From Alistipes timonensis (GTDB taxonomy: Bacteria > Bacteroidota > Bacteroidia > Bacteroidales > Muribaculaceae): a stretch of DNA of 64,000 nucleotides. The notes beneath the pieces were generated by a model, which was not told where the DNA came from, searched no databases, and was given only the letters and a program-made list of their open reading frames with translations. Each line of letters opens with the position of its first letter. Position 1 is the first letter of the stretch. The position numbers were made by a program, and so were the translations under genes. This document shows positions 1 through 64,000 of this stretch, in pieces. The stretch lies in assembly GCA_023663385.1 (NCBI GenBank), contig JAMPHO010000003.1, forward strand, positions 1-64,000, given 5' to 3'.

Positions 1-1998
1 GAGGAGCCGCTCGGCGCAGTCGCGGGCGAGCTGCACGAGCTGGCCGTCGGTAGCCAGGTTGGCTATGCGCAGGTCGAAGGGGATGCCGCTCTGCATGGTC
101 CCCTCCAGGTCGCCGGGACCGCGGGTCTTTAGGTCGGCCTCGGCTATCTCGAAGCCGTCGGTCGTGCGGGTCATAAGTTCGAGGCGTTTGCGCGTGTCGG
201 CTCCGATTTTCCGTTTGCTCATGAGCACGCAGTAGCTCTGCGCGGCGCCGCGCCCCACGCGCCCGCGCAATTGGTGGAGCTGCGAGAGGCCGAACCGCTC
301 GGCGTTCTCAATCACCATGGTCGACGCGTTGGGCACGTTGACGCCCACCTCTATGACGGTGGTCGACACGAGTATCTGCGCCTCGTTTTCGGCGAAGAGC
401 TTCATCTGGTAGTCCTTTTCGGCGGGCTTCATCTTACCGTGGACGTAAGTCACGCGGTACGAGGGGAATGTGTCGCGTATCAGCTCATACCCCTCTTCGA
501 GGCTCCGCAGGTCGAGTTTCTCGCTCTCGGTGATGAGGGGGTACACGATGTAAACCTGGTGCCCCATGGCCAGCTGCTTCCCGATTGAGCGGTATACGGC
601 CTGTCGCTGGTCGTCGAATCGCAGCAGGGTGGTGATCGGTTTGCGCCCGGGGGGTAGCTCGTCGATTACCGACACGTCGAGGTCGCCGTAGACGGTCATG
701 GCGAGCGTTCGGGGGATAGGGGTGGCGGTCATTACGAGCACATGGGGCGGGGTGGAGGCGTTTTTGCCCCACAGGCGGGCGCGCTGCACCACTCCGAAGC
801 GATGCTGCTCGTCGATCACCGCCAGGCCGAGGTTGCTAAACGCCACGTTCTCCTCGATCACGGCGTGGGTGCCGATGAGGATGTGCAGCGAGCCGTCGGC
901 CAGTTCGGCGGCTATCACGTCGCGCTCCTTCTTCTTGGTGGAGCCGGTGAGGAGCCGCACGTTAACGCCAAGCGGCGCGGCCATTGAGCGTATGCTCTCG
1001 TAGTGCTGGGTCGCGAGAATCTCCGTGGGGGCCATGATGCATGCCTGGGTGCCGTTGTCGAGCGCTATGAGCATCGTCATAAGGGCCACGATGGTCTTTC
1101 CCGAGCCTACGTCGCCCTGCAGCAGGCGGTTCATCTGACGGCCCGAGCCGAGGTCGGCCCGGATTTCTTTCAGTACGCGTTTCTGCGCGCCGGTCAGGGG
1201 GAAGGGGAGCATCTCGGAGTAGAAGCTGTTGAAAAACCGCCCTATCCGCGGAAACGGTATCCCCCTCACGGCTCCGCCGCGGCGGGTTGAGTAGCGCCGT
1301 ATGTTGAGTTGAAGGTAGAACAGTTCCTCGAACTTCAGCCTCTCGCGGGCGCGCCGCAGTGTCTCGGCCTCAGTCGGCTTGTGAACGGTCAGTATCGCCT
1401 CCCTGGCATCCATGAAGCGGTATTGGGCGAGAATCTCCGCGGGGAGTGTCTCCGGGATTGACGGGGCGTAGAGGGCCAGGGCGTTCTGGATCCATTGATA
1501 CAGGAGGCGGGAAGTGACCCCGCGGTTGCGGAGTTTCTCGGTCAGGGGGTATATGCCGCGGAACTCGGCTTGGGCCTGCGAGGAGTTGACCGGGTCGACC
1601 TCGGGGTGAGCCATACTCCAGCGCCCGTTGAACTCCTGCGGCTTTCCGAACACGATATACTCGTTGCCTGTTTTGTAGAGCTCGCGGAGTTGCTTTACGC
1701 GCTTGAACCATACGACCTCCATGGTCGAGGTGCCGTCGGTAAACAGGCCCACGAGCCTCATCTTGGCACCTTCGCCTATAACGTTGAAACTGATGAACCT
1801 GCCCCGAAGCTGAACCGAGGGCATATCGCCGGCGAAGTCGCGGATTTTGTAAACGTTGCTGCGGTCAAGGTAGTGCGACGGGAAGTAGCGCAGAAGGTCG
1901 TGGACCGATTTCAGGTTGAGCTCCTCGGCGAGCAGCTTCGCCCTGGCCGGTCCGACCCCCTTGACATACATCAGCTCTATTTCGCGCAGATTCTTCAT
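1..1998 (-). CDS. recG: ATP-dependent DNA helicase RecG (3' end outside window)
   Basis: RecG remodels stalled forks and branched DNA (Holliday junctions, D-loops, R-loops) in the cytoplasm. The reading frame is open from the ATG at 1998 to the window edge, 666 codons, so only about 30 C-terminal residues should be missing. The N-terminus MKNLREIELMYVKGVGPARA carries the helix-hairpin-like wedge start seen in the family. It is followed by the OB wedge domain, Walker A GDVGSGKT, the DEQH box in VIDEQHRFG, motif III TATPIPRTLA, and helicase motifs VSTTVIEVGVNVPNA and QLRGRVGRG. The ispD stop lies 38 bp upstream on the same strand, so ispD-recG is probably one transcript. Family assignment is secure. 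Confidence 0.97.
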   Translation of the reverse strand, partial: MKNLREIELMYVKGVGPARAKLLAEELNLKSVHDLLRYFPSHYLDRSNVYKIRDFAGDMPSVQLRGRFISFNVIGEGAKMRLVGLFTDGTSTMEVVWFKRVKQLRELYKTGNEYIVFGKPQEFNGRWSMAHPEVDPVNSSQAQAEFRGIYPLTEKLRNRGVTSRLLYQWIQNALALYAPSIPETLPAEILAQYRFMDAREAILTVHKPTEAETLRRARERLKFEELFYLQLNIRRYSTRRGGAVRGIPFPRIGRFFNSFYSEMLPFPLTGAQKRVLKEIRADLGSGRQMNRLLQGDVGSGKTIVALMTMLIALDNGTQACIMAPTEILATQHYESIRSMAAPLGVNVRLLTGSTKKKERDVIAAELADGSLHILIGTHAVIEENVAFSNLGLAVIDEQHRFGVVQRARLWGKNASTPPHVLVMTATPIPRTLAMTVYGDLDVSVIDELPPGRKPITTLLRFDDQRQAVYRSIGKQLAMGHQVYIVYPLITESEKLDLRSLEEGYELIRDTFPSYRVTYVHGKMKPAEKDYQMKLFAENEAQILVSTTVIEVGVNVPNASTMVIENAERFGLSQLHQLRGRVGRGAAQSYCVLMSKRKIGADTRKRLELMTRTTDGFEIAEADLKTRGPGDLEGTMQSGIPFDLRIANLATDGQLVQLARDCAERLL

Positions 1999-2036
1999 CG
2001 TAAACAGCCCCGTGGGTAAATACTTGAGCCGATTGC

Positions 2037-2822
2037 TTATCCGCGGCGCGACAGCAGCAGCCGGGCCACTTCGAGGTCAAACGGGTTGGTGATTTTGATG
2101 TTCTCGGGCGACCCCTTGACGAGTACCTGGTTAACGAACCCCGCCTCGGCCAGAACGGAGGCGTCGTCAGTGAACGCATCGGAGTAGGGGAGGGAGTATG
2201 CCTCGCGCATACGCCAGAGGCTCGCACCCTGCGGGGTCTGCACGGCGCGGTATTCGGCCCGGTTCACGGGTTCCGACATCGGGCCCGTGCCATCCTCCAA
2301 GCGGCGCAGCGAGTCGGTGACCTCGATAGCGGGGATGGCCGCGTCGGTATTACGGGTGGCCGACCGCACACGGTTTATCACATCGACGGGAATCAAGGGG
2401 CGCGCGCCGTCATGGACGAGCACGGCGGCGCCCGCGGCTACCCCCTCGGGGATGGCCGAAAGCCCGTTCTTGACCGACTCCCAGCGGGTCGCGCCACCCT
2501 TGGCGAACAGCGGGAGGCGGATGCCGGACCGCTCGCAAGCCTCGGCGACAACGCCGCGCCAGTGGTCGAAGTCGGCTGCAGGCAGAACCACGATTACCAC
2601 GCCGTCGGGGAATGTGTCGCTAAACGAGCGCACGCTGTGGCATACCACCGGCAACCCCTCCAGCGGAAGGAACTGCTTCGGTACGTCGGAACCGAACCGC
2701 GTGCCGCTTCCGGCGGCCACAATGATGGTGACTTCTCGGATGTTTCCGGCGCCCGCCCCGACCGTAGCGGGAGTTGAATCGTTTGTGGCGGGAGTTGAAT
2801 CGTTTGTGGTCTTTGTCGCCAT
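2037..2822 (-). CDS. ispD: 2-C-methyl-D-erythritol 4-phosphate cytidylyltransferase
   Basis: IspD transfers CMP from CTP to MEP in the non-mevalonate isoprenoid pathway. The nucleotide-binding signature VAAGSGTRFGSDVPKQF starts near residue 34, and the substrate loop VHDGARPLIP and the C-terminal SPENIKITNPFDL block are present. The protein is 261 residues, about 30 longer than usual. The excess is an N-terminal extension containing a perfect seven-residue tandem repeat (NDSTPAT twice) encoded by a 21-bp DNA repeat. No in-frame ATG lies between 2822 and the core, so this start is the most likely one. The extension is low complexity and probably disordered. Confidence 0.95.
   Translation of the reverse strand: MATKTTNDSTPATNDSTPATVGAGAGNIREVTIIVAAGSGTRFGSDVPKQFLPLEGLPVVCHSVRSFSDTFPDGVVIVVLPAADFDHWRGVVAEACERSGIRLPLFAKGGATRWESVKNGLSAIPEGVAAGAAVLVHDGARPLIPVDVINRVRSATRNTDAAIPAIEVTDSLRRLEDGTGPMSEPVNRAEYRAVQTPQGASLWRMREAYSLPYSDAFTDDASVLAEAGFVNQVLVKGSPENIKITNPFDLEVARLLLSRRG
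2767..2808. repeat. Perfect 21-bp tandem repeat, two copies, inside ispD
   Basis: Copies at 2767-2787 and 2788-2808 are identical (unit begins GCGGGAGTTGAATCG). The period is a multiple of three, so copy-number change would keep the ispD frame and alter only the N-terminal extension. Confidence 0.9.
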
Positions 2823-2872
2823 ACCAGTTGATGCTTTAATGAACGTGCTCGTCTAATTTATGATTATATACG

Positions 2873-2880
2873 CGAATTTA
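2873..2880 (-). promoter_or_regulatory. Possible ispD -7 box
   Basis: Minus-strand TAAATTCG is one mismatch from the Bacteroidota TAnnTTTG element and lies about 50 bp upstream of the ispD start. No convincing -33 element is visible, so support is weak. Confidence 0.35.
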
Positions 2881-2966
2881 CTAAAAATCCCCGACAATCC
2901 CCGTATGGCCGCGGCGTATGGCCATATCGTTGCGGCGATGTGTGTAATGTGTCAAGGACATAAGAA

Positions 2967-3000
2967 ACAAAAGAGGCTGCCCACGCGCAGCCTCTTTTGT
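2967..3000 (-). terminator. Strong intrinsic terminator (bidirectional in form)
   Basis: A 14-bp perfect stem (ACAAAAGAGGCTGC at 2967-2980 with its complement at 2987-3000) encloses a 6-nt loop and is flanked by A/T tracts. It follows the stop of the four-gene secreted-protein operon (stop at 3066, minus strand) and separates it from ispD. Confidence 0.85.
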
Positions 3001-3065
3001 CATTAAGGTGTATGATTTCTATTTATTGGAAGAGTTTCCGAGTGCGTCGCACGGATGCGAGATTA

Positions 3066-3929
3066 TCAATTCTCAATCATACTTGAGAAGAAGTTGGATT
3101 TCTGTTCTTTAGTGCGGATAGGCATGTTTGTGCCTTTGCCGTGTTCAACGAGGATAGCGTCGCCACCCTTGTCAACCTTGCACAGGCTGCGGCTCGCTCC
3201 CATTACTTCCAGTATTTTGAGCTCGCCAATGAGCTTTTTGGAGATTTCGCCAGCGATGTCTACTTCTTTGAACACTTCAAGTTTCTGACCTTTCTGGATG
3301 CCGTCGTTAGAGCCCAGGTTGATGTAGAGCGTCTTAACCTTTTTGGCGTCAGCTTCGTCGATGGCGAGGATTTTGCCCTCAACCTTGTAAGCGTTGTTGA
3401 TGAAGCGTTCGAGGGGCTTCTGCTTGATGCTAAGGCATTCTGTTGCGGCGAGTTCCTGGGTGTCGGCGGAAGCCATATTTTCAAAAGTCTTGGACACCAC
3501 GAGAGTTCCGTTGGATGCGTTGATGATGGAGAGTGTGTATTTGATTTCGGCCGCGAAGTAGATGCTTATTTTGCCGGTCTTAGCGTTCTTCGATTCGCGC
3601 TGTGAGACTACGAGGTTGTCGATGTTGCCTTTGAGGATGGCGTTTGACATAAGGGCGGTCATATCCTCGACGCGTCCGGCATCGGCCATGGCTTCTTCGC
3701 GTTCGCGGCGGGCCTGCTCAGCCTTGAGCGCGGTTTCGTTCTTGATGTCGACCACTTCGACGCGTCCGGCCTGCTGAACGCCGGCAATCACGTTGTTGCG
3801 CAGCATCTCGATGGCCTGGGGGCCAACATTGCCTGTGAAGTTCTCTACCGTGAGTACCGGCTTGGTGGTTTGAGCGAATGCCGATGAGGCAACTGCTACT
3901 GTGATGATGGTGAAGATTTTTTTAAGCAT
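3066..3929 (-). CDS. Secreted CsgG/FlgT-like protein
   Basis: The 287-residue product has a Sec signal peptide (MLKKIFTIITVAVASSAFA) without a lipobox cysteine. The first part (about 25-170) resembles the CsgG/LpoB-like fold: a leading strand VLTVENFTG, predicted alpha/beta pattern, and a region ending ILKGNIDNLVVSQRE followed by a beta-rich segment. The C-terminal part (about 205-275), with INLGSNDGIQKGQKLEVF and GELKILEVMGASRSLCKV, resembles the FlgT C-terminal domain that sits on outer-membrane assemblies. It is the last gene of a four-gene operon of secreted proteins. CsgG relatives act in outer-membrane secretion or envelope assembly, but the substrate here is unknown. Family call is by pattern only. 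Confidence 0.7.
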   Translation of the reverse strand: MLKKIFTIITVAVASSAFAQTTKPVLTVENFTGNVGPQAIEMLRNNVIAGVQQAGRVEVVDIKNETALKAEQARREREEAMADAGRVEDMTALMSNAILKGNIDNLVVSQRESKNAKTGKISIYFAAEIKYTLSIINASNGTLVVSKTFENMASADTQELAATECLSIKQKPLERFINNAYKVEGKILAIDEADAKKVKTLYINLGSNDGIQKGQKLEVFKEVDIAGEISKKLIGELKILEVMGASRSLCKVDKGGDAILVEHGKGTNMPIRTKEQKSNFFSSMIEN

Positions 3930-3958
3930 GATATAATTGGTTTAATGGTTCTTTCGAG

Positions 3959-4876
3959 TTATCTGAATACTACGGTGTATTTCGGATATGTTCTCTGATA
4001 GTAAGCTTTGGCGACGTCGCGGACCGCGTTTATCCTTGTTTTCTGAAGGTCGAGTGCGCGCTGTTCCCGGCGTTCCTGCGCGGCGCGTTCCTGCGCTTCG
4101 GTCTGCCTTATTTCCTTGCTCATAGAGTTTGTCATGGCGACAGCGTCGGAGTAGCAGGGGCTGTTTGGGTCAATGTCGGCAAGGAGCGAATTGGCATAGT
4201 CGTACTCCTTCTTCGCGAGCGCGCCTTTTGCCTGGAGGATGATTTCCCGGCAGTTGTGCGTGAGGTAAAGCTTGTAAGTCTTCTCGATTTCCGCATTGAT
4301 TTCTTTTTCGCGGGGCATCCCGTCGGGGAAGGAGGCGAGTATCGCGAGAGCTTGGTCATAATCGCCGGTGGAAGCTGCTGTTCGGGCTTTACCGATAATG
4401 GAGCTATGGTTTTTTGTGTAGTAGTCAATAACGTTCTGTTTCGACTGCTCCAGGAATCGGGTGATGTCGGGATTATTGACATTTACCGACGATGCGGCAG
4501 ACTTCATAGCTGTAGCTTTTGAGCGCTTGCCTGTCCCTCTGATAGGTATTGACACAGAACCGAAAACTTTGTCGGTTGAGATCTGTGTGAGCGCGAGGTT
4601 CAGGCTTCCGGCCACTTTGAACAGGTTGACCATACCGCTTTCGATTATGTCGTCCTCATCGATTTGGATGGACGGTACGAGTACGAAGTCGGATCCGGAA
4701 TCGCCCATCCCGTTTTTGGTGAGGATTGCCTGGACTTTATTCACCAAAGCTTTGCTTGTAGCGGCATCCATCGAAGTGTCGGATGTCGGTATGGCTATTC
4801 CGATTGGAATCGTCTGAGCGAAGCTGGCGCAGAAAGTGGCAGCGCATAGTAATAATGAAAGAAGTGTTTTTTTCAT
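3959..4876 (-). CDS. Secreted protein with helical (TPR-like) C-terminal half, function unknown
   Basis: The product has 305 residues with a signal peptide (MKKTLLSLLLCAATFCASFA). Residues about 22-130 form a beta/alpha region (IPIGIAIPTSD, DFVLVPSIQIDEDD, LALTQISTDKVFGSVSIPI) reminiscent of the periplasmic alpha/beta domains of CsgG/LpoB-like proteins. From about 150 there are paired helices (IGKARTAASTGDYDQALAIL, CREIILQAKGALAKKEYDYA) of the type found in tetratricopeptide repeats, then a charged helix rich in Glu, Arg and Gln (250-285). It lies 9 bp downstream of the DUF6175-like gene and 29 bp upstream of the CsgG-like gene. I do not recognise a named family. Confidence 0.75.
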   Translation of the reverse strand: MKKTLLSLLLCAATFCASFAQTIPIGIAIPTSDTSMDAATSKALVNKVQAILTKNGMGDSGSDFVLVPSIQIDEDDIIESGMVNLFKVAGSLNLALTQISTDKVFGSVSIPIRGTGKRSKATAMKSAASSVNVNNPDITRFLEQSKQNVIDYYTKNHSSIIGKARTAASTGDYDQALAILASFPDGMPREKEINAEIEKTYKLYLTHNCREIILQAKGALAKKEYDYANSLLADIDPNSPCYSDAVAMTNSMSKEIRQTEAQERAAQERREQRALDLQKTRINAVRDVAKAYYQRTYPKYTVVFR

Positions 4877-4885
4877 TTGGCGTGA

Positions 4886-5731
4886 TTATTGGATAGAGAT
4901 ATGGAGTTGGTTTCCTGTAGTGGTACGCTTGATGGTTATACCGAGGCTTCGGAACAGTTTGCCAAGTTCTATGGCGAAGCGGTTTATTTTTGTATCGACG
5001 GGTATGCGGACATCGTCAAAAATCATTGTTTTGTCGGATGTGCCGGAAATGTGGTAGTATTTCTTGAAAGCGTGGTCCTCCACCCAAAGTTCGATTTCGT
5101 CGGATAGAAGGTTCCCTTCCGAACCTACTTCATCAGCGAGGGTGACAGATGAGCCTTCATCGACACCGATGTTGATGATGATGGAGCGGCCGTTGGCGAT
5201 AATGTCGTTGAACTTGCCCTGCATATTATTGAGGAAGGTGTCCATGTCCTTCTTGATGGCTACGTCGGCCAGCTTGGAGATGTTGTCGGTGCGGAAGGGG
5301 CCGGCTTGAGCCTGTTTGTTGGCCAACGATTGGCCGGTACTGGTATCGTAGGCGTTGAGGATTATGTTCACGCTTTTTGCACCGTCGGCGCGGGTGAGAA
5401 TGTTGATTTCCGCGGTGATGAAGATGTCGGAGCCGGAGGTATTGATAATTTCAGATACTAAGTCCGATTGGTTGTTTTCGTTTGTCGCGGCCATGGTCGA
5501 CATAGCGCGGAACTTGCCAAGGAAGTCGATTGTGGTGAATCCGCGGTTGTCGAACTCTTCCTTGATGCTTGTGAGCACGGCGCGTTTGTTGAAGTCGGAT
5601 TCGAGCACCTGCCTGATGTCCTCGCCCTCTTTCGTGAAAGGAACGACCATAATCGTGGGCTGGACCGTTGTCTGGGAGAAGGCTGAAATCGCAGCGAGCA
5701 ATAATGACGATAGAATGGTAATTAATCTCAT
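4886..5731 (-). CDS. Secreted DUF6175-like protein
   Basis: A 281-residue secreted protein, signal peptide MRLITILSSLLLAAISAFS. After the signal comes IMVVPFTKEGEDIRQVLE, a GFTTIDFLGKF strand and SGSDIFITAEINIL. This order is like the periplasmic nucleotide-independent fold shared by CsgG, LpoB and TolB-N proteins, and it matches my recollection of the Bacteroidales DUF6175 family. The C-terminal part is beta-rich (IELWVEDHAFKKYYHISG). It is the second gene of the operon, 33 bp after the 144-residue gene. The molecular role is unknown; co-transcription with a CsgG/FlgT-like protein suggests an envelope complex. Confidence 0.7.
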   Translation of the reverse strand: MRLITILSSLLLAAISAFSQTTVQPTIMVVPFTKEGEDIRQVLESDFNKRAVLTSIKEEFDNRGFTTIDFLGKFRAMSTMAATNENNQSDLVSEIINTSGSDIFITAEINILTRADGAKSVNIILNAYDTSTGQSLANKQAQAGPFRTDNISKLADVAIKKDMDTFLNNMQGKFNDIIANGRSIIINIGVDEGSSVTLADEVGSEGNLLSDEIELWVEDHAFKKYYHISGTSDKTMIFDDVRIPVDTKINRFAIELGKLFRSLGITIKRTTTGNQLHISIQ

Positions 5732-5764
5732 AATAATATGGAGTTTTTGAATTTGTGAACTTGT

Positions 5765-6199
5765 TCAGAATCCAAAACGGCGTTTGACGCCCTGCTGCTC
5801 AAGGTCAAGGCGGAGGGCTTTTACGTTTACGGTAAATTGGATTACGGAGATTTTGTTTTTCTTGGTGTAGCTTAAGAACTCGGAGCTGGGTAGGAATGAG
5901 GCAAATCGGTCTTGCTCAAACATTTGCTTAAAGTACTCGGGGTGTTTGGCCGCTACTTGCTCGTCTGTGCCGACTAACGGGTTCTTGCAGGTTTGTGAGT
6001 CCGGCAAACCTCGGAAGAACAACGCGTAGCGGAGTATTGATTCCGCTTGAGCCATAGCTTGCTTCTCTTTCACACCGAAGATGGTTACCTGAGCGGTGAG
6101 CATATCGCCGTCATCGTATGTGGTGACAATGTTCTGCGCGTTAGCCGCGATGGATGCGATCGCGATAAGTAACGCTGTGATTAATGCTCGCGTAGTCAT
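5765..6199 (-). CDS. Small secreted protein, first gene of the CsgG-like operon
   Basis: The 144-residue product has a signal peptide ending near AANA-QN. The mature part starts with a beta strand (TYDDGDMLTAQVTIFGV), then a helix (KEKQAMAQAESILRYALFF), an acidic segment, and a final strand pair (SVIQFTVNVKALRLDLEQQG). No family is recognised. It is the promoter-proximal gene of the operon running to 3066 and lies about 70 bp downstream of a candidate terminated leader or small RNA. Confidence 0.7.
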   Translation of the reverse strand: MTTRALITALLIAIASIAANAQNIVTTYDDGDMLTAQVTIFGVKEKQAMAQAESILRYALFFRGLPDSQTCKNPLVGTDEQVAAKHPEYFKQMFEQDRFASFLPSSEFLSYTKKNKISVIQFTVNVKALRLDLEQQGVKRRFGF

Positions 6200-6269
6200 A
6201 GCAGGGGGATGTGTTTTGAATATAGTTAATGGTTAAATATGGCGTGAGCTTAAGGTGTGGGATGTATAC

Positions 6270-6572
6270 AAAAAAAGCGTGGAACTTACATTGTCTGCTC
6301 CACAGCTTAAGGCTCTCGCATGCCCATCTCAGCGGAACAGACAAAGCAGAAGCCCACGCATGTATATATGCCAAACCGTCACGCGTATAGCGCGACGGCT
6401 GGCGGATATATAACGCCATGAACATCTACTGTTGTCAACCCTATACTGAGATTAAGAATTTGCGAGATTCTAAGCTGTAAGGATATAACGCAGTAAACGT
6501 CTTATATTCATATTTTTATGCGATCTCTATCACATATCCCTCTGCAGAACCCGCCCATGGGCTTCTGCTTTA
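6270..6572 (-). ncRNA. Candidate structured small RNA or terminated leader, about 300 nt
   Basis: A consensus minus-strand promoter at 6579-6609 predicts transcription from about 6572. The 5' end (6571-6558) is perfectly complementary over 14 nt to 6343-6356. Between these arms is a long bulged hairpin centred near 6389 (about 6360-6420). The 3' part folds into an 11-bp stem with one G-U pair (6344-6334 with 6301-6291) inside a GCGTGG/CCACGC stem (6359-6354 with 6282-6277), followed by seven U residues (6276-6270), an intrinsic terminator. It precedes the gene starting at 6199 and could be an independent RNA or an attenuator for that operon. No open frame explains the pairing. A known family such as 6S or a Bacteroidales motif cannot be excluded without a covariance search. 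Confidence 0.6.
6277..6359 (-). terminator. Intrinsic terminator of the candidate small RNA
   Basis: Stem GCGTGG/CCACGC plus inner 11-bp stem, followed on the minus strand by T7 at 6276-6270. It lies between the consensus promoter at 6579 and the operon start at 6199, so read-through would be needed to transcribe the operon from that promoter. Confidence 0.6.
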
Positions 6573-6578
6573 GTATGG

Positions 6579-6609
6579 CAAAGTTATGTAAAAAATCATT
6601 ATGCCGCAA
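6579..6609 (-). promoter_or_regulatory. Consensus Bacteroidota promoter for the candidate RNA
   Basis: Minus strand: TTG (6609-6607), 20-nt spacer, TAACTTTG (6586-6579). Both elements and the spacing match the primary sigma factor consensus of the phylum. Predicted start is about 6572. Confidence 0.75.
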
Positions 6610-6846
6610 TATCACGGCGAAAAAATATTTCCGTGCGAATTTAATCAGCTCTATTTTAGTATCATTATTGCGGATATAGAATGACTGGAAGAGGACTGGA
6701 CGCTCTGACCGATCATATATTGGATGAGCTGTATCCGTAGAGTTGTCGCGACGTGCTTAGTTCTTTAACTTTTGTGGCGATGGAAAGTCTTATCGCTACA
6801 CTGTAATAGATATGTATAAATGATTGGTTGAGTATATAAATGACAG
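6610..6846. other. Intergenic stretch without recognised gene
   Basis: Lies between the small-RNA promoter and the tonB terminator. It is AT-richer than its surroundings. Only short shadow frames are present; no tRNA or repeat was found. Confidence 0.6.
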
Positions 6847-6875
6847 GCGCGGCCCCGGGGATGCCGGAGCCGCGC
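6847..6875 (-). terminator. GC-rich terminator after tonB
   Basis: GCGCGGC (6847-6853) pairs with GCCGCGC (6869-6875), with further inner CCGG pairing. It lies 27 bp downstream of the tonB stop on the minus strand. The following T tract is poor, so efficiency is uncertain. Confidence 0.6.
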
Positions 6876-6901
6876 TATTGTCGGTTGGGGTTGTGCTGGT
6901 A

Positions 6902-7759
6902 TTACTGCTGGAGCTTGAAGTTGATGGGGAGGGTGTACCATACGGCTACAGCCTGGCCATTCATCTTGCCGGGGATAAACTTGGGCAGGGTCTTGACCAC
7001 GCGCTGGGCCTCTTTGTCGAGGTCCGGGTCGCGGCCGCGGAGCACTACCACGTCGCCTACCTGGCCATCCTTCTTCACAACGAACTTCACTACAACGCGG
7101 CCCTGGATGTTGTTTTCAGCGGCCATAGTAGGATATTTGATGTGGGTAGCGATGTACTTCAGGAGCTCGGCGTCGCCACCGGGGAACTGGGGCATCTGCT
7201 CGACGGCGGTGAAGACTTCCTCCTTGACGGGTTCTTTCTTCTCCTCGACGATGATTTCCTCCTTGTGTTCGCGAACGACGTTGAGGTCGTCGGTACCCTG
7301 GTCGAAGGTCGAGGCGCCGGCAGCGGCTGTCGATTCCTGAACTTCGTCCTTGGAGGTGATGTCCTCGGTCACTTCGTTGTCCTCGGCGATAGCGATTTCG
7401 GTATCCTTGATGGTGTTGAGGATCTCCTCGGGGAGGGCCTCTTCCTGAACGGGTTCTTCAACCGCCTGCTGGATTTCTTCCTCGGGGGCCTCTTCAACCT
7501 GCTCTTCCATAGCGGCGAGCTGCTGTTCGAGCTGTGCCTGGAGTTCGAGTTCCTTCTGTTCGCGGCGGTAGTCATTGTACATACCCCAGAAGTAACCGCC
7601 GATGAGTACCAGAATCAGGCCGATGATAACGATGATCACGGCGCGGTTGTGGCGGCGGTCGCTCTGGTTTCGGAGCTGGTAGGCGCCGAATTCCTTATTC
7701 TTCCCTTCGAAGATTAAGTCGGTCCATTCTTTCGATGAAAGATCTACATCTTTTGCCAT
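6902..7759 (-). CDS. tonB: TonB-family energy transducer
   Basis: TonB couples the inner-membrane proton motive force to SusC-type and other TonB-dependent receptors. The 285-residue protein has a cytoplasmic N-terminus with the Bacteroidota pattern FEGKNKEFGAYQLRNQSDRR, one membrane segment (about 40-60), and a long Glu/Pro-rich periplasmic spacer (about 65-185). The C-terminal TonB domain has MPQFPGGDAELLKYIATHI, GRVVVKFVVKKDGQV and AVWYTLPINF. It is last in the exbB-exbD-exbD-tonB cluster, 44 bp after the second exbD. Its natural clients include the SusC homologue at 46609. Confidence 0.95.
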   Translation of the reverse strand: MAKDVDLSSKEWTDLIFEGKNKEFGAYQLRNQSDRRHNRAVIIVIIGLILVLIGGYFWGMYNDYRREQKELELQAQLEQQLAAMEEQVEEAPEEEIQQAVEEPVQEEALPEEILNTIKDTEIAIAEDNEVTEDITSKDEVQESTAAAGASTFDQGTDDLNVVREHKEEIIVEEKKEPVKEEVFTAVEQMPQFPGGDAELLKYIATHIKYPTMAAENNIQGRVVVKFVVKKDGQVGDVVVLRGRDPDLDKEAQRVVKTLPKFIPGKMNGQAVAVWYTLPINFKLQQ

Positions 7760-7803
7760 GTTGATTCTTCTTTTTGCGGTTAGTTAATATAGACTGTCAT
7801 CGA

Positions 7804-8511
7804 TTACTCCTTGTGGGTCTTCTTGAACTCGTCGGTGTTGAACACCATAGCCTTGTCGACGTCGGTCATGTTGCCGAGCTGGTAGCGCGAGATCTGGTTG
7901 ATCTGCATCTCGTCGAGAGCGGAGATTACGCTCTCCCACGATGCTTCCGGCATGGGCTTGATGATGACTACGGGACGGGTCAGCTGATCGTTGTTACGGA
8001 TCTTCTTGGCTGCTTCCTGGAACTGCTCCTCGGTGATTTTCTTGTCGCGCCAGAGCTGTTTCTGCTCCTCAACCTGCTTGAGCACGTCTTTGTTGCGCTC
8101 GTTGAGGATTTTGCGGATGCCGCGGGGGGTGATGCCCTCGTTGCCTTCGAAGTGGGTAACCTCGATGTTGGAGCTCACGAGCTGGTCGCCGTTGAACTCA
8201 GTTACGGGCTTACCGAAATAGTAGTAAACGGTGTTGCCCTTCACTCCGCCGTTGTCGTCGTAGACGGTGTCGAGGATCATGGTGATTGCTTCGGATTCCT
8301 TAGCCTTCTGAAGCTCTGTCTGTTCGAGCTTCTCGTTGGTGGGAAGCGCGATTGACAGGGTCTGAGACTTGATCATGGTGGTACACAGCATGAAGAACGT
8401 GATCAGAAGCATATTCATGTCGACCATCGGGGTGAAGTCGACGTGAATTGACATTTTTTTCTGGGCGCCTTTCTTTTTCTTGCCCCCATCGGATTGTTCT
8501 ATCTGTGCCAT
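7804..8511 (-). CDS. exbD: ExbD/TolR-type biopolymer transport protein (second copy)
   Basis: 235 residues with a Lys-rich cytoplasmic start (GGKKKKGAQKK), a single membrane helix preceded by the proton-path aspartate in DFTPMVDMNMLLITFFML, and a long periplasmic domain. ExbD forms the stator with ExbB and energises TonB. The start is 2 bp after the stop of the upstream exbD, so the two are coupled. The periplasmic part is longer than in the enterobacterial protein (about 140 residues), with a charged helical insert (about 130-185), as usual for Bacteroidota ExbD. Confidence 0.93.
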   Translation of the reverse strand: MAQIEQSDGGKKKKGAQKKMSIHVDFTPMVDMNMLLITFFMLCTTMIKSQTLSIALPTNEKLEQTELQKAKESEAITMILDTVYDDNGGVKGNTVYYYFGKPVTEFNGDQLVSSNIEVTHFEGNEGITPRGIRKILNERNKDVLKQVEEQKQLWRDKKITEEQFQEAAKKIRNNDQLTRPVVIIKPMPEASWESVISALDEMQINQISRYQLGNMTDVDKAMVFNTDEFKKTHKE

Positions 8512-8513
8512 AC

Positions 8514-9245
8514 TTAGTCTGCTTCAGTTTTAAGGGCAGTCATGACGGAGAATTTGTTCATCTTGATGGTCTGAAGGTTGTCGAGCACCTTGTGGATGGT
8601 CTCGAACTTAGTGCCGCGGTCAGACTTGACAGCGATGCCTTCGCCCTTCTGGATGGCGTCATGAATGTTGGAGTTCGACGAATTGTAGATAGCGCGCATC
8701 CAGATCTGGAACTCGTTCGTGGTGAGCTGGTTTCCGTTCTGGTCGGTGTAGCGGATATCATCAAAGGGGATTCCGGTGTCCTTGCGCTCCATGTCGCCGA
8801 GCCACTCATCCTGCTTGGTCTGGTCGAGCATCAGGAATTCGTGCATCTTCGACAGGGGGACGCCGAATGAAGCGTTCTTTGCAAACTTTTCCAGGTCGAG
8901 GGGCGTCAGGCCGGTCTTCTTCCCGGTGTAGGCTTCGTAGTTGGCGGCCGCGGTCTTGAGGGCCTCCTTGCGAAGCGCTTCTGAACCCCACTCCTCGGCG
9001 TGGTCGGGGTCGGCGTCGCCGAGCAGCGAAAGGAACACCTTTCCCTGGGGCGCCACGAGCACCTGTGCCACGTTGGCTGTGGGAACCTTGATCTCAGAAA
9101 CAGACGAGGGGGTGATCACGGTCACCGGCTCTTTCTGGAGGAAGGTCGAGGTCAGCATGAAGAAAGTAAGCAAAAGAACGGTAACGTCACTCATCGCGGT
9201 CATGTCGATGAGGGTACTCTTTCTTTTTGGTTTTACTTTTCCCAT
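8514..9245 (-). CDS. exbD: ExbD/TolR-type biopolymer transport protein (first copy)
   Basis: 243 residues starting MGKVKPKRKSTLIDMTAMSD, with the membrane aspartates of ExbD in DMTAMSDVTVLLLTFFML and one transmembrane segment. The periplasmic domain includes an insert with WGSEALRKEALKTAAANYEA and ends in a TolR-like block (FETIHKVLDNLQTIKMNKFS). It is paired with the second exbD; Bacteroidota commonly encode two different ExbD subunits with one ExbB. Located 51 bp downstream of exbB. Confidence 0.93.
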   Translation of the reverse strand: MGKVKPKRKSTLIDMTAMSDVTVLLLTFFMLTSTFLQKEPVTVITPSSVSEIKVPTANVAQVLVAPQGKVFLSLLGDADPDHAEEWGSEALRKEALKTAAANYEAYTGKKTGLTPLDLEKFAKNASFGVPLSKMHEFLMLDQTKQDEWLGDMERKDTGIPFDDIRYTDQNGNQLTTNEFQIWMRAIYNSSNSNIHDAIQKGEGIAVKSDRGTKFETIHKVLDNLQTIKMNKFSVMTALKTEAD

Positions 9246-9296
9246 GATTTACGTTTTATAAACTTTTGTGTTATTATTTATTTGTAAACCGCGGGA

Positions 9297-10169
9297 TCAG
9301 TGGGTTGCTGCGAACGACTGAACGATCGAGAAGCCGATTTCGTCGATAGCGTAGGTGAGGTTGTCGATCTTGTTGGTGTAGAAGTTGTAGGAGATTACAG
9401 CGAAAGCACCGGTGGCGATACCGAAGGCGGTGTTCACAAGGGCCTCGGAGATACCGGTCGACAGCTCGGACGAGTCAGGAGCGCCGGAAGCGGAGAGGGC
9501 CTGGAACGATTTGATCATACCGAGCACGGTACCGAGAAGGCCGACGAGAGTACCGAGGGTGGTGAGGGTTGCCACGATGGGGAGGTTCTGCTGAAGCGAG
9601 GGCATCTCGATGGCGGTAGCCTCTTCAACTTCCTTCTGGAGGGTGGCGATCTTCTGCTCCTTGGTCAGGACGGTGTTCTTGTCCATTTCCTCGTAGCGGT
9701 TGAGGGCTGCGGAAACAACAGCTGCTACAGAGCCTTTCTGCTTCTTGCAGAGAGCCTGGGCGGCCTGGATGTCGTTCTTGGCGAGGCACTTCTTCACTTC
9801 GGAAACGAACTTGGCGATGGAGCCGGTGCCCTTGGCGCTCTTAAGAGCGATGGCGCGCTCAACGGAGAGAACGATAACGGTGAGGAAGAGGGTCTGGAGG
9901 ATAGGCACGATGATGCCGCCTTTGAACACGGTGCCGATGAGGTCGAGGGGATGGGCTTTCTCGAATTCTTCGGGAGCGAACCACATAGATACGCCGTTGT
10001 AGCCTTCAGCGTCGAAGTGGGAGGGGTGGCCGAACACGAAGAGGAACAGGCATACTGCCACTACGAAGCAGGCGATGATCACCAGGAAGGCGTTCTTGAT
10101 GCCGCGTACGTTGCTACCGGGTTTTACAGCTGCGGGCTGCTTTGCGGGATTGGGCTTTTGAGCTTCCAT
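9297..10169 (-). CDS. exbB: ExbB/TolQ/MotA-type proton channel protein
   Basis: 290 residues. An N-terminal helix (about 28-48) is followed by a second one with GGIIVPILQTLFLTVIVLSVERAIAL, a large cytoplasmic helical domain, and the two MotA/TolQ channel helices (LPIVATLTTLGTLVGLLGTV and TAFGIATGAFAVISYNFY). ExbB pentamers and ExbD form the proton-driven motor that powers TonB. First gene of the operon, behind a long leader with a consensus promoter at 10497-10528. The N-terminal PAKQPAAVKPG stretch is low complexity. Confidence 0.95.
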   Translation of the reverse strand: MEAQKPNPAKQPAAVKPGSNVRGIKNAFLVIIACFVVAVCLFLFVFGHPSHFDAEGYNGVSMWFAPEEFEKAHPLDLIGTVFKGGIIVPILQTLFLTVIVLSVERAIALKSAKGTGSIAKFVSEVKKCLAKNDIQAAQALCKKQKGSVAAVVSAALNRYEEMDKNTVLTKEQKIATLQKEVEEATAIEMPSLQQNLPIVATLTTLGTLVGLLGTVLGMIKSFQALSASGAPDSSELSTGISEALVNTAFGIATGAFAVISYNFYTNKIDNLTYAIDEIGFSIVQSFAATH

Positions 10170-10496
10170 AACTTGAAATGTTACTTTTTAGATTGTAAGT
10201 TATTGTTAATAATTGATTTAATTGATTTTTGATTCTCTCTGTGTCGCGGGGTTCGGGCTCTTCCCTTCCGCTCCTTTTCGCGGACGCCGGTCCGCGGCTT
10301 TACGGCAGTTTCTACGCCTTACATTGTGAAAAACGAATAGTTTCCGTGTTTATTACCCTCCGGAAGCTGGTTATGCCGCTCCGGGAGGGTTAAAGTTTGT
10401 TACCCAATCATTGTCAGGCGAGGGGTTCGTAGGTTTTTCGGATTGAAACGTATAAGTTTTCAGGCATGTTAAGGTATAGTCTTCTAAAGCTATCTG
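10170..10496 (-). other. Long 5' leader of the exbB operon
   Basis: About 320 nt between the predicted start of transcription and the exbB ATG. It holds no gene. Two hairpins are visible: 10279-10296 (CGCGGAC with GTCCGCG, loop of 4) and 10354-10390 (ACCCTCC-GGA with a bulged partner). No other TAnnTTTG box was found nearer exbB. A regulatory leader is possible. Confidence 0.45.
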
Positions 10497-10528
10497 CAAA
10501 ATTATGACTATATTTCCAACTGACAAAA
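10497..10528 (-). promoter_or_regulatory. Promoter of the exbB-exbD-exbD-tonB operon
   Basis: Minus strand: TTTG (10527-10524), 19-nt spacer, TAATTTTG (10504-10497), a full match to the phylum consensus. Confidence 0.75.
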
Positions 10529-10600
10529 TTTTCCGCCATTAATTTTAACTTCAATGCCTCCGCGGGGGTGGCAAAAGTGCGCCAAGGGCGGAAAATGGCA

Positions 10601-10628
10601 AGCCCCGGCAGCGTGAGCGGCCGGGGCT
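10601..10628 (-). terminator. Terminator after the 1127-residue protein gene
   Basis: A 9-bp stem AGCCCCGGC (10601-10609) with GCCGGGGCT (10620-10628) lies 51 bp after the stop at 10679 on the minus strand, with a short T-rich stretch following. Confidence 0.6.
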
Positions 10629-10678
10629 TGGTTGTCGGTGCGCTTCCGGGCGCCAGGCGCCGCGGAGGGGGTGGGTCG

Positions 10679-13600
10679 TTATTTTACAATGTGTTTTTTG
10701 CCGTTTACAATATAGAGGCCGGCGGGGAGTGCCGAGATCGCGGCGGGGTCGGCGGTTACGAGCACCCGTATGCCCAAGGCATTGTAAACGGTGAAGCGCC
10801 CATCGGCGTCGGAGGCTATGGCTGAGATGCCCGACGATGCCTTGGCGTTATAGGCCAACAGAATGAAATGGGTGGGCGCGCCGGGGGATTTCAGCTCGAC
10901 ATATGCCTCGTGCACACCTTCGAGGTCGGTAAGGAATGTGAGGTCGAAGCTGCCACCCTGGGCGGGGAGTTTCTCCTTGCTGAGGGTGAAGTTCGAGGGG
11001 TTGGAGCCGCCCATTGCCAGTGTGATGTCGCCGGTGAGGTTGTGGCCGGTCACATTGATGGTGGTCTTGTGGGGCGCGAAAGGCTCAACCTCGGCTTCGA
11101 TAGTGCGGAGGTCCGATTTGATCTGGGGCACGTCGGTGCGGCCATAGGTCACGTCGTCGATGTAGTACACTGCCGAGTTGTCGCGCCCGCGGTTCGAGTC
11201 GAAGAGGAACCCGACGAAGAAGGTGTCGGCAAGGTCCTGGCCCTCGAAGTCGACAACGTAGTCGATCCACTCGCCGTTATAGTCGGCCGATGCCGGAATG
11301 TTGAGGCCCTGGATTGTCTGGTAGTAGGGCTCGCCGTCGGCCACGTCGCAGTAAACCACGCGGAGCAGGTCGGTCATGCCGTCGGCCATGTACTGACCCA
11401 TGACGCGGAATGTGAGCAGCTTCGACTCGGAGTTGGCGAAGTCGAGCGCCGGGGTCAGCAGTAGCATCTGGCAGGGGTCCTCGGCGCCGATGGCGGCGTT
11501 GGAGTCGTAGGCGGTGACTTTGGCCGCCTTATTGCCGTCGGTGAAGTCGAAGCCCCACCAGGCGCGCTTGCCGATGGCGGCGTTGTTGACCCACCCCTGG
11601 AGCTGCAGGGGCTTGTTGCGTTCGGCGCCGTCGAAGTTCTCGTTGAGGAGGCGCAGGGGTGCGGAGGTGTCGAACTTGAGCTCGTCACCCTCGGCGGGCT
11701 GCTCGGGGAGCGAGGCGCCACAGGTGCCGGTCACAGTGAAGGTCTGCGCGGGAAGTTTCACGCCTGAAATCTCGATGCGTTCGGTGAAAGTGCCCTCGCT
11801 CTTGGGTGCGAAGGTGACGCGCAGGGTGGTCTGGCCGCTCTTCATCAGCATCGTGCTGTTGATGATGAAAGCGCCATTGGCGTCGCCGAGCACCTTGATT
11901 GTTCCGTAGTCGGGGAGGTTGGCCGAGGTGATGTTGACGGTCTGCACCTGGGTTTCGCCCGCGGCTGCCACTTCAAACGGTGTAAGGGACGCGGTGTCGG
12001 CGGTAGCTTCGGGCATATTCTGCGGGTCGAAGGCCAGGAAGGTGAAGTTGAAGCCCTTGGCGAGCTCCGAGGGTGTGGTGTCGAAGTTCAGGCGCGCAGT
12101 GTGTTTGCCTATGGCGGTCGGGCTGTAGCTTACGGTGACGGTTGTCGTGCCGCTCCCTGCCGCGATTTCCTCGGTGTCGACGGTGAACATGCCGCGGTTG
12201 GCCCCGGTGAGGTACACGCTTACCGGGTTGGTGAGGTCCTTGGCGGCGACGGTGAAGCGGAGCACGGCGGTAGCTTTGCCTATCTCCGCGGCCTCGTCGG
12301 TGAAGAGCTGCTCGGAAGCGATTTCGAGCTCAGGCTCGCCAACGGGGGCGAGTTCGATGTCGGCCAGGTTTCTGGGTGAGATCGAGGCGATGCTCATCGA
12401 GCGGGAGATGCCGGTGACTGAGTTGGCCGACGCGGGGATGGCGGTGCCAACGAGGTCGCTCGCCGCGAAGGGGAGGATTTTGCCGGGCGCATTGGTGGGG
12501 CCTGCGGTAATGTCGACAGTCGAGGTGCCGAACGTCGCGCCGGCCTCGGCGTTGAAGGTTACCTCGTTTACTTTCACGAGTCGGTGGATGTACAGCTCGG
12601 GGCTCGTGGCTATATCGCCGAGGTTTACATCGATCGCGTTGACGTTATTGCCGCTGGAGACGATGGTGCCGAGGGTGGGGTAGAGCGGGAGGAAGTAGGG
12701 CACGTCGAGCTCCGAGGTCATATAACCGAAGATTTTCTTCACCTTGTCGCCTACCTTCACCCCTTCGAAATCGACGAAATCGTTCTTGAACGCGACGCCT
12801 CCGGCTATGTCGTAGCCATAAATGGTGCCAGTCTTTTCGTCGATGTAGGAAATCGTGACGGTGCTGTTGAGCACGAGCGACTCGAACGCTTCGGGGTTCT
12901 GCTGCGCGATTTGCAGCGAGTTGGTTAGCGTTTTTACCGGGTAGGCCACGGCGGTGAAAGTCGTCGACGCGGTGCTCTCGCCGCTCGCGAGGGTTAGCGT
13001 GCCTTCGAAAGTGCCGTCAGTGGCGGGGTTGTAGGTTACCGTTGCCACGGCGCCGGCGGCGGAGAGCGCGTCGCTCTTGGCTATGGTCGCGGGCTCCACG
13101 GTGAGGCCGTCGGTCCCGCTAACACTCAGGGTGATGTCGTCGGTGATGCCTGTGGCGCGGATGGTGAACTGCTTGGTGGCGGTTCCGGTCACGAAAGCCG
13201 AGAGGGGGTCGTCGTTAAACTCGGTGGCCGACATGCTTACCGCGGGGTCACCCTTGTCGCCTTCCCCTTCATCGTCGGTGAAGAGCGAGGCCCAGTCGGT
13301 CGCGCCGCGCACGGCGTCAACCATCATTGTCGGAGCGGCCTTCACCGAGGAGCCACCTTGCTGGAGCAGGATGCCTCTGGCGGCTCCGTAAGTGCCTGAG
13401 TAGTCGGTGCCATCGGAAGTCGTCAGCGCGGGGGTGTCTGATTCGCTGGCGGCGTTGACCCATACGGATATGACGTCGTCGTTGGAGCCATCTCCGTAGG
13501 CGTATTTCATTATCAGGCAATAAGTTTTGCCGAGCTCGAATTCGGTTTCGGTCGAAATCTTGACGGCGGTCGTGGATTTGCTAAGCCCGAGTTTGAAGTG

Positions 13601-14062
13601 CGAGGCGTCAGACCCGTTGAGTATGAACAGATTCCCCTTGGCGGTGGGGCTTGAGGTGTCGACGTACCCCTTGTAATTGTTGCTGAGGAATGCGATTGAA
13701 GCGGCTTTGCAATTCTCGGGAACGGCGTTGACGCACACCAGCATACCAACATAGAGGTCTCTCGGGGTGTCGGTCCCGGTTATGTCGTGGAACACTGACT
13801 GGTCCTGGGCGTTGAGGTCCCCAGCGAGGCGCGCCGCGCCGCCGACCGCGGAGGTCTGGTAGCCGGGATAGGTGAGGCTCTGTGCGACAACCTGCACCGG
13901 GGCGGCGGTCTTAGCGCCGTATTGGAGCCATTCTCCCTGTCCTTTGAGATTTCCGACGGCGTAGTCGAAATTGTCGGAGAAAAGCAGCTCGGCGTTGGCG
14001 GCGGGCGCCAACGCTAACGACAGCAGCGCCGCTGTCGCGAAATTCGTTAAGAGTTTCTTCAT
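10679..14062 (-). CDS. Large secreted multidomain protein with choice-of-anchor-J and sorting domains
   Basis: 1127 residues with a signal peptide (MKKLLTNFATAALLSLALAPAANA). Residues about 26-265 look like a lectin-type jelly roll (LLFSDNFDYAVGNLKGQGEW). Several Ig-like strand-rich repeats follow (TKQFTIRATGITDDITLSV; AVLRFTVAAKDLTNPVSVYL; VNITSANLPDYGTIKVLGD), with an OB-like section near 380-540. About 795-965 is a choice-of-anchor J type module (LRLLNENFDGAERNKPLQ; AWWGFDFTDGNK; YYIDDVTYG). The C-terminus (FTVYNALGIRVLV then LPAGLYIVNGKKHIVK) is type IX secretion sorting-like. It probably ends up on the cell surface or outside the cell, possibly binding glycans. It is monocistronic. Function is inferred only from architecture. 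Confidence 0.75.
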   Translation of the reverse strand: MKKLLTNFATAALLSLALAPAANAELLFSDNFDYAVGNLKGQGEWLQYGAKTAAPVQVVAQSLTYPGYQTSAVGGAARLAGDLNAQDQSVFHDITGTDTPRDLYVGMLVCVNAVPENCKAASIAFLSNNYKGYVDTSSPTAKGNLFILNGSDASHFKLGLSKSTTAVKISTETEFELGKTYCLIMKYAYGDGSNDDVISVWVNAASESDTPALTTSDGTDYSGTYGAARGILLQQGGSSVKAAPTMMVDAVRGATDWASLFTDDEGEGDKGDPAVSMSATEFNDDPLSAFVTGTATKQFTIRATGITDDITLSVSGTDGLTVEPATIAKSDALSAAGAVATVTYNPATDGTFEGTLTLASGESTASTTFTAVAYPVKTLTNSLQIAQQNPEAFESLVLNSTVTISYIDEKTGTIYGYDIAGGVAFKNDFVDFEGVKVGDKVKKIFGYMTSELDVPYFLPLYPTLGTIVSSGNNVNAIDVNLGDIATSPELYIHRLVKVNEVTFNAEAGATFGTSTVDITAGPTNAPGKILPFAASDLVGTAIPASANSVTGISRSMSIASISPRNLADIELAPVGEPELEIASEQLFTDEAAEIGKATAVLRFTVAAKDLTNPVSVYLTGANRGMFTVDTEEIAAGSGTTTVTVSYSPTAIGKHTARLNFDTTPSELAKGFNFTFLAFDPQNMPEATADTASLTPFEVAAAGETQVQTVNITSANLPDYGTIKVLGDANGAFIINSTMLMKSGQTTLRVTFAPKSEGTFTERIEISGVKLPAQTFTVTGTCGASLPEQPAEGDELKFDTSAPLRLLNENFDGAERNKPLQLQGWVNNAAIGKRAWWGFDFTDGNKAAKVTAYDSNAAIGAEDPCQMLLLTPALDFANSESKLLTFRVMGQYMADGMTDLLRVVYCDVADGEPYYQTIQGLNIPASADYNGEWIDYVVDFEGQDLADTFFVGFLFDSNRGRDNSAVYYIDDVTYGRTDVPQIKSDLRTIEAEVEPFAPHKTTINVTGHNLTGDITLAMGGSNPSNFTLSKEKLPAQGGSFDLTFLTDLEGVHEAYVELKSPGAPTHFILLAYNAKASSGISAIASDADGRFTVYNALGIRVLVTADPAAISALPAGLYIVNGKKHIVK

Positions 14063-14137
14063 AAGCTATGGTTATTTGATTGATTAGTCGGGTGACTTTA
14101 TTTAAGTGGTATTTGTCGCGGATTGATTGATGTTTTA

Positions 14138-14145
14138 CAAAATTA
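14138..14145 (-). promoter_or_regulatory. -7 box of the 1127-residue protein gene
   Basis: Minus-strand TAATTTTG, 75 bp upstream of the ATG at 14062; predicted start about 14131. The -33 region is only T-rich (TTTCC). Confidence 0.6.
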
Positions 14146-14270
14146 AGTATTTTTCTCTTATTTGGAAAATATCGGGCCGATTCATGTTTAAGATTAACTA
14201 ATTTTCACTACCACGGCGAACCGCGGAAAAATTAGTTGTGTTAATTAATGTGCGAAATGAAAAATTTCAC

Positions 14271-14278
14271 TAACTTCG
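14271..14278 (+). promoter_or_regulatory. Probable -7 box of the nqr operon
   Basis: TAACTTCG, one mismatch from TAnnTTTG, placed 139 bp upstream of nqrA. The surrounding GCGAA/TTCGC is an inverted repeat. No clear -33 element. The 130-nt leader to 14418 holds no recognised element. Confidence 0.45.
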
Positions 14279-14417
14279 CGCAATTAATTAAGCGTGACAA
14301 GCGGCCGGCATATCCGCTTCGGCAAGTTTCGCTACAAACTTAAAGATTGTAATCTCCTCTTTTGGAGCGGCTATGCGGCTCCCGTCTAACGGAATCATCC
14401 GCCACACATAACTTTTT

Positions 14418-15764
14418 ATGAGCATCGGAATCAAAATCAAGAAGGGTCTCGACATCAACATCGAAGGTGCCGTGCCCAGTTCCTGCGAACCGGCAGCGCG
14501 TACTTCGGCTACCGCCGCCGTGTGTCCCGACGACTTCCCCGGCTTCGTCCCCAAGGTCGAAGTGCGCGAGGGGGACCAGGTGAAGGCCGGGTCGCCCCTG
14601 CTTCGCGACAAGAATTTCCCCTCGGTCAAACTCGTGTCGCCGGTTTCCGGCACCGTGAAAGCCGTCGTGAGAGGCGAACGTAGAAAAATCGAGCGCGTGG
14701 TGGTCGAAGCCTCCGAAGGCGCCCCGCTCGCGCTTGACACTGCCAAAGTTTTGTACGATGCCTCCGCCGCGAGGGCTTTCCTCCAGGAGTCGGGTCTGTG
14801 GGCGCTCACGCGCCAGCGTCCCTACGACATCGTGCCCCTCGGCGACGCCTCGTTCCGCGATATCTTCGTAAGCGGTTTCGACTCGGCTCCCCTCGCCGTC
14901 AACCCGACGGCTTTTCCCGCCGACGAGGTAAAGGCTATGGAGGCGGGAGTGAAGGTGCTCCGGCTCCTCACCTCCGGCAAGGTATACGTCAGCCGCCGCT
15001 CCGGCGAGGCGCTCCCCGAGCTGTCTGGCGCGGAAATGGTTGACATAAGCGGCCCGCACCCCTCGGGCAACTGCGGCACCATGATCGCCGCCATCAAACC
15101 CGTAAACAAAGGCGAGACCGTGATGTGCCTCGACCTTGCCACGCTCCGCCGCATCGGCGCGGCCGCGCTCTACGGGGTAGTGCCGATGGATACCGTCGTG
15201 GCGCTCACCGGCTCAGAGGTAAAGGAGCCGAAACTCATAAAAACCGTGGTCGGCGCTGAAATCGCGTCGCTCGTCAAGGGTGATGTGGCCGACGATGGCC
15301 GCCACCACCGCCTGATTTCTGGCAACGTGCTCACCGGCACCCGTGTTCACTTCGACGGTTATCTCCGCTGGCCCTACCGCCAGGTGACGGTCATCCCTGA
15401 GGGTGACGATGTAGACGAGTTCATGGGATGGGCCTCCCTCTCGCCCAAGAAACTGAGCACCAGCCGCTCGTTCCCCGGCCATTTCCTCTTTAAAAAGGCC
15501 TTCAACCCCGACGCCCGCCTCAACGGCGGTCGCCGCGCTATGATCATGAGCGGTGAGTACGACAAGGTGATGCCTATGGATATTCTCCCCGAATACCTTA
15601 TTAAGGCCATCCTCGCCAAGGATATCGACCGCATGGAGCAGCTCGGCATTTACGAAGTGGCTCCCGAGGACTTCGCCCTGGCCGAGTTTGCCGACACTTC
15701 GAAGCTGGAACTTCAGAAAATAGTGCGCGACGGGCTCGACTATCTCCGCAAAGAGCTGTCATAA
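14418..15764 (+). CDS. nqrA: Na+-translocating NADH:quinone reductase subunit A
   Basis: NqrA is the peripheral cytoplasmic subunit of the Na+-pumping respiratory complex, implicated in quinone reduction. The 448-residue length matches the family. The N-terminal part has the barrel-sandwich motif GFVPKVEVREGDQVKAGSPL (RnfC/biotinyl-like), then LVSPVSGTVKAVVRGERRK. Later come GPHPSGNCGTMI and the C-terminal helical block EYLIKAILAKDIDRMEQLGI. First gene of nqrABCDEF; nqrB follows after 54 bp. Confidence 0.97.
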   Translation: MSIGIKIKKGLDINIEGAVPSSCEPAARTSATAAVCPDDFPGFVPKVEVREGDQVKAGSPLLRDKNFPSVKLVSPVSGTVKAVVRGERRKIERVVVEASEGAPLALDTAKVLYDASAARAFLQESGLWALTRQRPYDIVPLGDASFRDIFVSGFDSAPLAVNPTAFPADEVKAMEAGVKVLRLLTSGKVYVSRRSGEALPELSGAEMVDISGPHPSGNCGTMIAAIKPVNKGETVMCLDLATLRRIGAAALYGVVPMDTVVALTGSEVKEPKLIKTVVGAEIASLVKGDVADDGRHHRLISGNVLTGTRVHFDGYLRWPYRQVTVIPEGDDVDEFMGWASLSPKKLSTSRSFPGHFLFKKAFNPDARLNGGRRAMIMSGEYDKVMPMDILPEYLIKAILAKDIDRMEQLGIYEVAPEDFALAEFADTSKLELQKIVRDGLDYLRKELS

Positions 15765-15818
15765 TCAGCAACCCCACTCTTTAACACAACGTTCATATAA
15801 CCATATAACGCTCAAGTT

Positions 15819-17033
15819 TTGAAAGCTTTAAAAAAACTGATGGACAAGGCGAAGCCTGCTTTCGAGCCGGGCGGCAAGCTGCACGCTTTCCGTTCGGTGT
15901 ACGACGGTATGGACACGTTCCTGTTCACCCCCCGCGAGACCTCGAAGTCGGGTGTCCACATCCATGACAGCATGGATTCAAAGCGCACCATGATTATAGT
16001 GGTGCTCTCGCTCCTGCCGTGTCTGATTTTCGGAATGTACAACTGCGGCTACCAGCACTGGCTCGCCAGCGGGGCCACCGAGTTTCCGTTCTGGGACCTT
16101 CTGCTCTACGGCTTCCTTGCCATCCTCCCTTCTATCGTGGTCACCTATCTCGTGGGGCTCGGCATCGAGTTTACCGTCGCCCAGATGCGCGGCGAAGAGA
16201 TTCAGGAGGGTTTCCTCGTGACCGGCATACTGATTCCGATGATTTGCCCGATCGAGACCCCGCTGTGGATGATCGCCGTGGCGACCGCCTTCTCCGTGAT
16301 ATTCGTCAAGGAGGTGTTCGGCGGCACTGGCTATAACATCTTCAATGTGGCGCTTGTGACCCGCGCGTTCCTGTTCTTCGCCTATCCGGCCAAGATGAGC
16401 GGCGACGGGGTGTTCGTATCCCTCGGTTCGATGTTCGGCCTCGGGGGTGAGGCTCCCGATGGGTTTACCGGCGCGACCCCCCTGGGGCAGATCGCCGTCA
16501 GCGGCGCGCAGTCGCAGGCCGACCTCGCCGCGTCGTTTACCGATGTGGCCGGCAACCCTATAGGGCTGTGGGATATGTTCCTCGGACTGATTCCCGGCTC
16601 GTTCGGCGAGACTTCGACGCTCTGCATACTTATCGGCGGGCTCGTGCTGCTCCTCGCGGGCATCGCATCGTGGCGCATCGTGCTGTCGGTGTTCGCCGGA
16701 GGTGCGTTGATGGCTTTCGTGGCCAACTGCTTCGCCACACCTACCTACCCGGCCTCGTTCCTCTCTGTAGCCGACCAGCTCTGCCTCGGCGGTTTCGCTT
16801 TCGCCGCGGTGTTCATGGCTCCCGACCCTGTGACCTCGTGCCGCACGAATGTGGGCAAGTATATCTACGGTTTCCTGGTGGGCGTGGTCGCCATACTGAT
16901 ACGCACCTATAATAACGGCTACCCCGAAGGGGCCATGCTCGCGGTGCTGCTGATGAACGCCCTCGCCCCGCTGATCGACTATTGCGTTGTCGAGGCTAAC
17001 GTGCGCCGCCGCCTGGCACGCGCCAAATCCTAA
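15819..17033 (+). CDS. nqrB: Na+-translocating NADH:quinone reductase subunit B
   Basis: A polytopic membrane subunit carrying covalently bound FMN and riboflavin, part of the Na+ path. Best start is TTG at 15819, giving MKALKKLMDKAKPAFEPGG, the usual Bacteroidales N-terminus; the next ATG at 15840 would remove seven conserved-looking residues. Membrane segments begin near 57, 91, 130 and 150. The FMN-threonine motif is TGATPL at about 217-222. The stretch EVFGGTGYNIFNVALVTRAF is typical of NqrB/RnfD. 404 residues, normal length. Confidence 0.95.
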   Translation: MKALKKLMDKAKPAFEPGGKLHAFRSVYDGMDTFLFTPRETSKSGVHIHDSMDSKRTMIIVVLSLLPCLIFGMYNCGYQHWLASGATEFPFWDLLLYGFLAILPSIVVTYLVGLGIEFTVAQMRGEEIQEGFLVTGILIPMICPIETPLWMIAVATAFSVIFVKEVFGGTGYNIFNVALVTRAFLFFAYPAKMSGDGVFVSLGSMFGLGGEAPDGFTGATPLGQIAVSGAQSQADLAASFTDVAGNPIGLWDMFLGLIPGSFGETSTLCILIGGLVLLLAGIASWRIVLSVFAGGALMAFVANCFATPTYPASFLSVADQLCLGGFAFAAVFMAPDPVTSCRTNVGKYIYGFLVGVVAILIRTYNNGYPEGAMLAVLLMNALAPLIDYCVVEANVRRRLARAKS

Positions 17034-17052
17034 CCATTAGAGCGATAATAAG

Positions 17053-17763
17053 ATGATTAACAAGCAAAGCAACGTTTACACGATTGTCTATATCACGGTG
17101 CTCGTCGTGGTAGTGGGCGCGGCCCTAGCGCTCACGGCGATGTCGCTCAAGGATAAGCAGGAGGATAACGCCCGAGCCGACAAGATGGGCCAGATTCTCC
17201 AGGCGGTGCGCCTCACTTCCCCCCGCGACCAGGTGATTGCCGACTTCGGCAAATACATCACCGAGCAATATGTCGTCAACTCCGAAGGCGCTAAAGTCGA
17301 AGGCGTGGAGGCCTTCAACGTCAATGTGGCTGCCGAGGCCAAAAAGCCCGCTGCCGAGCGTCTGCTCCCGGTATATGTGTGCTCCCTTCCCGACGCCGGC
17401 ACAAAATACATACTCCCGCTGGCCGGTATGGGTCTGTGGGGGCCGATTTGGGGATATGTTTCCTTCGATGCCGACGGCGCGACTATCTACGGCGCGTTCT
17501 TCGACCATCAGGGGGAGACCCCGGGCCTTGGCGCTGAAATAGCCAAGCCCCTCTTTTCCGACCAGTTCCGCGGGCTCACTGTTGTGAAGAACGATGAGTT
17601 CGTCCCCGTCACCGTGGTCAAGAAGGGCCTGAAGCCCGACGGCGACCAGGACTATGTCGACGGAATTTCGGGCGGCACCATCACCTCTATGGGGGTGGCC
17701 TCGATGCTTGACGGCTGTCTGACCCCCTACAAGGCATTTCTCGAATCTCTTAGCGAAAAATAA
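17053..17763 (+). CDS. nqrC: Na+-translocating NADH:quinone reductase subunit C
   Basis: 236 residues: one N-terminal membrane helix (about 9-30) and a periplasmic flavin domain. The covalent FMN attachment motif SGGTIT lies at 206-211, in a context DGISGGTITSMGV. GLWGPIWGYVSFDADGATI and HQGETPGLGAEI are standard FMN-bind domain blocks. It passes electrons between the flavins of the Nqr complex. It sits 19 bp after nqrB and 6 bp before nqrD. Confidence 0.96.
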   Translation: MINKQSNVYTIVYITVLVVVVGAALALTAMSLKDKQEDNARADKMGQILQAVRLTSPRDQVIADFGKYITEQYVVNSEGAKVEGVEAFNVNVAAEAKKPAAERLLPVYVCSLPDAGTKYILPLAGMGLWGPIWGYVSFDADGATIYGAFFDHQGETPGLGAEIAKPLFSDQFRGLTVVKNDEFVPVTVVKKGLKPDGDQDYVDGISGGTITSMGVASMLDGCLTPYKAFLESLSEK

Positions 17764-17769
17764 ACGGCT

Positions 17770-18399
17770 ATGGCTGATAAGATTAACTATAAAGAGGTGT
17801 TCTTCAACCCTCTGTCGAAGGATAACCCGGTGATTGTGCAGGTGCTCGGCATCTGCTCCTGCCTGGCCGTCACCGCCAAGCTCGAACCGGCGCTGGTAAT
17901 GGGCCTCTCGGTTCTCGCGGTCCTCGCGTTCTCCAACGTGATTATCTCGCTTATACGCAACACAATACCGACCAACATCCGCATCATCGTGCAGCTCGTG
18001 GTGGTTGCCGCGCTGGTAATCATCGTCAACCAGCTGTTGCTGGCCTACGCCTACGATGTCAGCAAGCAGTTGTCGGTGTTCATCGGTCTGATAATCACCA
18101 ACTGCATACTGATGGGGCGCCTGGAAGCGTTCGCCATGGGCAACAAGCCCTGGCCCTCCTTCCTCGACGGTATCGGCAACGGGCTGGGTTACGCCTGGAT
18201 TCTCGTGGTAGTTGGGTTCTTCCGCGAACTGCTCGGCAGCGGCACCCTGTTCGGTTACCAGGTGGTTCCCGACTCGTGGTATGAGGCCGGTTACGCAAAC
18301 AACGGCCTGATGATTCTCCCCCCGATGGCCCTGATCGTGGTGGCCTGCGTGATATGGGTTCACCGCGCCCGCAACCCAGAACTTCAAGAAAAGGCCTGA
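17770..18399 (+). CDS. nqrD: Na+-translocating NADH:quinone reductase subunit D
   Basis: 209 residues, six predicted membrane helices, NqrDE/RnfAE family. Diagnostic pieces are LGICSCLAVTAKLEPALVMG near residue 28 and LIITNCILMGRLEAFAM near 105. Together with NqrE it forms the inverted-topology pair that binds the intramembrane Fe-S centre; the Cys in LGICSC and in ITNCI fit that role. Located between nqrC and nqrE in the operon. Confidence 0.96.
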   Translation: MADKINYKEVFFNPLSKDNPVIVQVLGICSCLAVTAKLEPALVMGLSVLAVLAFSNVIISLIRNTIPTNIRIIVQLVVVAALVIIVNQLLLAYAYDVSKQLSVFIGLIITNCILMGRLEAFAMGNKPWPSFLDGIGNGLGYAWILVVVGFFRELLGSGTLFGYQVVPDSWYEAGYANNGLMILPPMALIVVACVIWVHRARNPELQEKA

Positions 18400-18434
18400 G
18401 GCCGTGAATTGCTAACCGCACGACTATTTTAGAA

Positions 18435-19052
18435 ATGGAAAATTTCAACCTGTTCATACGGTCGATTTTCGTCGACAATATGGTGTTCGCATACTTCCTC
18501 GGCATGTGCTCCTTCCTGGCCGTGTCGAAGAACGTGAAGACCGCCTTCGGCCTGGGTGTGGCTGTGACGTTCATGCTCGTCGTGACCCTCCCGATCAACT
18601 ACCTTCTTGAAAACTATGTGTTGAAAGCGGGGGCGCTCTCCTGGCTTGGTGAGGATTTCGCCGCTGTCGACCTGAGCTTCCTGTCGCTTATAATGTTCAT
18701 TGCCGTTATCGCCTCTATGACGCAGCTCGTAGAGATGACGGTCGAGAAGTTCTCCCCGAGCCTCTACGCGTCGCTCGGCATCTTCCTCCCCCTGATCGCT
18801 GTGAACTGCGCGATCCTCGGCGGCTCCCTCTTCATGCAGCAGCGCGAATGGACCAGCGTATGGACCGCCACCTGCGCCGGAGCCGGCTGGGGCCTGGGAT
18901 GGCTGCTCGCCATCACCGCCATAGCCGCCATACGCGAACGCGTGGCCTCGTATTCCAACGTGCCCGCCCCGCTCCGCGGCATCGGCATCACTTTCATTCT
19001 ATGCGCTCTTATGGGCATCGCCTTTATGAGCTTCCTTGGCATAAAAATCTAA
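18435..19052 (+). CDS. nqrE: Na+-translocating NADH:quinone reductase subunit E
   Basis: 205 residues, six membrane helices, paralogous to NqrD. Family blocks include SIFVDNMVFAYFLGMCSFLA at the start and FLPLIAVNCAILGGSLFM near 115-135; the two cysteines are placed as expected for the shared Fe-S site. It lies 35 bp after nqrD and 18 bp before nqrF. Confidence 0.96.
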   Translation: MENFNLFIRSIFVDNMVFAYFLGMCSFLAVSKNVKTAFGLGVAVTFMLVVTLPINYLLENYVLKAGALSWLGEDFAAVDLSFLSLIMFIAVIASMTQLVEMTVEKFSPSLYASLGIFLPLIAVNCAILGGSLFMQQREWTSVWTATCAGAGWGLGWLLAITAIAAIRERVASYSNVPAPLRGIGITFILCALMGIAFMSFLGIKI

Positions 19053-19070
19053 TCCCCCCGACATTCGACT

Positions 19071-20363
19071 ATGATACTGCTGGAAACTTCAACCCTTTGG
19101 CCCACAGTGCTCTCGGGTGTTGCAATCTTCCTGGTCATCACGCTGGTTCTCGTCGCGGTGCTTCTCGTGGCGAAGAAGTACCTCGTAAGCTCCGGCAACG
19201 TGACCGTAACCATCAACTTCGACCGTAAGGTGGAGGTAGCCGCCGGTGTGCCGCTCCTTTCGGCCCTCGCCACCAAGAATGTGTTCCTCCCCTCGGCCTG
19301 CGGCGGCAAAGGTAGCTGCGGCCAGTGTAAGGTGCGCGTTCCCGAGGGAGGAGGCGAAATCCTCCCTACCGAGGCCGTGCATTTCACCCGCAAGGAAATC
19401 AAGGACAACTGGCGCCTGGCTTGCCAGGTGAAGGTGAAGAACGACATCGACATAAAGGTGCCCGCCTCGGTGCTCGACATCAAGGAGTACGAGTGCACCG
19501 TGGTGTCGAACAACAATGTGGCGACCTTCATCAAGGAGTTCATCGTGGCTCTCCCCGAGGGCGCGCATATGGACTTCATACCCGGTTCCTACGCCCAGAT
19601 TAAGATTCCCCCCTTCAATATCGACTACGACAAGGATATTGACAAGGCTTCGATTGGCGCCGAGTACCTCCCCGCCTGGGAGAAGTTCGGCCTCTTCGGC
19701 CTCAAGTGTGTCAACACCGAGACCACCGTGCGCGCCTACTCGATGGCCAACTATCCCGCCGAGGGTGACCGCTTCATGCTCACCGTGCGTATCGCGACTC
19801 CCCCCTTCAAGCCGAAACCCGAGGTTGGCTTTATGGATGTGAACCCCGGTATAGCTTCGAGCTATATATTCACCCTCAAACCCGGCGACAAGGTGATGAT
19901 GAGTGGCCCTTACGGCGACTTCCACCCGATTTTCGACTCGAAGAACGAGATGATATGGGTAGGTGGCGGCGCCGGTATGGCCCCCCTCCGCGCCCAGATC
20001 ATGCATATGACAAAGACCCTCAAGACTACCGATCGCGAGATGCACTATTTCTACGGCGCCCGCGCTCTCAACGAGGTGTTCTATCTCAACGACTTCCTCG
20101 AATTGGAGAAGGAGTTCCCCAACTTCCACTTCCATCTGGCGCTCGACCGCCCCGATCCCGCGGCCGACAAGGCCGGGGTGAAGTACACTCCGGGATTCGT
20201 GCACCAGGTGATGTACGACACTTATCTCAAGGACCACGAGTCACCCGAGGATATCGAATACTATATGTGCGGTCCCGGCCCGATGAGCAACGCCGTCAAC
20301 AAGATGCTCTACTCCATCGGTGTCGAGCCTGAAAGCATACACTACGATAATTTCGGTGGATGA
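19071..20363 (+). CDS. nqrF: Na+-translocating NADH:quinone reductase subunit F
   Basis: 430 residues; the NADH-oxidising entry subunit. An N-terminal membrane helix (about 12-35) is followed by a 2Fe-2S ferredoxin domain with cysteines 77, 83, 86 and 118 (SACGGKGSCGQCKV, RLACQV). The ferredoxin-reductase part has the FAD motif RAYSMANYP, the NADH-binding GGGAGMAPLRAQI and the C-terminal YYMCGPGPM. The stop overlaps the murB start by 4 bp (ATGA). Confidence 0.97.
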   Translation: MILLETSTLWPTVLSGVAIFLVITLVLVAVLLVAKKYLVSSGNVTVTINFDRKVEVAAGVPLLSALATKNVFLPSACGGKGSCGQCKVRVPEGGGEILPTEAVHFTRKEIKDNWRLACQVKVKNDIDIKVPASVLDIKEYECTVVSNNNVATFIKEFIVALPEGAHMDFIPGSYAQIKIPPFNIDYDKDIDKASIGAEYLPAWEKFGLFGLKCVNTETTVRAYSMANYPAEGDRFMLTVRIATPPFKPKPEVGFMDVNPGIASSYIFTLKPGDKVMMSGPYGDFHPIFDSKNEMIWVGGGAGMAPLRAQIMHMTKTLKTTDREMHYFYGARALNEVFYLNDFLELEKEFPNFHFHLALDRPDPAADKAGVKYTPGFVHQVMYDTYLKDHESPEDIEYYMCGPGPMSNAVNKMLYSIGVEPESIHYDNFGG

Positions 20364-21439
20364 TGTTGAGGATCACACATAACGCTGACCTTACTCGACT
20401 GACCACATTCGGCATCTATGCCGAATGTGGCTGTTTAGTGGAATATGACGGGCCTGACGACCTCCGCCAGCTTGCCGACGAGCACCCCGGACTCCTTTCA
20501 GGCGAGGTTTTCTGCCTTGGCGGTGGAAGCAACGTGCTCTTTGCCGATGGCTTCTATCGCGGCACGGTGCTCCATTGCGCCGCGGAGGCCATTGAGGAGC
20601 TTCCTTCGGCCGATGGTACTGACCGCGCTGCTTCGGTACGTCTGTGTGTTGGGGCGGGTGTCGTGCTCGACAATCTCGTTGACTACGCCGCGGCCCGCGG
20701 ATACTGGGGGCTGGAGAATCTCGCGGCCATCCCGGGATGCGTCGGAGGCGCCGCGGTGCAGAACGTCGGAGCCTATGGCGCCGAGTTCTCGCAGTGCGTG
20801 GAGCTTGTGAGGGCATTCGACCTTGACCGACTCAGAGTTGTGGAGTACTCCGCGGATGAGTGCGCGTATGGCTACCGCCAGTCCTACTTCAAGACTCCCG
20901 CATCGCCGCGTCTCGCTATTTTCGAGGTAGTGCTCCGGCTCAGCCGTGTGTCCAACCCAAGGCTCGGATACGCAGGGGTGAGGGAGGCACTCGGCGCTAT
21001 CGCCCCGGAGAACATAACCCCGGCGATGATCGCGGAAGCCATACGGAAAGTGCGCTCGGCCAAATTGCCCGACCCCTCGGAGGTGGGTAGCGCCGGGAGC
21101 TATTTCAAGAACCCTGTGGTAGCGGCGTCGGAGCTGCCCGGTATCGAGGATTCCTGGAAGCGCTTTTGCGACCGGCGTTCAGTCGCCCATATGCCGCTCC
21201 AATATCACGAGGGTGCCGACGGCACCGCCAAATTATCCGCTGCCTGGATGATTGACAAATCGGGTTGCAAGGAGCTATCCAGCGGAGGGGCCGCGCTATG
21301 GCCCACCCAACCCCTCGTGATTGTGAACCGGAGCGGTAGTGCCACCGCGGCCGATGTGCTCGCGCTGCAGCGGATGGTGCAGGACCGCGTGGAGGAGGCT
21401 TTCGGCGTTCGTCTGGAGCCGGAGGTTGTCAGGCTATAG
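20360..21439 (+). CDS. murB: UDP-N-acetylenolpyruvoylglucosamine reductase
   Basis: MurB reduces UDP-GlcNAc-enolpyruvate to UDP-MurNAc using NADPH and FAD (cytoplasm, peptidoglycan precursor pathway). The FAD-binding GEVFCLGGGSNVLFAD, ENLAAIPGCVGGAAVQNVGA and the catalytic region VGSAGSYFKNPVV are present. At 359 residues it is the long, type I form. The start overlaps nqrF by 4 bp (two adjacent ATG codons at 20360 and 20363), implying translational coupling to a respiratory operon. murA, the preceding enzyme of the pathway, follows 168 bp downstream. Confidence 0.95.
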   Translation: MMLRITHNADLTRLTTFGIYAECGCLVEYDGPDDLRQLADEHPGLLSGEVFCLGGGSNVLFADGFYRGTVLHCAAEAIEELPSADGTDRAASVRLCVGAGVVLDNLVDYAAARGYWGLENLAAIPGCVGGAAVQNVGAYGAEFSQCVELVRAFDLDRLRVVEYSADECAYGYRQSYFKTPASPRLAIFEVVLRLSRVSNPRLGYAGVREALGAIAPENITPAMIAEAIRKVRSAKLPDPSEVGSAGSYFKNPVVAASELPGIEDSWKRFCDRRSVAHMPLQYHEGADGTAKLSAAWMIDKSGCKELSSGGAALWPTQPLVIVNRSGSATAADVLALQRMVQDRVEEAFGVRLEPEVVRL

Positions 21440-21519
21440 CCCCGGCAGTCGGCGCCTCTGTCAGTTATTTTCCGACTAACGCTCCATTTCCCGCAACAAT
21501 ATTTAAGATTTGTACGTTC

Positions 21520-21527
21520 TATTTTTG
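21520..21527 (+). promoter_or_regulatory. Possible murA -7 box
   Basis: TATTTTTG fits TAnnTTTG and lies 81 bp upstream of the murA ATG. No good -33 element at the right spacing. Confidence 0.45.
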
Positions 21528-21607
21528 AACGGGTGGCGGCGTCCTCAGGCCGCATCCTCCCGGGCGTTTCAAATATTTTAGTATACACCTATCTATCATT
21601 TGTGTAG

Positions 21608-22927
21608 ATGAGCTCTTTTGTAATCGAGGGAGGGCGCACCCTCAGCGGCGACATCGTTCCCGCCGGCGCCAAAAACGAAGCACTGCAGGTAATCAGCGCT
21701 ACACTGCTTACCTCCCGGCCTGTTGAGATTTCCAATATCCCGGAAATCCGCGACGTCAAGAACCTTATCGAGCTCCTGCGCCAGATGGGTGTGAAGGTGA
21801 CTCGCCACGAAAGGGGGCGTTATACGTTCCAGGCCGACGACGTTGACCCTTCGTACATCCTGTCGGACGACTTCATCACCCGCGCTTCGCAACTCCGGGG
21901 CTCGGTACTCGTAGTCGGGCCGCTGCTCGGCCGTTTCGGCAGCGTCTATTTCCCGAAACCCGGAGGCGACAAGATCGGTCGCCGCAAGGTCGACACCCAT
22001 ATCCAGGGTTTCATCAACCTCGGGGCCGAGTACACCTACGAGCCCAAGAAGCACGCTTACCTGCTGACGGTTCCCGAGGGGCGGCGTTTGCGCGGCACAT
22101 ATATGCTGCTTGACGAGGCGTCCGTGACCGGCACCGCCAATATCCTAATGGCCGCTTCGTATGCCGAGGGGGAGACCACCATCTACAACGCCGCTTGCGA
22201 GCCCTACGTCCAGCAGCTCTGCAAACTGATGACCGCAATGGGGTGCGAAATCTCGGGCATCGGTTCCAACCTGCTGAAAGTTAAAGGCTTCGCTGGCGAG
22301 CCGGGTGGCGCTACCCACGGTATTCTGCCCGATATGATCGAGGTCGGCAGCTTCATAGGTATGGCGGCTATTACGCGCAGCTCGCTGACAATCAAAAATG
22401 TAAGTTACGATAATCTCGGTATCATTCCCGAAAGTTTCCGCCGCCTTGGTATCCTCCTCGAACAGCGCGGCGACGACATATTCGTGCCCGCCCAGGAGAG
22501 CTATGTTATCGACACGGCGCTCGACGGCTCTATTATGAATATTGCCGACGCTCCCTGGCCCGGCTTGACCCCTGACCTCCTGAGCGTGATGCTCGTGGTG
22601 GCGACCCAGTGCCGCGGCAGCGTGCTGATACACCAGAAGATGTTCGAGAGCCGCCTGTACTTCACCGACGGTCTTATCGAAATGGGCGCGCAGATAATAC
22701 TCTGCGACCCGCATAGAGCCGTAGTAATCGGCCACGACCACAAGTTCACACTCCGCGGAAACAATATGAGCTCGCCCGACATCCGCGCCGGCATCGCCAT
22801 GCTTCTCGCCGCCATGTCTGCCAAGGGGACCAGCGTGATAGGCAACATCGAGCAGATCGACCGCGGATATGAGCGTATCGACGAACGCCTCAACCGTCTC
22901 GGGGCCTCCATCGCCCGCGTCGACTGA
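21608..22927 (+). CDS. murA: UDP-N-acetylglucosamine 1-carboxyvinyltransferase
   Basis: MurA transfers enolpyruvate from PEP to UDP-GlcNAc, the first committed step of peptidoglycan synthesis. 439 residues, family length. The PEP/substrate motif AGAKNEAL has the conserved Lys22-Asn23. In the active-site loop, where the well-studied enzymes have PGGC, this protein reads PGGDKIGRRKV, with Asp121 in place of the catalytic Cys that fosfomycin alkylates. Such a Cys-to-Asp change leaves MurA active but insensitive to fosfomycin in the known cases (for example Mycobacterium and Chlamydia). An intrinsic terminator follows at 23021. Confidence 0.96.
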   Translation: MSSFVIEGGRTLSGDIVPAGAKNEALQVISATLLTSRPVEISNIPEIRDVKNLIELLRQMGVKVTRHERGRYTFQADDVDPSYILSDDFITRASQLRGSVLVVGPLLGRFGSVYFPKPGGDKIGRRKVDTHIQGFINLGAEYTYEPKKHAYLLTVPEGRRLRGTYMLLDEASVTGTANILMAASYAEGETTIYNAACEPYVQQLCKLMTAMGCEISGIGSNLLKVKGFAGEPGGATHGILPDMIEVGSFIGMAAITRSSLTIKNVSYDNLGIIPESFRRLGILLEQRGDDIFVPAQESYVIDTALDGSIMNIADAPWPGLTPDLLSVMLVVATQCRGSVLIHQKMFESRLYFTDGLIEMGAQIILCDPHRAVVIGHDHKFTLRGNNMSSPDIRAGIAMLLAAMSAKGTSVIGNIEQIDRGYERIDERLNRLGASIARVD

Positions 22928-22948
22928 CGGCGAGGCTCCAAGGTAATA

Positions 22949-22992
22949 CAGGCTCTTAACATACTGAATGCAGGCTCTTGACATACTGATTG
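22949..22992. repeat. Imperfect 22-bp tandem duplication after murA
   Basis: CAGGCTCTTAACATACTGAATG (shown here by its 5' part CAGGCTCTTAACATACTGAA) at 22949-22970 is repeated with two changes at 22971-22992. It lies in the untranslated tail between murA and its terminator. Role unknown. Confidence 0.8.
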
Positions 22993-23020
22993 AGCCGAGC
23001 CATAACATAAGGACCAACTT

Positions 23021-23075
23021 AAGGCCGGAAATTTCGCATTGCCGCCAAGCGGGCGAAATTTCCGGCCTCTTTTAT
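23021..23075 (+). terminator. Strong terminator after murA
   Basis: A 15-bp perfect stem (GGCCGGAAATTTCGC at 23023-23037 with GCGAAATTTCCGGCC at 23053-23067) is followed by CTCTTTT. It ends the murA transcript. Confidence 0.9.
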
Positions 23076-23143
23076 TTGTTGGCATAAAAGTCGAAAGATT
23101 GGCATATTTGGATAATTACGGAAATTTTTCCGCAATTATTTCA

Positions 23144-23151
23144 TACCTTTG
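23144..23151 (+). promoter_or_regulatory. -7 box of nhaD
   Basis: TACCTTTG matches TAnnTTTG; predicted start near 23159, giving a leader of about 105 nt. The near-palindrome CGGAAATTTTTCCG (23119-23132) lies about where a -33 element would be and could be an operator. Confidence 0.55.
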
Positions 23152-23263
23152 GTTCGCATAATCATGGATGGTCCGCAGACCTTTGGCAGAGGGTCGGAGG
23201 GCATTGTGAATCAGAGTTTTTTTATTCAAGTTTGTCAGCGGTTTTTTCTGTTGGTGAGCTTTT

Positions 23264-24622
23264 ATGTTTTTAGTTGACAAGGTGATGGTCACTGCTTTAA
23301 TTATTCTTTTCGTGCTCGGCTACGTCGGTATAGCCCTGGAACACGTGTTGCACATCAATAAGGCCACATTCGCGCTTCTGATGTGCGGAGTCCTCTGGGC
23401 CGTTTACGGCCTGATGGGGCACGATCCCAATCTATCAAACGACATTGTGGAGTCGCTCGGTGATACCTGCGAGATCGTGGTGTTCCTTATCGGCGCGATG
23501 ACCATCGTGGAGCTCATCGACCGTTACGGCGGTTTCAACATTATAGTGCGTCGCATCCACGCCAAGAACAAGCGCGGGCTCCTCTGGGTGCTCGCCTTCG
23601 TGGCGTTCTTCCTTTCGAGCATATTGGACAATATGACCACCACCATTATCATGGTGATGATGCTGCGGCGCATGCTTTCCGACCAGAAGGAGCGCTGGCT
23701 GTTCGCCTCCGTGATAGTTCTCGCCGCCAATGCGGGGGGCGCTTGGTCGCCCATTGGCGACATCACCACCATAATGCTGTGGATGAAGAACTACGTTTCC
23801 TCGGTTGACCTTATCGTGAACCTCCTTCTGCCGTCGCTCGTGGCTATGATCGTGCCTACCTGGATCGCGAGCCGTTATGTGTCGAGCGGTCCGGTGGAGC
23901 AGCTCAACGAGAACGACCGACGCGTGGGGTACGTCCTTTCCGACCACCATTACCATCTTTCGGTGTGGATTCTGATATGCGGCGTGGCCGGGCTCCTGTT
24001 CGTGCCGGTGTTCAAGTCGGTCACCCATCTGCCCCCCTATATGGGCATCCTCTTCTCGCTCGGAGCTTTGTGGCTCGCTACTGAGCTTATTGTGCGCCAT
24101 TACAATCTCGACTCCAAGATGGAGGGGCGCATATCGCAGGTGGTCAAAAGCATTGATATGTCGACCATCCTCTTCTTCCTCGGCATATTGATGTCGGTCG
24201 CCGCCCTCCAGCAGGCTGGCATTCTCGCCGAACTCGCTTCGTGGCTCAACGATCAGTTCCACCAGCCGTATATAATCAACGGCATCATCGGGGTGCTCTC
24301 CTCGATAGTCGACAATGTGCCCCTGGTGGCGGCCTGTATGAATATGTACCCGGTGGCAACCGACGCGATGATTCAGGCATCGGCCGATCCGGCCTACACC
24401 CAGTTCTTTGTTTCCGACGGACTGTTCTGGCATCTGCTTACGTTCTGCGCCGGAGTCGGCGGGTCGCTGCTGATTATCGGCTCGGCCGCTGGTGTGGTCG
24501 CCATGGGTATCGAGAAAATCCAGTTTATGTGGTATGTCAAGCGCATAACCCTTCTCGCCTTCGCCGGATATGTAGCGGGTATGGCGTGCATATGGGTTGA
24601 GTCGCTGTTCCTTTCGTTCTGA
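23264..24622 (+). CDS. nhaD: NhaD-type Na+/H+ antiporter
   Basis: 452 residues with about twelve membrane segments, ion transporter superfamily. Typical stretches are DTCEIVVFLIGAMTIVELID, FFLSSILDNMTTTIIMVMML and AANAGGAWSPIGDITTIMLW, plus a second SSIVDNVPLVAA near 345; the two discontinuous helices with Asp-Asn-Met/Val-Thr/Pro are the transport sites in this family. It would exchange Na+ for H+ at the inner membrane, using the sodium gradient made by the nearby Nqr complex or regulating pH. Separate transcription unit. Confidence 0.93.
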   Translation: MFLVDKVMVTALIILFVLGYVGIALEHVLHINKATFALLMCGVLWAVYGLMGHDPNLSNDIVESLGDTCEIVVFLIGAMTIVELIDRYGGFNIIVRRIHAKNKRGLLWVLAFVAFFLSSILDNMTTTIIMVMMLRRMLSDQKERWLFASVIVLAANAGGAWSPIGDITTIMLWMKNYVSSVDLIVNLLLPSLVAMIVPTWIASRYVSSGPVEQLNENDRRVGYVLSDHHYHLSVWILICGVAGLLFVPVFKSVTHLPPYMGILFSLGALWLATELIVRHYNLDSKMEGRISQVVKSIDMSTILFFLGILMSVAALQQAGILAELASWLNDQFHQPYIINGIIGVLSSIVDNVPLVAACMNMYPVATDAMIQASADPAYTQFFVSDGLFWHLLTFCAGVGGSLLIIGSAAGVVAMGIEKIQFMWYVKRITLLAFAGYVAGMACIWVESLFLSF

Positions 24623-24703
24623 ACCGCGTCGGCGCCACAACGAACTGCTGAGAGCAGAACTATTTAAATTATTGAAACTACTGAATAATTGCTCATAACC
24701 GAT

Positions 24704-24738
24704 AAGCCGCGGCTCCCAACTTTACGGGGTCGTGGCTT
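24704..24738 (+). terminator. Hairpin after nhaD, possible terminator
   Basis: AAGCCGCGGCTCC (24704-24716) pairs with GGGTCGTGGCTT-side bases to 24738 through 13 pairs including three wobbles. Only a weak T run follows. Confidence 0.5.
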
Positions 24739-24811
24739 GTTCATATTGCAGGTCGGCTCGTAAGCGTGCCGGAGTCATAATTCTAATAATTATTTCAAAA
24801 TTGAGTTACCC

Positions 24812-25048
24812 ATGACTGACAGATTATCCTACGAAGCGAAGAAAGAGCTCCCCGACAGTGTTTTCGGACTCCCCGAACGGCGGGAGTACCCCATGCCAGA
24901 CGCCGCCCATGTGCGCGCGGCCGAAGCCTATTTCCGCTACTGCCCCGAGGAGTTGAGGCCGAAACTCGCCCGTGCCATTCTGGCCCGCGCCCGCGAGTAC
25001 GGGGTCGATGTCGAGAGTCCGACGGTGCTGAAATACGCGGCTCAGTGA
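24812..25048 (+). CDS. Small conserved protein with phage-type LPDSxFGLPE motif
   Basis: 78 residues, no signal peptide. It contains KKELPDSVFGLPERREYPMP followed by DAAHVRAAEAYFRYCPEE and a basic helix (LRPKLARAILARAREYGVDV). I recall this pattern from small DUF6582-like proteins frequently found in phage and prophage-derived contexts. No other phage gene is nearby, so it may be a domesticated orphan. Position between nhaD and an acyltransferase; GC content like its neighbours. Function unknown. Confidence 0.75.
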   Translation: MTDRLSYEAKKELPDSVFGLPERREYPMPDAAHVRAAEAYFRYCPEELRPKLARAILARAREYGVDVESPTVLKYAAQ

Positions 25049-25135
25049 GTGCTCGCCACGAGGCTCCGTAACCTTAAATTAAGCTAAAAAACGCGGCTTT
25101 TGGACGTTTATTTTTAAAAATTCTGTTTTATTGTT

Positions 25136-25143
25136 TAATTTTG
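25136..25143 (+). promoter_or_regulatory. -7 box of the acyltransferase gene
   Basis: TAATTTTG, 121 bp upstream of the ATG at 25265, with a T-rich -33 region. The leader includes a small hairpin AGGGC/GCCCT just before the start codon. Confidence 0.55.
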
Positions 25144-25264
25144 CGGCTCATATGGGGGTTACTACCTCTGCTGAACTGTTTGAATTAGATTTGTTGACAA
25201 ACTTATTTTGAACGGTTTATAAGTATGTACAGGGCTTCGCGCCCTATTCTGTCATTTCAATGCC

Positions 25265-26434
25265 ATGACTCATACTCCGGAAGAATATAAGGAAATAGCT
25301 CCGCATGACGACGACCAATTCCAGCAACGAATGGCCCATTTGCTTGCCGACCCTGGATTTGAGCGCGCCATAAAATATGTGATGCCCGACACCGACTTCA
25401 AAGCGTTGTCGGAAAAGTTGCTGAAAATCAACAATAAGAATGATTTCCAGCGATATATTATGCTCGACATCCTCCTGATGCTTGAAAGGGCTACTACTTC
25501 TGGCGTCACGGATACGGGCATCGACAGCCTTGACCTGTCTAAGAGCCGCCTGTTTATCACCAACCACCGCGACATCGTGCTCGACGCGTCGTTCCTTGGG
25601 CTCGCCATGCTTCGCCACGGGCTCCCCGCCCAGGAGGTTGCCCTGGGCGACAATCTGCTGATTTATGATTGGATTTCCGACCTCGTGCGTCTCAACAAGG
25701 GTATTATAGTGAAGCGCAACCTGCGCCTCACCAAAGCTCTTGAGGCCGCTAAGCAGCTTTCGGGATATATCCATTACTGCATTCAGAAGAAAGGGGAGTC
25801 GGTTTGGATCGCCCAGCGCGAAGGGCGCGCCAAGGACTCCAACGACGTTACCCAGGAGAGCGTGCTGAAAATGCTCGCGCTCGCCGGCGACGCTCCTTCG
25901 CTCGCCGGGCGTCTGATGGAGCTCAACATCACCCCCACCTCCATTTCCTACGAGTACGACCCCAACGACTACCTCAAGGCCCGCGAGTTCCTCGCACGCC
26001 GTCGCGACCCCGAGTTCAAGAAATCGCAGCGCGACGACCTCTTCAGCATGGAGACCGGGATTCTGCAATACAAAGGCAGCGTGAATTTCTCCGTCGGCCC
26101 CTGCATTAATTCCGAGCTTGAGAAACTCACCGACTGCACCGATAAGGTTGAGGTGGTGCGCAAGGTGTGCGCCCTTATTGACGAGCACATCCACCGCGGT
26201 TACAAGATATTCCCCCTCAACTATATAGCTTACGACACGGTGAACTCGACTGACCGTTTCAAGGATTGCTATACGGCTGAGGACGTGGAGAAGTTCAACG
26301 TTTACCTCGACGGACAGATCGCGAAGGTCGATCTTCCTGACGTTACCGATGATGAGCGGGCGTTTATGCGTCACGCGATTCTCGACATGTACGCCAACCC
26401 CCTGCGCAACAAGCTCGCTGCCGAGGGGGAATAA
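25265..26434 (+). CDS. PlsC-like glycerol-phosphate acyltransferase family protein
   Basis: 389 residues, no signal peptide. The acyltransferase motif I is ITNHRDIVLDASFL (Asn-His-Arg-Asp, near 97-110), and motif III-like VWIAQREGRAKDSND gives the glycerol-phosphate binding Glu-Gly-Arg. Motif IV-like TPTSISYEYDPNDYLK follows. An N-terminal helical region and a C-terminal extension (about 290-389) distinguish it from simple PlsC. It probably acylates a glycerophospholipid precursor or a related acceptor at the inner membrane; the precise substrate cannot be read from the sequence. Confidence 0.8.
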   Translation: MTHTPEEYKEIAPHDDDQFQQRMAHLLADPGFERAIKYVMPDTDFKALSEKLLKINNKNDFQRYIMLDILLMLERATTSGVTDTGIDSLDLSKSRLFITNHRDIVLDASFLGLAMLRHGLPAQEVALGDNLLIYDWISDLVRLNKGIIVKRNLRLTKALEAAKQLSGYIHYCIQKKGESVWIAQREGRAKDSNDVTQESVLKMLALAGDAPSLAGRLMELNITPTSISYEYDPNDYLKAREFLARRRDPEFKKSQRDDLFSMETGILQYKGSVNFSVGPCINSELEKLTDCTDKVEVVRKVCALIDEHIHRGYKIFPLNYIAYDTVNSTDRFKDCYTAEDVEKFNVYLDGQIAKVDLPDVTDDERAFMRHAILDMYANPLRNKLAAEGE

Positions 26435-26516
26435 CCTAATCAAGGATTTTCACAAGCACTAACATACGCCGGGAGCCTGTCGGTATGCGTGCCCCCGGTA
26501 CCGCGTCAATACGATT

Positions 26517-27698
26517 ATGCGTGTCTCCCTTGTACTTCTGCTGACCCTGTTGGTGTTCAACGGGTTGGTCGATTGGTATATCTACCGCCAGTTGCAGCGG
26601 CGCGCTTCGCGATGGCTGGCCCGCGTTCAGAAATGGACTGCTTTAGCCCTGTGCGTACTCTTACTCGCCGCCATCATCACACCCGCCCGCTCGGGTAGTT
26701 CCGACGAGTTGGTGTTTAAGATGTGGCTTCTGTTCAGCTATTTCTCGATCTACATTCCCAAATACGTAGCCGTCCTGTTTGATTTCATCGGCGGCTTGCC
26801 GCGTCTGTGGCATAAGGGGCGCGTGCCGGGTATGGCATGGGCCGGGACCATAATTGGAGTCATTGTGTTCCTCTGTTTTTGGTGGGGCGCGCTCATCAAT
26901 CGCTACAATATCGACACCAAGGAGGTCGACGTGGAGATTACCGGGCTTCCCGAGTCGTTTGACGGCTATCGTGTGGCGCAATTTTCCGATATGCACGTCG
27001 GCACTTTCGGTTCCGATACGGCTTTCGTGTCGGAAATTGTGGACCATATAAACTCATTGCGCCCCGACGCGATTGTGTTCACAGGCGACATCGTCAACCG
27101 TCAGTCCGACGAGATAGAGCCGTTTATCCCCGTCCTTTCCCGCCTCAGCGCCCCCGACGGCGTGTACGCCATCCTTGGCAACCACGACTATGGTGATTAC
27201 CGCGAATGGGACTCCCCCGAGGCTAAGATTGCCAATATGGAGGCGCTTTACGACGCCTACCGCCGCGCCGGCATCAAACTGCTCTTAAACGAAACCGTGT
27301 GGCTGCGCCGGGGCAACGATTCCATAGCTCTGATCGGGGTGGAGAATATCGGCGATAAGCCTTTCCCCGTCTATGGCTCGCTCGCTAAGGCATACCCGGC
27401 GCTTGGCGATTCGGTTACCAAGATACTGCTCACTCATAACCCAGCCCACTGGACCGATTCGATCCGCGACGACAACGGGGCCAACGTCGCTCTGTCGCTG
27501 GCCGGACACACTCACGCGATGCAGTTTGAACTCTTCGGGGTCTCTCCCGCCGCGATGCGCTACGATACCTGGGGCGGAATGTATGCCGACCCCGAGGGGA
27601 AGCGCAAGCTCTATGTCAACATCGGCGCCGGCGAGGTCGGCGTGCCTATGCGCGTAGGCGCCAACCCTGAAATAACTCTGCACACTCTCCGCCGCTAA
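26517..27698 (+). CDS. Membrane-anchored metallophosphoesterase
   Basis: 393 residues. Membrane helices at about 3-20, 40-57, 66-90 and 108-126 precede a calcineurin-like phosphoesterase domain. Metal-binding motifs occur in order: QFSDMHVGTF, FTGDIVN, LGNHDYGDY, and SLAGHTHAMQ. It is similar in layout to YkuE/YaeI-type enzymes, which act on phospholipid or lipid A-like substrates (for example UDP-2,3-diacylglucosamine in the LpxG relatives). Location 82 bp after the acyltransferase hints at a lipid role; the substrate is inference. Confidence 0.88.
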   Translation: MRVSLVLLLTLLVFNGLVDWYIYRQLQRRASRWLARVQKWTALALCVLLLAAIITPARSGSSDELVFKMWLLFSYFSIYIPKYVAVLFDFIGGLPRLWHKGRVPGMAWAGTIIGVIVFLCFWWGALINRYNIDTKEVDVEITGLPESFDGYRVAQFSDMHVGTFGSDTAFVSEIVDHINSLRPDAIVFTGDIVNRQSDEIEPFIPVLSRLSAPDGVYAILGNHDYGDYREWDSPEAKIANMEALYDAYRRAGIKLLLNETVWLRRGNDSIALIGVENIGDKPFPVYGSLAKAYPALGDSVTKILLTHNPAHWTDSIRDDNGANVALSLAGHTHAMQFELFGVSPAAMRYDTWGGMYADPEGKRKLYVNIGAGEVGVPMRVGANPEITLHTLRR

Positions 27699-27777
27699 CC
27701 TCTGACGCGGCCATCATCGGGGCTTTAGCGAGCCCTTGTATTTAACCAACTCTCTTCTAACCACCCCCAACGAATCC

Positions 27778-29928
27778 ATGTCACTTTCCGCAACCGCGAT
27801 TATCGCGGGAGAACTCAACCTTCCTGAGAAACATGTGGCGGCGGCTCTCGGCCTCCTTGCCGAGGGCTCCACTATACCTTTCATAAGCCGCTACCGCAAG
27901 GAGGCAACCGGCGGCCTCGACGAAGTCGAGATATTCGCCATACAGCAGCGTTTCGACGCCCTGCAGGAGCTTTTCAAGCGCAAGGAATACATTCTCCAGA
28001 CTATCGAGGCCCAGGGCAAGCTGACTGATGAGCTGCGCTCGCGCATCGAGGCGGCGAAGGAGTTTGCCGTGCTGGAGGATCTTTATCTGCCGTTTAAGGC
28101 GAAGCGGCGCACCCGCGCCCAGGTAGCCAGGGAGAACGGGCTGGAGCCCCTCGCCAAGATTATAATGTCGCAGAAATGCGTCAACCCCGAGACTTCGGCT
28201 GCCAAATTCCTTGGCGAAAATGTGGCCGACGCTGAGGCCGCTATAGCCGGCGCGTCGGACATCATCGCGGAGTGGGTTAGCGAGAACGAGACTGCCCGCG
28301 ACAGGGTGAGAACCACTTTCCGCCGTTCGGCCACGCTTACCTGCAAGGTTGTCAAAGGTAAGGAAGAGGAAGCCGCCAATTACCGCACATATTTCAAGGT
28401 AAGCGAGCCGTTGAACCGCTGCTCTTCGCACCGCTATCTCGCGATGCGCCGAGGGGAGGCCGACGGACTTCTGAAGGTGTCGATCGGTATAGACAACGAC
28501 GCGATAATCGACCGCTTGCTGAGGCTCTTTATCAGGCGGGAGGCCACCCGCCCTTCGGCTGAAATTGTGGAGGCCGCGGTGCGCGATGCCTATAAACGTC
28601 TGATTCTTCCATCCATTGAGACCGAAATCGCGGCGGAGGCGAAAGCCAAGGCCGACGAGGGCGCTATACGCATCTTTGCCGACTCGCTCCACCAGCTGCT
28701 GCTGGGTGCTCCCCTCGGGCCTAAGCGCACCATGGGCATTGACCCCGGCTATCGCACGGGGTGCAAGGTTGTTTGCCTCGACGAGGCAGGTGCCCTGCTG
28801 TGCCACGATGTTGTGTATCCCACGCCGCCGCGCAACTATACGGTTGATGCCGAGAAGCGCATTCTCAAACTTGTGGGAACCCACAAAATCGAGGCCATAG
28901 CCATCGGCAACGGCACGGCGAGCCGCGAGACCGAGCGCTTCGTGCGCTCGCTAAAGTTCCCCGGCAAGGTTGAGATTTTCGTTGTGAGCGAGAATGGCGC
29001 GTCGGTGTATTCCGCCTCGCAGATCGCCCGCGACGAGTTCCCCGACCACGATGTGACGGTGCGCGGCGCGGTGTCAATCGGGCGCCGATTGATGGATCCT
29101 TTGGCCGAACTGGTGAAGATCGACCCCAAATCAATCGGGGTGGGGCAGTACCAGCACGATGTTGACCAGGCGAAGCTCAAGCGCTCGCTCGATATGACGG
29201 TCGAGAGCTGCGTGAACTCCGTCGGGGTGAATCTCAACACCGCGTCGCGTCGACTCCTATCCTACGTTTCGGGCATCGGCGACGCCCTGGCCGGAAACAT
29301 AGTGGCCTACCGCGAAGACAATGGTAAATTCTCCTCGCGCAAGGAGTTGCTGAAAGTGCCCCGCCTCGGAGCGAAGGCTTTCGAGCAGTGCGCCGGCTTT
29401 ATCCGTGTGCCCGAGAGCGACAACATACTCGACAATACCGCGGTACACCCCGAGCGGTATGCGCTCGTCGAGCGGATGGCGGCTGACAATGGCCGCAATG
29501 TCGGAGAGCTTGTGGCCGATCCCGAACTGCTCAACGGCATCGACCTGTCGCGTTACGAGAGCGACGGCATCGGTTTGCCGACTCTCAACGACATCATAAG
29601 CGAGCTGCGCAAGCCCGGTCGAGACCCTCGCCAGAAGGCCGCTGAATTTCATTTCGATGACAATGTGAGGGAGATCGAGGACCTACGCGAAGGGATGATT
29701 CTTCCGGGTATTGTCAACAACATCACCGACTTCGGCGCGTTCGTAGATATTGGTCTGCACGAGAGCGGGTTGGTGCACATAAGCCAGGTGGCCGACAGGC
29801 GCGTGCGCTCCGCTTCGGAGGTCCTCTCGCTGCACCAGCATGTATTTGTGAAAGTTATATCGGTCGACCTTGACCGACGCCGTATCGGGTTGTCGATGCG
29901 CGGTGTCGACCAGAGCGGTATCGACTGA
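27778..29928 (+). CDS. tex: Tex-family RNA-binding transcription accessory protein
   Basis: 716 residues from ATG at 27778; an upstream in-frame TTG exists at 27736, but the family N-terminus matches SLSATAIIAGELNLPEKHVA directly after the ATG. Order: N-terminal helical Tex domain (STIPFISRYRKEATGGLDEV), YqgF/RNase H-like domain (GIDPGYRTGCKVVCLDE), helix-hairpin-helix region (VGVNLNTASRRLLSYVSGIG), and a C-terminal S1 domain (MILPGIVNNITDFGAFVDIG). Tex binds nucleic acid and influences transcription and translation; it is cytoplasmic and widely conserved. Confidence 0.96.
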   Translation: MSLSATAIIAGELNLPEKHVAAALGLLAEGSTIPFISRYRKEATGGLDEVEIFAIQQRFDALQELFKRKEYILQTIEAQGKLTDELRSRIEAAKEFAVLEDLYLPFKAKRRTRAQVARENGLEPLAKIIMSQKCVNPETSAAKFLGENVADAEAAIAGASDIIAEWVSENETARDRVRTTFRRSATLTCKVVKGKEEEAANYRTYFKVSEPLNRCSSHRYLAMRRGEADGLLKVSIGIDNDAIIDRLLRLFIRREATRPSAEIVEAAVRDAYKRLILPSIETEIAAEAKAKADEGAIRIFADSLHQLLLGAPLGPKRTMGIDPGYRTGCKVVCLDEAGALLCHDVVYPTPPRNYTVDAEKRILKLVGTHKIEAIAIGNGTASRETERFVRSLKFPGKVEIFVVSENGASVYSASQIARDEFPDHDVTVRGAVSIGRRLMDPLAELVKIDPKSIGVGQYQHDVDQAKLKRSLDMTVESCVNSVGVNLNTASRRLLSYVSGIGDALAGNIVAYREDNGKFSSRKELLKVPRLGAKAFEQCAGFIRVPESDNILDNTAVHPERYALVERMAADNGRNVGELVADPELLNGIDLSRYESDGIGLPTLNDIISELRKPGRDPRQKAAEFHFDDNVREIEDLREGMILPGIVNNITDFGAFVDIGLHESGLVHISQVADRRVRSASEVLSLHQHVFVKVISVDLDRRRIGLSMRGVDQSGID

Positions 29929-29942
29929 CGGAGGTGTCGCAT

Positions 29943-30323
29943 ATGGAGTCCGGCGGTCGGCATTCGGTGGTTGTGTGTGTCGGGAGTAACGCTCCCGACA
30001 GGGAACGACGCATCAGCGAGGCGTGCTCGATGCTGGCGGCGATTCTCTCCGATTGCCGCTTTTCCCGTACGATGGAATCCCGCGACAGCAGCGGCCATAC
30101 CGATTCGAGATACGCCAACCGGTTATGCGCCGGATGGTGCGATTGCCCCGGCTACGGGGCGCTAAACGAGGCTCTTAAAGGGTATGAGCGCGACTGCGGG
30201 CGGGCAGACGTTGCCGGAGAGGTGGCTATTGACCTCGACATTGTCATATTCGATGGGGAAATAGTCCGTAAGGGCACTTTTGACACACCCTATTTCCAGT
30301 ATCTGTACGCCGACCTCGCGTAG
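29943..30323 (+). CDS. folK: Short FolK-like pyrophosphokinase
   Basis: FolK makes 6-hydroxymethyldihydropterin diphosphate from ATP in folate synthesis. Recognisable parts are VCVGSNAPDRERRI at the start, ALNEALKGYERDCGR, and the Mg-binding VAIDLDIVIFD with both aspartates. The ATG at 29943 is chosen over the GTG at 29934 because GGAGG at 29930-29934 sits 8 nt before it. At 126 residues it is shorter than the usual 150-170 and lacks the W-PR stretch before the aspartates; short forms occur in Bacteroidales. Its 3' end overlaps the convergent comEC gene by 34 bp. Confidence 0.82.
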   Translation: MESGGRHSVVVCVGSNAPDRERRISEACSMLAAILSDCRFSRTMESRDSSGHTDSRYANRLCAGWCDCPGYGALNEALKGYERDCGRADVAGEVAIDLDIVIFDGEIVRKGTFDTPYFQYLYADLA

Positions 30324-32281
30324 GGGGTACCCATGGAGTCGAGTCGGGCGGCGAATTTCTCCTCGATGGCGAAGTCGAGGCTTGGTGAAAGAAGTATTGT
30401 GTCGGGCCGTAGCACTTCGACTACGCGCTCTATATCGTGGCGGTAATGGCCTCCGACAACGGCGTAGATGGGTTTCGCCGTCAGTTCTTTAACATCGGCC
30501 GGACGGTCGATGAACACGATGTCGGTGGTCGAGACTGATGCCCGAATCCCTTCGCGGATGAAGAATGGCGTCGTTATCGTGTCGGGCGCAATCCTCAGCG
30601 AGTCAATACCCCTTATGGCGAGTGGTTCCCTCATTCTCCAGCCGGTTCTGTTGAGCAGCGACTGGTGGTGCCGCTCGGGTGCGTCGGTGAGCAGCCAGGC
30701 GTTACCCCGTTCAAAAACCAACCATGCGGTGCAGAAGGGATCCGACAGTCGGTAGAACTCCTCGTTTCTCGGTCGCGGCGCGCATAGTGAGCAGAGCGCC
30801 AGAAAGGTAGCCATCGCGATAGTCGCCGACACCCCGAAAATCCATTTCCGCCGTTCCAGGGCGACGTACAGCAGTGCGAGAGAGCCGTAGTAAAACAGAA
30901 GTGTCCAAGCCGGGAACCAAAGCCCGTCGAGCATATTCCATTCGAGGTTGTTGGTGAGCCGGGCTATGGTGTCGAGCGCGCCGCAGAGCCAATCGGCAGC
31001 GTGCGCCAGCCACCCTGTGCCGAGTCCGGCCATCCCGAGCAGAATCAGCAGTATGCCGCACCCCATTAGCGCCGGGAGCAGTACCGCCGCCGGGATGTTG
31101 GCTATAAGGAACGCCAGCGGGAACTTGTGGAACAGCCAGGCGCTTACTCCGGCCGTGGCCGCTACAGCCGAAACGCATACCGCGACCCAGGAGCAGGCCA
31201 CTCTCACCGCGGCGTATTTCGAGCGTCGAAGCACCCATTTGTCGGCGAACGCCAATATTCCCGCTACGGCGAGGAACGACATTTGGAATCCGGGCGAGTA
31301 AAGCGACATCGGGGAGAACAACAATATGGCTATGGCGGCGCCGCATAGTGAGTTGAACCCGGAGGTGGGGAGTTTCAGAGTCCGCCCGGCGATGACGAAG
31401 CTCGCCATAACCGCCGCCCTTACAACGGAGGCCGGAGCTCCCGTTAGCGCCACATAACCCCAGGTAGCGGCCAAAGTGGCTACCAACGCCCATCGGCGGG
31501 CACCCCCGAGGCGCAGCGGAAAGAATACCAGCGAAAGGAAGGTGGCTATTACTGCGAGATGTGTTCCGCTTATGGCGAGCATATGGGCGAGTCCGGCGTC
31601 GGCAAACCGTCCGCGGGTATCCGCGTCGATATATGACGCTTCCCCCAGGAGGATGCCGTCGAGCATATCGGCGGTGCTATTGTTAACCCCTGACCCCCTG
31701 ATGACACTTGAAATCCTTTCGCGGGCACGCTCGGCAGCGCTCGGTTTGGCGCTTCCCTCGGCGAGTATCTCGAATCGGTCAGCGTCGCAAATCGCCCCTA
31801 TGTTGTTTCTGAAGCAATATGGCGCCATCGAAAATTCATATGGCACCTCCGGCGGGGCGAACGGTGAGCGCCACAGCCCATTGAGGCGGATTCTGTCGCC
31901 GGGGTGGAACAGGGCTTCGCCCGATTTGATGTAGGCTATAGCCTTGAATCGCTCGGGGGCGAGGGTCTCGATCACCAGGCGGCTGCCGCTGTCGCTTTCG
32001 CGGGCCTCGGCCACTATGGCTTCAACCTCGGTCAGGGGCGTCAGCCCCGATAGTTCAGGCGTCGGTTTTAGATACAGCCCCATTGTGGTACAGCCTATGG
32101 CGGCTGTAAGGGAGAGCGCGGCGGCATAGCTTCGTCCGGCGGCGAGCAGTGCGATTCCCAATGCGATGAGTCCGGCCACCGCGTACCATTGGGCCGGCGA
32201 CGCGGTGACGGATAAAACAATACCCGCCGCGAAAACCGCGGCGGGGTATAGTAGCGGGATGGAGCGGAGTCCGCCGTTCAT
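30290..32281 (-). CDS. comEC: ComEC/Rec2-family DNA uptake channel
   Basis: 663 residues with multiple membrane helices. Order: N-terminal helices, OB-like DUF4131 region (about 75-175), and the competence domain with GLAHMLAISGTHLAVI, ALTGAPASVVRAAVMASF and YSPGFQMSFLAVAGILAFA. The C-terminal soluble part (about 520-663) lacks a clear HxHxDH metallo-beta-lactamase motif, as in many Bacteroidota members. In competent bacteria ComEC passes single-stranded DNA across the inner membrane; whether this strain is competent is unknown. Confidence 0.92.
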   Translation of the reverse strand: MNGGLRSIPLLYPAAVFAAGIVLSVTASPAQWYAVAGLIALGIALLAAGRSYAAALSLTAAIGCTTMGLYLKPTPELSGLTPLTEVEAIVAEARESDSGSRLVIETLAPERFKAIAYIKSGEALFHPGDRIRLNGLWRSPFAPPEVPYEFSMAPYCFRNNIGAICDADRFEILAEGSAKPSAAERARERISSVIRGSGVNNSTADMLDGILLGEASYIDADTRGRFADAGLAHMLAISGTHLAVIATFLSLVFFPLRLGGARRWALVATLAATWGYVALTGAPASVVRAAVMASFVIAGRTLKLPTSGFNSLCGAAIAILLFSPMSLYSPGFQMSFLAVAGILAFADKWVLRRSKYAAVRVACSWVAVCVSAVAATAGVSAWLFHKFPLAFLIANIPAAVLLPALMGCGILLILLGMAGLGTGWLAHAADWLCGALDTIARLTNNLEWNMLDGLWFPAWTLLFYYGSLALLYVALERRKWIFGVSATIAMATFLALCSLCAPRPRNEEFYRLSDPFCTAWLVFERGNAWLLTDAPERHHQSLLNRTGWRMREPLAIRGIDSLRIAPDTITTPFFIREGIRASVSTTDIVFIDRPADVKELTAKPIYAVVGGHYRHDIERVVEVLRPDTILLSPSLDFAIEEKFAARLDSMGTPYARSAYRYWK

Positions 32282-32309
32282 TGTCTGGCTGGATTGGGCT
32301 GAAACGACG

Positions 32310-33290
32310 TCAGTCGATGGTGTTCATGACCACGAAGAACGACGACACCCCGATGATAATCCACAGAAGCACGGCGAGCAGCAGAGGCTTCACGCCTACC
32401 TTCTTAATCATCGAGAGCGAGAGTCCGGCCCCGATGAAGAAAAGGGTTACCACGAGTGCCTTTTTGGCCACATACACGATGCCGGAGCAGAGCGCCTCGG
32501 GGAGCCCGCAGTAGGTGTTGATCACCATGGCTATCACGAACAGGAATATGAACCAGGGTATTGATATGCTCTTGGAGCTCTTGTCGCGGAAGATAAACAT
32601 GGTGACGAACGCCAGAGGAATGATCCACAACGCGCGGGTACACTTTATGAGTGTCGCGATCTGGCAAGACTCGGGTCCGTAAGCGTCGCCCGCGCCGACA
32701 ACCGACGAGGTGTCGTGGATGGCGATGGCCGCCCAGGTGCCGAACTGTGCCTGCGACATATCGAAAGCGTGGCCCAGCGGCGGAAATATGAAGAGGGCTA
32801 TGGCGTTGAGAATGAATATCACGCCGAGCGAAACGGCCATCTCGTGGTCGTCGGCCTTGAGCACGGGGCCCACGGCCGCGATGGCGCTACCGCCGCATAT
32901 CGCGGTGCCGGAGGCGATGAGGTAGGAGGTCTTGCGCTGCAGGTGCATCCAGTAGCCGAGCAGGATACCGAACACCATTACGCCGATCACGGATACCACG
33001 GTGAACATCATGCCGTCGGCACCGCTTTTGAGGGCCTGGGTGAGGTTCATACCGAAGCCGAGACCTACAACCGAGGCTTGGAGCAGATACTTCGACGCTT
33101 TTTTGTTGAACGTCGGGTAGGGCATCGGGAATATGAAGGCGAATACGAGTCCGGCGAAAAGTGCGATGGCCGGCGATATGAAATCGCCGACACCGATGGC
33201 GCCGAACGGGAAAGCGATTATCACGACGGCGAGTATGTACACCCATTTCGAGTAATCGTTGACGGCGGGTTGATTGTTGTTCAACTTCAC
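32310..33290 (-). CDS. YeiH-family (UPF0324) putative sulfate exporter
   Basis: 326 residues, about ten membrane helices. Family blocks: LQASVVGLGFGMNLTQALK, LIASGTAICGGSAIAAVGPVLKADDHEM, GTWAAIAIHDTSSVVGAGDA and the C-terminal LFFIGAGLSLSMIKKVGVK. Proteins of this type are annotated as anion or sulfate exporters, largely by inference from LysR-linked sulfur genes elsewhere; no such neighbour is present here. It is 28 bp upstream of comEC on the same strand. Confidence 0.9.
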   Translation of the reverse strand: MKLNNNQPAVNDYSKWVYILAVVIIAFPFGAIGVGDFISPAIALFAGLVFAFIFPMPYPTFNKKASKYLLQASVVGLGFGMNLTQALKSGADGMMFTVVSVIGVMVFGILLGYWMHLQRKTSYLIASGTAICGGSAIAAVGPVLKADDHEMAVSLGVIFILNAIALFIFPPLGHAFDMSQAQFGTWAAIAIHDTSSVVGAGDAYGPESCQIATLIKCTRALWIIPLAFVTMFIFRDKSSKSISIPWFIFLFVIAMVINTYCGLPEALCSGIVYVAKKALVVTLFFIGAGLSLSMIKKVGVKPLLLAVLLWIIIGVSSFFVVMNTID

Positions 33291-33335
33291 GATTGCGTTT
33301 TTTTAATCTACTATGTTATTTTGTTGACAATCTGA

Positions 33336-34130
33336 TTATAAGGTATCGTCGGAAAGGAAGCGGCGCCGTTTCGAGTTCCATATCTCCCACGACACGAATG
33401 CCTGGAGAAGCAGCATCTCAAGGCCGTTCTTGACCTCGGCGCCCTGTTCGGCGGCTTTCTTCATAAAGAGGGTCGTGTCGGGGTTGTACAGCAGGTCGTA
33501 GCAGAGGAATGAGTCATCGAGCAGGTCATACGGTATGTCGGGGCAGGTATCCACATGGGGGTACAAACCCAGCGGCGTCGTGTTCACGATTATCTTATGT
33601 TCGGCCATAACCTCCGGGGTGAGCTCGCCATAGGTCAGCACGCCCGGCTTTTTCGTGCGCGAAACCAGCTGCGGCTTTACTCCGAGGTCCTCCAGCGCGA
33701 CTGCCACGGCTTTCGACGCGCCCCCGGTGCCGAGCACCAGGGCACGTTTCATATAGGGTTTGAGCAACGGTCTGAGCGAGTCGCCGAACCCTATATAGTC
33801 GCTGTTGTAGCCGATAAGTTTGAACTCGTTGGGGCTCTTCCCCTCCACAAACTTTATAACGTTTACCGCCCCGATTCGTTTGGCCGCGGGGTCAATATCG
33901 TTGAGATAGGGGAGTACCTGCTCCTTGTAGGGGATGGTCACGTTCAGCCCCCGCAGGTTGGGGGTTTCGGCTATCAGCTCGGTAAGGTCGCCTATGTCGG
34001 GAATCTCGAAGTTGATGTATTGCGCGTTAATGTGCTCCGCTTCAAACTTTTTGTTGAAGTAGTTCTTCGAGAAAGAGTGTACGAGCGGGTAGCCGATCAG
34101 GCCATAGATTTTTTCGTTAAGTTGTGTCAT
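33336..34130 (-). CDS. aroE: Shikimate dehydrogenase
   Basis: AroE reduces 3-dehydroshikimate to shikimate with NADPH. The start at 34130 (MTQLNEKIYGLIGYPLVHSF) is preferred over an in-frame ATG at 34196, because the -7 box at 34155-34162 lies between them. The 264-residue length is then normal. Substrate-binding LVHSFSKNYF, catalytic Lys in LRGLNVTIPYKEQ, GAVNVI, and the Rossmann motif ALVLGTGGASKAVA are visible. Confidence 0.95.
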   Translation of the reverse strand: MTQLNEKIYGLIGYPLVHSFSKNYFNKKFEAEHINAQYINFEIPDIGDLTELIAETPNLRGLNVTIPYKEQVLPYLNDIDPAAKRIGAVNVIKFVEGKSPNEFKLIGYNSDYIGFGDSLRPLLKPYMKRALVLGTGGASKAVAVALEDLGVKPQLVSRTKKPGVLTYGELTPEVMAEHKIIVNTTPLGLYPHVDTCPDIPYDLLDDSFLCYDLLYNPDTTLFMKKAAEQGAEVKNGLEMLLLQAFVSWEIWNSKRRRFLSDDTL

Positions 34131-34154
34131 ACTAACGGCTGTGTTTGCTGACGG

Positions 34155-34162
34155 CAAAATTA
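34155..34162 (-). promoter_or_regulatory. -7 box of aroE
   Basis: Minus-strand TAATTTTG, 25 bp before the aroE ATG at 34130, so the leader is short (about 18 nt). This also argues against the longer aroE frame. Confidence 0.65.
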
Positions 34163-34226
34163 CAAAAAACCTTAAAAATCGGCTACCCCGTGTCAATTTT
34201 AGTCAATAAATGCGATAATAAGCCCC

Positions 34227-34574
34227 TCAATCGGTCGGGGCGGGTGCCGCGGGAAGCTCGGTCGGGAGCGCCGCGGTGTCGGCATTTGCCGCGGTAAGTT
34301 CCCGGTAGCGCTTGTCCATAGCCTCGGAAATCTTCATTCCGAGGGTGGTTATTTCGGCCTGCTGGGTCTCATCGAGCTTCACGCCTGACACCTCGAATCC
34401 CTCGGTGATGGCTTTGAGCGAGTCGATGTACGCGCCGTAAGAGGCGGTCGACGACAGGGTGTCGATTATGGCCGGCTGGGCTTCGAGGGTGGCCACATAG
34501 GCATCGTATTCCTTGGTGCCGCCGCAGGCGCTCAGTACGAGCGCCGCAGTGGCCGCGATATATAGTTTCTTCAT
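34227..34574 (-). CDS. Small lipoprotein, function unknown
   Basis: 115 residues with a lipobox (LVLSAC, Cys17) for lipidation and anchoring. The mature part is helical (EYDAYVATLEAQPAIIDTLS; ETQQAEITTLGMKISEAMDK) with an Ala/Pro-rich tail. It lies 5 bp after the MFS transporter gene on the same strand, so the two are likely co-transcribed. No family recognised. Confidence 0.75.
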   Translation of the reverse strand: MKKLYIAATAALVLSACGGTKEYDAYVATLEAQPAIIDTLSSTASYGAYIDSLKAITEGFEVSGVKLDETQQAEITTLGMKISEAMDKRYRELTAANADTAALPTELPAAPAPTD

Positions 34575-34579
34575 GGTGG

Positions 34580-36478
34580 TCAGGCGTTAGTTGTTTCAGA
34601 CTGGTGTTCCTTGATGAACGCCACGGCTATGGCGCCGAGGCAGAGCGAGATGCCCGCGATAATCATCATCATATGCTGCGGGGCGAGGGTGTCGGCTCCG
34701 CCGAAGAAGCTGAGAATCCAGCCCCCGAGAAGAGCGCCTACAATCTGCGGTATGCATATCGAGCAGTTGAAAAGCCCGAGATAAGCGCCGATATTCCCCC
34801 CCTTGAGCGAGTTGGTGAGTATCGTGAAGGGCCAGGCGAGCATGGCGGCCCAGGCGCATCCGATCAGGAAGAACGACACGAAGAGCAGGTACTGGTCGTG
34901 GAGCAGTCCGGCGCTTATAAAGCCTGCGGCACCGAGCAGTAGGCTCAGGGCGTAGGAGAATTTGCGCGAGCGGAACATCGGGAGAACCACGGCCCAGAGC
35001 ACGGAGCCGATGGCCTGCACGGCGAACAGGATGCCCACCCAGTTGCCGGCGTCGTTATACTGGGCCGACTCGGTGTTGAGCACCACAGATGTGCGGAACG
35101 ACGCGTTCTCGGGATTTTCGAGCACAACCTCCGAGGCGCCGTCGATTACGAGTTCACCCGTCTTGGGGTCGCGGGCGCATATGTCAGCCGTGGTGAGGGT
35201 GGTCGGACCGCTCATACGCGAGAGGTAGTCAATGAGTTTGAACTCGGGCGTGCTCACTATCTCAGAGCCGTTGACGAGCAGGGGGCTGCCGTCGGTGGGG
35301 ATCATTGTGCCGAGCGCGTAGGGACTGATGCCACCAACGGTGTGTATCATATCGTCGGTAACAACTGGAGTGGCGATGGCTATGCCTTTGGCGGGTACCG
35401 AAATGTCGATGCCGCCGCTCTTGATTTCAACCGACTCAATGTCGTCGCGGAGTATGGCGACCGATGTGGCGGGGATGAAACGTCCGTCGGCGGTTTCGAT
35501 ACCGGCCACTGTGGCTTTGCCGTGGTCAACAACGATGTCCTTGCCGTTGACGAGGATGTATTTGGCCGAAATATCGTTGACGGTGTTCCCGGCCGCGTCG
35601 GTCTGCGCTATCCCCTGTATGGTAGTGGTCTCCGGGCAGTCAAAAGCGTTTTTCGCGATGGTGCCGTTGGTATAGGTCCACATAAACAGGAACGCGAACC
35701 AGCAGAAGAACTGCACCAGTCCGACGGTCCAGAAGGTTTTCGGGGCCTTTACGAGGAGCTTGAAAAGGTTGGTTTTCTCTTTCGTACCGTCGGCGCTCTC
35801 CTCGGCTCCGCCGTTGTATTCGCGGTAGAGTTGCGGAGGCCACTCCTTGACTTTGCCAAGTGTGTAAAGCACGCAGCCAAGCAGTATGGCCGCGCCGAAA
35901 TAGAACGAGAACACCACCGTTTGCGGAATAACCCCGGCGGCCGCGGTGTTTTTGAACCCTATCCAGGTGAGGAGGAAGGGGAACACATATCCGACGATCG
36001 ATCCGGCGTTGCAGAGGAAGCTCTGTATGGAGTAGGCGAGTCCTTTCTGCTTCTCGTTGACCATATCGCCCACAAGCATCTTGAAAGGCTGCATGGCCAT
36101 ATTTATAGAGGTGTCGAGCAGCATTAGCGCCACCAGCCCTATGAGGATGGCCGACGATACGGCCAGGCCGAACGATCCGGCGTTGGGGAGAAGGCACATT
36201 ACCAGCACGGCCACCACAGCTCCGACAATTAGGTAGGGGAGGCGGCGCCCGATGCGGGTCCAGGTCTTATCGGAGGCGGTACCCACGAGAGGCTGCACCA
36301 CGAGTCCCATCAGAGGCGGAAGAATCCAGAAATAGCTTAAGTCGTGGGGGTCGGCGCCGAGAGTCGCGAAAATGCGGCTCACGTTGGCGCTTTGAAGGGC
36401 GTAAGCAATCTGCACGCCGAAGAACCCGAACGACAGGTTCCACAGCTTCCAGAAACTTAAATCAGGTTTGGTTTTCAT
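34580..36478 (-). CDS. SLC45-like MFS sugar transporter with a large periplasmic insertion
   Basis: 632 residues against about 430-460 for the family. The N-terminal half has the SLC45/sucrose-symporter pattern (FWKLWNLSFGFFGVQIAYAL; GRRLPYLIVGAV; LMLLDTSINMAMQPFKMLVG). Membrane helices resume at about 480 (NWVGILFAVQAIGSVLWAV). Between helix 7 (about 252-270) and helix 8 lies a segment of about 200 residues, predicted beta-rich and periplasmic (KYILVNGKDIVVDHGKATVA). Likely an alpha- or beta-glucoside uptake symporter; the insert may be a ligand-capturing domain. Substrate is inference. Confidence 0.85.
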   Translation of the reverse strand: MKTKPDLSFWKLWNLSFGFFGVQIAYALQSANVSRIFATLGADPHDLSYFWILPPLMGLVVQPLVGTASDKTWTRIGRRLPYLIVGAVVAVLVMCLLPNAGSFGLAVSSAILIGLVALMLLDTSINMAMQPFKMLVGDMVNEKQKGLAYSIQSFLCNAGSIVGYVFPFLLTWIGFKNTAAAGVIPQTVVFSFYFGAAILLGCVLYTLGKVKEWPPQLYREYNGGAEESADGTKEKTNLFKLLVKAPKTFWTVGLVQFFCWFAFLFMWTYTNGTIAKNAFDCPETTTIQGIAQTDAAGNTVNDISAKYILVNGKDIVVDHGKATVAGIETADGRFIPATSVAILRDDIESVEIKSGGIDISVPAKGIAIATPVVTDDMIHTVGGISPYALGTMIPTDGSPLLVNGSEIVSTPEFKLIDYLSRMSGPTTLTTADICARDPKTGELVIDGASEVVLENPENASFRTSVVLNTESAQYNDAGNWVGILFAVQAIGSVLWAVVLPMFRSRKFSYALSLLLGAAGFISAGLLHDQYLLFVSFFLIGCAWAAMLAWPFTILTNSLKGGNIGAYLGLFNCSICIPQIVGALLGGWILSFFGGADTLAPQHMMMIIAGISLCLGAIAVAFIKEHQSETTNA

Positions 36479-36580
36479 GGATAAGAATATGATATGTAAG
36501 CAGATAAAAAATAAGCGAATTGATGGCGGCTCCTGGGGTTGTTGGCAGCCGCGTGTCGGTAGCGGGAGGAGGCTGAGGCG

Positions 36581-37429
36581 TCAGGCTTGTCCCGCCTGTT
36601 CTTTCAGCCAGGCGATCTCCTCGCCCCATATTGCCTCGTCGGGGGTCTCCAGAATCAGGGGGATATTGTCGAAGCGCGGGTCCTTCATAAGACGGGCGAA
36701 AAATTCGCTGCCGAGTTCGCCGGTGCCGATAGGCGCGTGGCGGTCAACCCGCGATCCAAGCCCTTTCTTCGAGTCGTTGAGGTGCATGCCGCGGAGATAG
36801 CGGAACCCGATCACCCGGTCGAACTCTTCCCATGCGGCCGCATAACCCTCCTCTGATTTCAGGTCGTAGCCGGCGGCGAACGTGTGGCAGGTATCGACGC
36901 ATACGCCCACGCGCTCCTTATCCTCCACCCGGTCGATTATCTCGGCGAGATGCTCGAAGCGGAATCCGAGGTTTGATCCCTGCCCGGCGGTCGACTCTAT
37001 CACAGCCGTTACCCCGCTGGTCTGGCTCAATGTGATGTTGACCGACTCGGCTATGCGGGCAAGGCAGTCGGCCTCCTCCATCAGGTTTAGGTGCGATCCG
37101 GGGTGGAAGTTCAGCATCGTTAGGCCCAGTTGCTCGCAGCGGCGCATCTCGTCGAGAAACGCGTCGCGGCTCAGGCGCAGTTTTTCAGGGTCGGGAGCGC
37201 CGAGGTTGATGAGGAAACTATCGTGGGGGAGTATGACCTCCGAGCTGAAGCCGAGTTTCTCGCAGTTTTCCCGGAAACGGCCGGCTTCGGCGGCGGATAT
37301 GGCCGCGGCCTTCCATCTCGACGGGTTGCGGGTAAAAAGCGCGAACGCGCCCATCCCGAGCTTCGCCGCGTTGACCGGCGCGTTGCTCACGCCGCCTTCA
37401 ACAGATACATGTGCTCCAATGAATTTCAT
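36581..37429 (-). CDS. nfo: Endonuclease IV
   Basis: Apurinic/apyrimidinic endonuclease of base-excision repair, with three zinc ions. 282 residues, family length. Metal ligands and signatures: [68 protein letters not shown] and LILETPDE. Separate unit with its own promoter. Confidence 0.97.
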
Positions 37430-37461
37430 AATAAGACTAACTCAATTTCTCGAATCACGCA

Positions 37462-37469
37462 CAAAGTTA
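37462..37469 (-). promoter_or_regulatory. -7 box of nfo
   Basis: Minus-strand TAACTTTG, 32 bp before the nfo ATG; a TTTTTGG tract about 22 nt upstream could serve as -33. Confidence 0.6.
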
Positions 37470-37550
37470 CAAAACTCAGCCCAAACTACCCCAAAAATCA
37501 CCCCCACATTTTCCCGCTATGTTAAAAAATAATGTTAAAACAATTTGGCG

Positions 37551-39407
37551 CTACTCTGTGAGATGATGCCCCTCGTTGTACCGCTGGTTGTCGGGCAAGT
37601 CGCCGCGGGCTGTCCCGGTTGCCATCAATTCCTTCAACTCTGGCAGGTGGTGCTGGTAAATATCGCGGGGCAATGCATTGTGGCGTGCGCAAAGGCTCGC
37701 GGCCATCCCTACAACCTCGCCCATCATGGCCGTGGTGCGCATCACGCGTACGGTGCCGAGGGCTACGTGGGTGCAACTGATGTCGCGTCCAGCCATAAAG
37801 AGGTTCTTAACGTTGCGAGAATACAGGCATCGGTAGGGCACGCCGTAAGGATGGATGAACACGTGTCGGTTCGACGCGATGAACGGACCGTCGGGAAAGT
37901 GCCGGCTGTTCTCCGGATCGGGAAAGTGCAGGTCGATGCTCCATGTGGCAGTGAACGAAGCGTCCTCATGACTCACCCGTTTTACGAGGTCATCCTCTTT
38001 CAAAATGTAATCGCCAAGGAGTCGGCGTGTTTCGCGCTTCCCGCCAACGTGGGCCACCCAGTTAAGCTCGCGGTCGGTGTATAGCTTCAGATCGTTTACA
38101 AGGTAGCTCCAGTTGGAATAAGCCACGAGCATACCGTAGTCGCGCACACGTTCGAAAGCGTTCAGTTGGTCGGAGTGCATCCCGGTCTCCCAGGTCCATT
38201 CGCCAACCGGGGTCCGATGGCAAGTGGAATCGCTGAAAACGAGTCCGTAGTTGAATTTAGGGAAGCTCCCCTTGCCACCATCCGCTTCACGCGAACGCCA
38301 TTGAACCGAAGCACCCATCGTCATGGCGTCAGCTTGCTTGGGTGCCGAAGGTTCGCCGAATTCCAGGCGGCTCTCGCGACCTATAAGGAAGTCCGCCCCG
38401 GCGAGAAATCCTACCATGCCGTCGCCAGTCGCGTCGCAAAACAGGGGCGCTGTGAAACGCAGTCGTTTGCCCGTAAGAGTCTCGATGCCGGTTACCGACT
38501 TGATCGCTCCGTCGGGTGAAGTTTCCGCATTGTTGATATGCGTGTTGAGAAACAGCGAAATGTTTGGCTCCGCCATAACCCATCGGAGTTTGGCTGCGTC
38601 GCCATAATTAGCTGCCGGCTGGGCGTTCCCTTCGATGGTCGGCGCGTACTCCTTGAGCATGGTGCCGAGCGCCGGGTATTTGCCGAGATCGAGAGCGCCT
38701 CCGAGGTGTACCCTTACCTCCGAACTGTTGTTGCCTCCGAGCACGGGGCGGTTCTGCACCAGGGCCACCTTGAGCCCGAGGCGGGCAGCGCTTACCGCCG
38801 CGTGCATTCCGGCGATCCCCCCTCCGACCACAACCAGATCGTAGGTGCCCGCATCGGATGGCTCCGAGTTATCTGAGTAGCCGCGCCTCCAGTAAGCGAG
38901 TGTCTCCGCGTCGGTCGGCGGGATGTCATCCTTATCCGAGGTAAGATATACGGCATCGCATCGCCCGTCGAACCCTGAGAGGTCGCGGAGTGCTATCTCA
39001 CACGTTTGCCCGGGGCGTGATTTGAAACTGCCGGCGTACTGCCATTCCCAGCTTTCCCCTTTGTTGCCAAGTTCGTTGGGTAGAGCCTTCCCGTTAACGG
39101 CGATTTTGAATGCTCCGGCCCCTTTGCCTGAATGCCAGGGTGATGTCCAGTTGTATGTGCGGGCGAATACGTGGTAGGTACCTGCTTCCGGGATTTCAAC
39201 AGCGGTTTCAGCGTCAGCTACCGGCTTTCCGAGTCCGTGGGCGAGAAGATAGGCGGACCCCATCTCGTCGATAAATTGCGAGTCGGCGGTCCACCCGCCG
39301 TGATTGTCAAATTGTTCCGCCTCAATGAGCAGGGAAGCCGCATGCGCGGCGCAGAATGTTATCGCGGCGATTGTGGAGGCTGCTAAGGAAAGAAGGCGCT
39401 GGCGCAT
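37551..39407 (-). CDS. Secreted FAD-dependent oxidoreductase with N-terminal carbohydrate-binding-like domain
   Basis: 618 residues with a signal peptide ending near CAAHA. Residues about 25-155 form a golvesin/CBM-like jelly roll (LLIEAEQFDNHGGWTADSQF; AGTYHVFARTYNWTSPWHSG). The FAD_oxidored domain follows: nucleotide-binding DLVVVGGGIAGMHAAVSAARLG, VLGGNNSSEVRVHLGG, FCDATGDGMVGFLAG and a C-terminal NLFMAGRDISCTHVALGTVR. Last gene of the minus PUL arm, 5 bp after the DUF5040-like gene. Such proteins recur in PULs; a sugar-oxidising role is an inference, as no substrate has been established here. Confidence 0.85.
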   Translation of the reverse strand: MRQRLLSLAASTIAAITFCAAHAASLLIEAEQFDNHGGWTADSQFIDEMGSAYLLAHGLGKPVADAETAVEIPEAGTYHVFARTYNWTSPWHSGKGAGAFKIAVNGKALPNELGNKGESWEWQYAGSFKSRPGQTCEIALRDLSGFDGRCDAVYLTSDKDDIPPTDAETLAYWRRGYSDNSEPSDAGTYDLVVVGGGIAGMHAAVSAARLGLKVALVQNRPVLGGNNSSEVRVHLGGALDLGKYPALGTMLKEYAPTIEGNAQPAANYGDAAKLRWVMAEPNISLFLNTHINNAETSPDGAIKSVTGIETLTGKRLRFTAPLFCDATGDGMVGFLAGADFLIGRESRLEFGEPSAPKQADAMTMGASVQWRSREADGGKGSFPKFNYGLVFSDSTCHRTPVGEWTWETGMHSDQLNAFERVRDYGMLVAYSNWSYLVNDLKLYTDRELNWVAHVGGKRETRRLLGDYILKEDDLVKRVSHEDASFTATWSIDLHFPDPENSRHFPDGPFIASNRHVFIHPYGVPYRCLYSRNVKNLFMAGRDISCTHVALGTVRVMRTTAMMGEVVGMAASLCARHNALPRDIYQHHLPELKELMATGTARGDLPDNQRYNEGHHLTE

Positions 39408-39412
39408 GATGG

Positions 39413-41194
39413 TCAGTGATTAACGAATTTTACGACCTGGTCGTTGGAAGCGGCGATGTAAACGCCTGGCGCTAACGAAGAGAAATCAGCCGTAGCGGCG
39501 TCGGTGACACTTACGATCTGGCCGGCCATTGTATTTATGGATATTCTCTTGCCAAAGGGATTCATCAGTTTGCCACCGATAATTGTAAACTCGGGGTCAG
39601 TTTTTTCCGGGGTTAGCGCTGAAGTTGTGCCCCGCGGCATAGCCACGAGCATCTGAGGTCCCTTGCCTTGGTTGGTGGTCGATTCAGTGGATGTGAAGCG
39701 GCTTAACGCGCGCCATCGGTAAGGAGTCGACACACGGAATGTCACATATACGGCTCCCTCTTTTATTCTGGCTTTCACGAAGTCGGTCACGTCCCAGCCA
39801 ACATATGATTCGAGCATATTCTGAGTGAGCAGTGTGGTAGCAACTGGTTCGAACACATGGTTGTGGTGGTTGTCCCAGGTGAGGTTGGCTGTGTAAGTGG
39901 AGGTGTTGCCGCCGAGTTCGAGTGTCTCGATGCCGTCGAGCGGGCGGTTCTCGTTGTTGAGTTTGCCTGGCACCACGCTTTCATAATAGAGTCGCACTCC
40001 AATGCGGGCCGCATCGTCGGGCACCTCGTCGAGGGGGAAGGTGATGTAGATGCGGCGCGACCATCCGTCGCCGTTCTTAAGGTCGAGGGTCTGCGCGTCG
40101 GCATGCCCCTTGCTTTGTTCCGCCTGGTGCACGAAACTGTCATACGAGGCACTGATTACCTTATCGGCGATGTGAATTGTGGCTTTTGACTCGCCTCGGA
40201 GAGCTTGTGTTCCCCGTGCGTCGGTAACTCCTACCGCGTGGAATGTGACATCGGACTCCGCGTCGGCCACTTCCCAAAAATATGGGCATTCCGTAACTTC
40301 CGCGCCGTTGAGGGTGAATGGATAGTGTCCGGCCGTGAAGGTCACCATCATTCTCGCTGTCTCGCCCTTGGCCACCAGGGGCGAAGCAGGGGCAAGGGCA
40401 TAGTCAAAAGGGACTTCGAGGCCGAGATAGTCGCACGCCTCCTCCACGAAGATCTGCGCCATACGCCGCTGGATGTAGCTGTTGCTTCCGCGCAAGGGGT
40501 GCCAGCCGTATTTCACGCCACCTATAGTTTCCGTGTCGTGGGCGAAGCCGAGACTGGGCTGATCGGCCTGGGTTTCGGCATCGAGGCGTGAGAAGCCGAT
40601 GTTCTCGTCGAATTTCACCAATGGCAGGTTCCATTTCTCGGCAAGTTTGCGGATTGCCGGATTGTAGGTGGTGCGCGCGTCGTGCCAGTGGGTGCAAAGC
40701 ATTATTTTGGCCGGTTTCCCGTGCTCAGTGCCGTAATATTTCGATTCGGGATTATCCTTTAGCCCCTCGCAGTCGGCTATGTACCGCTTTATCACATAGT
40801 CGTAAGCCACGGAGTAGTCGGTTGTGGAGGCGATGTTGGTGTAGTCTTCCCATTTATCCTTGAGCCATTGCTCGTTGGCGACGTTTTGGTTGTGGACGTG
40901 GCCAATCACGAACACATCGGTTTTGTCGAGCTCTTCAAGGGTGTAGAATGTGCCGAGGTTCATACGGCGGGCGGTGTGGTAAATGGCTTCGCCGCTGACG
41001 GCCTTGTTGATAGCTTCGGCCCCGAGATCCTCACATCCGATTTCAAACCATCCGTTTTCGGGCACGGAGAACGACGCTCCCGTCAGCAGAAACGTTATTT
41101 TTTCATCGCCGGTCTGTTCGGCTGCTATGGTGGCCAGTGGCGCGGTTAAGGCGGCCACTCCCAGAATGTATTTCGCAAATGTATTCATATTCAT
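39413..41194 (-). CDS. Secreted DUF5040-like (SGNH-like) protein with DNRLRE-type and sorting domains
   Basis: 593 residues, signal peptide near 1-25. Residues about 32-255 resemble the DUF5040/SGNH-like fold: FLLTGASFSVPENGW, INKAVSGEAIYH, VFVIGHVHNQNV and HPLRGSNSYIQ. The catalytic Ser-Gly-Asn-His set is not cleanly intact: block I reads GAS where GDS is usual. Residues about 355-525 look like a DNRLRE/CBM96-type beta domain (YVGWDVTDFVKARIKEGAVY). The C-terminus (ISINTMAGQIVSV then SLAPGVYIAASNDQVVKFV) is a sorting-domain-like tail. It may be an esterase or carbohydrate binder of the PUL. Confidence 0.72.
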   Translation of the reverse strand: MNMNTFAKYILGVAALTAPLATIAAEQTGDEKITFLLTGASFSVPENGWFEIGCEDLGAEAINKAVSGEAIYHTARRMNLGTFYTLEELDKTDVFVIGHVHNQNVANEQWLKDKWEDYTNIASTTDYSVAYDYVIKRYIADCEGLKDNPESKYYGTEHGKPAKIMLCTHWHDARTTYNPAIRKLAEKWNLPLVKFDENIGFSRLDAETQADQPSLGFAHDTETIGGVKYGWHPLRGSNSYIQRRMAQIFVEEACDYLGLEVPFDYALAPASPLVAKGETARMMVTFTAGHYPFTLNGAEVTECPYFWEVADAESDVTFHAVGVTDARGTQALRGESKATIHIADKVISASYDSFVHQAEQSKGHADAQTLDLKNGDGWSRRIYITFPLDEVPDDAARIGVRLYYESVVPGKLNNENRPLDGIETLELGGNTSTYTANLTWDNHHNHVFEPVATTLLTQNMLESYVGWDVTDFVKARIKEGAVYVTFRVSTPYRWRALSRFTSTESTTNQGKGPQMLVAMPRGTTSALTPEKTDPEFTIIGGKLMNPFGKRISINTMAGQIVSVTDAATADFSSLAPGVYIAASNDQVVKFVNH

Positions 41195-41206
41195 GGATTT
41201 TTTGAG

Positions 41207-43429
41207 TTATCTCGCATCGGCTAAAGATTCGGAATCGGTTGTGCGGAATGAAACTTTCGCACGGATGTCGGTGCTCGACGAGCCGGCGAGGATAGTGAAC
41301 TCGTCGCGGTCGACAACCCATCGGTGGAGCGAATCGTCGTAATATGCGAGCGAGGCTACAGGGATGCGGGCTGTCACGATGGTTTTTTCTCCAGGGAGAA
41401 CCATCGTTTTTGAGAACGCCTTCAGCTCTTTTGCCGGACGTTCCAGACGCGGTGATTTTTGGGAGGCGTAAAACTGCACGCACTCAGCCCCGGCCAAATT
41501 TCCGTTATTCTCCAGCCGCATGGTGACAGTCACGGTATCAGTCGGCAGATATTCCCCGCGGTCGGTGGCAAGGGCGGAATATTTAAACGTGGTGTAGCTT
41601 AATCCGTGGCCGAAGGGGTACCTCGCCGGTATGCGCCGGGTATCGTGCCAGCGGTAACCGACAAGTAATCCTTCGTCGTAGCTGACCTCTCCGTTGACAC
41701 CCGGATAGCCGCGCTGGCCGAAAGAGTGTGCCGCGCAGTCGCTGAGTTTCACGGGTATTGAGAAGGGGAGTTTGCCGCTGGGGTTCGCGTCGCCCGATAA
41801 TATGTCGGCCAGCGCCGCGCCCCCCATACTGCCAAGATACCAGCTTTGCACGATTGCCGGAACCTTGCTTTCCCAGGGCATCGCCACGGCGTTGCCGCTC
41901 ACTATGACCACCGTGGTCCGCGGGTTCACGCTCACTATGGCTTCAATCAGCTCGTTCTGCCCGAATGGGAGGTCGTAAGTGAGCCGGTCCTCTCCCTCAC
42001 AATCCTGACGATAGTTTTTGTTAAGGCCACCGATGAATATGACCTCGTCGGCCCGGCGGGCGGTTTCAATCGCGGCCCGTAGAAGTGAGTCGGCGTCATA
42101 TGGCGATGGAAGTTCCCTGGAGTAGTTCGGTTCTCCCGAGGCGTAGCCGAGTGAGAAGTCGATGTTGTCGGCTCCGAACCTTTGCCGCAGGCCATCCAGC
42201 GGAGTTATTTCCACGCGTGGTTTAAGCTCCGAGCTCCCGCCCCCCATGGTTAGCGATTTTACGGCGTTTTCCCCGATTACCGCTATCCGGCGGTGTTCCC
42301 GGAGGGGAAGCGCGCCGTGCTGGTTTTTAAGGAGCACAATCCCTTCGCGTCCGACTTCGCGCGCGGTGGCGAGGTGCTCGGGGGTGTGCATCGAGCCCCA
42401 AGGCCGCGAGCGGTCCATATTCGTGCGCAGGCATAGGCGTAAGACGCGCCGCGCCTTGTCGTCGACAAGTTTCTCATCGATTTCGCCGGCTTTAACGAGC
42501 GCTTTAAGCGGTTCGGCCATATAATAGTCGTCGTAGGCATTGCTTTTACCCCAGGTGAGGCCGTTGGTCCAAGAACCCATCTCGATGTCGAGGCCGTTGA
42601 GAGCCGCCTCGCGCGTGTCGTGGGCCGATCCCCAGTCGGTTATGAAAGCGCCGTCGAAGCCCCACTGCTTCTTAAGGATTTGATTGACAAGGGTGTCGTT
42701 GTGCGTGCAATAGGTGCCTTTATATTTGTTGTAGGAACCCATAACGGTCCATACGCCCCCTTCGACCACCCCCGCGCGGAACGCCGGGAGATAGATTTCG
42801 TTAAGGGCTCGCTCTCCTACGGCCACGTTTACCGCGTCGCGGTTGTTTTCCTGATTGTTGAGGGCAAAGTGTTTCAGGCAGGCGCTTACTCCGTTGCGCT
42901 GCACCCCGCGGATGTAGGGCACTACCATGCGGGAGGCGAGCAGCGGATCCTCGCCCATATACTCGAAGTTGCGGCCGCTCAAGGGGGTGCGGTATATGTT
43001 CACCCCGGGGCCGAGTATTACGTCTTTCTTGCGGAAGCGGGCTTCCTCGCCGACAACGTTGCCGTAACGCTCGGCGAGCGCCGGATTGAATGTCGCGGCC
43101 AGGCAGGTAAGAGCCGGCATTGCCGTGCACGAATCGTTGGTCCAACCAGCCCATTTCCATTCGTCCCAGTCAAACTCAACCCTGACGCCGTGGGGGCCGT
43201 CGCTCATCCAAAGTTCGGGTATCCCCAGCCTTGGGCATCCCGGGGTGCTGAATTTGGATTGGGCGTGTATCAGTGCTATTTTTTCGTCGAGAGTCATACG
43301 GCTGAGCGCGTCCTCGACGCGTTGCTCGGCGGGGAGCGAGTCGTCGAGGTATGGCGGCACGCCGGAGCTGTTCGCGGCGGAGGCGGCGAATAAGGCGAGG
43401 TAAACTATAATCTTTCGGGTGAGAATCAT
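41207..43429 (-). CDS. GH3 family beta-glucosidase-type glycoside hydrolase
   Basis: 740 residues with a signal peptide. Catalytic nucleophile Asp265 in AFITDWGSAHDT; substrate-binding SDGPHGVR, SGRNFEYMGEDPLLA and CLKHFALNNQENNRD; then the second alpha/beta domain and a C-terminal fibronectin III-like domain (YLPTDTVTVTMRLENNGNLA). GH3 enzymes of this layout release glucose from beta-linked oligosaccharides in the periplasm. It lies 12 bp before the DUF5040-like gene in the minus PUL arm. Confidence 0.93.
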   Translation of the reverse strand: MILTRKIIVYLALFAASAANSSGVPPYLDDSLPAEQRVEDALSRMTLDEKIALIHAQSKFSTPGCPRLGIPELWMSDGPHGVRVEFDWDEWKWAGWTNDSCTAMPALTCLAATFNPALAERYGNVVGEEARFRKKDVILGPGVNIYRTPLSGRNFEYMGEDPLLASRMVVPYIRGVQRNGVSACLKHFALNNQENNRDAVNVAVGERALNEIYLPAFRAGVVEGGVWTVMGSYNKYKGTYCTHNDTLVNQILKKQWGFDGAFITDWGSAHDTREAALNGLDIEMGSWTNGLTWGKSNAYDDYYMAEPLKALVKAGEIDEKLVDDKARRVLRLCLRTNMDRSRPWGSMHTPEHLATAREVGREGIVLLKNQHGALPLREHRRIAVIGENAVKSLTMGGGSSELKPRVEITPLDGLRQRFGADNIDFSLGYASGEPNYSRELPSPYDADSLLRAAIETARRADEVIFIGGLNKNYRQDCEGEDRLTYDLPFGQNELIEAIVSVNPRTTVVIVSGNAVAMPWESKVPAIVQSWYLGSMGGAALADILSGDANPSGKLPFSIPVKLSDCAAHSFGQRGYPGVNGEVSYDEGLLVGYRWHDTRRIPARYPFGHGLSYTTFKYSALATDRGEYLPTDTVTVTMRLENNGNLAGAECVQFYASQKSPRLERPAKELKAFSKTMVLPGEKTIVTARIPVASLAYYDDSLHRWVVDRDEFTILAGSSSTDIRAKVSFRTTDSESLADAR

Positions 43430-43447
43430 GGGAATGAAAAGTGGCTA

Positions 43448-44851
43448 TTATAGGAAATACTGGCCTCTGGATTTAAGAATCCGTCGAAGGTCAGTGGTGT
43501 CAACCGAGTGTACGTCTGGGGTGGCTGAGGCGGCGGCCAACGCGGCGGCGACACCGGCTGCCTCGCCTGTCACGAGGCAGGGAGGCATTACCCGTAGCGA
43601 GCCGTAGGCCTCGTCGTCAGCAGAGACGCACCGCCCGGCGGTTAATACGTTTCTCAGCCCTTTTGGGGTAAGGCAACGATAAGGTATTCCGTGGCTTTCG
43701 CCGCGTCCGTAGTGAACGTGGGGTACCCCGCTTTTGTGGATGTCGATGAAGTAGCAGTTGCGCCCGATTTCGTCGTCGAAACTCTTGCGGGCTCGCCAGT
43801 CGTCGCCGGTGAAAAGGTAGTCGCCCACGATTCTGCGGCTGTCGCGTATGCCGGGTATGATAGCGGTTTTAACGATGAACGCGTCCTTGAACGCGTCAGG
43901 GCGGTACTCGCGCAGCATTTCGAGATGCTGCTCGGCCGTGCGGCGTCCGAGACGCATCGCCGCCGAAAGCTGAGCCGGATCGGTGGTGTCCTTTATTTCG
44001 ATGTGGTTGGCGTTGAACTGCACCACGCCCGGACCTACAAGGTTGTGGCAGCAATGGGTGTCGAGCAGGGGGAAACGGCCTGTGCGGTACGCCCTGGCCG
44101 AAGGGCTGTCTGGGTTGTGACCCGAGTGAAGCTCGGGGCCGCCGAGGTATGCCGCGGTGTCGACGTTGGCCACTGAGAAGCAGAGGGTGCTCTTTTGGAG
44201 CACTCCGTCGGAGTCCCCCTTCAGATACTCGGCTCCTGCCCATGCGGCGATGTCGCCGTCGCCGGTGGCGTCGATAAATAATTTGGCCCGGTAGGCGGTA
44301 AGTCCGTCTTTGTTGGCCACTATGATGGCATCGACGGTATCGTCGGCGCTCTTTTCGACAGCCGCTACCCGGGAGAAGAATAGAACGTCGGCCCCCGACT
44401 CCTCGACCAAGCGGTCGTAAACGCTGATGAGATATTCGGGATTGATAGTGACCCAGTCGAACTTGTCGGCCGGTTCGTGAGGCACGCCGACTTTAGCCTG
44501 CCGGAACACCTTCTCCGCGATACCGCGGTAAATGATTTTCTCTCCGTCGGTAAAGGGGCACCACGCGGGCACCATGCCTGATGTGCCGAGGCCGCCGAGA
44601 TTTCCCGCGGCTTCGATGAGCAGGGTGGAACGCCCTTCCGACGCGGCGGCGATGGCGGCGGCGCACCCGGCCGGGCCACCTCCGGCCACGATTACTTCGT
44701 AGCTGTCGTTGACCTTCACTGGGCGGTTACCGCTGCCGGATACCTTTTCACGCGGGTTCCCGCCCCGCGCCGCCAGACCTTGCGGAATGGCGGCGGCGGT
44801 GGCAAGGAGTGCCGCGGTCTTCAAAAAGCCTCTACGGCTGAATGTTGACAT
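43448..44851 (-). CDS. Tat-exported FAD-dependent oxidoreductase
   Basis: 467 residues. The N-terminus has a twin-arginine signal (FSRRGFLKTAALLATAAAIP), suggesting export as a folded, flavin-loaded enzyme. FAD_oxidored family: YEVIVAGGGPAGCAAAIAAA, GNLGGLGTSGMVPAW, LFIDATGDGDIAAWAGAEYL and NVLTAGRCVSADDEAYGSLR. It is shorter than the 37551 protein and lacks the binding domain. Between susD and GH3 in the operon. Activity on the PUL sugar is plausible but unproven. Confidence 0.87.
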   Translation of the reverse strand: MSTFSRRGFLKTAALLATAAAIPQGLAARGGNPREKVSGSGNRPVKVNDSYEVIVAGGGPAGCAAAIAAASEGRSTLLIEAAGNLGGLGTSGMVPAWCPFTDGEKIIYRGIAEKVFRQAKVGVPHEPADKFDWVTINPEYLISVYDRLVEESGADVLFFSRVAAVEKSADDTVDAIIVANKDGLTAYRAKLFIDATGDGDIAAWAGAEYLKGDSDGVLQKSTLCFSVANVDTAAYLGGPELHSGHNPDSPSARAYRTGRFPLLDTHCCHNLVGPGVVQFNANHIEIKDTTDPAQLSAAMRLGRRTAEQHLEMLREYRPDAFKDAFIVKTAIIPGIRDSRRIVGDYLFTGDDWRARKSFDDEIGRNCYFIDIHKSGVPHVHYGRGESHGIPYRCLTPKGLRNVLTAGRCVSADDEAYGSLRVMPPCLVTGEAAGVAAALAAASATPDVHSVDTTDLRRILKSRGQYFL

Positions 44852-44897
44852 ACCTATCTTAAACTATCTAACTATCTGGTGGATTATCTCTGCCGCT

Positions 44898-46571
44898 TTA
44901 TTCGAGGTAGCAGTCGCTACCCTCCCATCCGGGGTTCTGTGTGAGAACCCCCTCTGAGAGCTGTATCTCGGTGAGCGGTATGGGTAGGAAGCCTCTGGTT
45001 TCGGGGCGGTAGGTCACGCTCTTCTTGCGAGGCACCTTGCGGTCGTAAATTTGGATGTTGGTCTGGTTTTCGGTGATGAGCCGCTCGTCGTGCCAGCGCA
45101 GAAGGTCGTAGTAGCGCTCCCCCTCGAATGCCAGTTCGAATCGTCGCTCAGCCTTGATGTTGTCGAGAGTGGCGGGTAAGCTCGGCAGATTTACGCGGCC
45201 GCGCACCCGGTCGAAATAGGCTTGCGCTTCGGGGCATTCAAGCTCGGCACCCATCAGTAGCACGTCGGCGAAGCGTATCAGTATGATGTCCTGGGTATTG
45301 TTGAGCTGGAAGTTGGTTTCCGTCATACTGTAAAGGGGCACGCTGTAGTTCACCACGCTCTGTTTCGCGTCGTCGGCGTAAACGTTGATGGGGCAGTGCT
45401 TCTTGTTGATGTAGTAGGTTTCCTCCGAAGCGTTGCCGCCTCCCTTGAGGTAGAGACGCATCTCGGAGCGGTCGTTGCAGTCGATCACCGAGCCTTTTTT
45501 GCGGGGGTCGGCGTCATCCCAGTCCTCCCAAAGTTTGGGATTGACCGTGCCGAAGCCCCAACCTTGTCCGAAGGGGAAGGTGTAGACGTAGTTGCTCTGG
45601 CCGCGCACGCCGTAGTAGAGGCACACCTGGTTGCATTTCTGCGAAATCACGTCCCAAGTGCCGATTGTGGAATATTTGATGGCCATAACCTCCTCGATAT
45701 TGCCGTCGCCGGCCCAGGAAAGGCCGTTTTCGGAGGTGTATTTGTAATCCTGCACATGGCTGTATGGCCAGAGGTTGCGGAAATCGGAGAGCAGGTCGTG
45801 TCCGCTGTTGTCTATGCAGTCGGCGATGTACGCCTGGACCATCGCCTTGGTAACCTCGCCACCGTCGGCAGTAGGGAGCGAGTTGGCGCGGTAATAGCCG
45901 GTGTAGAACAGCCATACGCGGGCAAGGAGGGCTTGCGCGGCCCAGCGGGTCATGCGGCCGTTGTCCTCGCGGGGCATATCGGTTACTTTTGTCGCGGGCA
46001 TTTTCTCGATGGCGGCGACGAGGTCGGAGGCGATGAACGCGTAGGTTTCAGCCGCTGGATTCTTGGGGATGTTCACGGCATCGGGGGTAGTCACCAAAGG
46101 TACCTCGCCGAACATTCTCGAAAGGTCGAAGTAGAAGAACGCGCGCATCATGCGGGTTTCACCCTCGACCGCGTCGCGGTGTTCCATTGAGTCCCATTCG
46201 ATTTCGTCGATTTTGCTAAGGAGGAAATTGGCGCGGTATATGCCCATATATCTGGCTCGCCAGCTCCAGCGGAACATATCCTCGCTCGATTTCTTGAACT
46301 GGTCCATAGCCTTGCACGATTTGTCGGCGTTGTCTCCACCGCCGAAGCAATTGTCGCTCATCAGTTCGGAAATGAAGTAGGAGAATCCGAGCGGTTCGCA
46401 ACGGCCTACCATCGAGTAGACGCCTACAAGGAGCTGGTCCATGTCGTCGGGCGACTTGGGGTAGTTTGATGTGTCCTTCTTGGTGAGGTTCTCGGTGTCG
46501 AGGAAATCCTCGCATCCGCTGACCGCTACCATGCAGAAGATTACAGCGAGTATTGAAAAGAGTTTTTTCAT
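44898..46571 (-). CDS. SusD/RagB-family glycan-binding lipoprotein
   Basis: 557 residues with a lipoprotein signal (VAVSGCED, Cys20). SusD proteins bind glycan at the outer-membrane surface and form a lid over the SusC transporter. Family traits: FLDTENLTKKDTSNYPKSPD start, helical TPR units (RMMRAFFYFDLSRMFGEVPL; WAAQALLARVWLFYTGYY) and the C-terminal ERRFELAFEGERYYDLLRWH with FLPIPLTEIQLS. Directly follows susC (37 bp). Confidence 0.95.
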   Translation of the reverse strand: MKKLFSILAVIFCMVAVSGCEDFLDTENLTKKDTSNYPKSPDDMDQLLVGVYSMVGRCEPLGFSYFISELMSDNCFGGGDNADKSCKAMDQFKKSSEDMFRWSWRARYMGIYRANFLLSKIDEIEWDSMEHRDAVEGETRMMRAFFYFDLSRMFGEVPLVTTPDAVNIPKNPAAETYAFIASDLVAAIEKMPATKVTDMPREDNGRMTRWAAQALLARVWLFYTGYYRANSLPTADGGEVTKAMVQAYIADCIDNSGHDLLSDFRNLWPYSHVQDYKYTSENGLSWAGDGNIEEVMAIKYSTIGTWDVISQKCNQVCLYYGVRGQSNYVYTFPFGQGWGFGTVNPKLWEDWDDADPRKKGSVIDCNDRSEMRLYLKGGGNASEETYYINKKHCPINVYADDAKQSVVNYSVPLYSMTETNFQLNNTQDIILIRFADVLLMGAELECPEAQAYFDRVRGRVNLPSLPATLDNIKAERRFELAFEGERYYDLLRWHDERLITENQTNIQIYDRKVPRKKSVTYRPETRGFLPIPLTEIQLSEGVLTQNPGWEGSDCYLE

Positions 46572-46608
46572 TGTGTCAGTTGTGTTTTGCTTTGGTATGG
46601 AAAGCGGT

Positions 46609-49600
46609 TTAGTACTCTATGTTAAGGCCGACCATATAGCTTCGCGAGCCGGGATAGTATCCGAGGTCAATGCCGCTGGCCCAGCTGTCGCCGCCGCCAT
46701 ATCCTATTTCAGGATCCATTCCGGAGTACTTGGTGAATGTGAATGGGTTCTGCACGGCTCCGTAGACGCGGAGCTTGCTCAGCGGGAGGCGGGGGAACAG
46801 GCGCTTGAAGTCGTATCCGAGAGTTATGTTTGTGATTCGGAAGTAGTCACCATCCTCTATGTACAGGTCGCTGACGTATTGCCAGTTGATGGCGGATCCT
46901 CCAACGGCGGGGAGTCGGTTCGACGTGCCCTCGCCGTGCCAGCGTCCGAGCATCTCGGTGGTGTAATTGTCGTAAGGTTTGTCGGTTCCCGAGCGGTAGG
47001 AGCGGGCTATCTGGTTGCCTGCGATTCCGTAGCCGGTGAGCGAGAGGTCGAGTCCCTTCCAGCCGAGCATTATGTTGAGGCCGAAAGTGAGGTCGGGGTA
47101 GGGGTTGCCTATCGAAGTGCGGTCCTCGGGAGTGATGGTGCCGTCGCCGTCGCGGTCAACGAAAATCACGTCGCCGGGTTTGGCTGTCGGCATGATTGGC
47201 TGGCCGGTCGCGGGCGAGATGTAGTTGTCGATTTGCTCCTGGTTCTGGAAAATGCCGGCGGTCTTGTAGCCGTAGAAGTAGCCGAGGGGGTGTCCCTCTT
47301 CAGCTCTGTAGAAGGCGGTGGTGTTCTGCGCGAGCACCGCGGCTGTGCCTTCTATCAGGCCGTTGCCGTTGGCGATGCGTATCACTTCGTTGCGGTTGTG
47401 GGCCAGGTTGGCCGATATGCTGTAGGTGAAGTCGCCTACCCGGTCGTTCCACGAAACGGCCACTTCCACGCCGGTGTTTTTGATGTCGCCGCCGTTGACC
47501 CATGGAGCGCCGGTGCCCCAGATGCCGAGAGCGGTTGGCTGCACGAGCCAGTCAAGAGTCTTTTTCTCGTACCAGTCGAAAGTGAAGCCGAGGCGGTTGT
47601 TGAGGAATCGTGCGTCGAGGCCGATGTCGGTCTGACGCGAGGTTTCCCATTTGAGGTCGGGGTTGCTCATGATGTCGGGGTACGCGCCGATGGTGGGATG
47701 GGCCTTGTCGTCGCCGAAGTAGTACCAGGCGGCGTTGCTGGCGTTGCCGAAAGCGATTGTTGAGAGATAGCGGAATGTGGGGATGTTGCAGTTGCCGTTC
47801 TCACCCCAGGAGGCGCGGATTTTCAGCATATCGAGCCAATGGGACTGTCCCTCCATAAATTTTTCGGCGGCGATGTTCCATCCGGCTGAAACTGAGGGGA
47901 AGTAGCCCCAGCGGTGGCCGCGGGCGAAGTTCGATGAGCCGTCGGCGCGCATCGTTACCGAGGCCATATAGCGGCGGTCATAGTCGTAGTTCACTCGGCC
48001 GAACCAGCTGACAAGCTGGCCGCGGCTCCAGGGTGAGCCCGAGAGGGTGGTTGACCCGGAAGCGATGGACTTCACATTGCTCAGCCAGGCGTAGTCGAAG
48101 CTGTCGAACTCGCTGTCGCGGTTTGACCCGTTGATGTCCTGGCCGAGGCCCCACTTCTCAACCGAGTTGCCAACGAGCACGTTGAGGTGATGGCCTTTAA
48201 TGGTGAAGTCATAGCTCAGGGTGTTGTCCCACGACCACTGCAGCCCGTTGCCCGAGCCCTGGCTGACGCGGTCGGTTTTGGAGTAAGTCTTTTCGTTGAT
48301 TTGGTATACAGGAACGTATTCACGCGAGTTCCAGCCGTTGTACGCGAAGCCGAACGCGCTTTTGAACGTAAGCCCTTTGATTGGTTCGAGCACGAGGTAG
48401 AGGTTGCCACGGGCGTTATAGTTCTTGCTTTGGGAGAACGAGCGCAGGTAGTACATCTCGGCGAGCGGGTTTGTCTCATCGGTGTCGAGCAGTACGGGCC
48501 ACGCGTATTTCTCACCCGGAATTTCCCAGACAGGGAACAGAGGGGAGGCGCAGAGGGCGTTGCGAACGTCGTTCCAATACATATTGCCGGTGCCCTGGGT
48601 CATACCTTTTGAATTAATATGAGCCATGGTGAGGGTCTGGCCGAATTTCAGCAGGTCGCGGTCGGGGCGCTTGACGACTATGTGCTCCGAGTTGAAACGC
48701 AAGGTGTAACGCTCGTAGCGCTGTTTTACGTCGTCGGCTTTCACACCGATAGTCGGTGTCTCCGACGAGTAGCTGATTCCGAGCGAGTAGGTCGACCGTT
48801 CGCCGCCTCCGTCGAGTCCGAAGTTGTAGCCCTGCTTGAATCCGTCCTTCTTCTGTATTTCGTCGAGCCAGTTAGTGCCGTTGAACTCTCCGCTTTGGAT
48901 TTTGTCCCACATAGGCACATTGGCCGCGAGGTCAGCGTCGGTGAGTCCCCCCTCTTTCATAAGCATTATATACTGCTTGGCGTTGAGCGGAGTTACTGTC
49001 TTGGGTATTTCCTGCCATCCGAGATACATATTGAAGTGGGCGTTGACGCGCTCCTTGCCACCCTTTTTCGTGGTGACGAGGATGACGCCGTTGGCGGCGC
49101 GCGCGCCGTAGATCGCTGCGGAAGCCGCGTCCTTGAGTACGTCAATGCTCTCGATGTCGTTCGGGTCGAGCAGGTTGAGGTCGCCGCCGCTCACGCCGTC
49201 GATTACCACCAGGGGCGAGGAATTGTGTATGGTTCCCAAACCGCGGATGTTCACCTTGAATCCGTCGCCGGCCTTGCCGGTGTTTTTCACAATGTTAACG
49301 CCCGGAGCCTGGCTTTGGAGCGCGCCGTAGGCGCTCATAGTGTTCTGTTTCGCGATTTCGTCACCTTTAACCTGTAGGGTCGCTCCGGTGACGAGTTTCT
49401 TCTGTTGCACACCGTAGCCTATGGCGATTACTTCGTCGAGCACGTTGTCGTCGGCTTCGAGAGTGAAGTCAATCACATTCCGTCCGGCGACTTTGACCGT
49501 CGAAGTCTTGAAGCCGATGAAGCTTGCCGAGAGCCGCGACTTGTCGGAAAGGGTAAGGGAGAAACGTCCGTCAGCGTCAGTGGTTGTGCCGTTGCCGGGA

Positions 49601-49785
49601 TTGCCGGTTTCGGCCACCGTGGCACCGGGCAGCGGTTCCCCGTCGCCGCTCACTGTGCCGCGGACGGTGATGTCGGCTGCCGTTGCCGAAAGGGAGATGG
49701 CCGGCGCTACGAGCGCGGCCGCGAGCAGCCTGCGCGCCCATCCGCGGAGCGAGCTCATCGGGGCTGGTCTGGATTCTGGATTCAT
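46609..49785 (-). CDS. SusC/RagA-family TonB-dependent outer-membrane transporter
   Basis: 1058 residues. A signal peptide, an N-terminal carboxypeptidase-regulatory-like domain (ITVRGTVSGDGEPLPGATVA), the SusC signature around the TonB box (LDEVIAIGYGVQQKKLVTGA), a plug domain with IDVLKDAASAAIYGARAANG, and a C-terminal beta-barrel ending RSYMVGLNIEY. With SusD it imports the PUL oligosaccharide across the outer membrane, energised by the TonB system at 6902-10169 or another copy. First gene of the minus arm, 296 bp from the regulator gene. Confidence 0.96.
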   Translation of the reverse strand: MNPESRPAPMSSLRGWARRLLAAALVAPAISLSATAADITVRGTVSGDGEPLPGATVAETGNPGNGTTTDADGRFSLTLSDKSRLSASFIGFKTSTVKVAGRNVIDFTLEADDNVLDEVIAIGYGVQQKKLVTGATLQVKGDEIAKQNTMSAYGALQSQAPGVNIVKNTGKAGDGFKVNIRGLGTIHNSSPLVVIDGVSGGDLNLLDPNDIESIDVLKDAASAAIYGARAANGVILVTTKKGGKERVNAHFNMYLGWQEIPKTVTPLNAKQYIMLMKEGGLTDADLAANVPMWDKIQSGEFNGTNWLDEIQKKDGFKQGYNFGLDGGGERSTYSLGISYSSETPTIGVKADDVKQRYERYTLRFNSEHIVVKRPDRDLLKFGQTLTMAHINSKGMTQGTGNMYWNDVRNALCASPLFPVWEIPGEKYAWPVLLDTDETNPLAEMYYLRSFSQSKNYNARGNLYLVLEPIKGLTFKSAFGFAYNGWNSREYVPVYQINEKTYSKTDRVSQGSGNGLQWSWDNTLSYDFTIKGHHLNVLVGNSVEKWGLGQDINGSNRDSEFDSFDYAWLSNVKSIASGSTTLSGSPWSRGQLVSWFGRVNYDYDRRYMASVTMRADGSSNFARGHRWGYFPSVSAGWNIAAEKFMEGQSHWLDMLKIRASWGENGNCNIPTFRYLSTIAFGNASNAAWYYFGDDKAHPTIGAYPDIMSNPDLKWETSRQTDIGLDARFLNNRLGFTFDWYEKKTLDWLVQPTALGIWGTGAPWVNGGDIKNTGVEVAVSWNDRVGDFTYSISANLAHNRNEVIRIANGNGLIEGTAAVLAQNTTAFYRAEEGHPLGYFYGYKTAGIFQNQEQIDNYISPATGQPIMPTAKPGDVIFVDRDGDGTITPEDRTSIGNPYPDLTFGLNIMLGWKGLDLSLTGYGIAGNQIARSYRSGTDKPYDNYTTEMLGRWHGEGTSNRLPAVGGSAINWQYVSDLYIEDGDYFRITNITLGYDFKRLFPRLPLSKLRVYGAVQNPFTFTKYSGMDPEIGYGGGDSWASGIDLGYYPGSRSYMVGLNIEY

Positions 49786-49858
49786 GGTGTTATGATTGGT
49801 TTATGATTATTCAGTATGGCTTCGAAAACGCGGCGCGGGGGCGCCGGATTTTCATTGG

Positions 49859-49866
49859 CAAAGTTA
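49859..49866 (-). promoter_or_regulatory. -7 box of susC
   Basis: Minus-strand TAACTTTG, 74 bp before the susC ATG. The -33 region is not consensus, as expected for an activator-dependent promoter. Confidence 0.65.
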
Positions 49867-49929
49867 GTAATAATAGGTGTGGCGGCGCTGCCTGATATGC
49901 GCGCTAATCTTAGCTGATTGTCGGACTTG

Positions 49930-49961
49930 TTGCGAAAATGGGGTGATTAATTGCGAAAATG
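49930..49961 (-). promoter_or_regulatory. Proposed PUL regulator site upstream of susC (two direct repeats)
   Basis: In the transcription direction, CATTTTCGCAA occurs at 49961-49951 and again at 49940-49930, 10 bp apart (21-bp period). The downstream repeat ends 63 bp before the -7 box. The same paired motif stands upstream of the GH16 gene. AraC-type output domains commonly bind such spaced direct repeats. Confidence 0.75.
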
Positions 49962-50015
49962 TAGCCTCATTGATTTTTCTATATGTCGCAGAACCTATGT
50001 TTCGTGGATGTATAT

Positions 50016-50023
50016 TAACTTTG
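50016..50023 (+). promoter_or_regulatory. -7 box of the hybrid sensor gene
   Basis: TAACTTTG with predicted start near 50030. This makes a GTG at 50028 unusable and supports the ATG at 50082. Confidence 0.6.
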
Positions 50024-50081
50024 AATCGTGAAAAATGACCTTAAATCACCATTGAAACAATATACATCATTGAATAAGGAA

Positions 50082-53000
50082 ATGAGTAGCGCGATACGCT
50101 CTTTCATCAAGCCGTTGTCGAAAACGGCGCGGTCGCTGGCGCGCTGTGCGGCGGCTTTGCTTCTGCTTGCCGCGACCGATAGCGAGGCGGCGCCTGTTAG
50201 CGAGGCGGCTCCCGTAGGCCGTCTGTTCACGGTATCCAACACCCATATCAACAAAATCTGCCAGGACCATCTCGGCTACATTTGGCTCGCCACCGACTAC
50301 GGGCTGACGCGGTTCGACGGCTCCGAGGCAACCACCTTTACCAGCACGGCCGAGGCCGGATCGCTCCTCAGCAACACCGTGCTCACCGTCATGGAGGACA
50401 GTGAGAAGAATCTGTGGGTCGGTACCACCGACGGCATTCAGAAGTTTGACCGCGGCACACAGACATTCGTCACCCCGCGGCAGACGTATCCCGACGTTCC
50501 CGATTTCAGCTATGTGAACTCGATAATCGAGGATCGTAAGGGTAACATATGGTTCACCACCTCGCGTTCCGGCGCGGTGTGTATGAAAAAGGGTGAGCGC
50601 GACCCCGTTTGCTACATGACAACCAATTCGCGGATATGCTCCAACAAGACCACCGTGCTCTACGAGGATAGTTTCGGAAATATCTGGATCGGGTCGATGG
50701 ATGCCGGCATATCCATTTTCAACGGCTCGACCAACACGATGACTACCCTCAGCCATGTGCCGGGCGACCCCACCTCGCTGTCGAGCAATATGATTTTCAC
50801 CATCGGGCAGACCAACGACGGGCGACTGTTCATCGGCTCGCTCGACGGCGGCATCGATGCGTATGACTACCGTTCGAACCGGGTGACCCGCGACGTGGTG
50901 AAGGTCGGAGGCAATGTTTACATACTCCGCAACTCGCCGGAGGAAAACGCCATGTATATAGGTACCGACGGAAACGGACTGAAGAAGTACGACGTGGCCA
51001 CGGGAGCATTGTCGGATGTGAGCATCGCGGTGAAGGAGTTCAATCCTTCGAGAGCCAAAATCCATGACATACTGACCGACCGTCAGGGGAACCTCTGGCT
51101 CGGAGTTTTCCAAAAAGGGGCTCTTATGGTGTCGCGTGATGCCGACGATTCGTTGGTGAGCTACTCCTATTCGCCATTCTCTCCGTCGCTCAACATCGGT
51201 ACGGAGCCGGTGCTGTGCGCGTTGCGGAGTTCCGATGGCTCGCTTTGGATCGGAACGGATGGCGACGGCGTTTACCGCGCCGATTCCCCAGGCGCGCCGA
51301 TGCGGCATCTGGCCGATGCCGCGGCTGGAGCGTCGACCGTGCTGACTATGTTTCAGGATAGCCGTGGCACCGTCTGGGCGGGAAACTACCTCAACGGGTT
51401 GTCGCGCTACGATTCGGCAACCAGCGCTTTCGTCCCGGTGACGATACCCCTGCCCGACACTCCCGGTGGGCGTGTCAAGGAGGTTAACGCTATCGCTGAG
51501 GATGCGGATGGCAACCTTTGGATCGGCACCAACGGCGACGGGGTGTGTATATACAATCCTCGCTCTGGCTCGGCCAAATTCTTGTCGCACAGCCCCTCGA
51601 AGCCTGACTCCGGGCAACTGTTGGGCAACGCTGTGCACTCCATCCTCTTCACGGGCGACGGGAAAGTGTGGATAGGCACGAGCGACTCCGGCCTATCTTG
51701 CCTTGACACCCGCACCTGGCGCTTCGAGCATTACAACTCTACGAATATGCGTCTGAGCAACAATTGCGTATTCTCTCTTTGCCAGGATTCGTCGGGCGCG
51801 GTTTGGGCAGGCACGCGTATGGGCTTGAACCGCATACAAGGTGGCAGGACCCAGGTGATTAACGAGACCCACGGGCTTCTGAACAATCTCATATATTCCA
51901 TACTGGTTGACCGTGACAGCAATCTTTGGCTGAGCACCGGAGCGGGTATATGCCGGCTTGACCCTAAAACAATGCGCTTCGACGATTTCATGCCGATGGA
52001 GCATCTCGTCTGCAGCGAGTTCAAGCGCAATTCCGCCTGTCTCGGCCTTGACGGGAGGGTTTATTTCGGAGGTGTTGGGGGCCTGGTGTCATTCATGCCT
52101 GGCCGCGGACGCTCGCCGCGGGAACTGCTCAGGGTGGCATTCAATGAACTGACCCTTATTGACGAAGGCGACGCCGCGTCAGTGGGCATACCATCCGACG
52201 GTGTCATGACTCTTTCAAACCGCGACGCCGTGGATCTCACATATGACCAAAACAGTTTCACCGTTTCATTCGGGGCTGTCGAGTTCTCGCACCCCGAGAA
52301 CGTGGTGTATTCAGTTATGCTCGAAGGGCACGACAACGGATGGATCCAACTCCCCGCCGGAGCGCGCACGGCCACATATTCGAGTCTTCCCCCCGGCGAT
52401 TACACCCTAAGAGTCAGGGCGTCGATTGACGATTTCAAGCCTAAAGAGGCTTCCATGGCGCTCTCGATAGCGCCCCCGCTGTACCTCACCGCCTGGGCCA
52501 AGGCTCTGTATGCGTGTCTGTTCGCGCTGCTGGTGCTGTTCGGCGTGAAAGCCGTGAAATGGAGAATACGCGAGGAGCAGCGCCGCAACCGCCAGCTGAT
52601 GCAGGCACAGACTGCCGAGCATAAGCTCCAGTTTTTCACCGACATATCCCACGAAATACGCACGCCGCTCACGATGGTGCTTTCGCCGCTTGACTCCCTG
52701 CGCGAGAAAATCCGCGACAAGCAGACACTGCGCACAATAGAGGTGATGCGTTACAACGGCGACCGCATATTGAGGCTGATTGACCAGATAATGGATCTCA
52801 GGCGTTTGGACAACAATCAGATGAGCCTCTCGGTGAGCCGCACCGACATACGCCGGTTCCTCTCAGGCGTGGCCGGCGCTTTTGAGAATCTCGCGGAGCA
52901 GAAAAACATCGTTTTCCGGGTTGAAATCGCGGAAGAAGTGCCGGAAACCGCCATGCTTGACGGCGACAAGGTCGACAAGGTTGTGTTCAACGTGCTTTCC

Positions 53001-54218
53001 AACGCCTTCAAGTTCACTCCGGCGGGTGGCGTGATAACGCTTGACTGCCGCCCCGAAGGTGATTCGCTCGCCATCAGGGTGTCAGATACGGGGCCCGGCA
53101 TACCCGAATCGAGCCGCGACCGGGTGTTCAACCGATTCTACAGGGTTAAGGGTGAGGCTCATGACGCGGCTCCGGGCACGGGCATCGGACTTCACCTCGC
53201 ACGGGAGATGATGGAACTTCATCATGGCGAGATTATGGTCGAGAGCAGCTCCGGCGATGGCACCGTGATGCTGATTCTTATACCGATAGGGGAGGATGCT
53301 TACTCCGCCGAGGAGTCCGCCCCGGCGGTGAGGAAGGATCCCGCGCCTCACGCGGAGGTGAAAGTGCCACAGGCTTCTGGTCGCGGAGACGTGGCCGACG
53401 AGGTTCAGCGGCACCATGCCACGGTGCTTGTGATCGAGGACGACGCTTCTATTCTCGACTATGTCGCGGGAGAGCTCTCCGAGCACTATGATGTGCTTAC
53501 CGCCGCGAACGGCGCTGCCGGGCTTGAACTAGCCTTGACACGCCGACCCGACCTCATCCTGTCAGATATAATGATGGAGGGAATCGACGGGTTGGAGCTT
53601 TGCCGCAAAATCAGGGCAAACGCCGATACCTGCGAGATTCCGATAGTGCTCCTTACCGCCAAGGTTACCCAAGCGCAGCGCAACGAGGGGATTCTGGCCG
53701 GAGCCGACGCCTATATTACCAAGCCGTTCAACATAGGCCATCTGCTCAACAGGGTGAATATGCTCATAATGCAGCGCAGAATGCTCAAGGAGAAGTATTC
53801 GGGCGAGACGGTTGTCAACGAGGAGGTGACAAAAATCAAGTCGAACGACGAGCGCCTCTTTGAGCGCGTGCGCAAGGTCGTTCTCGACAATCTCGCGAGT
53901 CCCGACCTTTCGGTCGAGTTTATCGCGAAGGAGATAGGCGTGAGCCGCTCCCATCTGCAACGCCGCCTGAAAGTGTCGGCCAATATGAATCCGAGCGAGT
54001 ACATCAAGCGCGAACGTATGCGCCACGCGGCCTTGATGCTCTCAACCAAGAGTGTCGCGGTATCGGAAGTCGCCTACGCTACGGGATTTTCCACTTTGTC
54101 GCACTTCTCGACCTGCTTCAAGGAACATTATGGTATGTCGCCGACACGCTATGTGTCGCTGAACCAAGCCTCTGCGACGGCCGACGCGGTCGCGTCTGAC
54201 GGGGTGTCGGAAACGTGA
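50082..54218 (+). CDS. Hybrid two-component system sensor/regulator of the PUL
   Basis: 1378 residues from ATG 50082; an in-frame GTG at 50028 is rejected because it coincides with the predicted transcription start. A signal/anchor region precedes a periplasmic two-bladed beta-propeller sensor (about 30-690, repeats such as YIWLATDYGLTRFDG and LWVGTTDGIQKFDR), then a Y_Y_Y domain and a membrane helix (about 800-823). Cytoplasmic kinase: His857 in DISHEIRTPL, N box VFNVLSNAFKF, G box SDTGPGIPE. Receiver with Asp1162 (LILSDIMMEG) and ITKPF; C-terminal AraC DNA-binding domain (YATGFSTLSHFSTCFKEHYG). It senses PUL oligosaccharide and activates both arms. Confidence 0.96.
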   Translation: MSSAIRSFIKPLSKTARSLARCAAALLLLAATDSEAAPVSEAAPVGRLFTVSNTHINKICQDHLGYIWLATDYGLTRFDGSEATTFTSTAEAGSLLSNTVLTVMEDSEKNLWVGTTDGIQKFDRGTQTFVTPRQTYPDVPDFSYVNSIIEDRKGNIWFTTSRSGAVCMKKGERDPVCYMTTNSRICSNKTTVLYEDSFGNIWIGSMDAGISIFNGSTNTMTTLSHVPGDPTSLSSNMIFTIGQTNDGRLFIGSLDGGIDAYDYRSNRVTRDVVKVGGNVYILRNSPEENAMYIGTDGNGLKKYDVATGALSDVSIAVKEFNPSRAKIHDILTDRQGNLWLGVFQKGALMVSRDADDSLVSYSYSPFSPSLNIGTEPVLCALRSSDGSLWIGTDGDGVYRADSPGAPMRHLADAAAGASTVLTMFQDSRGTVWAGNYLNGLSRYDSATSAFVPVTIPLPDTPGGRVKEVNAIAEDADGNLWIGTNGDGVCIYNPRSGSAKFLSHSPSKPDSGQLLGNAVHSILFTGDGKVWIGTSDSGLSCLDTRTWRFEHYNSTNMRLSNNCVFSLCQDSSGAVWAGTRMGLNRIQGGRTQVINETHGLLNNLIYSILVDRDSNLWLSTGAGICRLDPKTMRFDDFMPMEHLVCSEFKRNSACLGLDGRVYFGGVGGLVSFMPGRGRSPRELLRVAFNELTLIDEGDAASVGIPSDGVMTLSNRDAVDLTYDQNSFTVSFGAVEFSHPENVVYSVMLEGHDNGWIQLPAGARTATYSSLPPGDYTLRVRASIDDFKPKEASMALSIAPPLYLTAWAKALYACLFALLVLFGVKAVKWRIREEQRRNRQLMQAQTAEHKLQFFTDISHEIRTPLTMVLSPLDSLREKIRDKQTLRTIEVMRYNGDRILRLIDQIMDLRRLDNNQMSLSVSRTDIRRFLSGVAGAFENLAEQKNIVFRVEIAEEVPETAMLDGDKVDKVVFNVLSNAFKFTPAGGVITLDCRPEGDSLAIRVSDTGPGIPESSRDRVFNRFYRVKGEAHDAAPGTGIGLHLAREMMELHHGEIMVESSSGDGTVMLILIPIGEDAYSAEESAPAVRKDPAPHAEVKVPQASGRGDVADEVQRHHATVLVIEDDASILDYVAGELSEHYDVLTAANGAAGLELALTRRPDLILSDIMMEGIDGLELCRKIRANADTCEIPIVLLTAKVTQAQRNEGILAGADAYITKPFNIGHLLNRVNMLIMQRRMLKEKYSGETVVNEEVTKIKSNDERLFERVRKVVLDNLASPDLSVEFIAKEIGVSRSHLQRRLKVSANMNPSEYIKRERMRHAALMLSTKSVAVSEVAYATGFSTLSHFSTCFKEHYGMSPTRYVSLNQASATADAVASDGVSET

Positions 54219-54247
54219 TTTCCGGGTATGCGCGGTCATTTGATGCA

Positions 54248-54280
54248 CATTTTCGCAAATACCTGCGACATTTTCGGCAA
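54248..54280 (+). promoter_or_regulatory. Proposed PUL regulator site upstream of the GH16 arm
   Basis: CATTTTCGCAA at 54248-54258 and CATTTTCGGCAA at 54269-54280, separated by 10 bp and in the direction of transcription. This is the same motif, spacing and orientation as upstream of susC. The -7 box begins 61 bp further on. Confidence 0.75.
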
Positions 54281-54341
54281 CGTCAGCGCAACTTGGAGAG
54301 TATCGAAGCCATTTTCACAAAGCCTTGGGCGACATAATGTA

Positions 54342-54349
54342 TAATTTTG
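54342..54349 (+). promoter_or_regulatory. -7 box of the GH16 arm
   Basis: TAATTTTG, 91 bp before the ATG at 54440, without a consensus -33. Confidence 0.6.
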
Positions 54350-54439
54350 CATTGTCGGATTTCAAGATTTCTTGGCCGGCATTGAGGCTGAAGCCGCCAC
54401 CCGGCACGAGGTCTCGGTAAAACCAAACATTATCGCCCG

Positions 54440-55279
54440 ATGAAAAAAACTACCAAATTAATGACATCTATAATCGCTGTGGCGATTGTCGGGGTTACGG
54501 CCGCGAGCGCTCTCGCGGAGGGTAATCCGGCCGAAGGCGCGGTCGCGGTGCCCGACGGCTACTCGCGTCTCGTGTTCTCCGACGAGTTTGACACCGATGG
54601 TGCCCCCGACGCCTCTAAGTGGAATTTCGAGACAGGATACATCCGAAACGGGGAGATGCAGTATTATACGCCCGGCCAGAACGCGGTGTGCAAGGATGGC
54701 GTACTCGTTATCGAGGCACGCAACGACAGTGCCGTTATAAATGGCGAAGTCTGCCCCGTTACCTCCGCGAGCCTCACTACGAAAGGACTTAACGCGTGGA
54801 AGTATGGCTACGTCGAGGTGCGGGCGAAACTCCCTGCCTCGCTCGGCACCTGGCCCGCGATATGGATGATGCCTGAGGAGAACAATTACGGCAAGTGGCC
54901 CCGCTCGGGCGAGATTGATATAATGGAGCATGTGGGTTACAATCCCGAAAACATCCATTTCTCGGCCCACACTGAGCGCTTCAACCATATGCGCGGCACT
55001 CAGCGAACCCATGTGACCCACGCGCCCGAGGCGGTAGGCGATTTCCACCTTTACGCTTTGAAGTGGACGCCCGACAGGCTGACGTGGTACTACGACGGCA
55101 AGGAGCAGTATGCGATTGACCGCGAGGCCGACAGCGACTGGACCACCTGGCCATTTGACATTGATTATTATCTTATACTGAATCTCGCTTTCGGCGGTGG
55201 TTGGGGCGGCTCCGAGGGGGTCGACCTCTCGACTCTCCCGCAGCGCTACGAGATTGATTACGTCAGAGTTTTCCAATAG
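54440..55279 (+). CDS. GH16 family endo-beta-glucanase (laminarinase type)
   Basis: 279 residues, signal peptide (about 1-26). Residues about 40-279 are a complete GH16 jelly roll: RLVFSDEFDTDGAPD, YGYVEVRAKLPASLGTWPAI and the catalytic EIDIME (Glu158, Asp160, Glu163) in RSGEIDIMEHVGYNPE, ending YEIDYVRVFQ. The methionine between the Asp and second Glu is the beta-bulge form shared by laminarinases. Expected to cut beta-1,3 or mixed-linkage glucan. First gene of the plus arm. Confidence 0.93.
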   Translation: MKKTTKLMTSIIAVAIVGVTAASALAEGNPAEGAVAVPDGYSRLVFSDEFDTDGAPDASKWNFETGYIRNGEMQYYTPGQNAVCKDGVLVIEARNDSAVINGEVCPVTSASLTTKGLNAWKYGYVEVRAKLPASLGTWPAIWMMPEENNYGKWPRSGEIDIMEHVGYNPENIHFSAHTERFNHMRGTQRTHVTHAPEAVGDFHLYALKWTPDRLTWYYDGKEQYAIDREADSDWTTWPFDIDYYLILNLAFGGGWGGSEGVDLSTLPQRYEIDYVRVFQ

Positions 55280-55290
55280 TTTTCATAATA

Positions 55291-55315
55291 TGGCCGACTT
55301 GGATATTATCGGCCA
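55291..55315 (+). other. Short hairpin between the GH16 gene and the adhesin-like gene
   Basis: TGGCCGA (55291-55297) pairs with TCGGCCA (55309-55315). No T run follows; it may lower read-through or stabilise the upstream message. Confidence 0.4.
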
Positions 55316-55358
55316 CTCCCTCGCTCTCCACTTTTCAGAATCTTCAAACTTCAACCCG

Positions 55359-55832
55359 ATGAAAAAGATACTTACCATGGCGGCGCTCGCTTGCGCGGTA
55401 ATAACCGCTTCGGCCGCCCCGGTTATGAATTTCTCCCGCTCGGTGCGTACCTCCGACGGTCTGCCGAAGGCCAATCTGCCGGTAAAAGTCAAGGTGGCGG
55501 TCCACGCAGGAGCGCCCGACGGTCCCGTGGCTTTCGGCGAGGAGCACGAGGTCACCACGTCGCCCGCCGGGGTGGCTTATGTGGCGGTCGGCTCACAAAA
55601 CACCAATGTCACTCTCGACGCCCTCGACTGGGGAAACACGGCATATTATATGGAGACCGCGGTAGACTGCGGCGATGGCTACGGCGACGCCGTGTGCCAG
55701 CAGATACTCGAAGTGCCCCGCGCTGTGCACGCAGCGACAGCTTCGTCGCTCACCCTCGCGTCCCCCTCGGGAAAGCTCTTCAAGGTGACCATCTCCGACG
55801 ACGGCACCCTTTCAGCAACACCAATCGAATAA
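55359..55832 (+). CDS. Secreted protein with tail-fibre-type N-terminal domain only
   Basis: 157 residues from ATG 55359 (a longer frame starting in the GH16 gene is ignored). Signal peptide MKKILTMAALACAVITASA. The rest follows the pattern of the N-terminal domain common in Bacteroidota tail-fibre-domain adhesins: a variable-linker start, LPKANLPVKVKVAVHAG, EEHEVTTSPAGVAYVAVGS, LDWGNTAYYMETAVDCGDGY and the closing ILEVPRAVHAATASSL. Here the domain stands alone. It is 4 bp before the 55837 gene; both accompany the second GH16 gene. Function is probably surface attachment or complex assembly (inference). Confidence 0.7.
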   Translation: MKKILTMAALACAVITASAAPVMNFSRSVRTSDGLPKANLPVKVKVAVHAGAPDGPVAFGEEHEVTTSPAGVAYVAVGSQNTNVTLDALDWGNTAYYMETAVDCGDGYGDAVCQQILEVPRAVHAATASSLTLASPSGKLFKVTISDDGTLSATPIE

Positions 55833-55836
55833 CACG

Positions 55837-56289
55837 ATGCGCGACGTTATCAAATCCATCCTATTGCTCGCGGCCGCGACTCCCTTCGCGGCGTCGGCCG
55901 ACGGGTTTCTGCCTTATGGTGGATATGCCGCCGGGGAGCATTACGCTGTAGAGACGCTGGCTTCGGGCTTCGCGTCCGAGGGCGACGCGGTTCTGTCGCA
56001 CGGGTCCCTGCCTGTCGCTTCGACTCACACGAGCGGGGTAGAGGAAATCGCCGCCGAAGGTGCCGCTTTGTCAGTGTCTGTATCCGCCGACGGGTGCTCG
56101 CTGCTTGTCGATGGGCTTTCCCTTGGCGCGGCGTATGATATTATCGCTATCGACGGACGCCGCCTCGCGTCGGGCAGGGTCGCTTCGACGGCGATCGACA
56201 TATCGCGGCTCCAGGCCGGCCAGTACCTGCTCCGAATCGCCAACGAGGGTTCCGCGCCCGTGGTGTATAACTTTTTGAAGAGAGGCTGA
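55837..56289 (+). CDS. Small secreted protein ending in a type IX sorting-like domain
   Basis: 150 residues, signal peptide to about residue 21. A short segment (PYGGYAAGEHYAVETLASGF; GDAVLSHGSLPVAS) resembles the small partner protein that usually lies next to tail-fibre-domain adhesins in Bacteroidota. The C-terminal half (about 70-150) is a sorting domain: LVDGLSLGAAYDIIAIDGRR and ISRLQAGQYLLRIANEG. It lies 4 bp after the 55359 gene and 3 bp before the GH16 gene, so all three are coupled. Confidence 0.7.
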   Translation: MRDVIKSILLLAAATPFAASADGFLPYGGYAAGEHYAVETLASGFASEGDAVLSHGSLPVASTHTSGVEEIAAEGAALSVSVSADGCSLLVDGLSLGAAYDIIAIDGRRLASGRVASTAIDISRLQAGQYLLRIANEGSAPVVYNFLKRG

Positions 56290-56292
56290 TTT

Positions 56293-57516
56293 ATGAAATC
56301 GTTAGTAACATCAATAATATCGCTCGCGGCATTGTTCGCGGCGAGCGCCGAGCCGGTGCTCTACGAGGCTTCGCTGACCGACCGCTACGGCACACCCTCG
56401 GCAAACGAGGAGGTGACCTTGCGCCTGACCCTGCTCGACGCGGAGGGGCGCCAGCTCTACGCCGAGACCCATTCGGTGACATCCGACGCTCTCGGTCAGC
56501 TCCGAGCCATGGTCGGCTCTGGTTCCGCGACCGAAGGTGAGTTTAACGACGCGAACTGGGAGTCAGCCGCGAATCTCGGGGTTGTGATTACCCGGGCCGA
56601 TGGTTCGGAGATAGCCGACGTTGCCAATCTCGGTTACACTCCGGCGGCGATTTACGCGAAAAGCGCTTCGGCGCTCGTCGGCCCCGCTACCGCCGAAGGG
56701 CGTTATCGCCTGGCTGTCGACGATGCGGGCAATCTTTCCACCGTATTTGAGAAGGATACGTCCATCGCCATCCCCGTGGGCTACACCCGCCTGATATTCC
56801 ATGACGAGTTCGACGGTGAGGGACTTCCCGACCCGACAATTTGGAGTTTCGAGCACGGCAATGTACGCAATGGTGAATACCAATATTATACCAAAAACCG
56901 TCTTGAGAACTGCTGCCAGGCCGACGGAGTGCTCCGCTTTACAACCATCAAGGAGGATTACACCGACCCGGAGACAGGTCAAACCGCCCAATACACCTCG
57001 GCGAGCGTTACCACTCAGAATACCGTGAAGTTCACTTACGGACGCGTCGATGTCCGCGCCAAGCTCCCGGCAATCAAAGGCACATGGCCCGCCATATGGC
57101 TGATGCCCAATGATAGCTATTACGGTATGTGGCCCCGTTCGGGTGAGATTGACATCATGGAGAATGTAGGCTACGACCCCAATGTGGTACACTTCACTGC
57201 CCACACCTATCTCCAGCACGGAGGTGACAACAACAAGCACCATATGTCAATGAGGGTTATGAATCCCACCCCCTCGGACGACTTCCATGTGTACTCGCTT
57301 GAATGGTCGGAAAACAAGCTTACCTGGCTCGTCGACGGCAAGCGCGGTTTCACTATGGTGAAAAACTCGGCCCTCTGGACCGGGTGGCCGTTCGACCGCG
57401 ACTTCTACCTCATTCTGAATCTCGCCTGGGGCGGTAGCTGGGGAGGCCAGCAGGGTATCGAGTCGGAGAAACTCCCGGTTACCTACGAGGTTGACTACGT
57501 CAGAATATTCCAGTAA
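56293..57516 (+). CDS. GH16 endo-beta-glucanase fused to a tail-fibre-type N-terminal domain
   Basis: 407 residues. Signal peptide to about 19; residues about 21-130 are the same adhesin-type domain as in the 55359 product (EASLTDRYGTPSANEEVTLR; AETHSVTSDALGQLRAMVGS; closing YTPAAIYAKSASALV). Residues about 160-407 form a GH16 domain with catalytic Glu285, Asp287 and Glu290 in SGEIDIMENVGYDP and C-terminus YEVDYVRIFQ. It is about 40-50 percent alike by eye to the 54440 enzyme. Likely surface-exposed or complex-bound beta-glucanase. Confidence 0.88.
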   Translation: MKSLVTSIISLAALFAASAEPVLYEASLTDRYGTPSANEEVTLRLTLLDAEGRQLYAETHSVTSDALGQLRAMVGSGSATEGEFNDANWESAANLGVVITRADGSEIADVANLGYTPAAIYAKSASALVGPATAEGRYRLAVDDAGNLSTVFEKDTSIAIPVGYTRLIFHDEFDGEGLPDPTIWSFEHGNVRNGEYQYYTKNRLENCCQADGVLRFTTIKEDYTDPETGQTAQYTSASVTTQNTVKFTYGRVDVRAKLPAIKGTWPAIWLMPNDSYYGMWPRSGEIDIMENVGYDPNVVHFTAHTYLQHGGDNNKHHMSMRVMNPTPSDDFHVYSLEWSENKLTWLVDGKRGFTMVKNSALWTGWPFDRDFYLILNLAWGGSWGGQQGIESEKLPVTYEVDYVRIFQ

Positions 57517-57587
57517 TAATTAAATATCAGTTTACAAAAACACAATCATTATTTTAACCAGTCGAAAAAAACTTAACATACAAAACC

Positions 57588-59060
57588 ATGAATAAGAAAC
57601 AGTTACTCTCCCTCGCTGCTGCCGCCATCCTCGGTGCGTCGCAATCGTTCGCCGCGGTTGAATACTGGGTTGCCTCCAACGGCTCCGATGAGAATCCCGG
57701 AACCGAGGCCAAGCCGTTCGCCACACCCGAAATGGCCATCCTGATGGTCAAGGACAACACCGAGACAATCATCCATCTCGAAAAGGACGCCACCTTCATG
57801 ATGGCCGGCCAGCTTAACCTCGACAAGAATAAGATCTGCACTATCGAGGGTGACAACACCACGCTCAAAGGTGCCGAGAAACCCGGTTACGAGGGGGGCG
57901 AGGCTGTGCGTATTTTCCGCGCTGCCGACAATTCGAAGGTAACCCTTCGCGGCATAAACTTCGTCAACGGTCGCCAGGTCGAGTACGTTCTCGGAGGCGC
58001 CATCTACTTCGCCGGTGAAGAACTCAATATCGACAAATGCCGCTTCATCGACAACGAGGCCGGTTCGGCCGGCGCTGCCATCGGCTCCCGCGGCCATATC
58101 GTGCGCGTCACCAATTCTTACTTCGAGCACAACTACACCATCGGCGGCGGCTCCCGCGGTCCCGCCATCATGCAGCGCGGTCCCGAGACCCTCGACGGTG
58201 AGCTCTATGTCGACAACTGCACTTTCTACAAAAACTCAGAAAACCAGGGAGGCCAGGGCACTTGCATCGGCATTTACGACCCCTCTAACCAGCCCGGTGT
58301 CAACTTCGCAGGTTGCAAGAAACTCGTGGTTACCAACTCTACTTTCGTGGAGAATACCTCGAAGGATAACTATCAGGCGTGCATCGACATCTCCGACTCC
58401 TCTGACTGCGAGACCATCCTCGCCAATAACACTTTCTATAACAACGACGGCGCTCTCCGCCTCTACTTCCAACTGGAACCGGTGTATATGTTCAATAACT
58501 TCGCTTACTGCAACCGGGCATGCGTGCTTTCCGAGCTTTCGATCGCCGATGCCGACCGCGCCCAGGTAATCGCCCGCAACAACATCCTCTATGGCGCTGA
58601 GCGCGGTGTGAACGAGAATATGGACGACAAGGATTTCAACGCCAACGCGGCTTCGGCCCACAACACCCTCGGCCTCTGCAAGGATGTCACTATGACCGCT
58701 CTCGGTGTGAGCACCACGCTCGGCACCCGCGACGAGGGCTTCGTTCCCTTCCTCTCCATCCTGCGCGACAACTCCCCCCTGGTTAACGCCGGTATCGAGA
58801 ACTCCGCCGAGTGGACCAAGGACAACGTTATCCCTGCCACTGACTGCCGCGGTTACAAGAACAATGGCGGCAAGGATGTAGGCGCTTACGAGTATGACGG
58901 CGTCAACCCCGACGATGACACCGCTGTAGAGGTTGTGGCTACCGAGACTGTCGACGCTCCCGTTGAATACTACAATCTCCAGGGTATGCGCGTGGCCAAC
59001 CCCGCAAACGGCATCTTCATCCGTCGCCAGGGCAATAAGGCTACGAAAGTGCGCCTCTAA
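57588..59060 (+). CDS. Secreted right-handed beta-helix protein (choice-of-anchor Q type)
   Basis: 490 residues, signal peptide MNKKQLLSLAAAAILGASQSF-like. The start EYWVASNGSDENPGTEAKPF is typical of choice-of-anchor Q / pectate-lyase-fold proteins. Repeated short strands with Asn ladders follow (LRGINFVNGR, NIDKCRFIDNEAGS, VTNSYFEHNY, YVDNCTFYKNS, VTNSTFVENTS). The C-terminus (VEYYNLQGMRVANPANGIFI) is a sorting-domain remnant. No lyase catalytic residues could be assigned; it may bind or process polysaccharide at the surface. Confidence 0.8.
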   Translation: MNKKQLLSLAAAAILGASQSFAAVEYWVASNGSDENPGTEAKPFATPEMAILMVKDNTETIIHLEKDATFMMAGQLNLDKNKICTIEGDNTTLKGAEKPGYEGGEAVRIFRAADNSKVTLRGINFVNGRQVEYVLGGAIYFAGEELNIDKCRFIDNEAGSAGAAIGSRGHIVRVTNSYFEHNYTIGGGSRGPAIMQRGPETLDGELYVDNCTFYKNSENQGGQGTCIGIYDPSNQPGVNFAGCKKLVVTNSTFVENTSKDNYQACIDISDSSDCETILANNTFYNNDGALRLYFQLEPVYMFNNFAYCNRACVLSELSIADADRAQVIARNNILYGAERGVNENMDDKDFNANAASAHNTLGLCKDVTMTALGVSTTLGTRDEGFVPFLSILRDNSPLVNAGIENSAEWTKDNVIPATDCRGYKNNGGKDVGAYEYDGVNPDDDTAVEVVATETVDAPVEYYNLQGMRVANPANGIFIRRQGNKATKVRL

Positions 59061-59091
59061 ACCAAGATAATCCAATCCGAAAACCGAAATC

Positions 59092-60837
59092 ATGAAAAAG
59101 TTCACGATATTGGCGACAGCTTTCGCGCTGGCAGCTTCGGCTGCCAACGCCGAGAGCGTCACCATCAAACACGAGACCGCCGGAGCGCTCGAAAGCGAGC
59201 TTAACGCCGCTATCGCCGCATCCGAGACCCTCACATCGATGGCCGACATCACCGAGTTGACAATCGTCGGTGAAGCTCAGATGACCGCCACCGATTTCGC
59301 AAAGATTCGCACGCATCTGCGCCCATCGCTGCTATACCTGGATCTCTCCGGCGCTAAATTCGCCAACAACAAGTTGCCCGGGGGTGACTATGACAAACAG
59401 GGCATTCTCCAGACTATGAATGTCAAGGAGGTAAAACTTCCCTCTACCCTTACAGGGTTATCAGGTGGCGCGTTCTATATGTGTAAGTCACTTGAAACTA
59501 TAAATTTGCCTGATGGTGTCAAAGTTATAAGCCAATATTGCTTTTCAGGTTGCGAGAAGTTGAAGCTTACCTCTCTGCCTCCTAATCTGACGACTATCTC
59601 GGCTGACGCGTTTCGCGGTTGTGTATCTCTGGAGTTGACCGAACTACCGGAAACGGTAAAAAGCATTGGAGGCGATGCGTTCAACGATGATGAGGTAGCT
59701 TCCAATAAGCTTCCTTTGACAGGAGTGGCATTCTCAAAGCTCCCTCGCGATCTTGAGAAGCTTGGCGAACGTGCGTTCCGCCGCACCAGTTGCACTTTCT
59801 CGGAATGGCCTGAAAACCTCACCACTTTGCCTTCGTCTGTGTTTTCTGCCACAAAAGTAGCTTTCAAAACATTGTCGCCTAATATTACCTCTGTCGGGAC
59901 TTATGCTTTCCAAAGTGTTAAGACGATGCCAGAATTCATCATCCCCGATCAGGCGAATTTATGGACCAAGATTCCTGATGGCTGCTTCTTTGTTCAGACC
60001 GACGATGCTGTGCGTGCGTTTGTTTGCCGTGCGCCCTCAGCTCCTAAAGCGACAGTTAATATAGGCTCAGGAGCCTGGTCCGGCTCGTTCAGCCAGGTGG
60101 CGAAGAATCCCAACACTACTTTCAGAGTGCTCGCTTCCGCGGCTAAGAGCTTCAAGACCACCGCGCCCTACAGCTCCATGAACATCGAGCTGCTGACAAC
60201 TGAGGTCGCCGCTCCCCAGATGCTTTACGCCGACGGCATTCTGCCGGAACACGTCGTTGTGAAGTTCATCGCCGACAAGCCCGCCGACTATGAGGAATTT
60301 GATGAGCATTTCCCCGGCTTCCAGGCTGAGCATACTACCTTTGGGGCTGTTCCCGAAGGAGAGGGGCACCTTGAAATCTCGTTTACCGACGATGCCGACT
60401 TCTTTGCCTATGTGAAGGAGATCCGTTGGGCTCCGACAGCCGAAGCGTACGCCGAGGATGGCGAAACCGAAGGTGATGCGTCGGAGGAAGCCGGCGAGGA
60501 GATCGATCCCGACCTGCTTTACACCTGTACCAACCTGTCGCAGAGCCTCAAGCGCACGATTTCCGTTCCCGTGAACGTAACTCCGGGTATGCGCCCGCTG
60601 TTCGTTGAAATCGGCAAGACCGACCTTCAAACCGGCGTTGAGTCCGTCGAGGCTCCCGCCGCCATTGTTACCCGCCGCGGCGACATCCTCAGCCTTTCGG
60701 TTGAAGGCGCCGAGCTGTATGACCTCGCCGGGCGTATGGTGGCATCGACTACGTCGAACACTCTCGATCTGGGCGGCCTTCCCGCCGGGGCTTATGTGCT
60801 CCGTGCCCACAAGACGGCTGTCAAGATTGTGAAATAA
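59092..60837 (+). CDS. Secreted BspA-type leucine-rich repeat protein
   Basis: 581 residues with a signal peptide. About residues 105-290 contain LRR_5 (BspA-like) repeats: VKEVKLPSTLTGLSGGAFYM, CKSLETINLPDGVKVISQYC, LKLTSLPPNLTTISADAFRG. Later parts are beta-rich, with an acidic low-complexity stretch (EDGETEGDASEEAGEEIDPD, about 465-485), and a C-terminal sorting-like tail (AELYDLAGRMVAS, GLPAGAYVLRAHKTAVKIVK). BspA repeats often mediate binding to host or polymer surfaces. DNA of the repeat region is visibly poorer in G/C at third codon positions than the gene ends. Confidence 0.82.
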   Translation: MKKFTILATAFALAASAANAESVTIKHETAGALESELNAAIAASETLTSMADITELTIVGEAQMTATDFAKIRTHLRPSLLYLDLSGAKFANNKLPGGDYDKQGILQTMNVKEVKLPSTLTGLSGGAFYMCKSLETINLPDGVKVISQYCFSGCEKLKLTSLPPNLTTISADAFRGCVSLELTELPETVKSIGGDAFNDDEVASNKLPLTGVAFSKLPRDLEKLGERAFRRTSCTFSEWPENLTTLPSSVFSATKVAFKTLSPNITSVGTYAFQSVKTMPEFIIPDQANLWTKIPDGCFFVQTDDAVRAFVCRAPSAPKATVNIGSGAWSGSFSQVAKNPNTTFRVLASAAKSFKTTAPYSSMNIELLTTEVAAPQMLYADGILPEHVVVKFIADKPADYEEFDEHFPGFQAEHTTFGAVPEGEGHLEISFTDDADFFAYVKEIRWAPTAEAYAEDGETEGDASEEAGEEIDPDLLYTCTNLSQSLKRTISVPVNVTPGMRPLFVEIGKTDLQTGVESVEAPAAIVTRRGDILSLSVEGAELYDLAGRMVASTTSNTLDLGGLPAGAYVLRAHKTAVKIVK

Positions 60838-60876
60838 ACAGAGGAACTTACCACGCAGAAACATTTTGTGGCATAG

Positions 60877-63800
60877 ATGTATAAGATTGTAAGAAAGTTT
60901 GTATTCGCTTTTGCGGCGGCGCTCGTACCTTTCGGGGGCGGCGCTGCCGCAATCGCTTCCGATGCCTCTATGGAGGCTCGGATCGACTCCCTGTTGTCGA
61001 AAATGACCCTCCAGGAGAAAGTCGGGCAGCTCAACCAGCTTAACACGGCCAGCTTCGACACTCTTTCAACGGCGGTGGCAGAAGGTAGGGTGGGGTCGAT
61101 ACTCAACGAGGTCAACCCGGAGGTAGTCAACGCGCTGCAGCGCAAGGCCGTTGAGGAGTCGCGGTTGGGGATACCCCTGGTATTCGCCCGCGATGTAATT
61201 CACGGGTTTAATACCATTTTCCCCATACCGCTGGGGCAGGCCGCGACCTGGAACCCCGAGCTTGTGGAGCTCGGAGCGAGAATCGCCGCTGTCGAAGCTT
61301 CGGCGTGCGGCGTGCGCTGGACTTTTTCACCGATGATGGATGTATCGCGCGACGCCCGTTGGGGACGCATCGCTGAATCAGCGGGTGAGGATCCCCTGCT
61401 CAACGAGCGTATGGGGCTCGCGATGATCCGAGGTTATCAGACCGACGATCTCACTGACCCGACCGCTATGGCCGCGTGCGCCAAGCATTTCGCCGGATAC
61501 GGCTTTTCGGAGTCTGGGAAGGACTATAATACCACCTGGCTACCGTTGCCGCTGCTCAACGATGTGGTGCTTCCGCCGTTCGAGGCCGCGGCCAAGGCAG
61601 GCGCGGCGACATTTATGACTTCGTTCAATGATATAAACGGCGTACCATCATCGGGCAACCGATGGCTTATGCGCGACGTGCTCCGCGACCGTTGGGGCTT
61701 CGACGGGGTGCTCGTGAGTGACTGGAATGCCATAACCGAGATGATTTCCCACGGGGTAGCGCCCGACAAGCGTGCCGCCGCCGCGCTCGCCGCCGCCGCG
61801 GGTGTGGATGTCGATATGGAGGGACACGCTTATTCCCAGGCGCTTGAGGCGCTCGTGAAAGCCGGAAGGATTGACGAGAAGGTCGTCGACGGCCTCGTGC
61901 GCGATGTGCTTCGTCTCAAGATGCGCCTCGGCCTGTTTGAGAATCCGTATGTCGATACTTCGAAACCTTCGCCCGCCTACCTCCCCTCCCATCTCGACGC
62001 GGCGCGCCGAACGGCCGAGGAGGGCGCGGTGCTTTTGAAAAACAACGGATTGCTCCCGTTTGGAAAATCTGTTAAGAAGCTTGCCGTGGTAGGACCGATG
62101 GCCGACGCGGCCTATGACCAGTGCGGTACATGGGCTCCTGACATCGACAAGAGCCGTTCGGTGACCCCTTTGACCGCTCTCCGCGACGCTTTCGGCACCA
62201 AAAATATCCTGTACGCCCCGGGACTTAAGTATACGCGCGACCGCTCTCTCGACGGAATCGCCGCGGCGGTCGAAGCCGCGCGCGGGGCTGATGCTGTAGT
62301 GTGCTTCGTCGGAGAAGAGGCGGTTATGTCGGGCGAGGCCCACTGCATGGCCGACCTTGACCTGAAAGGAGCGCAGTCCGCTCTTATTGAGGCATTGAAG
62401 GAAACTGGCAAACCACTCGCCGTTGTGTTTATGGCGGGGCGTCCTCTTACTGTTGAGAAAGAAATCGCCCTGGCCGACGCCGTGCTCTATTCCTTCCACG
62501 GGGGCACGATGGCCGGTCCGGCGCTGGCCAACCTGCTCACCGGTAAAGCAAACCCTTCGGGTAAACTTCCGGCGACAATGGCCCGTATGACAGGCCAATA
62601 TCCGATTTATTACGCCCATAAGCAGACCGGTCGTCCGCCTGAATGGACCATCGACCTTGACGCTATTCCGGTTGAGGCTCCGCAGACATCCACGGGGTGC
62701 ACCTCATATTTCCTCGATGCGGGTAAGGATCCGCTATACCCCTTCGGCTACGGACTGAGCTACACTACTTTTGAAATCAGCGAGCCCCGCCTGTCGGCCA
62801 ACGCGCTCTCTATGGCGAGCGAGAAGCCGCTTACAGTTACCTGCACCGTTAAGAACACCGGCAATCGGGAGGGAGCCGAGGTAGTGCAATTCTATGTGCG
62901 CGATATGTTCGCGAGCCTCGCCCGACCAGTTAAGGAGCTAAAAGATTTCAAGAAGGTTACCTTAAAGCCCGGCGAAAGCAAGGAGGTTAGCTTCTCGATC
63001 TACCCATCCCAGCTATCTTTCAGCGGCCTTGATGGCGAGAGGCTTCTCGAACCGGGCGAGTTCCGTGTGTGGACCGCCTCTAACTCAGCCTCGGGGAAAC
63101 CGGCGAGCTTCTCCCTTGTCGAAGAAAAAATAGTGGGGAGTGTGCCTGACGAGTGGCTCCGTTGCTGGGAGCCGGGTGAGAAGCCCGAAGTGGGAGTCAA
63201 TCTCCGCAACGACACAGGCGTTGACGGTTCCGCCTCGGTAAGCTCGAAGCTTATGAAAGACGACTGGAGTTTTGTTGACGAATGGACCAAGGAAATCAAA
63301 CTTGACGCGGGCAGCACTGCCGGCGTCAAGTTTGACGCTTTGACCCTCGCCCCGGGGTTCTACCGGGTTGAGGTCAGGGTAGGTGACCATCTGGTGCGCC
63401 GGTTCAATATCGGTTACGACCCAACTTCGATAGTTTCAGCCGCTGACCGCCAGCCTGATTTCGAGGCATTCTGGCATAATGCCCTTAAGGAGTTGGCCGC
63501 CACGGCGCCCGAGTACAAGCTCACGCTCGACAAGGAAAAGTCGGGGAGCGCCCGCGACGTCTACCTGGTGGAAATGAAGTCGGTCCCCGACAGTGTCGGT
63601 GCCGAGCCGGTGACCATCAGGGGGTATTATTCAGCCCCCAAAGATGGTGGAAAGCACCCGGCGCTCCTCTGTTTCGAGGGGTACGATGGTGGCCAGGGCC
63701 CATACTGGGGGCCAGGTGACATTAATCCTGACTGGGCGGAGTTCCACCTGTCGAGCCGCGGCCAGATGCTCAACAACCGAGGTGAAAACAAAAACACCTA

Positions 63801-64000
63801 CGGCGACTGGTTTGCCTGGAACTTCGGCGACAAGGACCATTATTATTATCGTGGCGCGTTTATGGACGTAGTGCGCGCGGTCGATTTCATTACCTCGCGC
63901 GAAACTACCGACACCACCCGGGTTTATGCCTGCGGGCAGAGCCAGGGCGGTGCTTTCACGGTCGCGTCTGCGGCTCTCGGTGGAGGCCGCGTCAAGGGCA
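60877..64000 (+). CDS. GH3 glucosidase fused to a CE7-type acetyl esterase (3' end outside window)
   Basis: Open from ATG 60877 to the window end, 1041 codons. Signal peptide, then GH3: ARDVIHGFNTIFPIPLGQAA, RDARWGRIAESAGEDPLLNE, KHFAGYGFSESGKDYN, nucleophile Asp282 in GVLVSDWNAI, second domain and a fibronectin III-like domain (about 645-730). After a linker domain (about 760-845) comes a CE7/AXE1-type unit: DFEAFWHNALKELA, LSSRGQMLNNRGEN, YYYRGAFMDVVRAVDFIT and the nucleophile elbow GQSQGG (Ser1022). The His/Asp end of the esterase lies beyond the window. It would combine beta-glucosidase and deacetylase activities. Confidence 0.9.
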   Translation, partial: MYKIVRKFVFAFAAALVPFGGGAAAIASDASMEARIDSLLSKMTLQEKVGQLNQLNTASFDTLSTAVAEGRVGSILNEVNPEVVNALQRKAVEESRLGIPLVFARDVIHGFNTIFPIPLGQAATWNPELVELGARIAAVEASACGVRWTFSPMMDVSRDARWGRIAESAGEDPLLNERMGLAMIRGYQTDDLTDPTAMAACAKHFAGYGFSESGKDYNTTWLPLPLLNDVVLPPFEAAAKAGAATFMTSFNDINGVPSSGNRWLMRDVLRDRWGFDGVLVSDWNAITEMISHGVAPDKRAAAALAAAAGVDVDMEGHAYSQALEALVKAGRIDEKVVDGLVRDVLRLKMRLGLFENPYVDTSKPSPAYLPSHLDAARRTAEEGAVLLKNNGLLPFGKSVKKLAVVGPMADAAYDQCGTWAPDIDKSRSVTPLTALRDAFGTKNILYAPGLKYTRDRSLDGIAAAVEAARGADAVVCFVGEEAVMSGEAHCMADLDLKGAQSALIEALKETGKPLAVVFMAGRPLTVEKEIALADAVLYSFHGGTMAGPALANLLTGKANPSGKLPATMARMTGQYPIYYAHKQTGRPPEWTIDLDAIPVEAPQTSTGCTSYFLDAGKDPLYPFGYGLSYTTFEISEPRLSANALSMASEKPLTVTCTVKNTGNREGAEVVQFYVRDMFASLARPVKELKDFKKVTLKPGESKEVSFSIYPSQLSFSGLDGERLLEPGEFRVWTASNSASGKPASFSLVEEKIVGSVPDEWLRCWEPGEKPEVGVNLRNDTGVDGSASVSSKLMKDDWSFVDEWTKEIKLDAGSTAGVKFDALTLAPGFYRVEVRVGDHLVRRFNIGYDPTSIVSAADRQPDFEAFWHNALKELAATAPEYKLTLDKEKSGSARDVYLVEMKSVPDSVGAEPVTIRGYYSAPKDGGKHPALLCFEGYDGGQGPYWGPGDINPDWAEFHLSSRGQMLNNRGENKNTYGDWFAWNFGDKDHYYYRGAFMDVVRAVDFITSRETTDTTRVYACGQSQGGAFTVASAALGGGRVKG

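Follow-up and report, generated by a model that had tools for sequence, protein, structure and literature searches.

PULs controlled by HTCSs are a main route of glycan choice in Bacteroidota. To our knowledge, few HTCS operators have been mapped so far, and a literature search for HTCS ChIP-seq data or mapped start sites of HTCS-controlled genes turned up no HTCS footprint paper. The closest described operators are those that Ravcheev et al. 2013 predicted in Bacteroides thetaiotaomicron. The part of their paper that we draw on describes 16 motifs, which are direct repeats with an average distance of 21 bp; the sites are of 12–16 bp with spacers of 5–9 bp, a dimer lies on one face of the helix, and the predicted sites are upstream of susC-type operons and of further PUL operons (PMC3878776). 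For two HTCSs, BT4124 and BT4663, binding to susCD promoters is controlled by phosphorylation, with EMSA on the bt4114 and bt4662 promoters, which have predicted binding sites (PMC11253607).

We analyzed a stretch of 64,000 nucleotides (the window) in which an HTCS gene (50082..54218, plus strand) lies between two divergent arms. The left arm opens with a SusC/RagA TonB-dependent transporter (46609..49785, minus strand) and a SusD-like glycan-binding lipoprotein (44898..46571, minus strand), followed by a FAD oxidoreductase, a GH3, a DUF5040/CBM96 protein, another FAD oxidoreductase, a xylose-isomerase-like protein, and an MFS transporter. The right arm, on the plus strand, opens with a GH16 enzyme (54440..55279), followed by two small proteins, a second GH16 enzyme (56293..57516), a beta-helix protein, an LRR protein, and a GH3 enzyme (60877..63999) that extends past the window edge and has an AXE1-like esterase domain at its end. 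A susC/susD pair, linked glycoside hydrolases, and a regulator are all present, as expected for a PUL. In having an HTCS, SusC, SusD, GH16, and GH3 together, the locus resembles a known PUL, but it differs from that PUL in that two GH16 genes are on the divergent arm along with beta-helix and LRR proteins, and in that FAD-oxidoreductase genes follow susD. Because the solved structures nearest to the first GH16 enzyme are laminarinases (3iln), beta-1,3-glucan would be a reasonable substrate. The two FAD_oxidored (PF12831) genes and the xylose-isomerase-like TIM-barrel gene of the susC arm (within 36581–44851) are not typical of a plain beta-glucan PUL and may form an oxidative sugar route.

The regulator has Reg_prop propeller, Y_Y_Y, HisKA, HATPase_c, Response_reg, and HTH_18 (AraC-type) domains, so that a periplasmic sensor, a histidine kinase, a receiver, and an AraC-type HTH are on one chain, as in other HTCSs. 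Among solved structures, it best matches two two-component sensor/regulators (4a2l and 3v9f) and, over the receiver and HTH, 12aw. The protein has the same architecture as BT4124 and BT4663, but in the receiver's alpha3-beta4 loop it has CEIP instead of the S/CHIP contact motif (PMC11253607). The receiver-HTH contact motif S/CHIP-DK is conserved in HTCSs, but about 9% of them lack the H, so CEIP is no bar to membership in the family (PMC11253607). In BT4124, inhibition is relieved when AD replaces the CH residues, and CEIP may therefore mean that inhibition in the resting state differs from that of BT4124 and BT4663 and is looser in the window HTCS (PMC11253607). Among relatives, the motif is CEIP, SDIP, or CDIP in the closest ones, with an acidic residue in the position of the H, and CHIP in the loci L171 and L174. 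The longest reading frame of the HTCS begins with a GTG at 50028. Because the gene's own -7 element (TAACTTTG, plus strand) lies at 50016..50023, the ATG at 50082 is the likely start. This element is apart from the paired repeats, and two relatives have TAGTTTTG or TAACTTTG. Between the susC-side pair and the HTCS promoter, at about 49970–49990, lies TTTTTCTATATGT, which is identical in L042.

Each arm has a pair of direct repeats upstream of its first gene. On the susC side (minus strand), CATTTTCGCAA at 49961–49951 is followed after N10 by a second CATTTTCGCAA at 49940–49930; on the GH16 side (plus strand), CATTTTCGCAA at 54248–54258 is followed after N10 by CATTTTCGGCAA at 54269–54280. A preliminary description of this DNA had reported these pairs, and its sequences, coordinates, strands, and spacing were all correct, as were its distances from the pair to the -7 element: 63 bp for susC (TAACTTTG, 49859..49866, minus strand) and 61 bp for GH16 (TAATTTTG, 54342..54349, plus strand). 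These -7 elements were assigned by consensus, and their TA and TTT are preserved in 21/21 aligned promoters. We also considered an insertion in the second copy on the GH16 side, which would make it a 12-mer, and rejected this reading: the ungapped 11-mer, CATTTTCGGCA, which is 21 bp from the first copy, is a better match to the 21-bp register and to the relatives. The start-to-start distance is exactly 21 bp on both arms, and the 21 aligned promoters all share it. What did not hold up is the length of 11 bp, as the half-site has a consensus of roughly GCKACATTTTCGCAA, or about 15 bp with a spacer of about 6 (ungapped alignment A3), which agrees with the 12–16-bp sites and 5–9-bp spacers in the portion of the published description that we draw on (PMC3878776). 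On the susC arm (minus strand), the first half-site is GCTACATTTTCGCAA (49951..49965, offset 0, 95 bp before the -7 element), which is kept in 10 susC promoters of orthologous loci, and the second is ACCCCATTTTCGCAA (49930..49944, offset 21). On the GH16 arm (plus strand), these are TGCACATTTTCGCAA (54244..54258, offset 0, 94 bp before the -7 element) and GCGACATTTTCGGCA (54265..54279, offset 21).

Both pairs are like the B. thetaiotaomicron operators, so far as those are described in the text that we cite, in being direct repeats with a 21-bp period that lie ahead of PUL operons and are conserved at orthologous promoters, and they differ in half-site sequence and organism (PMC3878776). The average of 21 bp for the HTCS direct repeats in that text also lends support to the proposal that a dimer with AraC-type domains would read two helical turns (PMC3878776).

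Identical 11-mers are common to both arms, which might mean that the similarity is due to chance, or that the intergenic region was recently duplicated, and that there is no operator. We compared the four half-sites at all positions and at spacings of 14–30 with 300 dinucleotide shuffles. At spacing 21, the four-way match was 60/66, versus 39.8 ± 1.7 in the shuffles (maximum 48); none of the 300 shuffles reached the observed match, which bears out the earlier judgment that chance is very unlikely. The susC and GH16 promoters are not alike outside of the half-sites, either around or between them, and so the intergenic region was not duplicated. Also, the half-sites have diverged between species while their spacing and placement were retained. 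We regard chance or duplication as having a negligible probability.

Within the 2.8-Mb genome, CATTTTCG-N10..16-CATTTTCG occurs exactly twice, once per arm, and the reversed control of this paired 8-mer core does not occur at all. Scanning the genome for the paired motif, as had been proposed, gave only the two arms and no crowd of unrelated matches. If up to 3 mismatches are allowed in 22 bases, then there is one additional match (C11:749909), which we rejected as a further operator as it lies inside a transporter-like coding sequence. Profiles of 44 and 108 positions identified no additional convincing site in this genome (G000); the next matches had 15.5 and 14.3 bits.

The gene order susC-HTCS-GH16a is also found in five other species (L042, which is the same as L077, and L043, L078, L079, and L080), with HTCSs that are 73 to 47% identical to that of the window. 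Across the six species, 12/12 promoters have a direct repeat of period 21 that starts 94 or 95 bp upstream of TAnnTTT(G). When the window's consensus and position were applied to the 10 promoters of the orthologs, offset 94 scored 15.8/22, the next offset scored 12.5, and the background was 6.7 ± 1.3. For the six promoters of L078–L080 alone, offset 94 scored 14.7 versus 12.3. If the ortholog promoters are taken one species at a time and without the known position, most are not clearly above shuffles.

Another regulator that is encoded elsewhere, such as another AraC-type protein or a global Crp-like factor, might read the pair: the half-site sequence varies between species, and the link between HTCS and site is a prediction. 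We searched 397 genomes of the family with a sequence-only profile of 108 positions. The 12 strong matches (41–71 bits), all at the six PULs, are the profile's own training set, so the telling parts are the gap in scores (the next match had 24.7 bits) and the absence of strong matches elsewhere. Across these hundreds of genomes, the motif is strict enough to pick out just its own PUL, and strong matches occur only at PULs with an ortholog of the HTCS. Five genomes of the same genus without an ortholog of the HTCS had no strong site. Furthermore, a 21-bp direct repeat is the HTCS pattern in the part of the published work that we draw on (PMC3878776), and it is also found near many other HTCS genes. 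Another regulator is thus improbable.

Only five loci (L171–L174 and L184) were held out from the profile. L171–L174 are from two other families of the order, and their HTCSs and susC are 42–44% and about 60% identical to those of the window. In each of these loci, the best PWM matches were in the promoters of susC, of the homolog of x211 and, for three of the loci, of GH16a. At the susC and x211 sites, the -7 element is again at 94/95 bp; in the GH16a promoters of L172–L174, the strong pair is at 53/54 and 32/33 bp, which is the slot of the weak pair described below. L184 has a further site, with a distance of 94 bp, in front of an unnamed gene that is itself followed by a GH3 gene. In these other families (L171, L172, L173, and L174), the x211 small-protein gene is served by a separate promoter that carries the same operator, so that the regulon of L172–L174 would comprise three operator-bearing promoters. 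HTCSs from site-carrying loci have similar first-HTH regions, of the type IG(V/L)SRSxLxRxLK, and HTCSs from loci without the site have different ones.

Because the arrangement recurs in relatives of at least three families, the repeats are almost certainly landing sites for an HTCS. Very probably, the HTCS whose gene lies between the two pairs uses them as its operator, and it would switch on both arms together as a single regulon. Direct computation showed the repeats and that they are unique, that their geometry is conserved, and that they co-occur with the HTCS ortholog. One regulon across both arms, as the preliminary description predicted, is supported by the gene order and by the paired repeat at both promoters in the six species and the held-out loci. 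Similarly, the conserved order susC-HTCS-GH16a and the operator at both promoters argue that the GH16 genes belong to the PUL, with a common operator for the susC operon and the divergent GH16 operon.

Promoters near other HTCS genes also have a peak of self-similarity at spacing 21, with other half-site sequences, and so the 21-bp rule is general, as published. The matched spacing is the general rule for HTCSs and no peculiarity of this locus. We rejected a universal distance of 94/95 bp for HTCS promoters, as the others mostly peak near 57–66 bp and also have peaks near 76–81 and 95; the 94/95 placement is a feature of the window's orthologous group. Direct-repeat HTCS operators with an average period of 21 bp had already been predicted in Bacteroides, and this locus adds an unusually well-supported example. 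The newer part would be a lattice of four half-sites with fixed promoter geometry and replacement of a promoter element.

We aligned 21 promoters from 13 clade groups, anchored on the first half-site. CA-N7-AA is present at offsets 0 and 21 and again, more weakly, at 41 and 62/63, with group-weighted z values of 12.6 (0), 12.9 (21), 5.3 (+41), and 3.9 and 3.5 (+62/63). The highest of 167 background offsets had z of about 4.4. The third half-site is above this value and so stands on its own; the fourth (3.9) is below it and so rests also on the register. In the window, the susC arm (minus strand) has candidate degenerate half-sites CCGACAATCAGCTAA (49910..49924, offset 41) and CGCGCATATCAGGCA (49889..49903, offset 62), the latter at the would-be -33 element and weak in the window sequence alone. 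On the GH16 arm (plus strand), the third half-site, AGCGCAACTTGGAGA (54285..54299, offset 41), is degenerate and weak in the window sequence alone, and the fourth, AAGCCATTTTCACAA (54306..54320, offset 62), is conserved in L042 and L043. The partial copy CATTTTCACAA at 54310–54320, which the preliminary description considered to be a third copy present only on the GH16 side, belongs to this fourth half-site. On the susC arm, CATATCAGGCA (from 49899) corresponds to it; this sequence is weak alone but has a CATATC that is invariant in three species. As degenerate half-sites lie at +41 and +62/63 on both arms, the third copy would be a fourth half-site and is not confined to one side. At positions -23/-22, 20 and 17 of the 21 promoters have A, while T is the commonest base in two larger HTCS-linked background sets (43 and 56% at -22), which suggests that the -33 element is replaced in operator-bearing promoters.

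Given these alignments, the operator would be better seen as two pairs, a strong distal one and a degenerate proximal one. More specifically, we propose that HTCS operators in this clade have four tandem half-sites (at 0, 21, 41, and 62) that are read by two HTCS dimers, that the last half-site replaces the -33 element, that the -7 element is fixed at 94/95 bp across at least three families, and that strength can move between the distal and proximal pairs in 41-bp steps. This full scheme has about an even chance of being correct. A variant, to which we give a real but somewhat smaller chance, is that only the strong 21-bp pair is functional and that the third and fourth half-sites are promoter context (an A-rich spacer and a -33 surrogate). 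Indeed, these two half-sites are degenerate and weak in most single promoters, where they score far lower than the strong pair, and the fourth is within the background range. However, they extend the 20/21-bp grid at +41 and +62/63; the A at -23/-22 is not what background promoters have; the x211 promoter of L171 has a third half-site at full strength; and three GH16a promoters have the strong pair in the proximal slot. MelR at the melAB promoter of E. coli, an AraC-family activator that is not an HTCS, has several tandem half-sites, of which the promoter-proximal one is weak; the window operator may be analogous in both respects. The B. thetaiotaomicron operators, as described in the part of that paper that we draw on, have two sites, without a fixed promoter distance or a second degenerate pair (PMC3878776). 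If the four-half-site scheme is true, then it is a promoter grammar that is not described for HTCSs in the literature cited here, and its fixed geometry (the pair, the second pair, and the -7 element) is a layout that can readily be tested.

In the mechanism that we favor, an oligosaccharide released from beta-glucan would bind the periplasmic propeller of the HTCS, and the receiver domain would then be phosphorylated. The AraC-type domains of an HTCS dimer would bind two direct half-sites of about 15 bp that are 21 bp, or two helical turns, apart; these form the strong pair, 94/95 and 73/74 bp ahead of the -7 element. The degenerate pair at 53/54 and 31–33 bp would be filled next, probably cooperatively by a second dimer, and this occupancy would place the regulator at the would-be -33 element. 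RNA polymerase would then be recruited to both the susC and the GH16 operons.

Two other features of these loci were apparent. The susC promoter has a palindrome, GCTAAGATTAGC (minus strand, about 49905–49920), between its pair and its -7 element, which overlaps the third half-site; L042 has GCGCGAAGATTCGCGC in the equivalent place (near 9730–9755), and the arms of the palindrome covary. Also, two reading frames make up the HTCS ortholog in L043 (9572–14000) and in L184 (7245–11332), and this split may be due to decay or to assembly error; the operator is kept in both.
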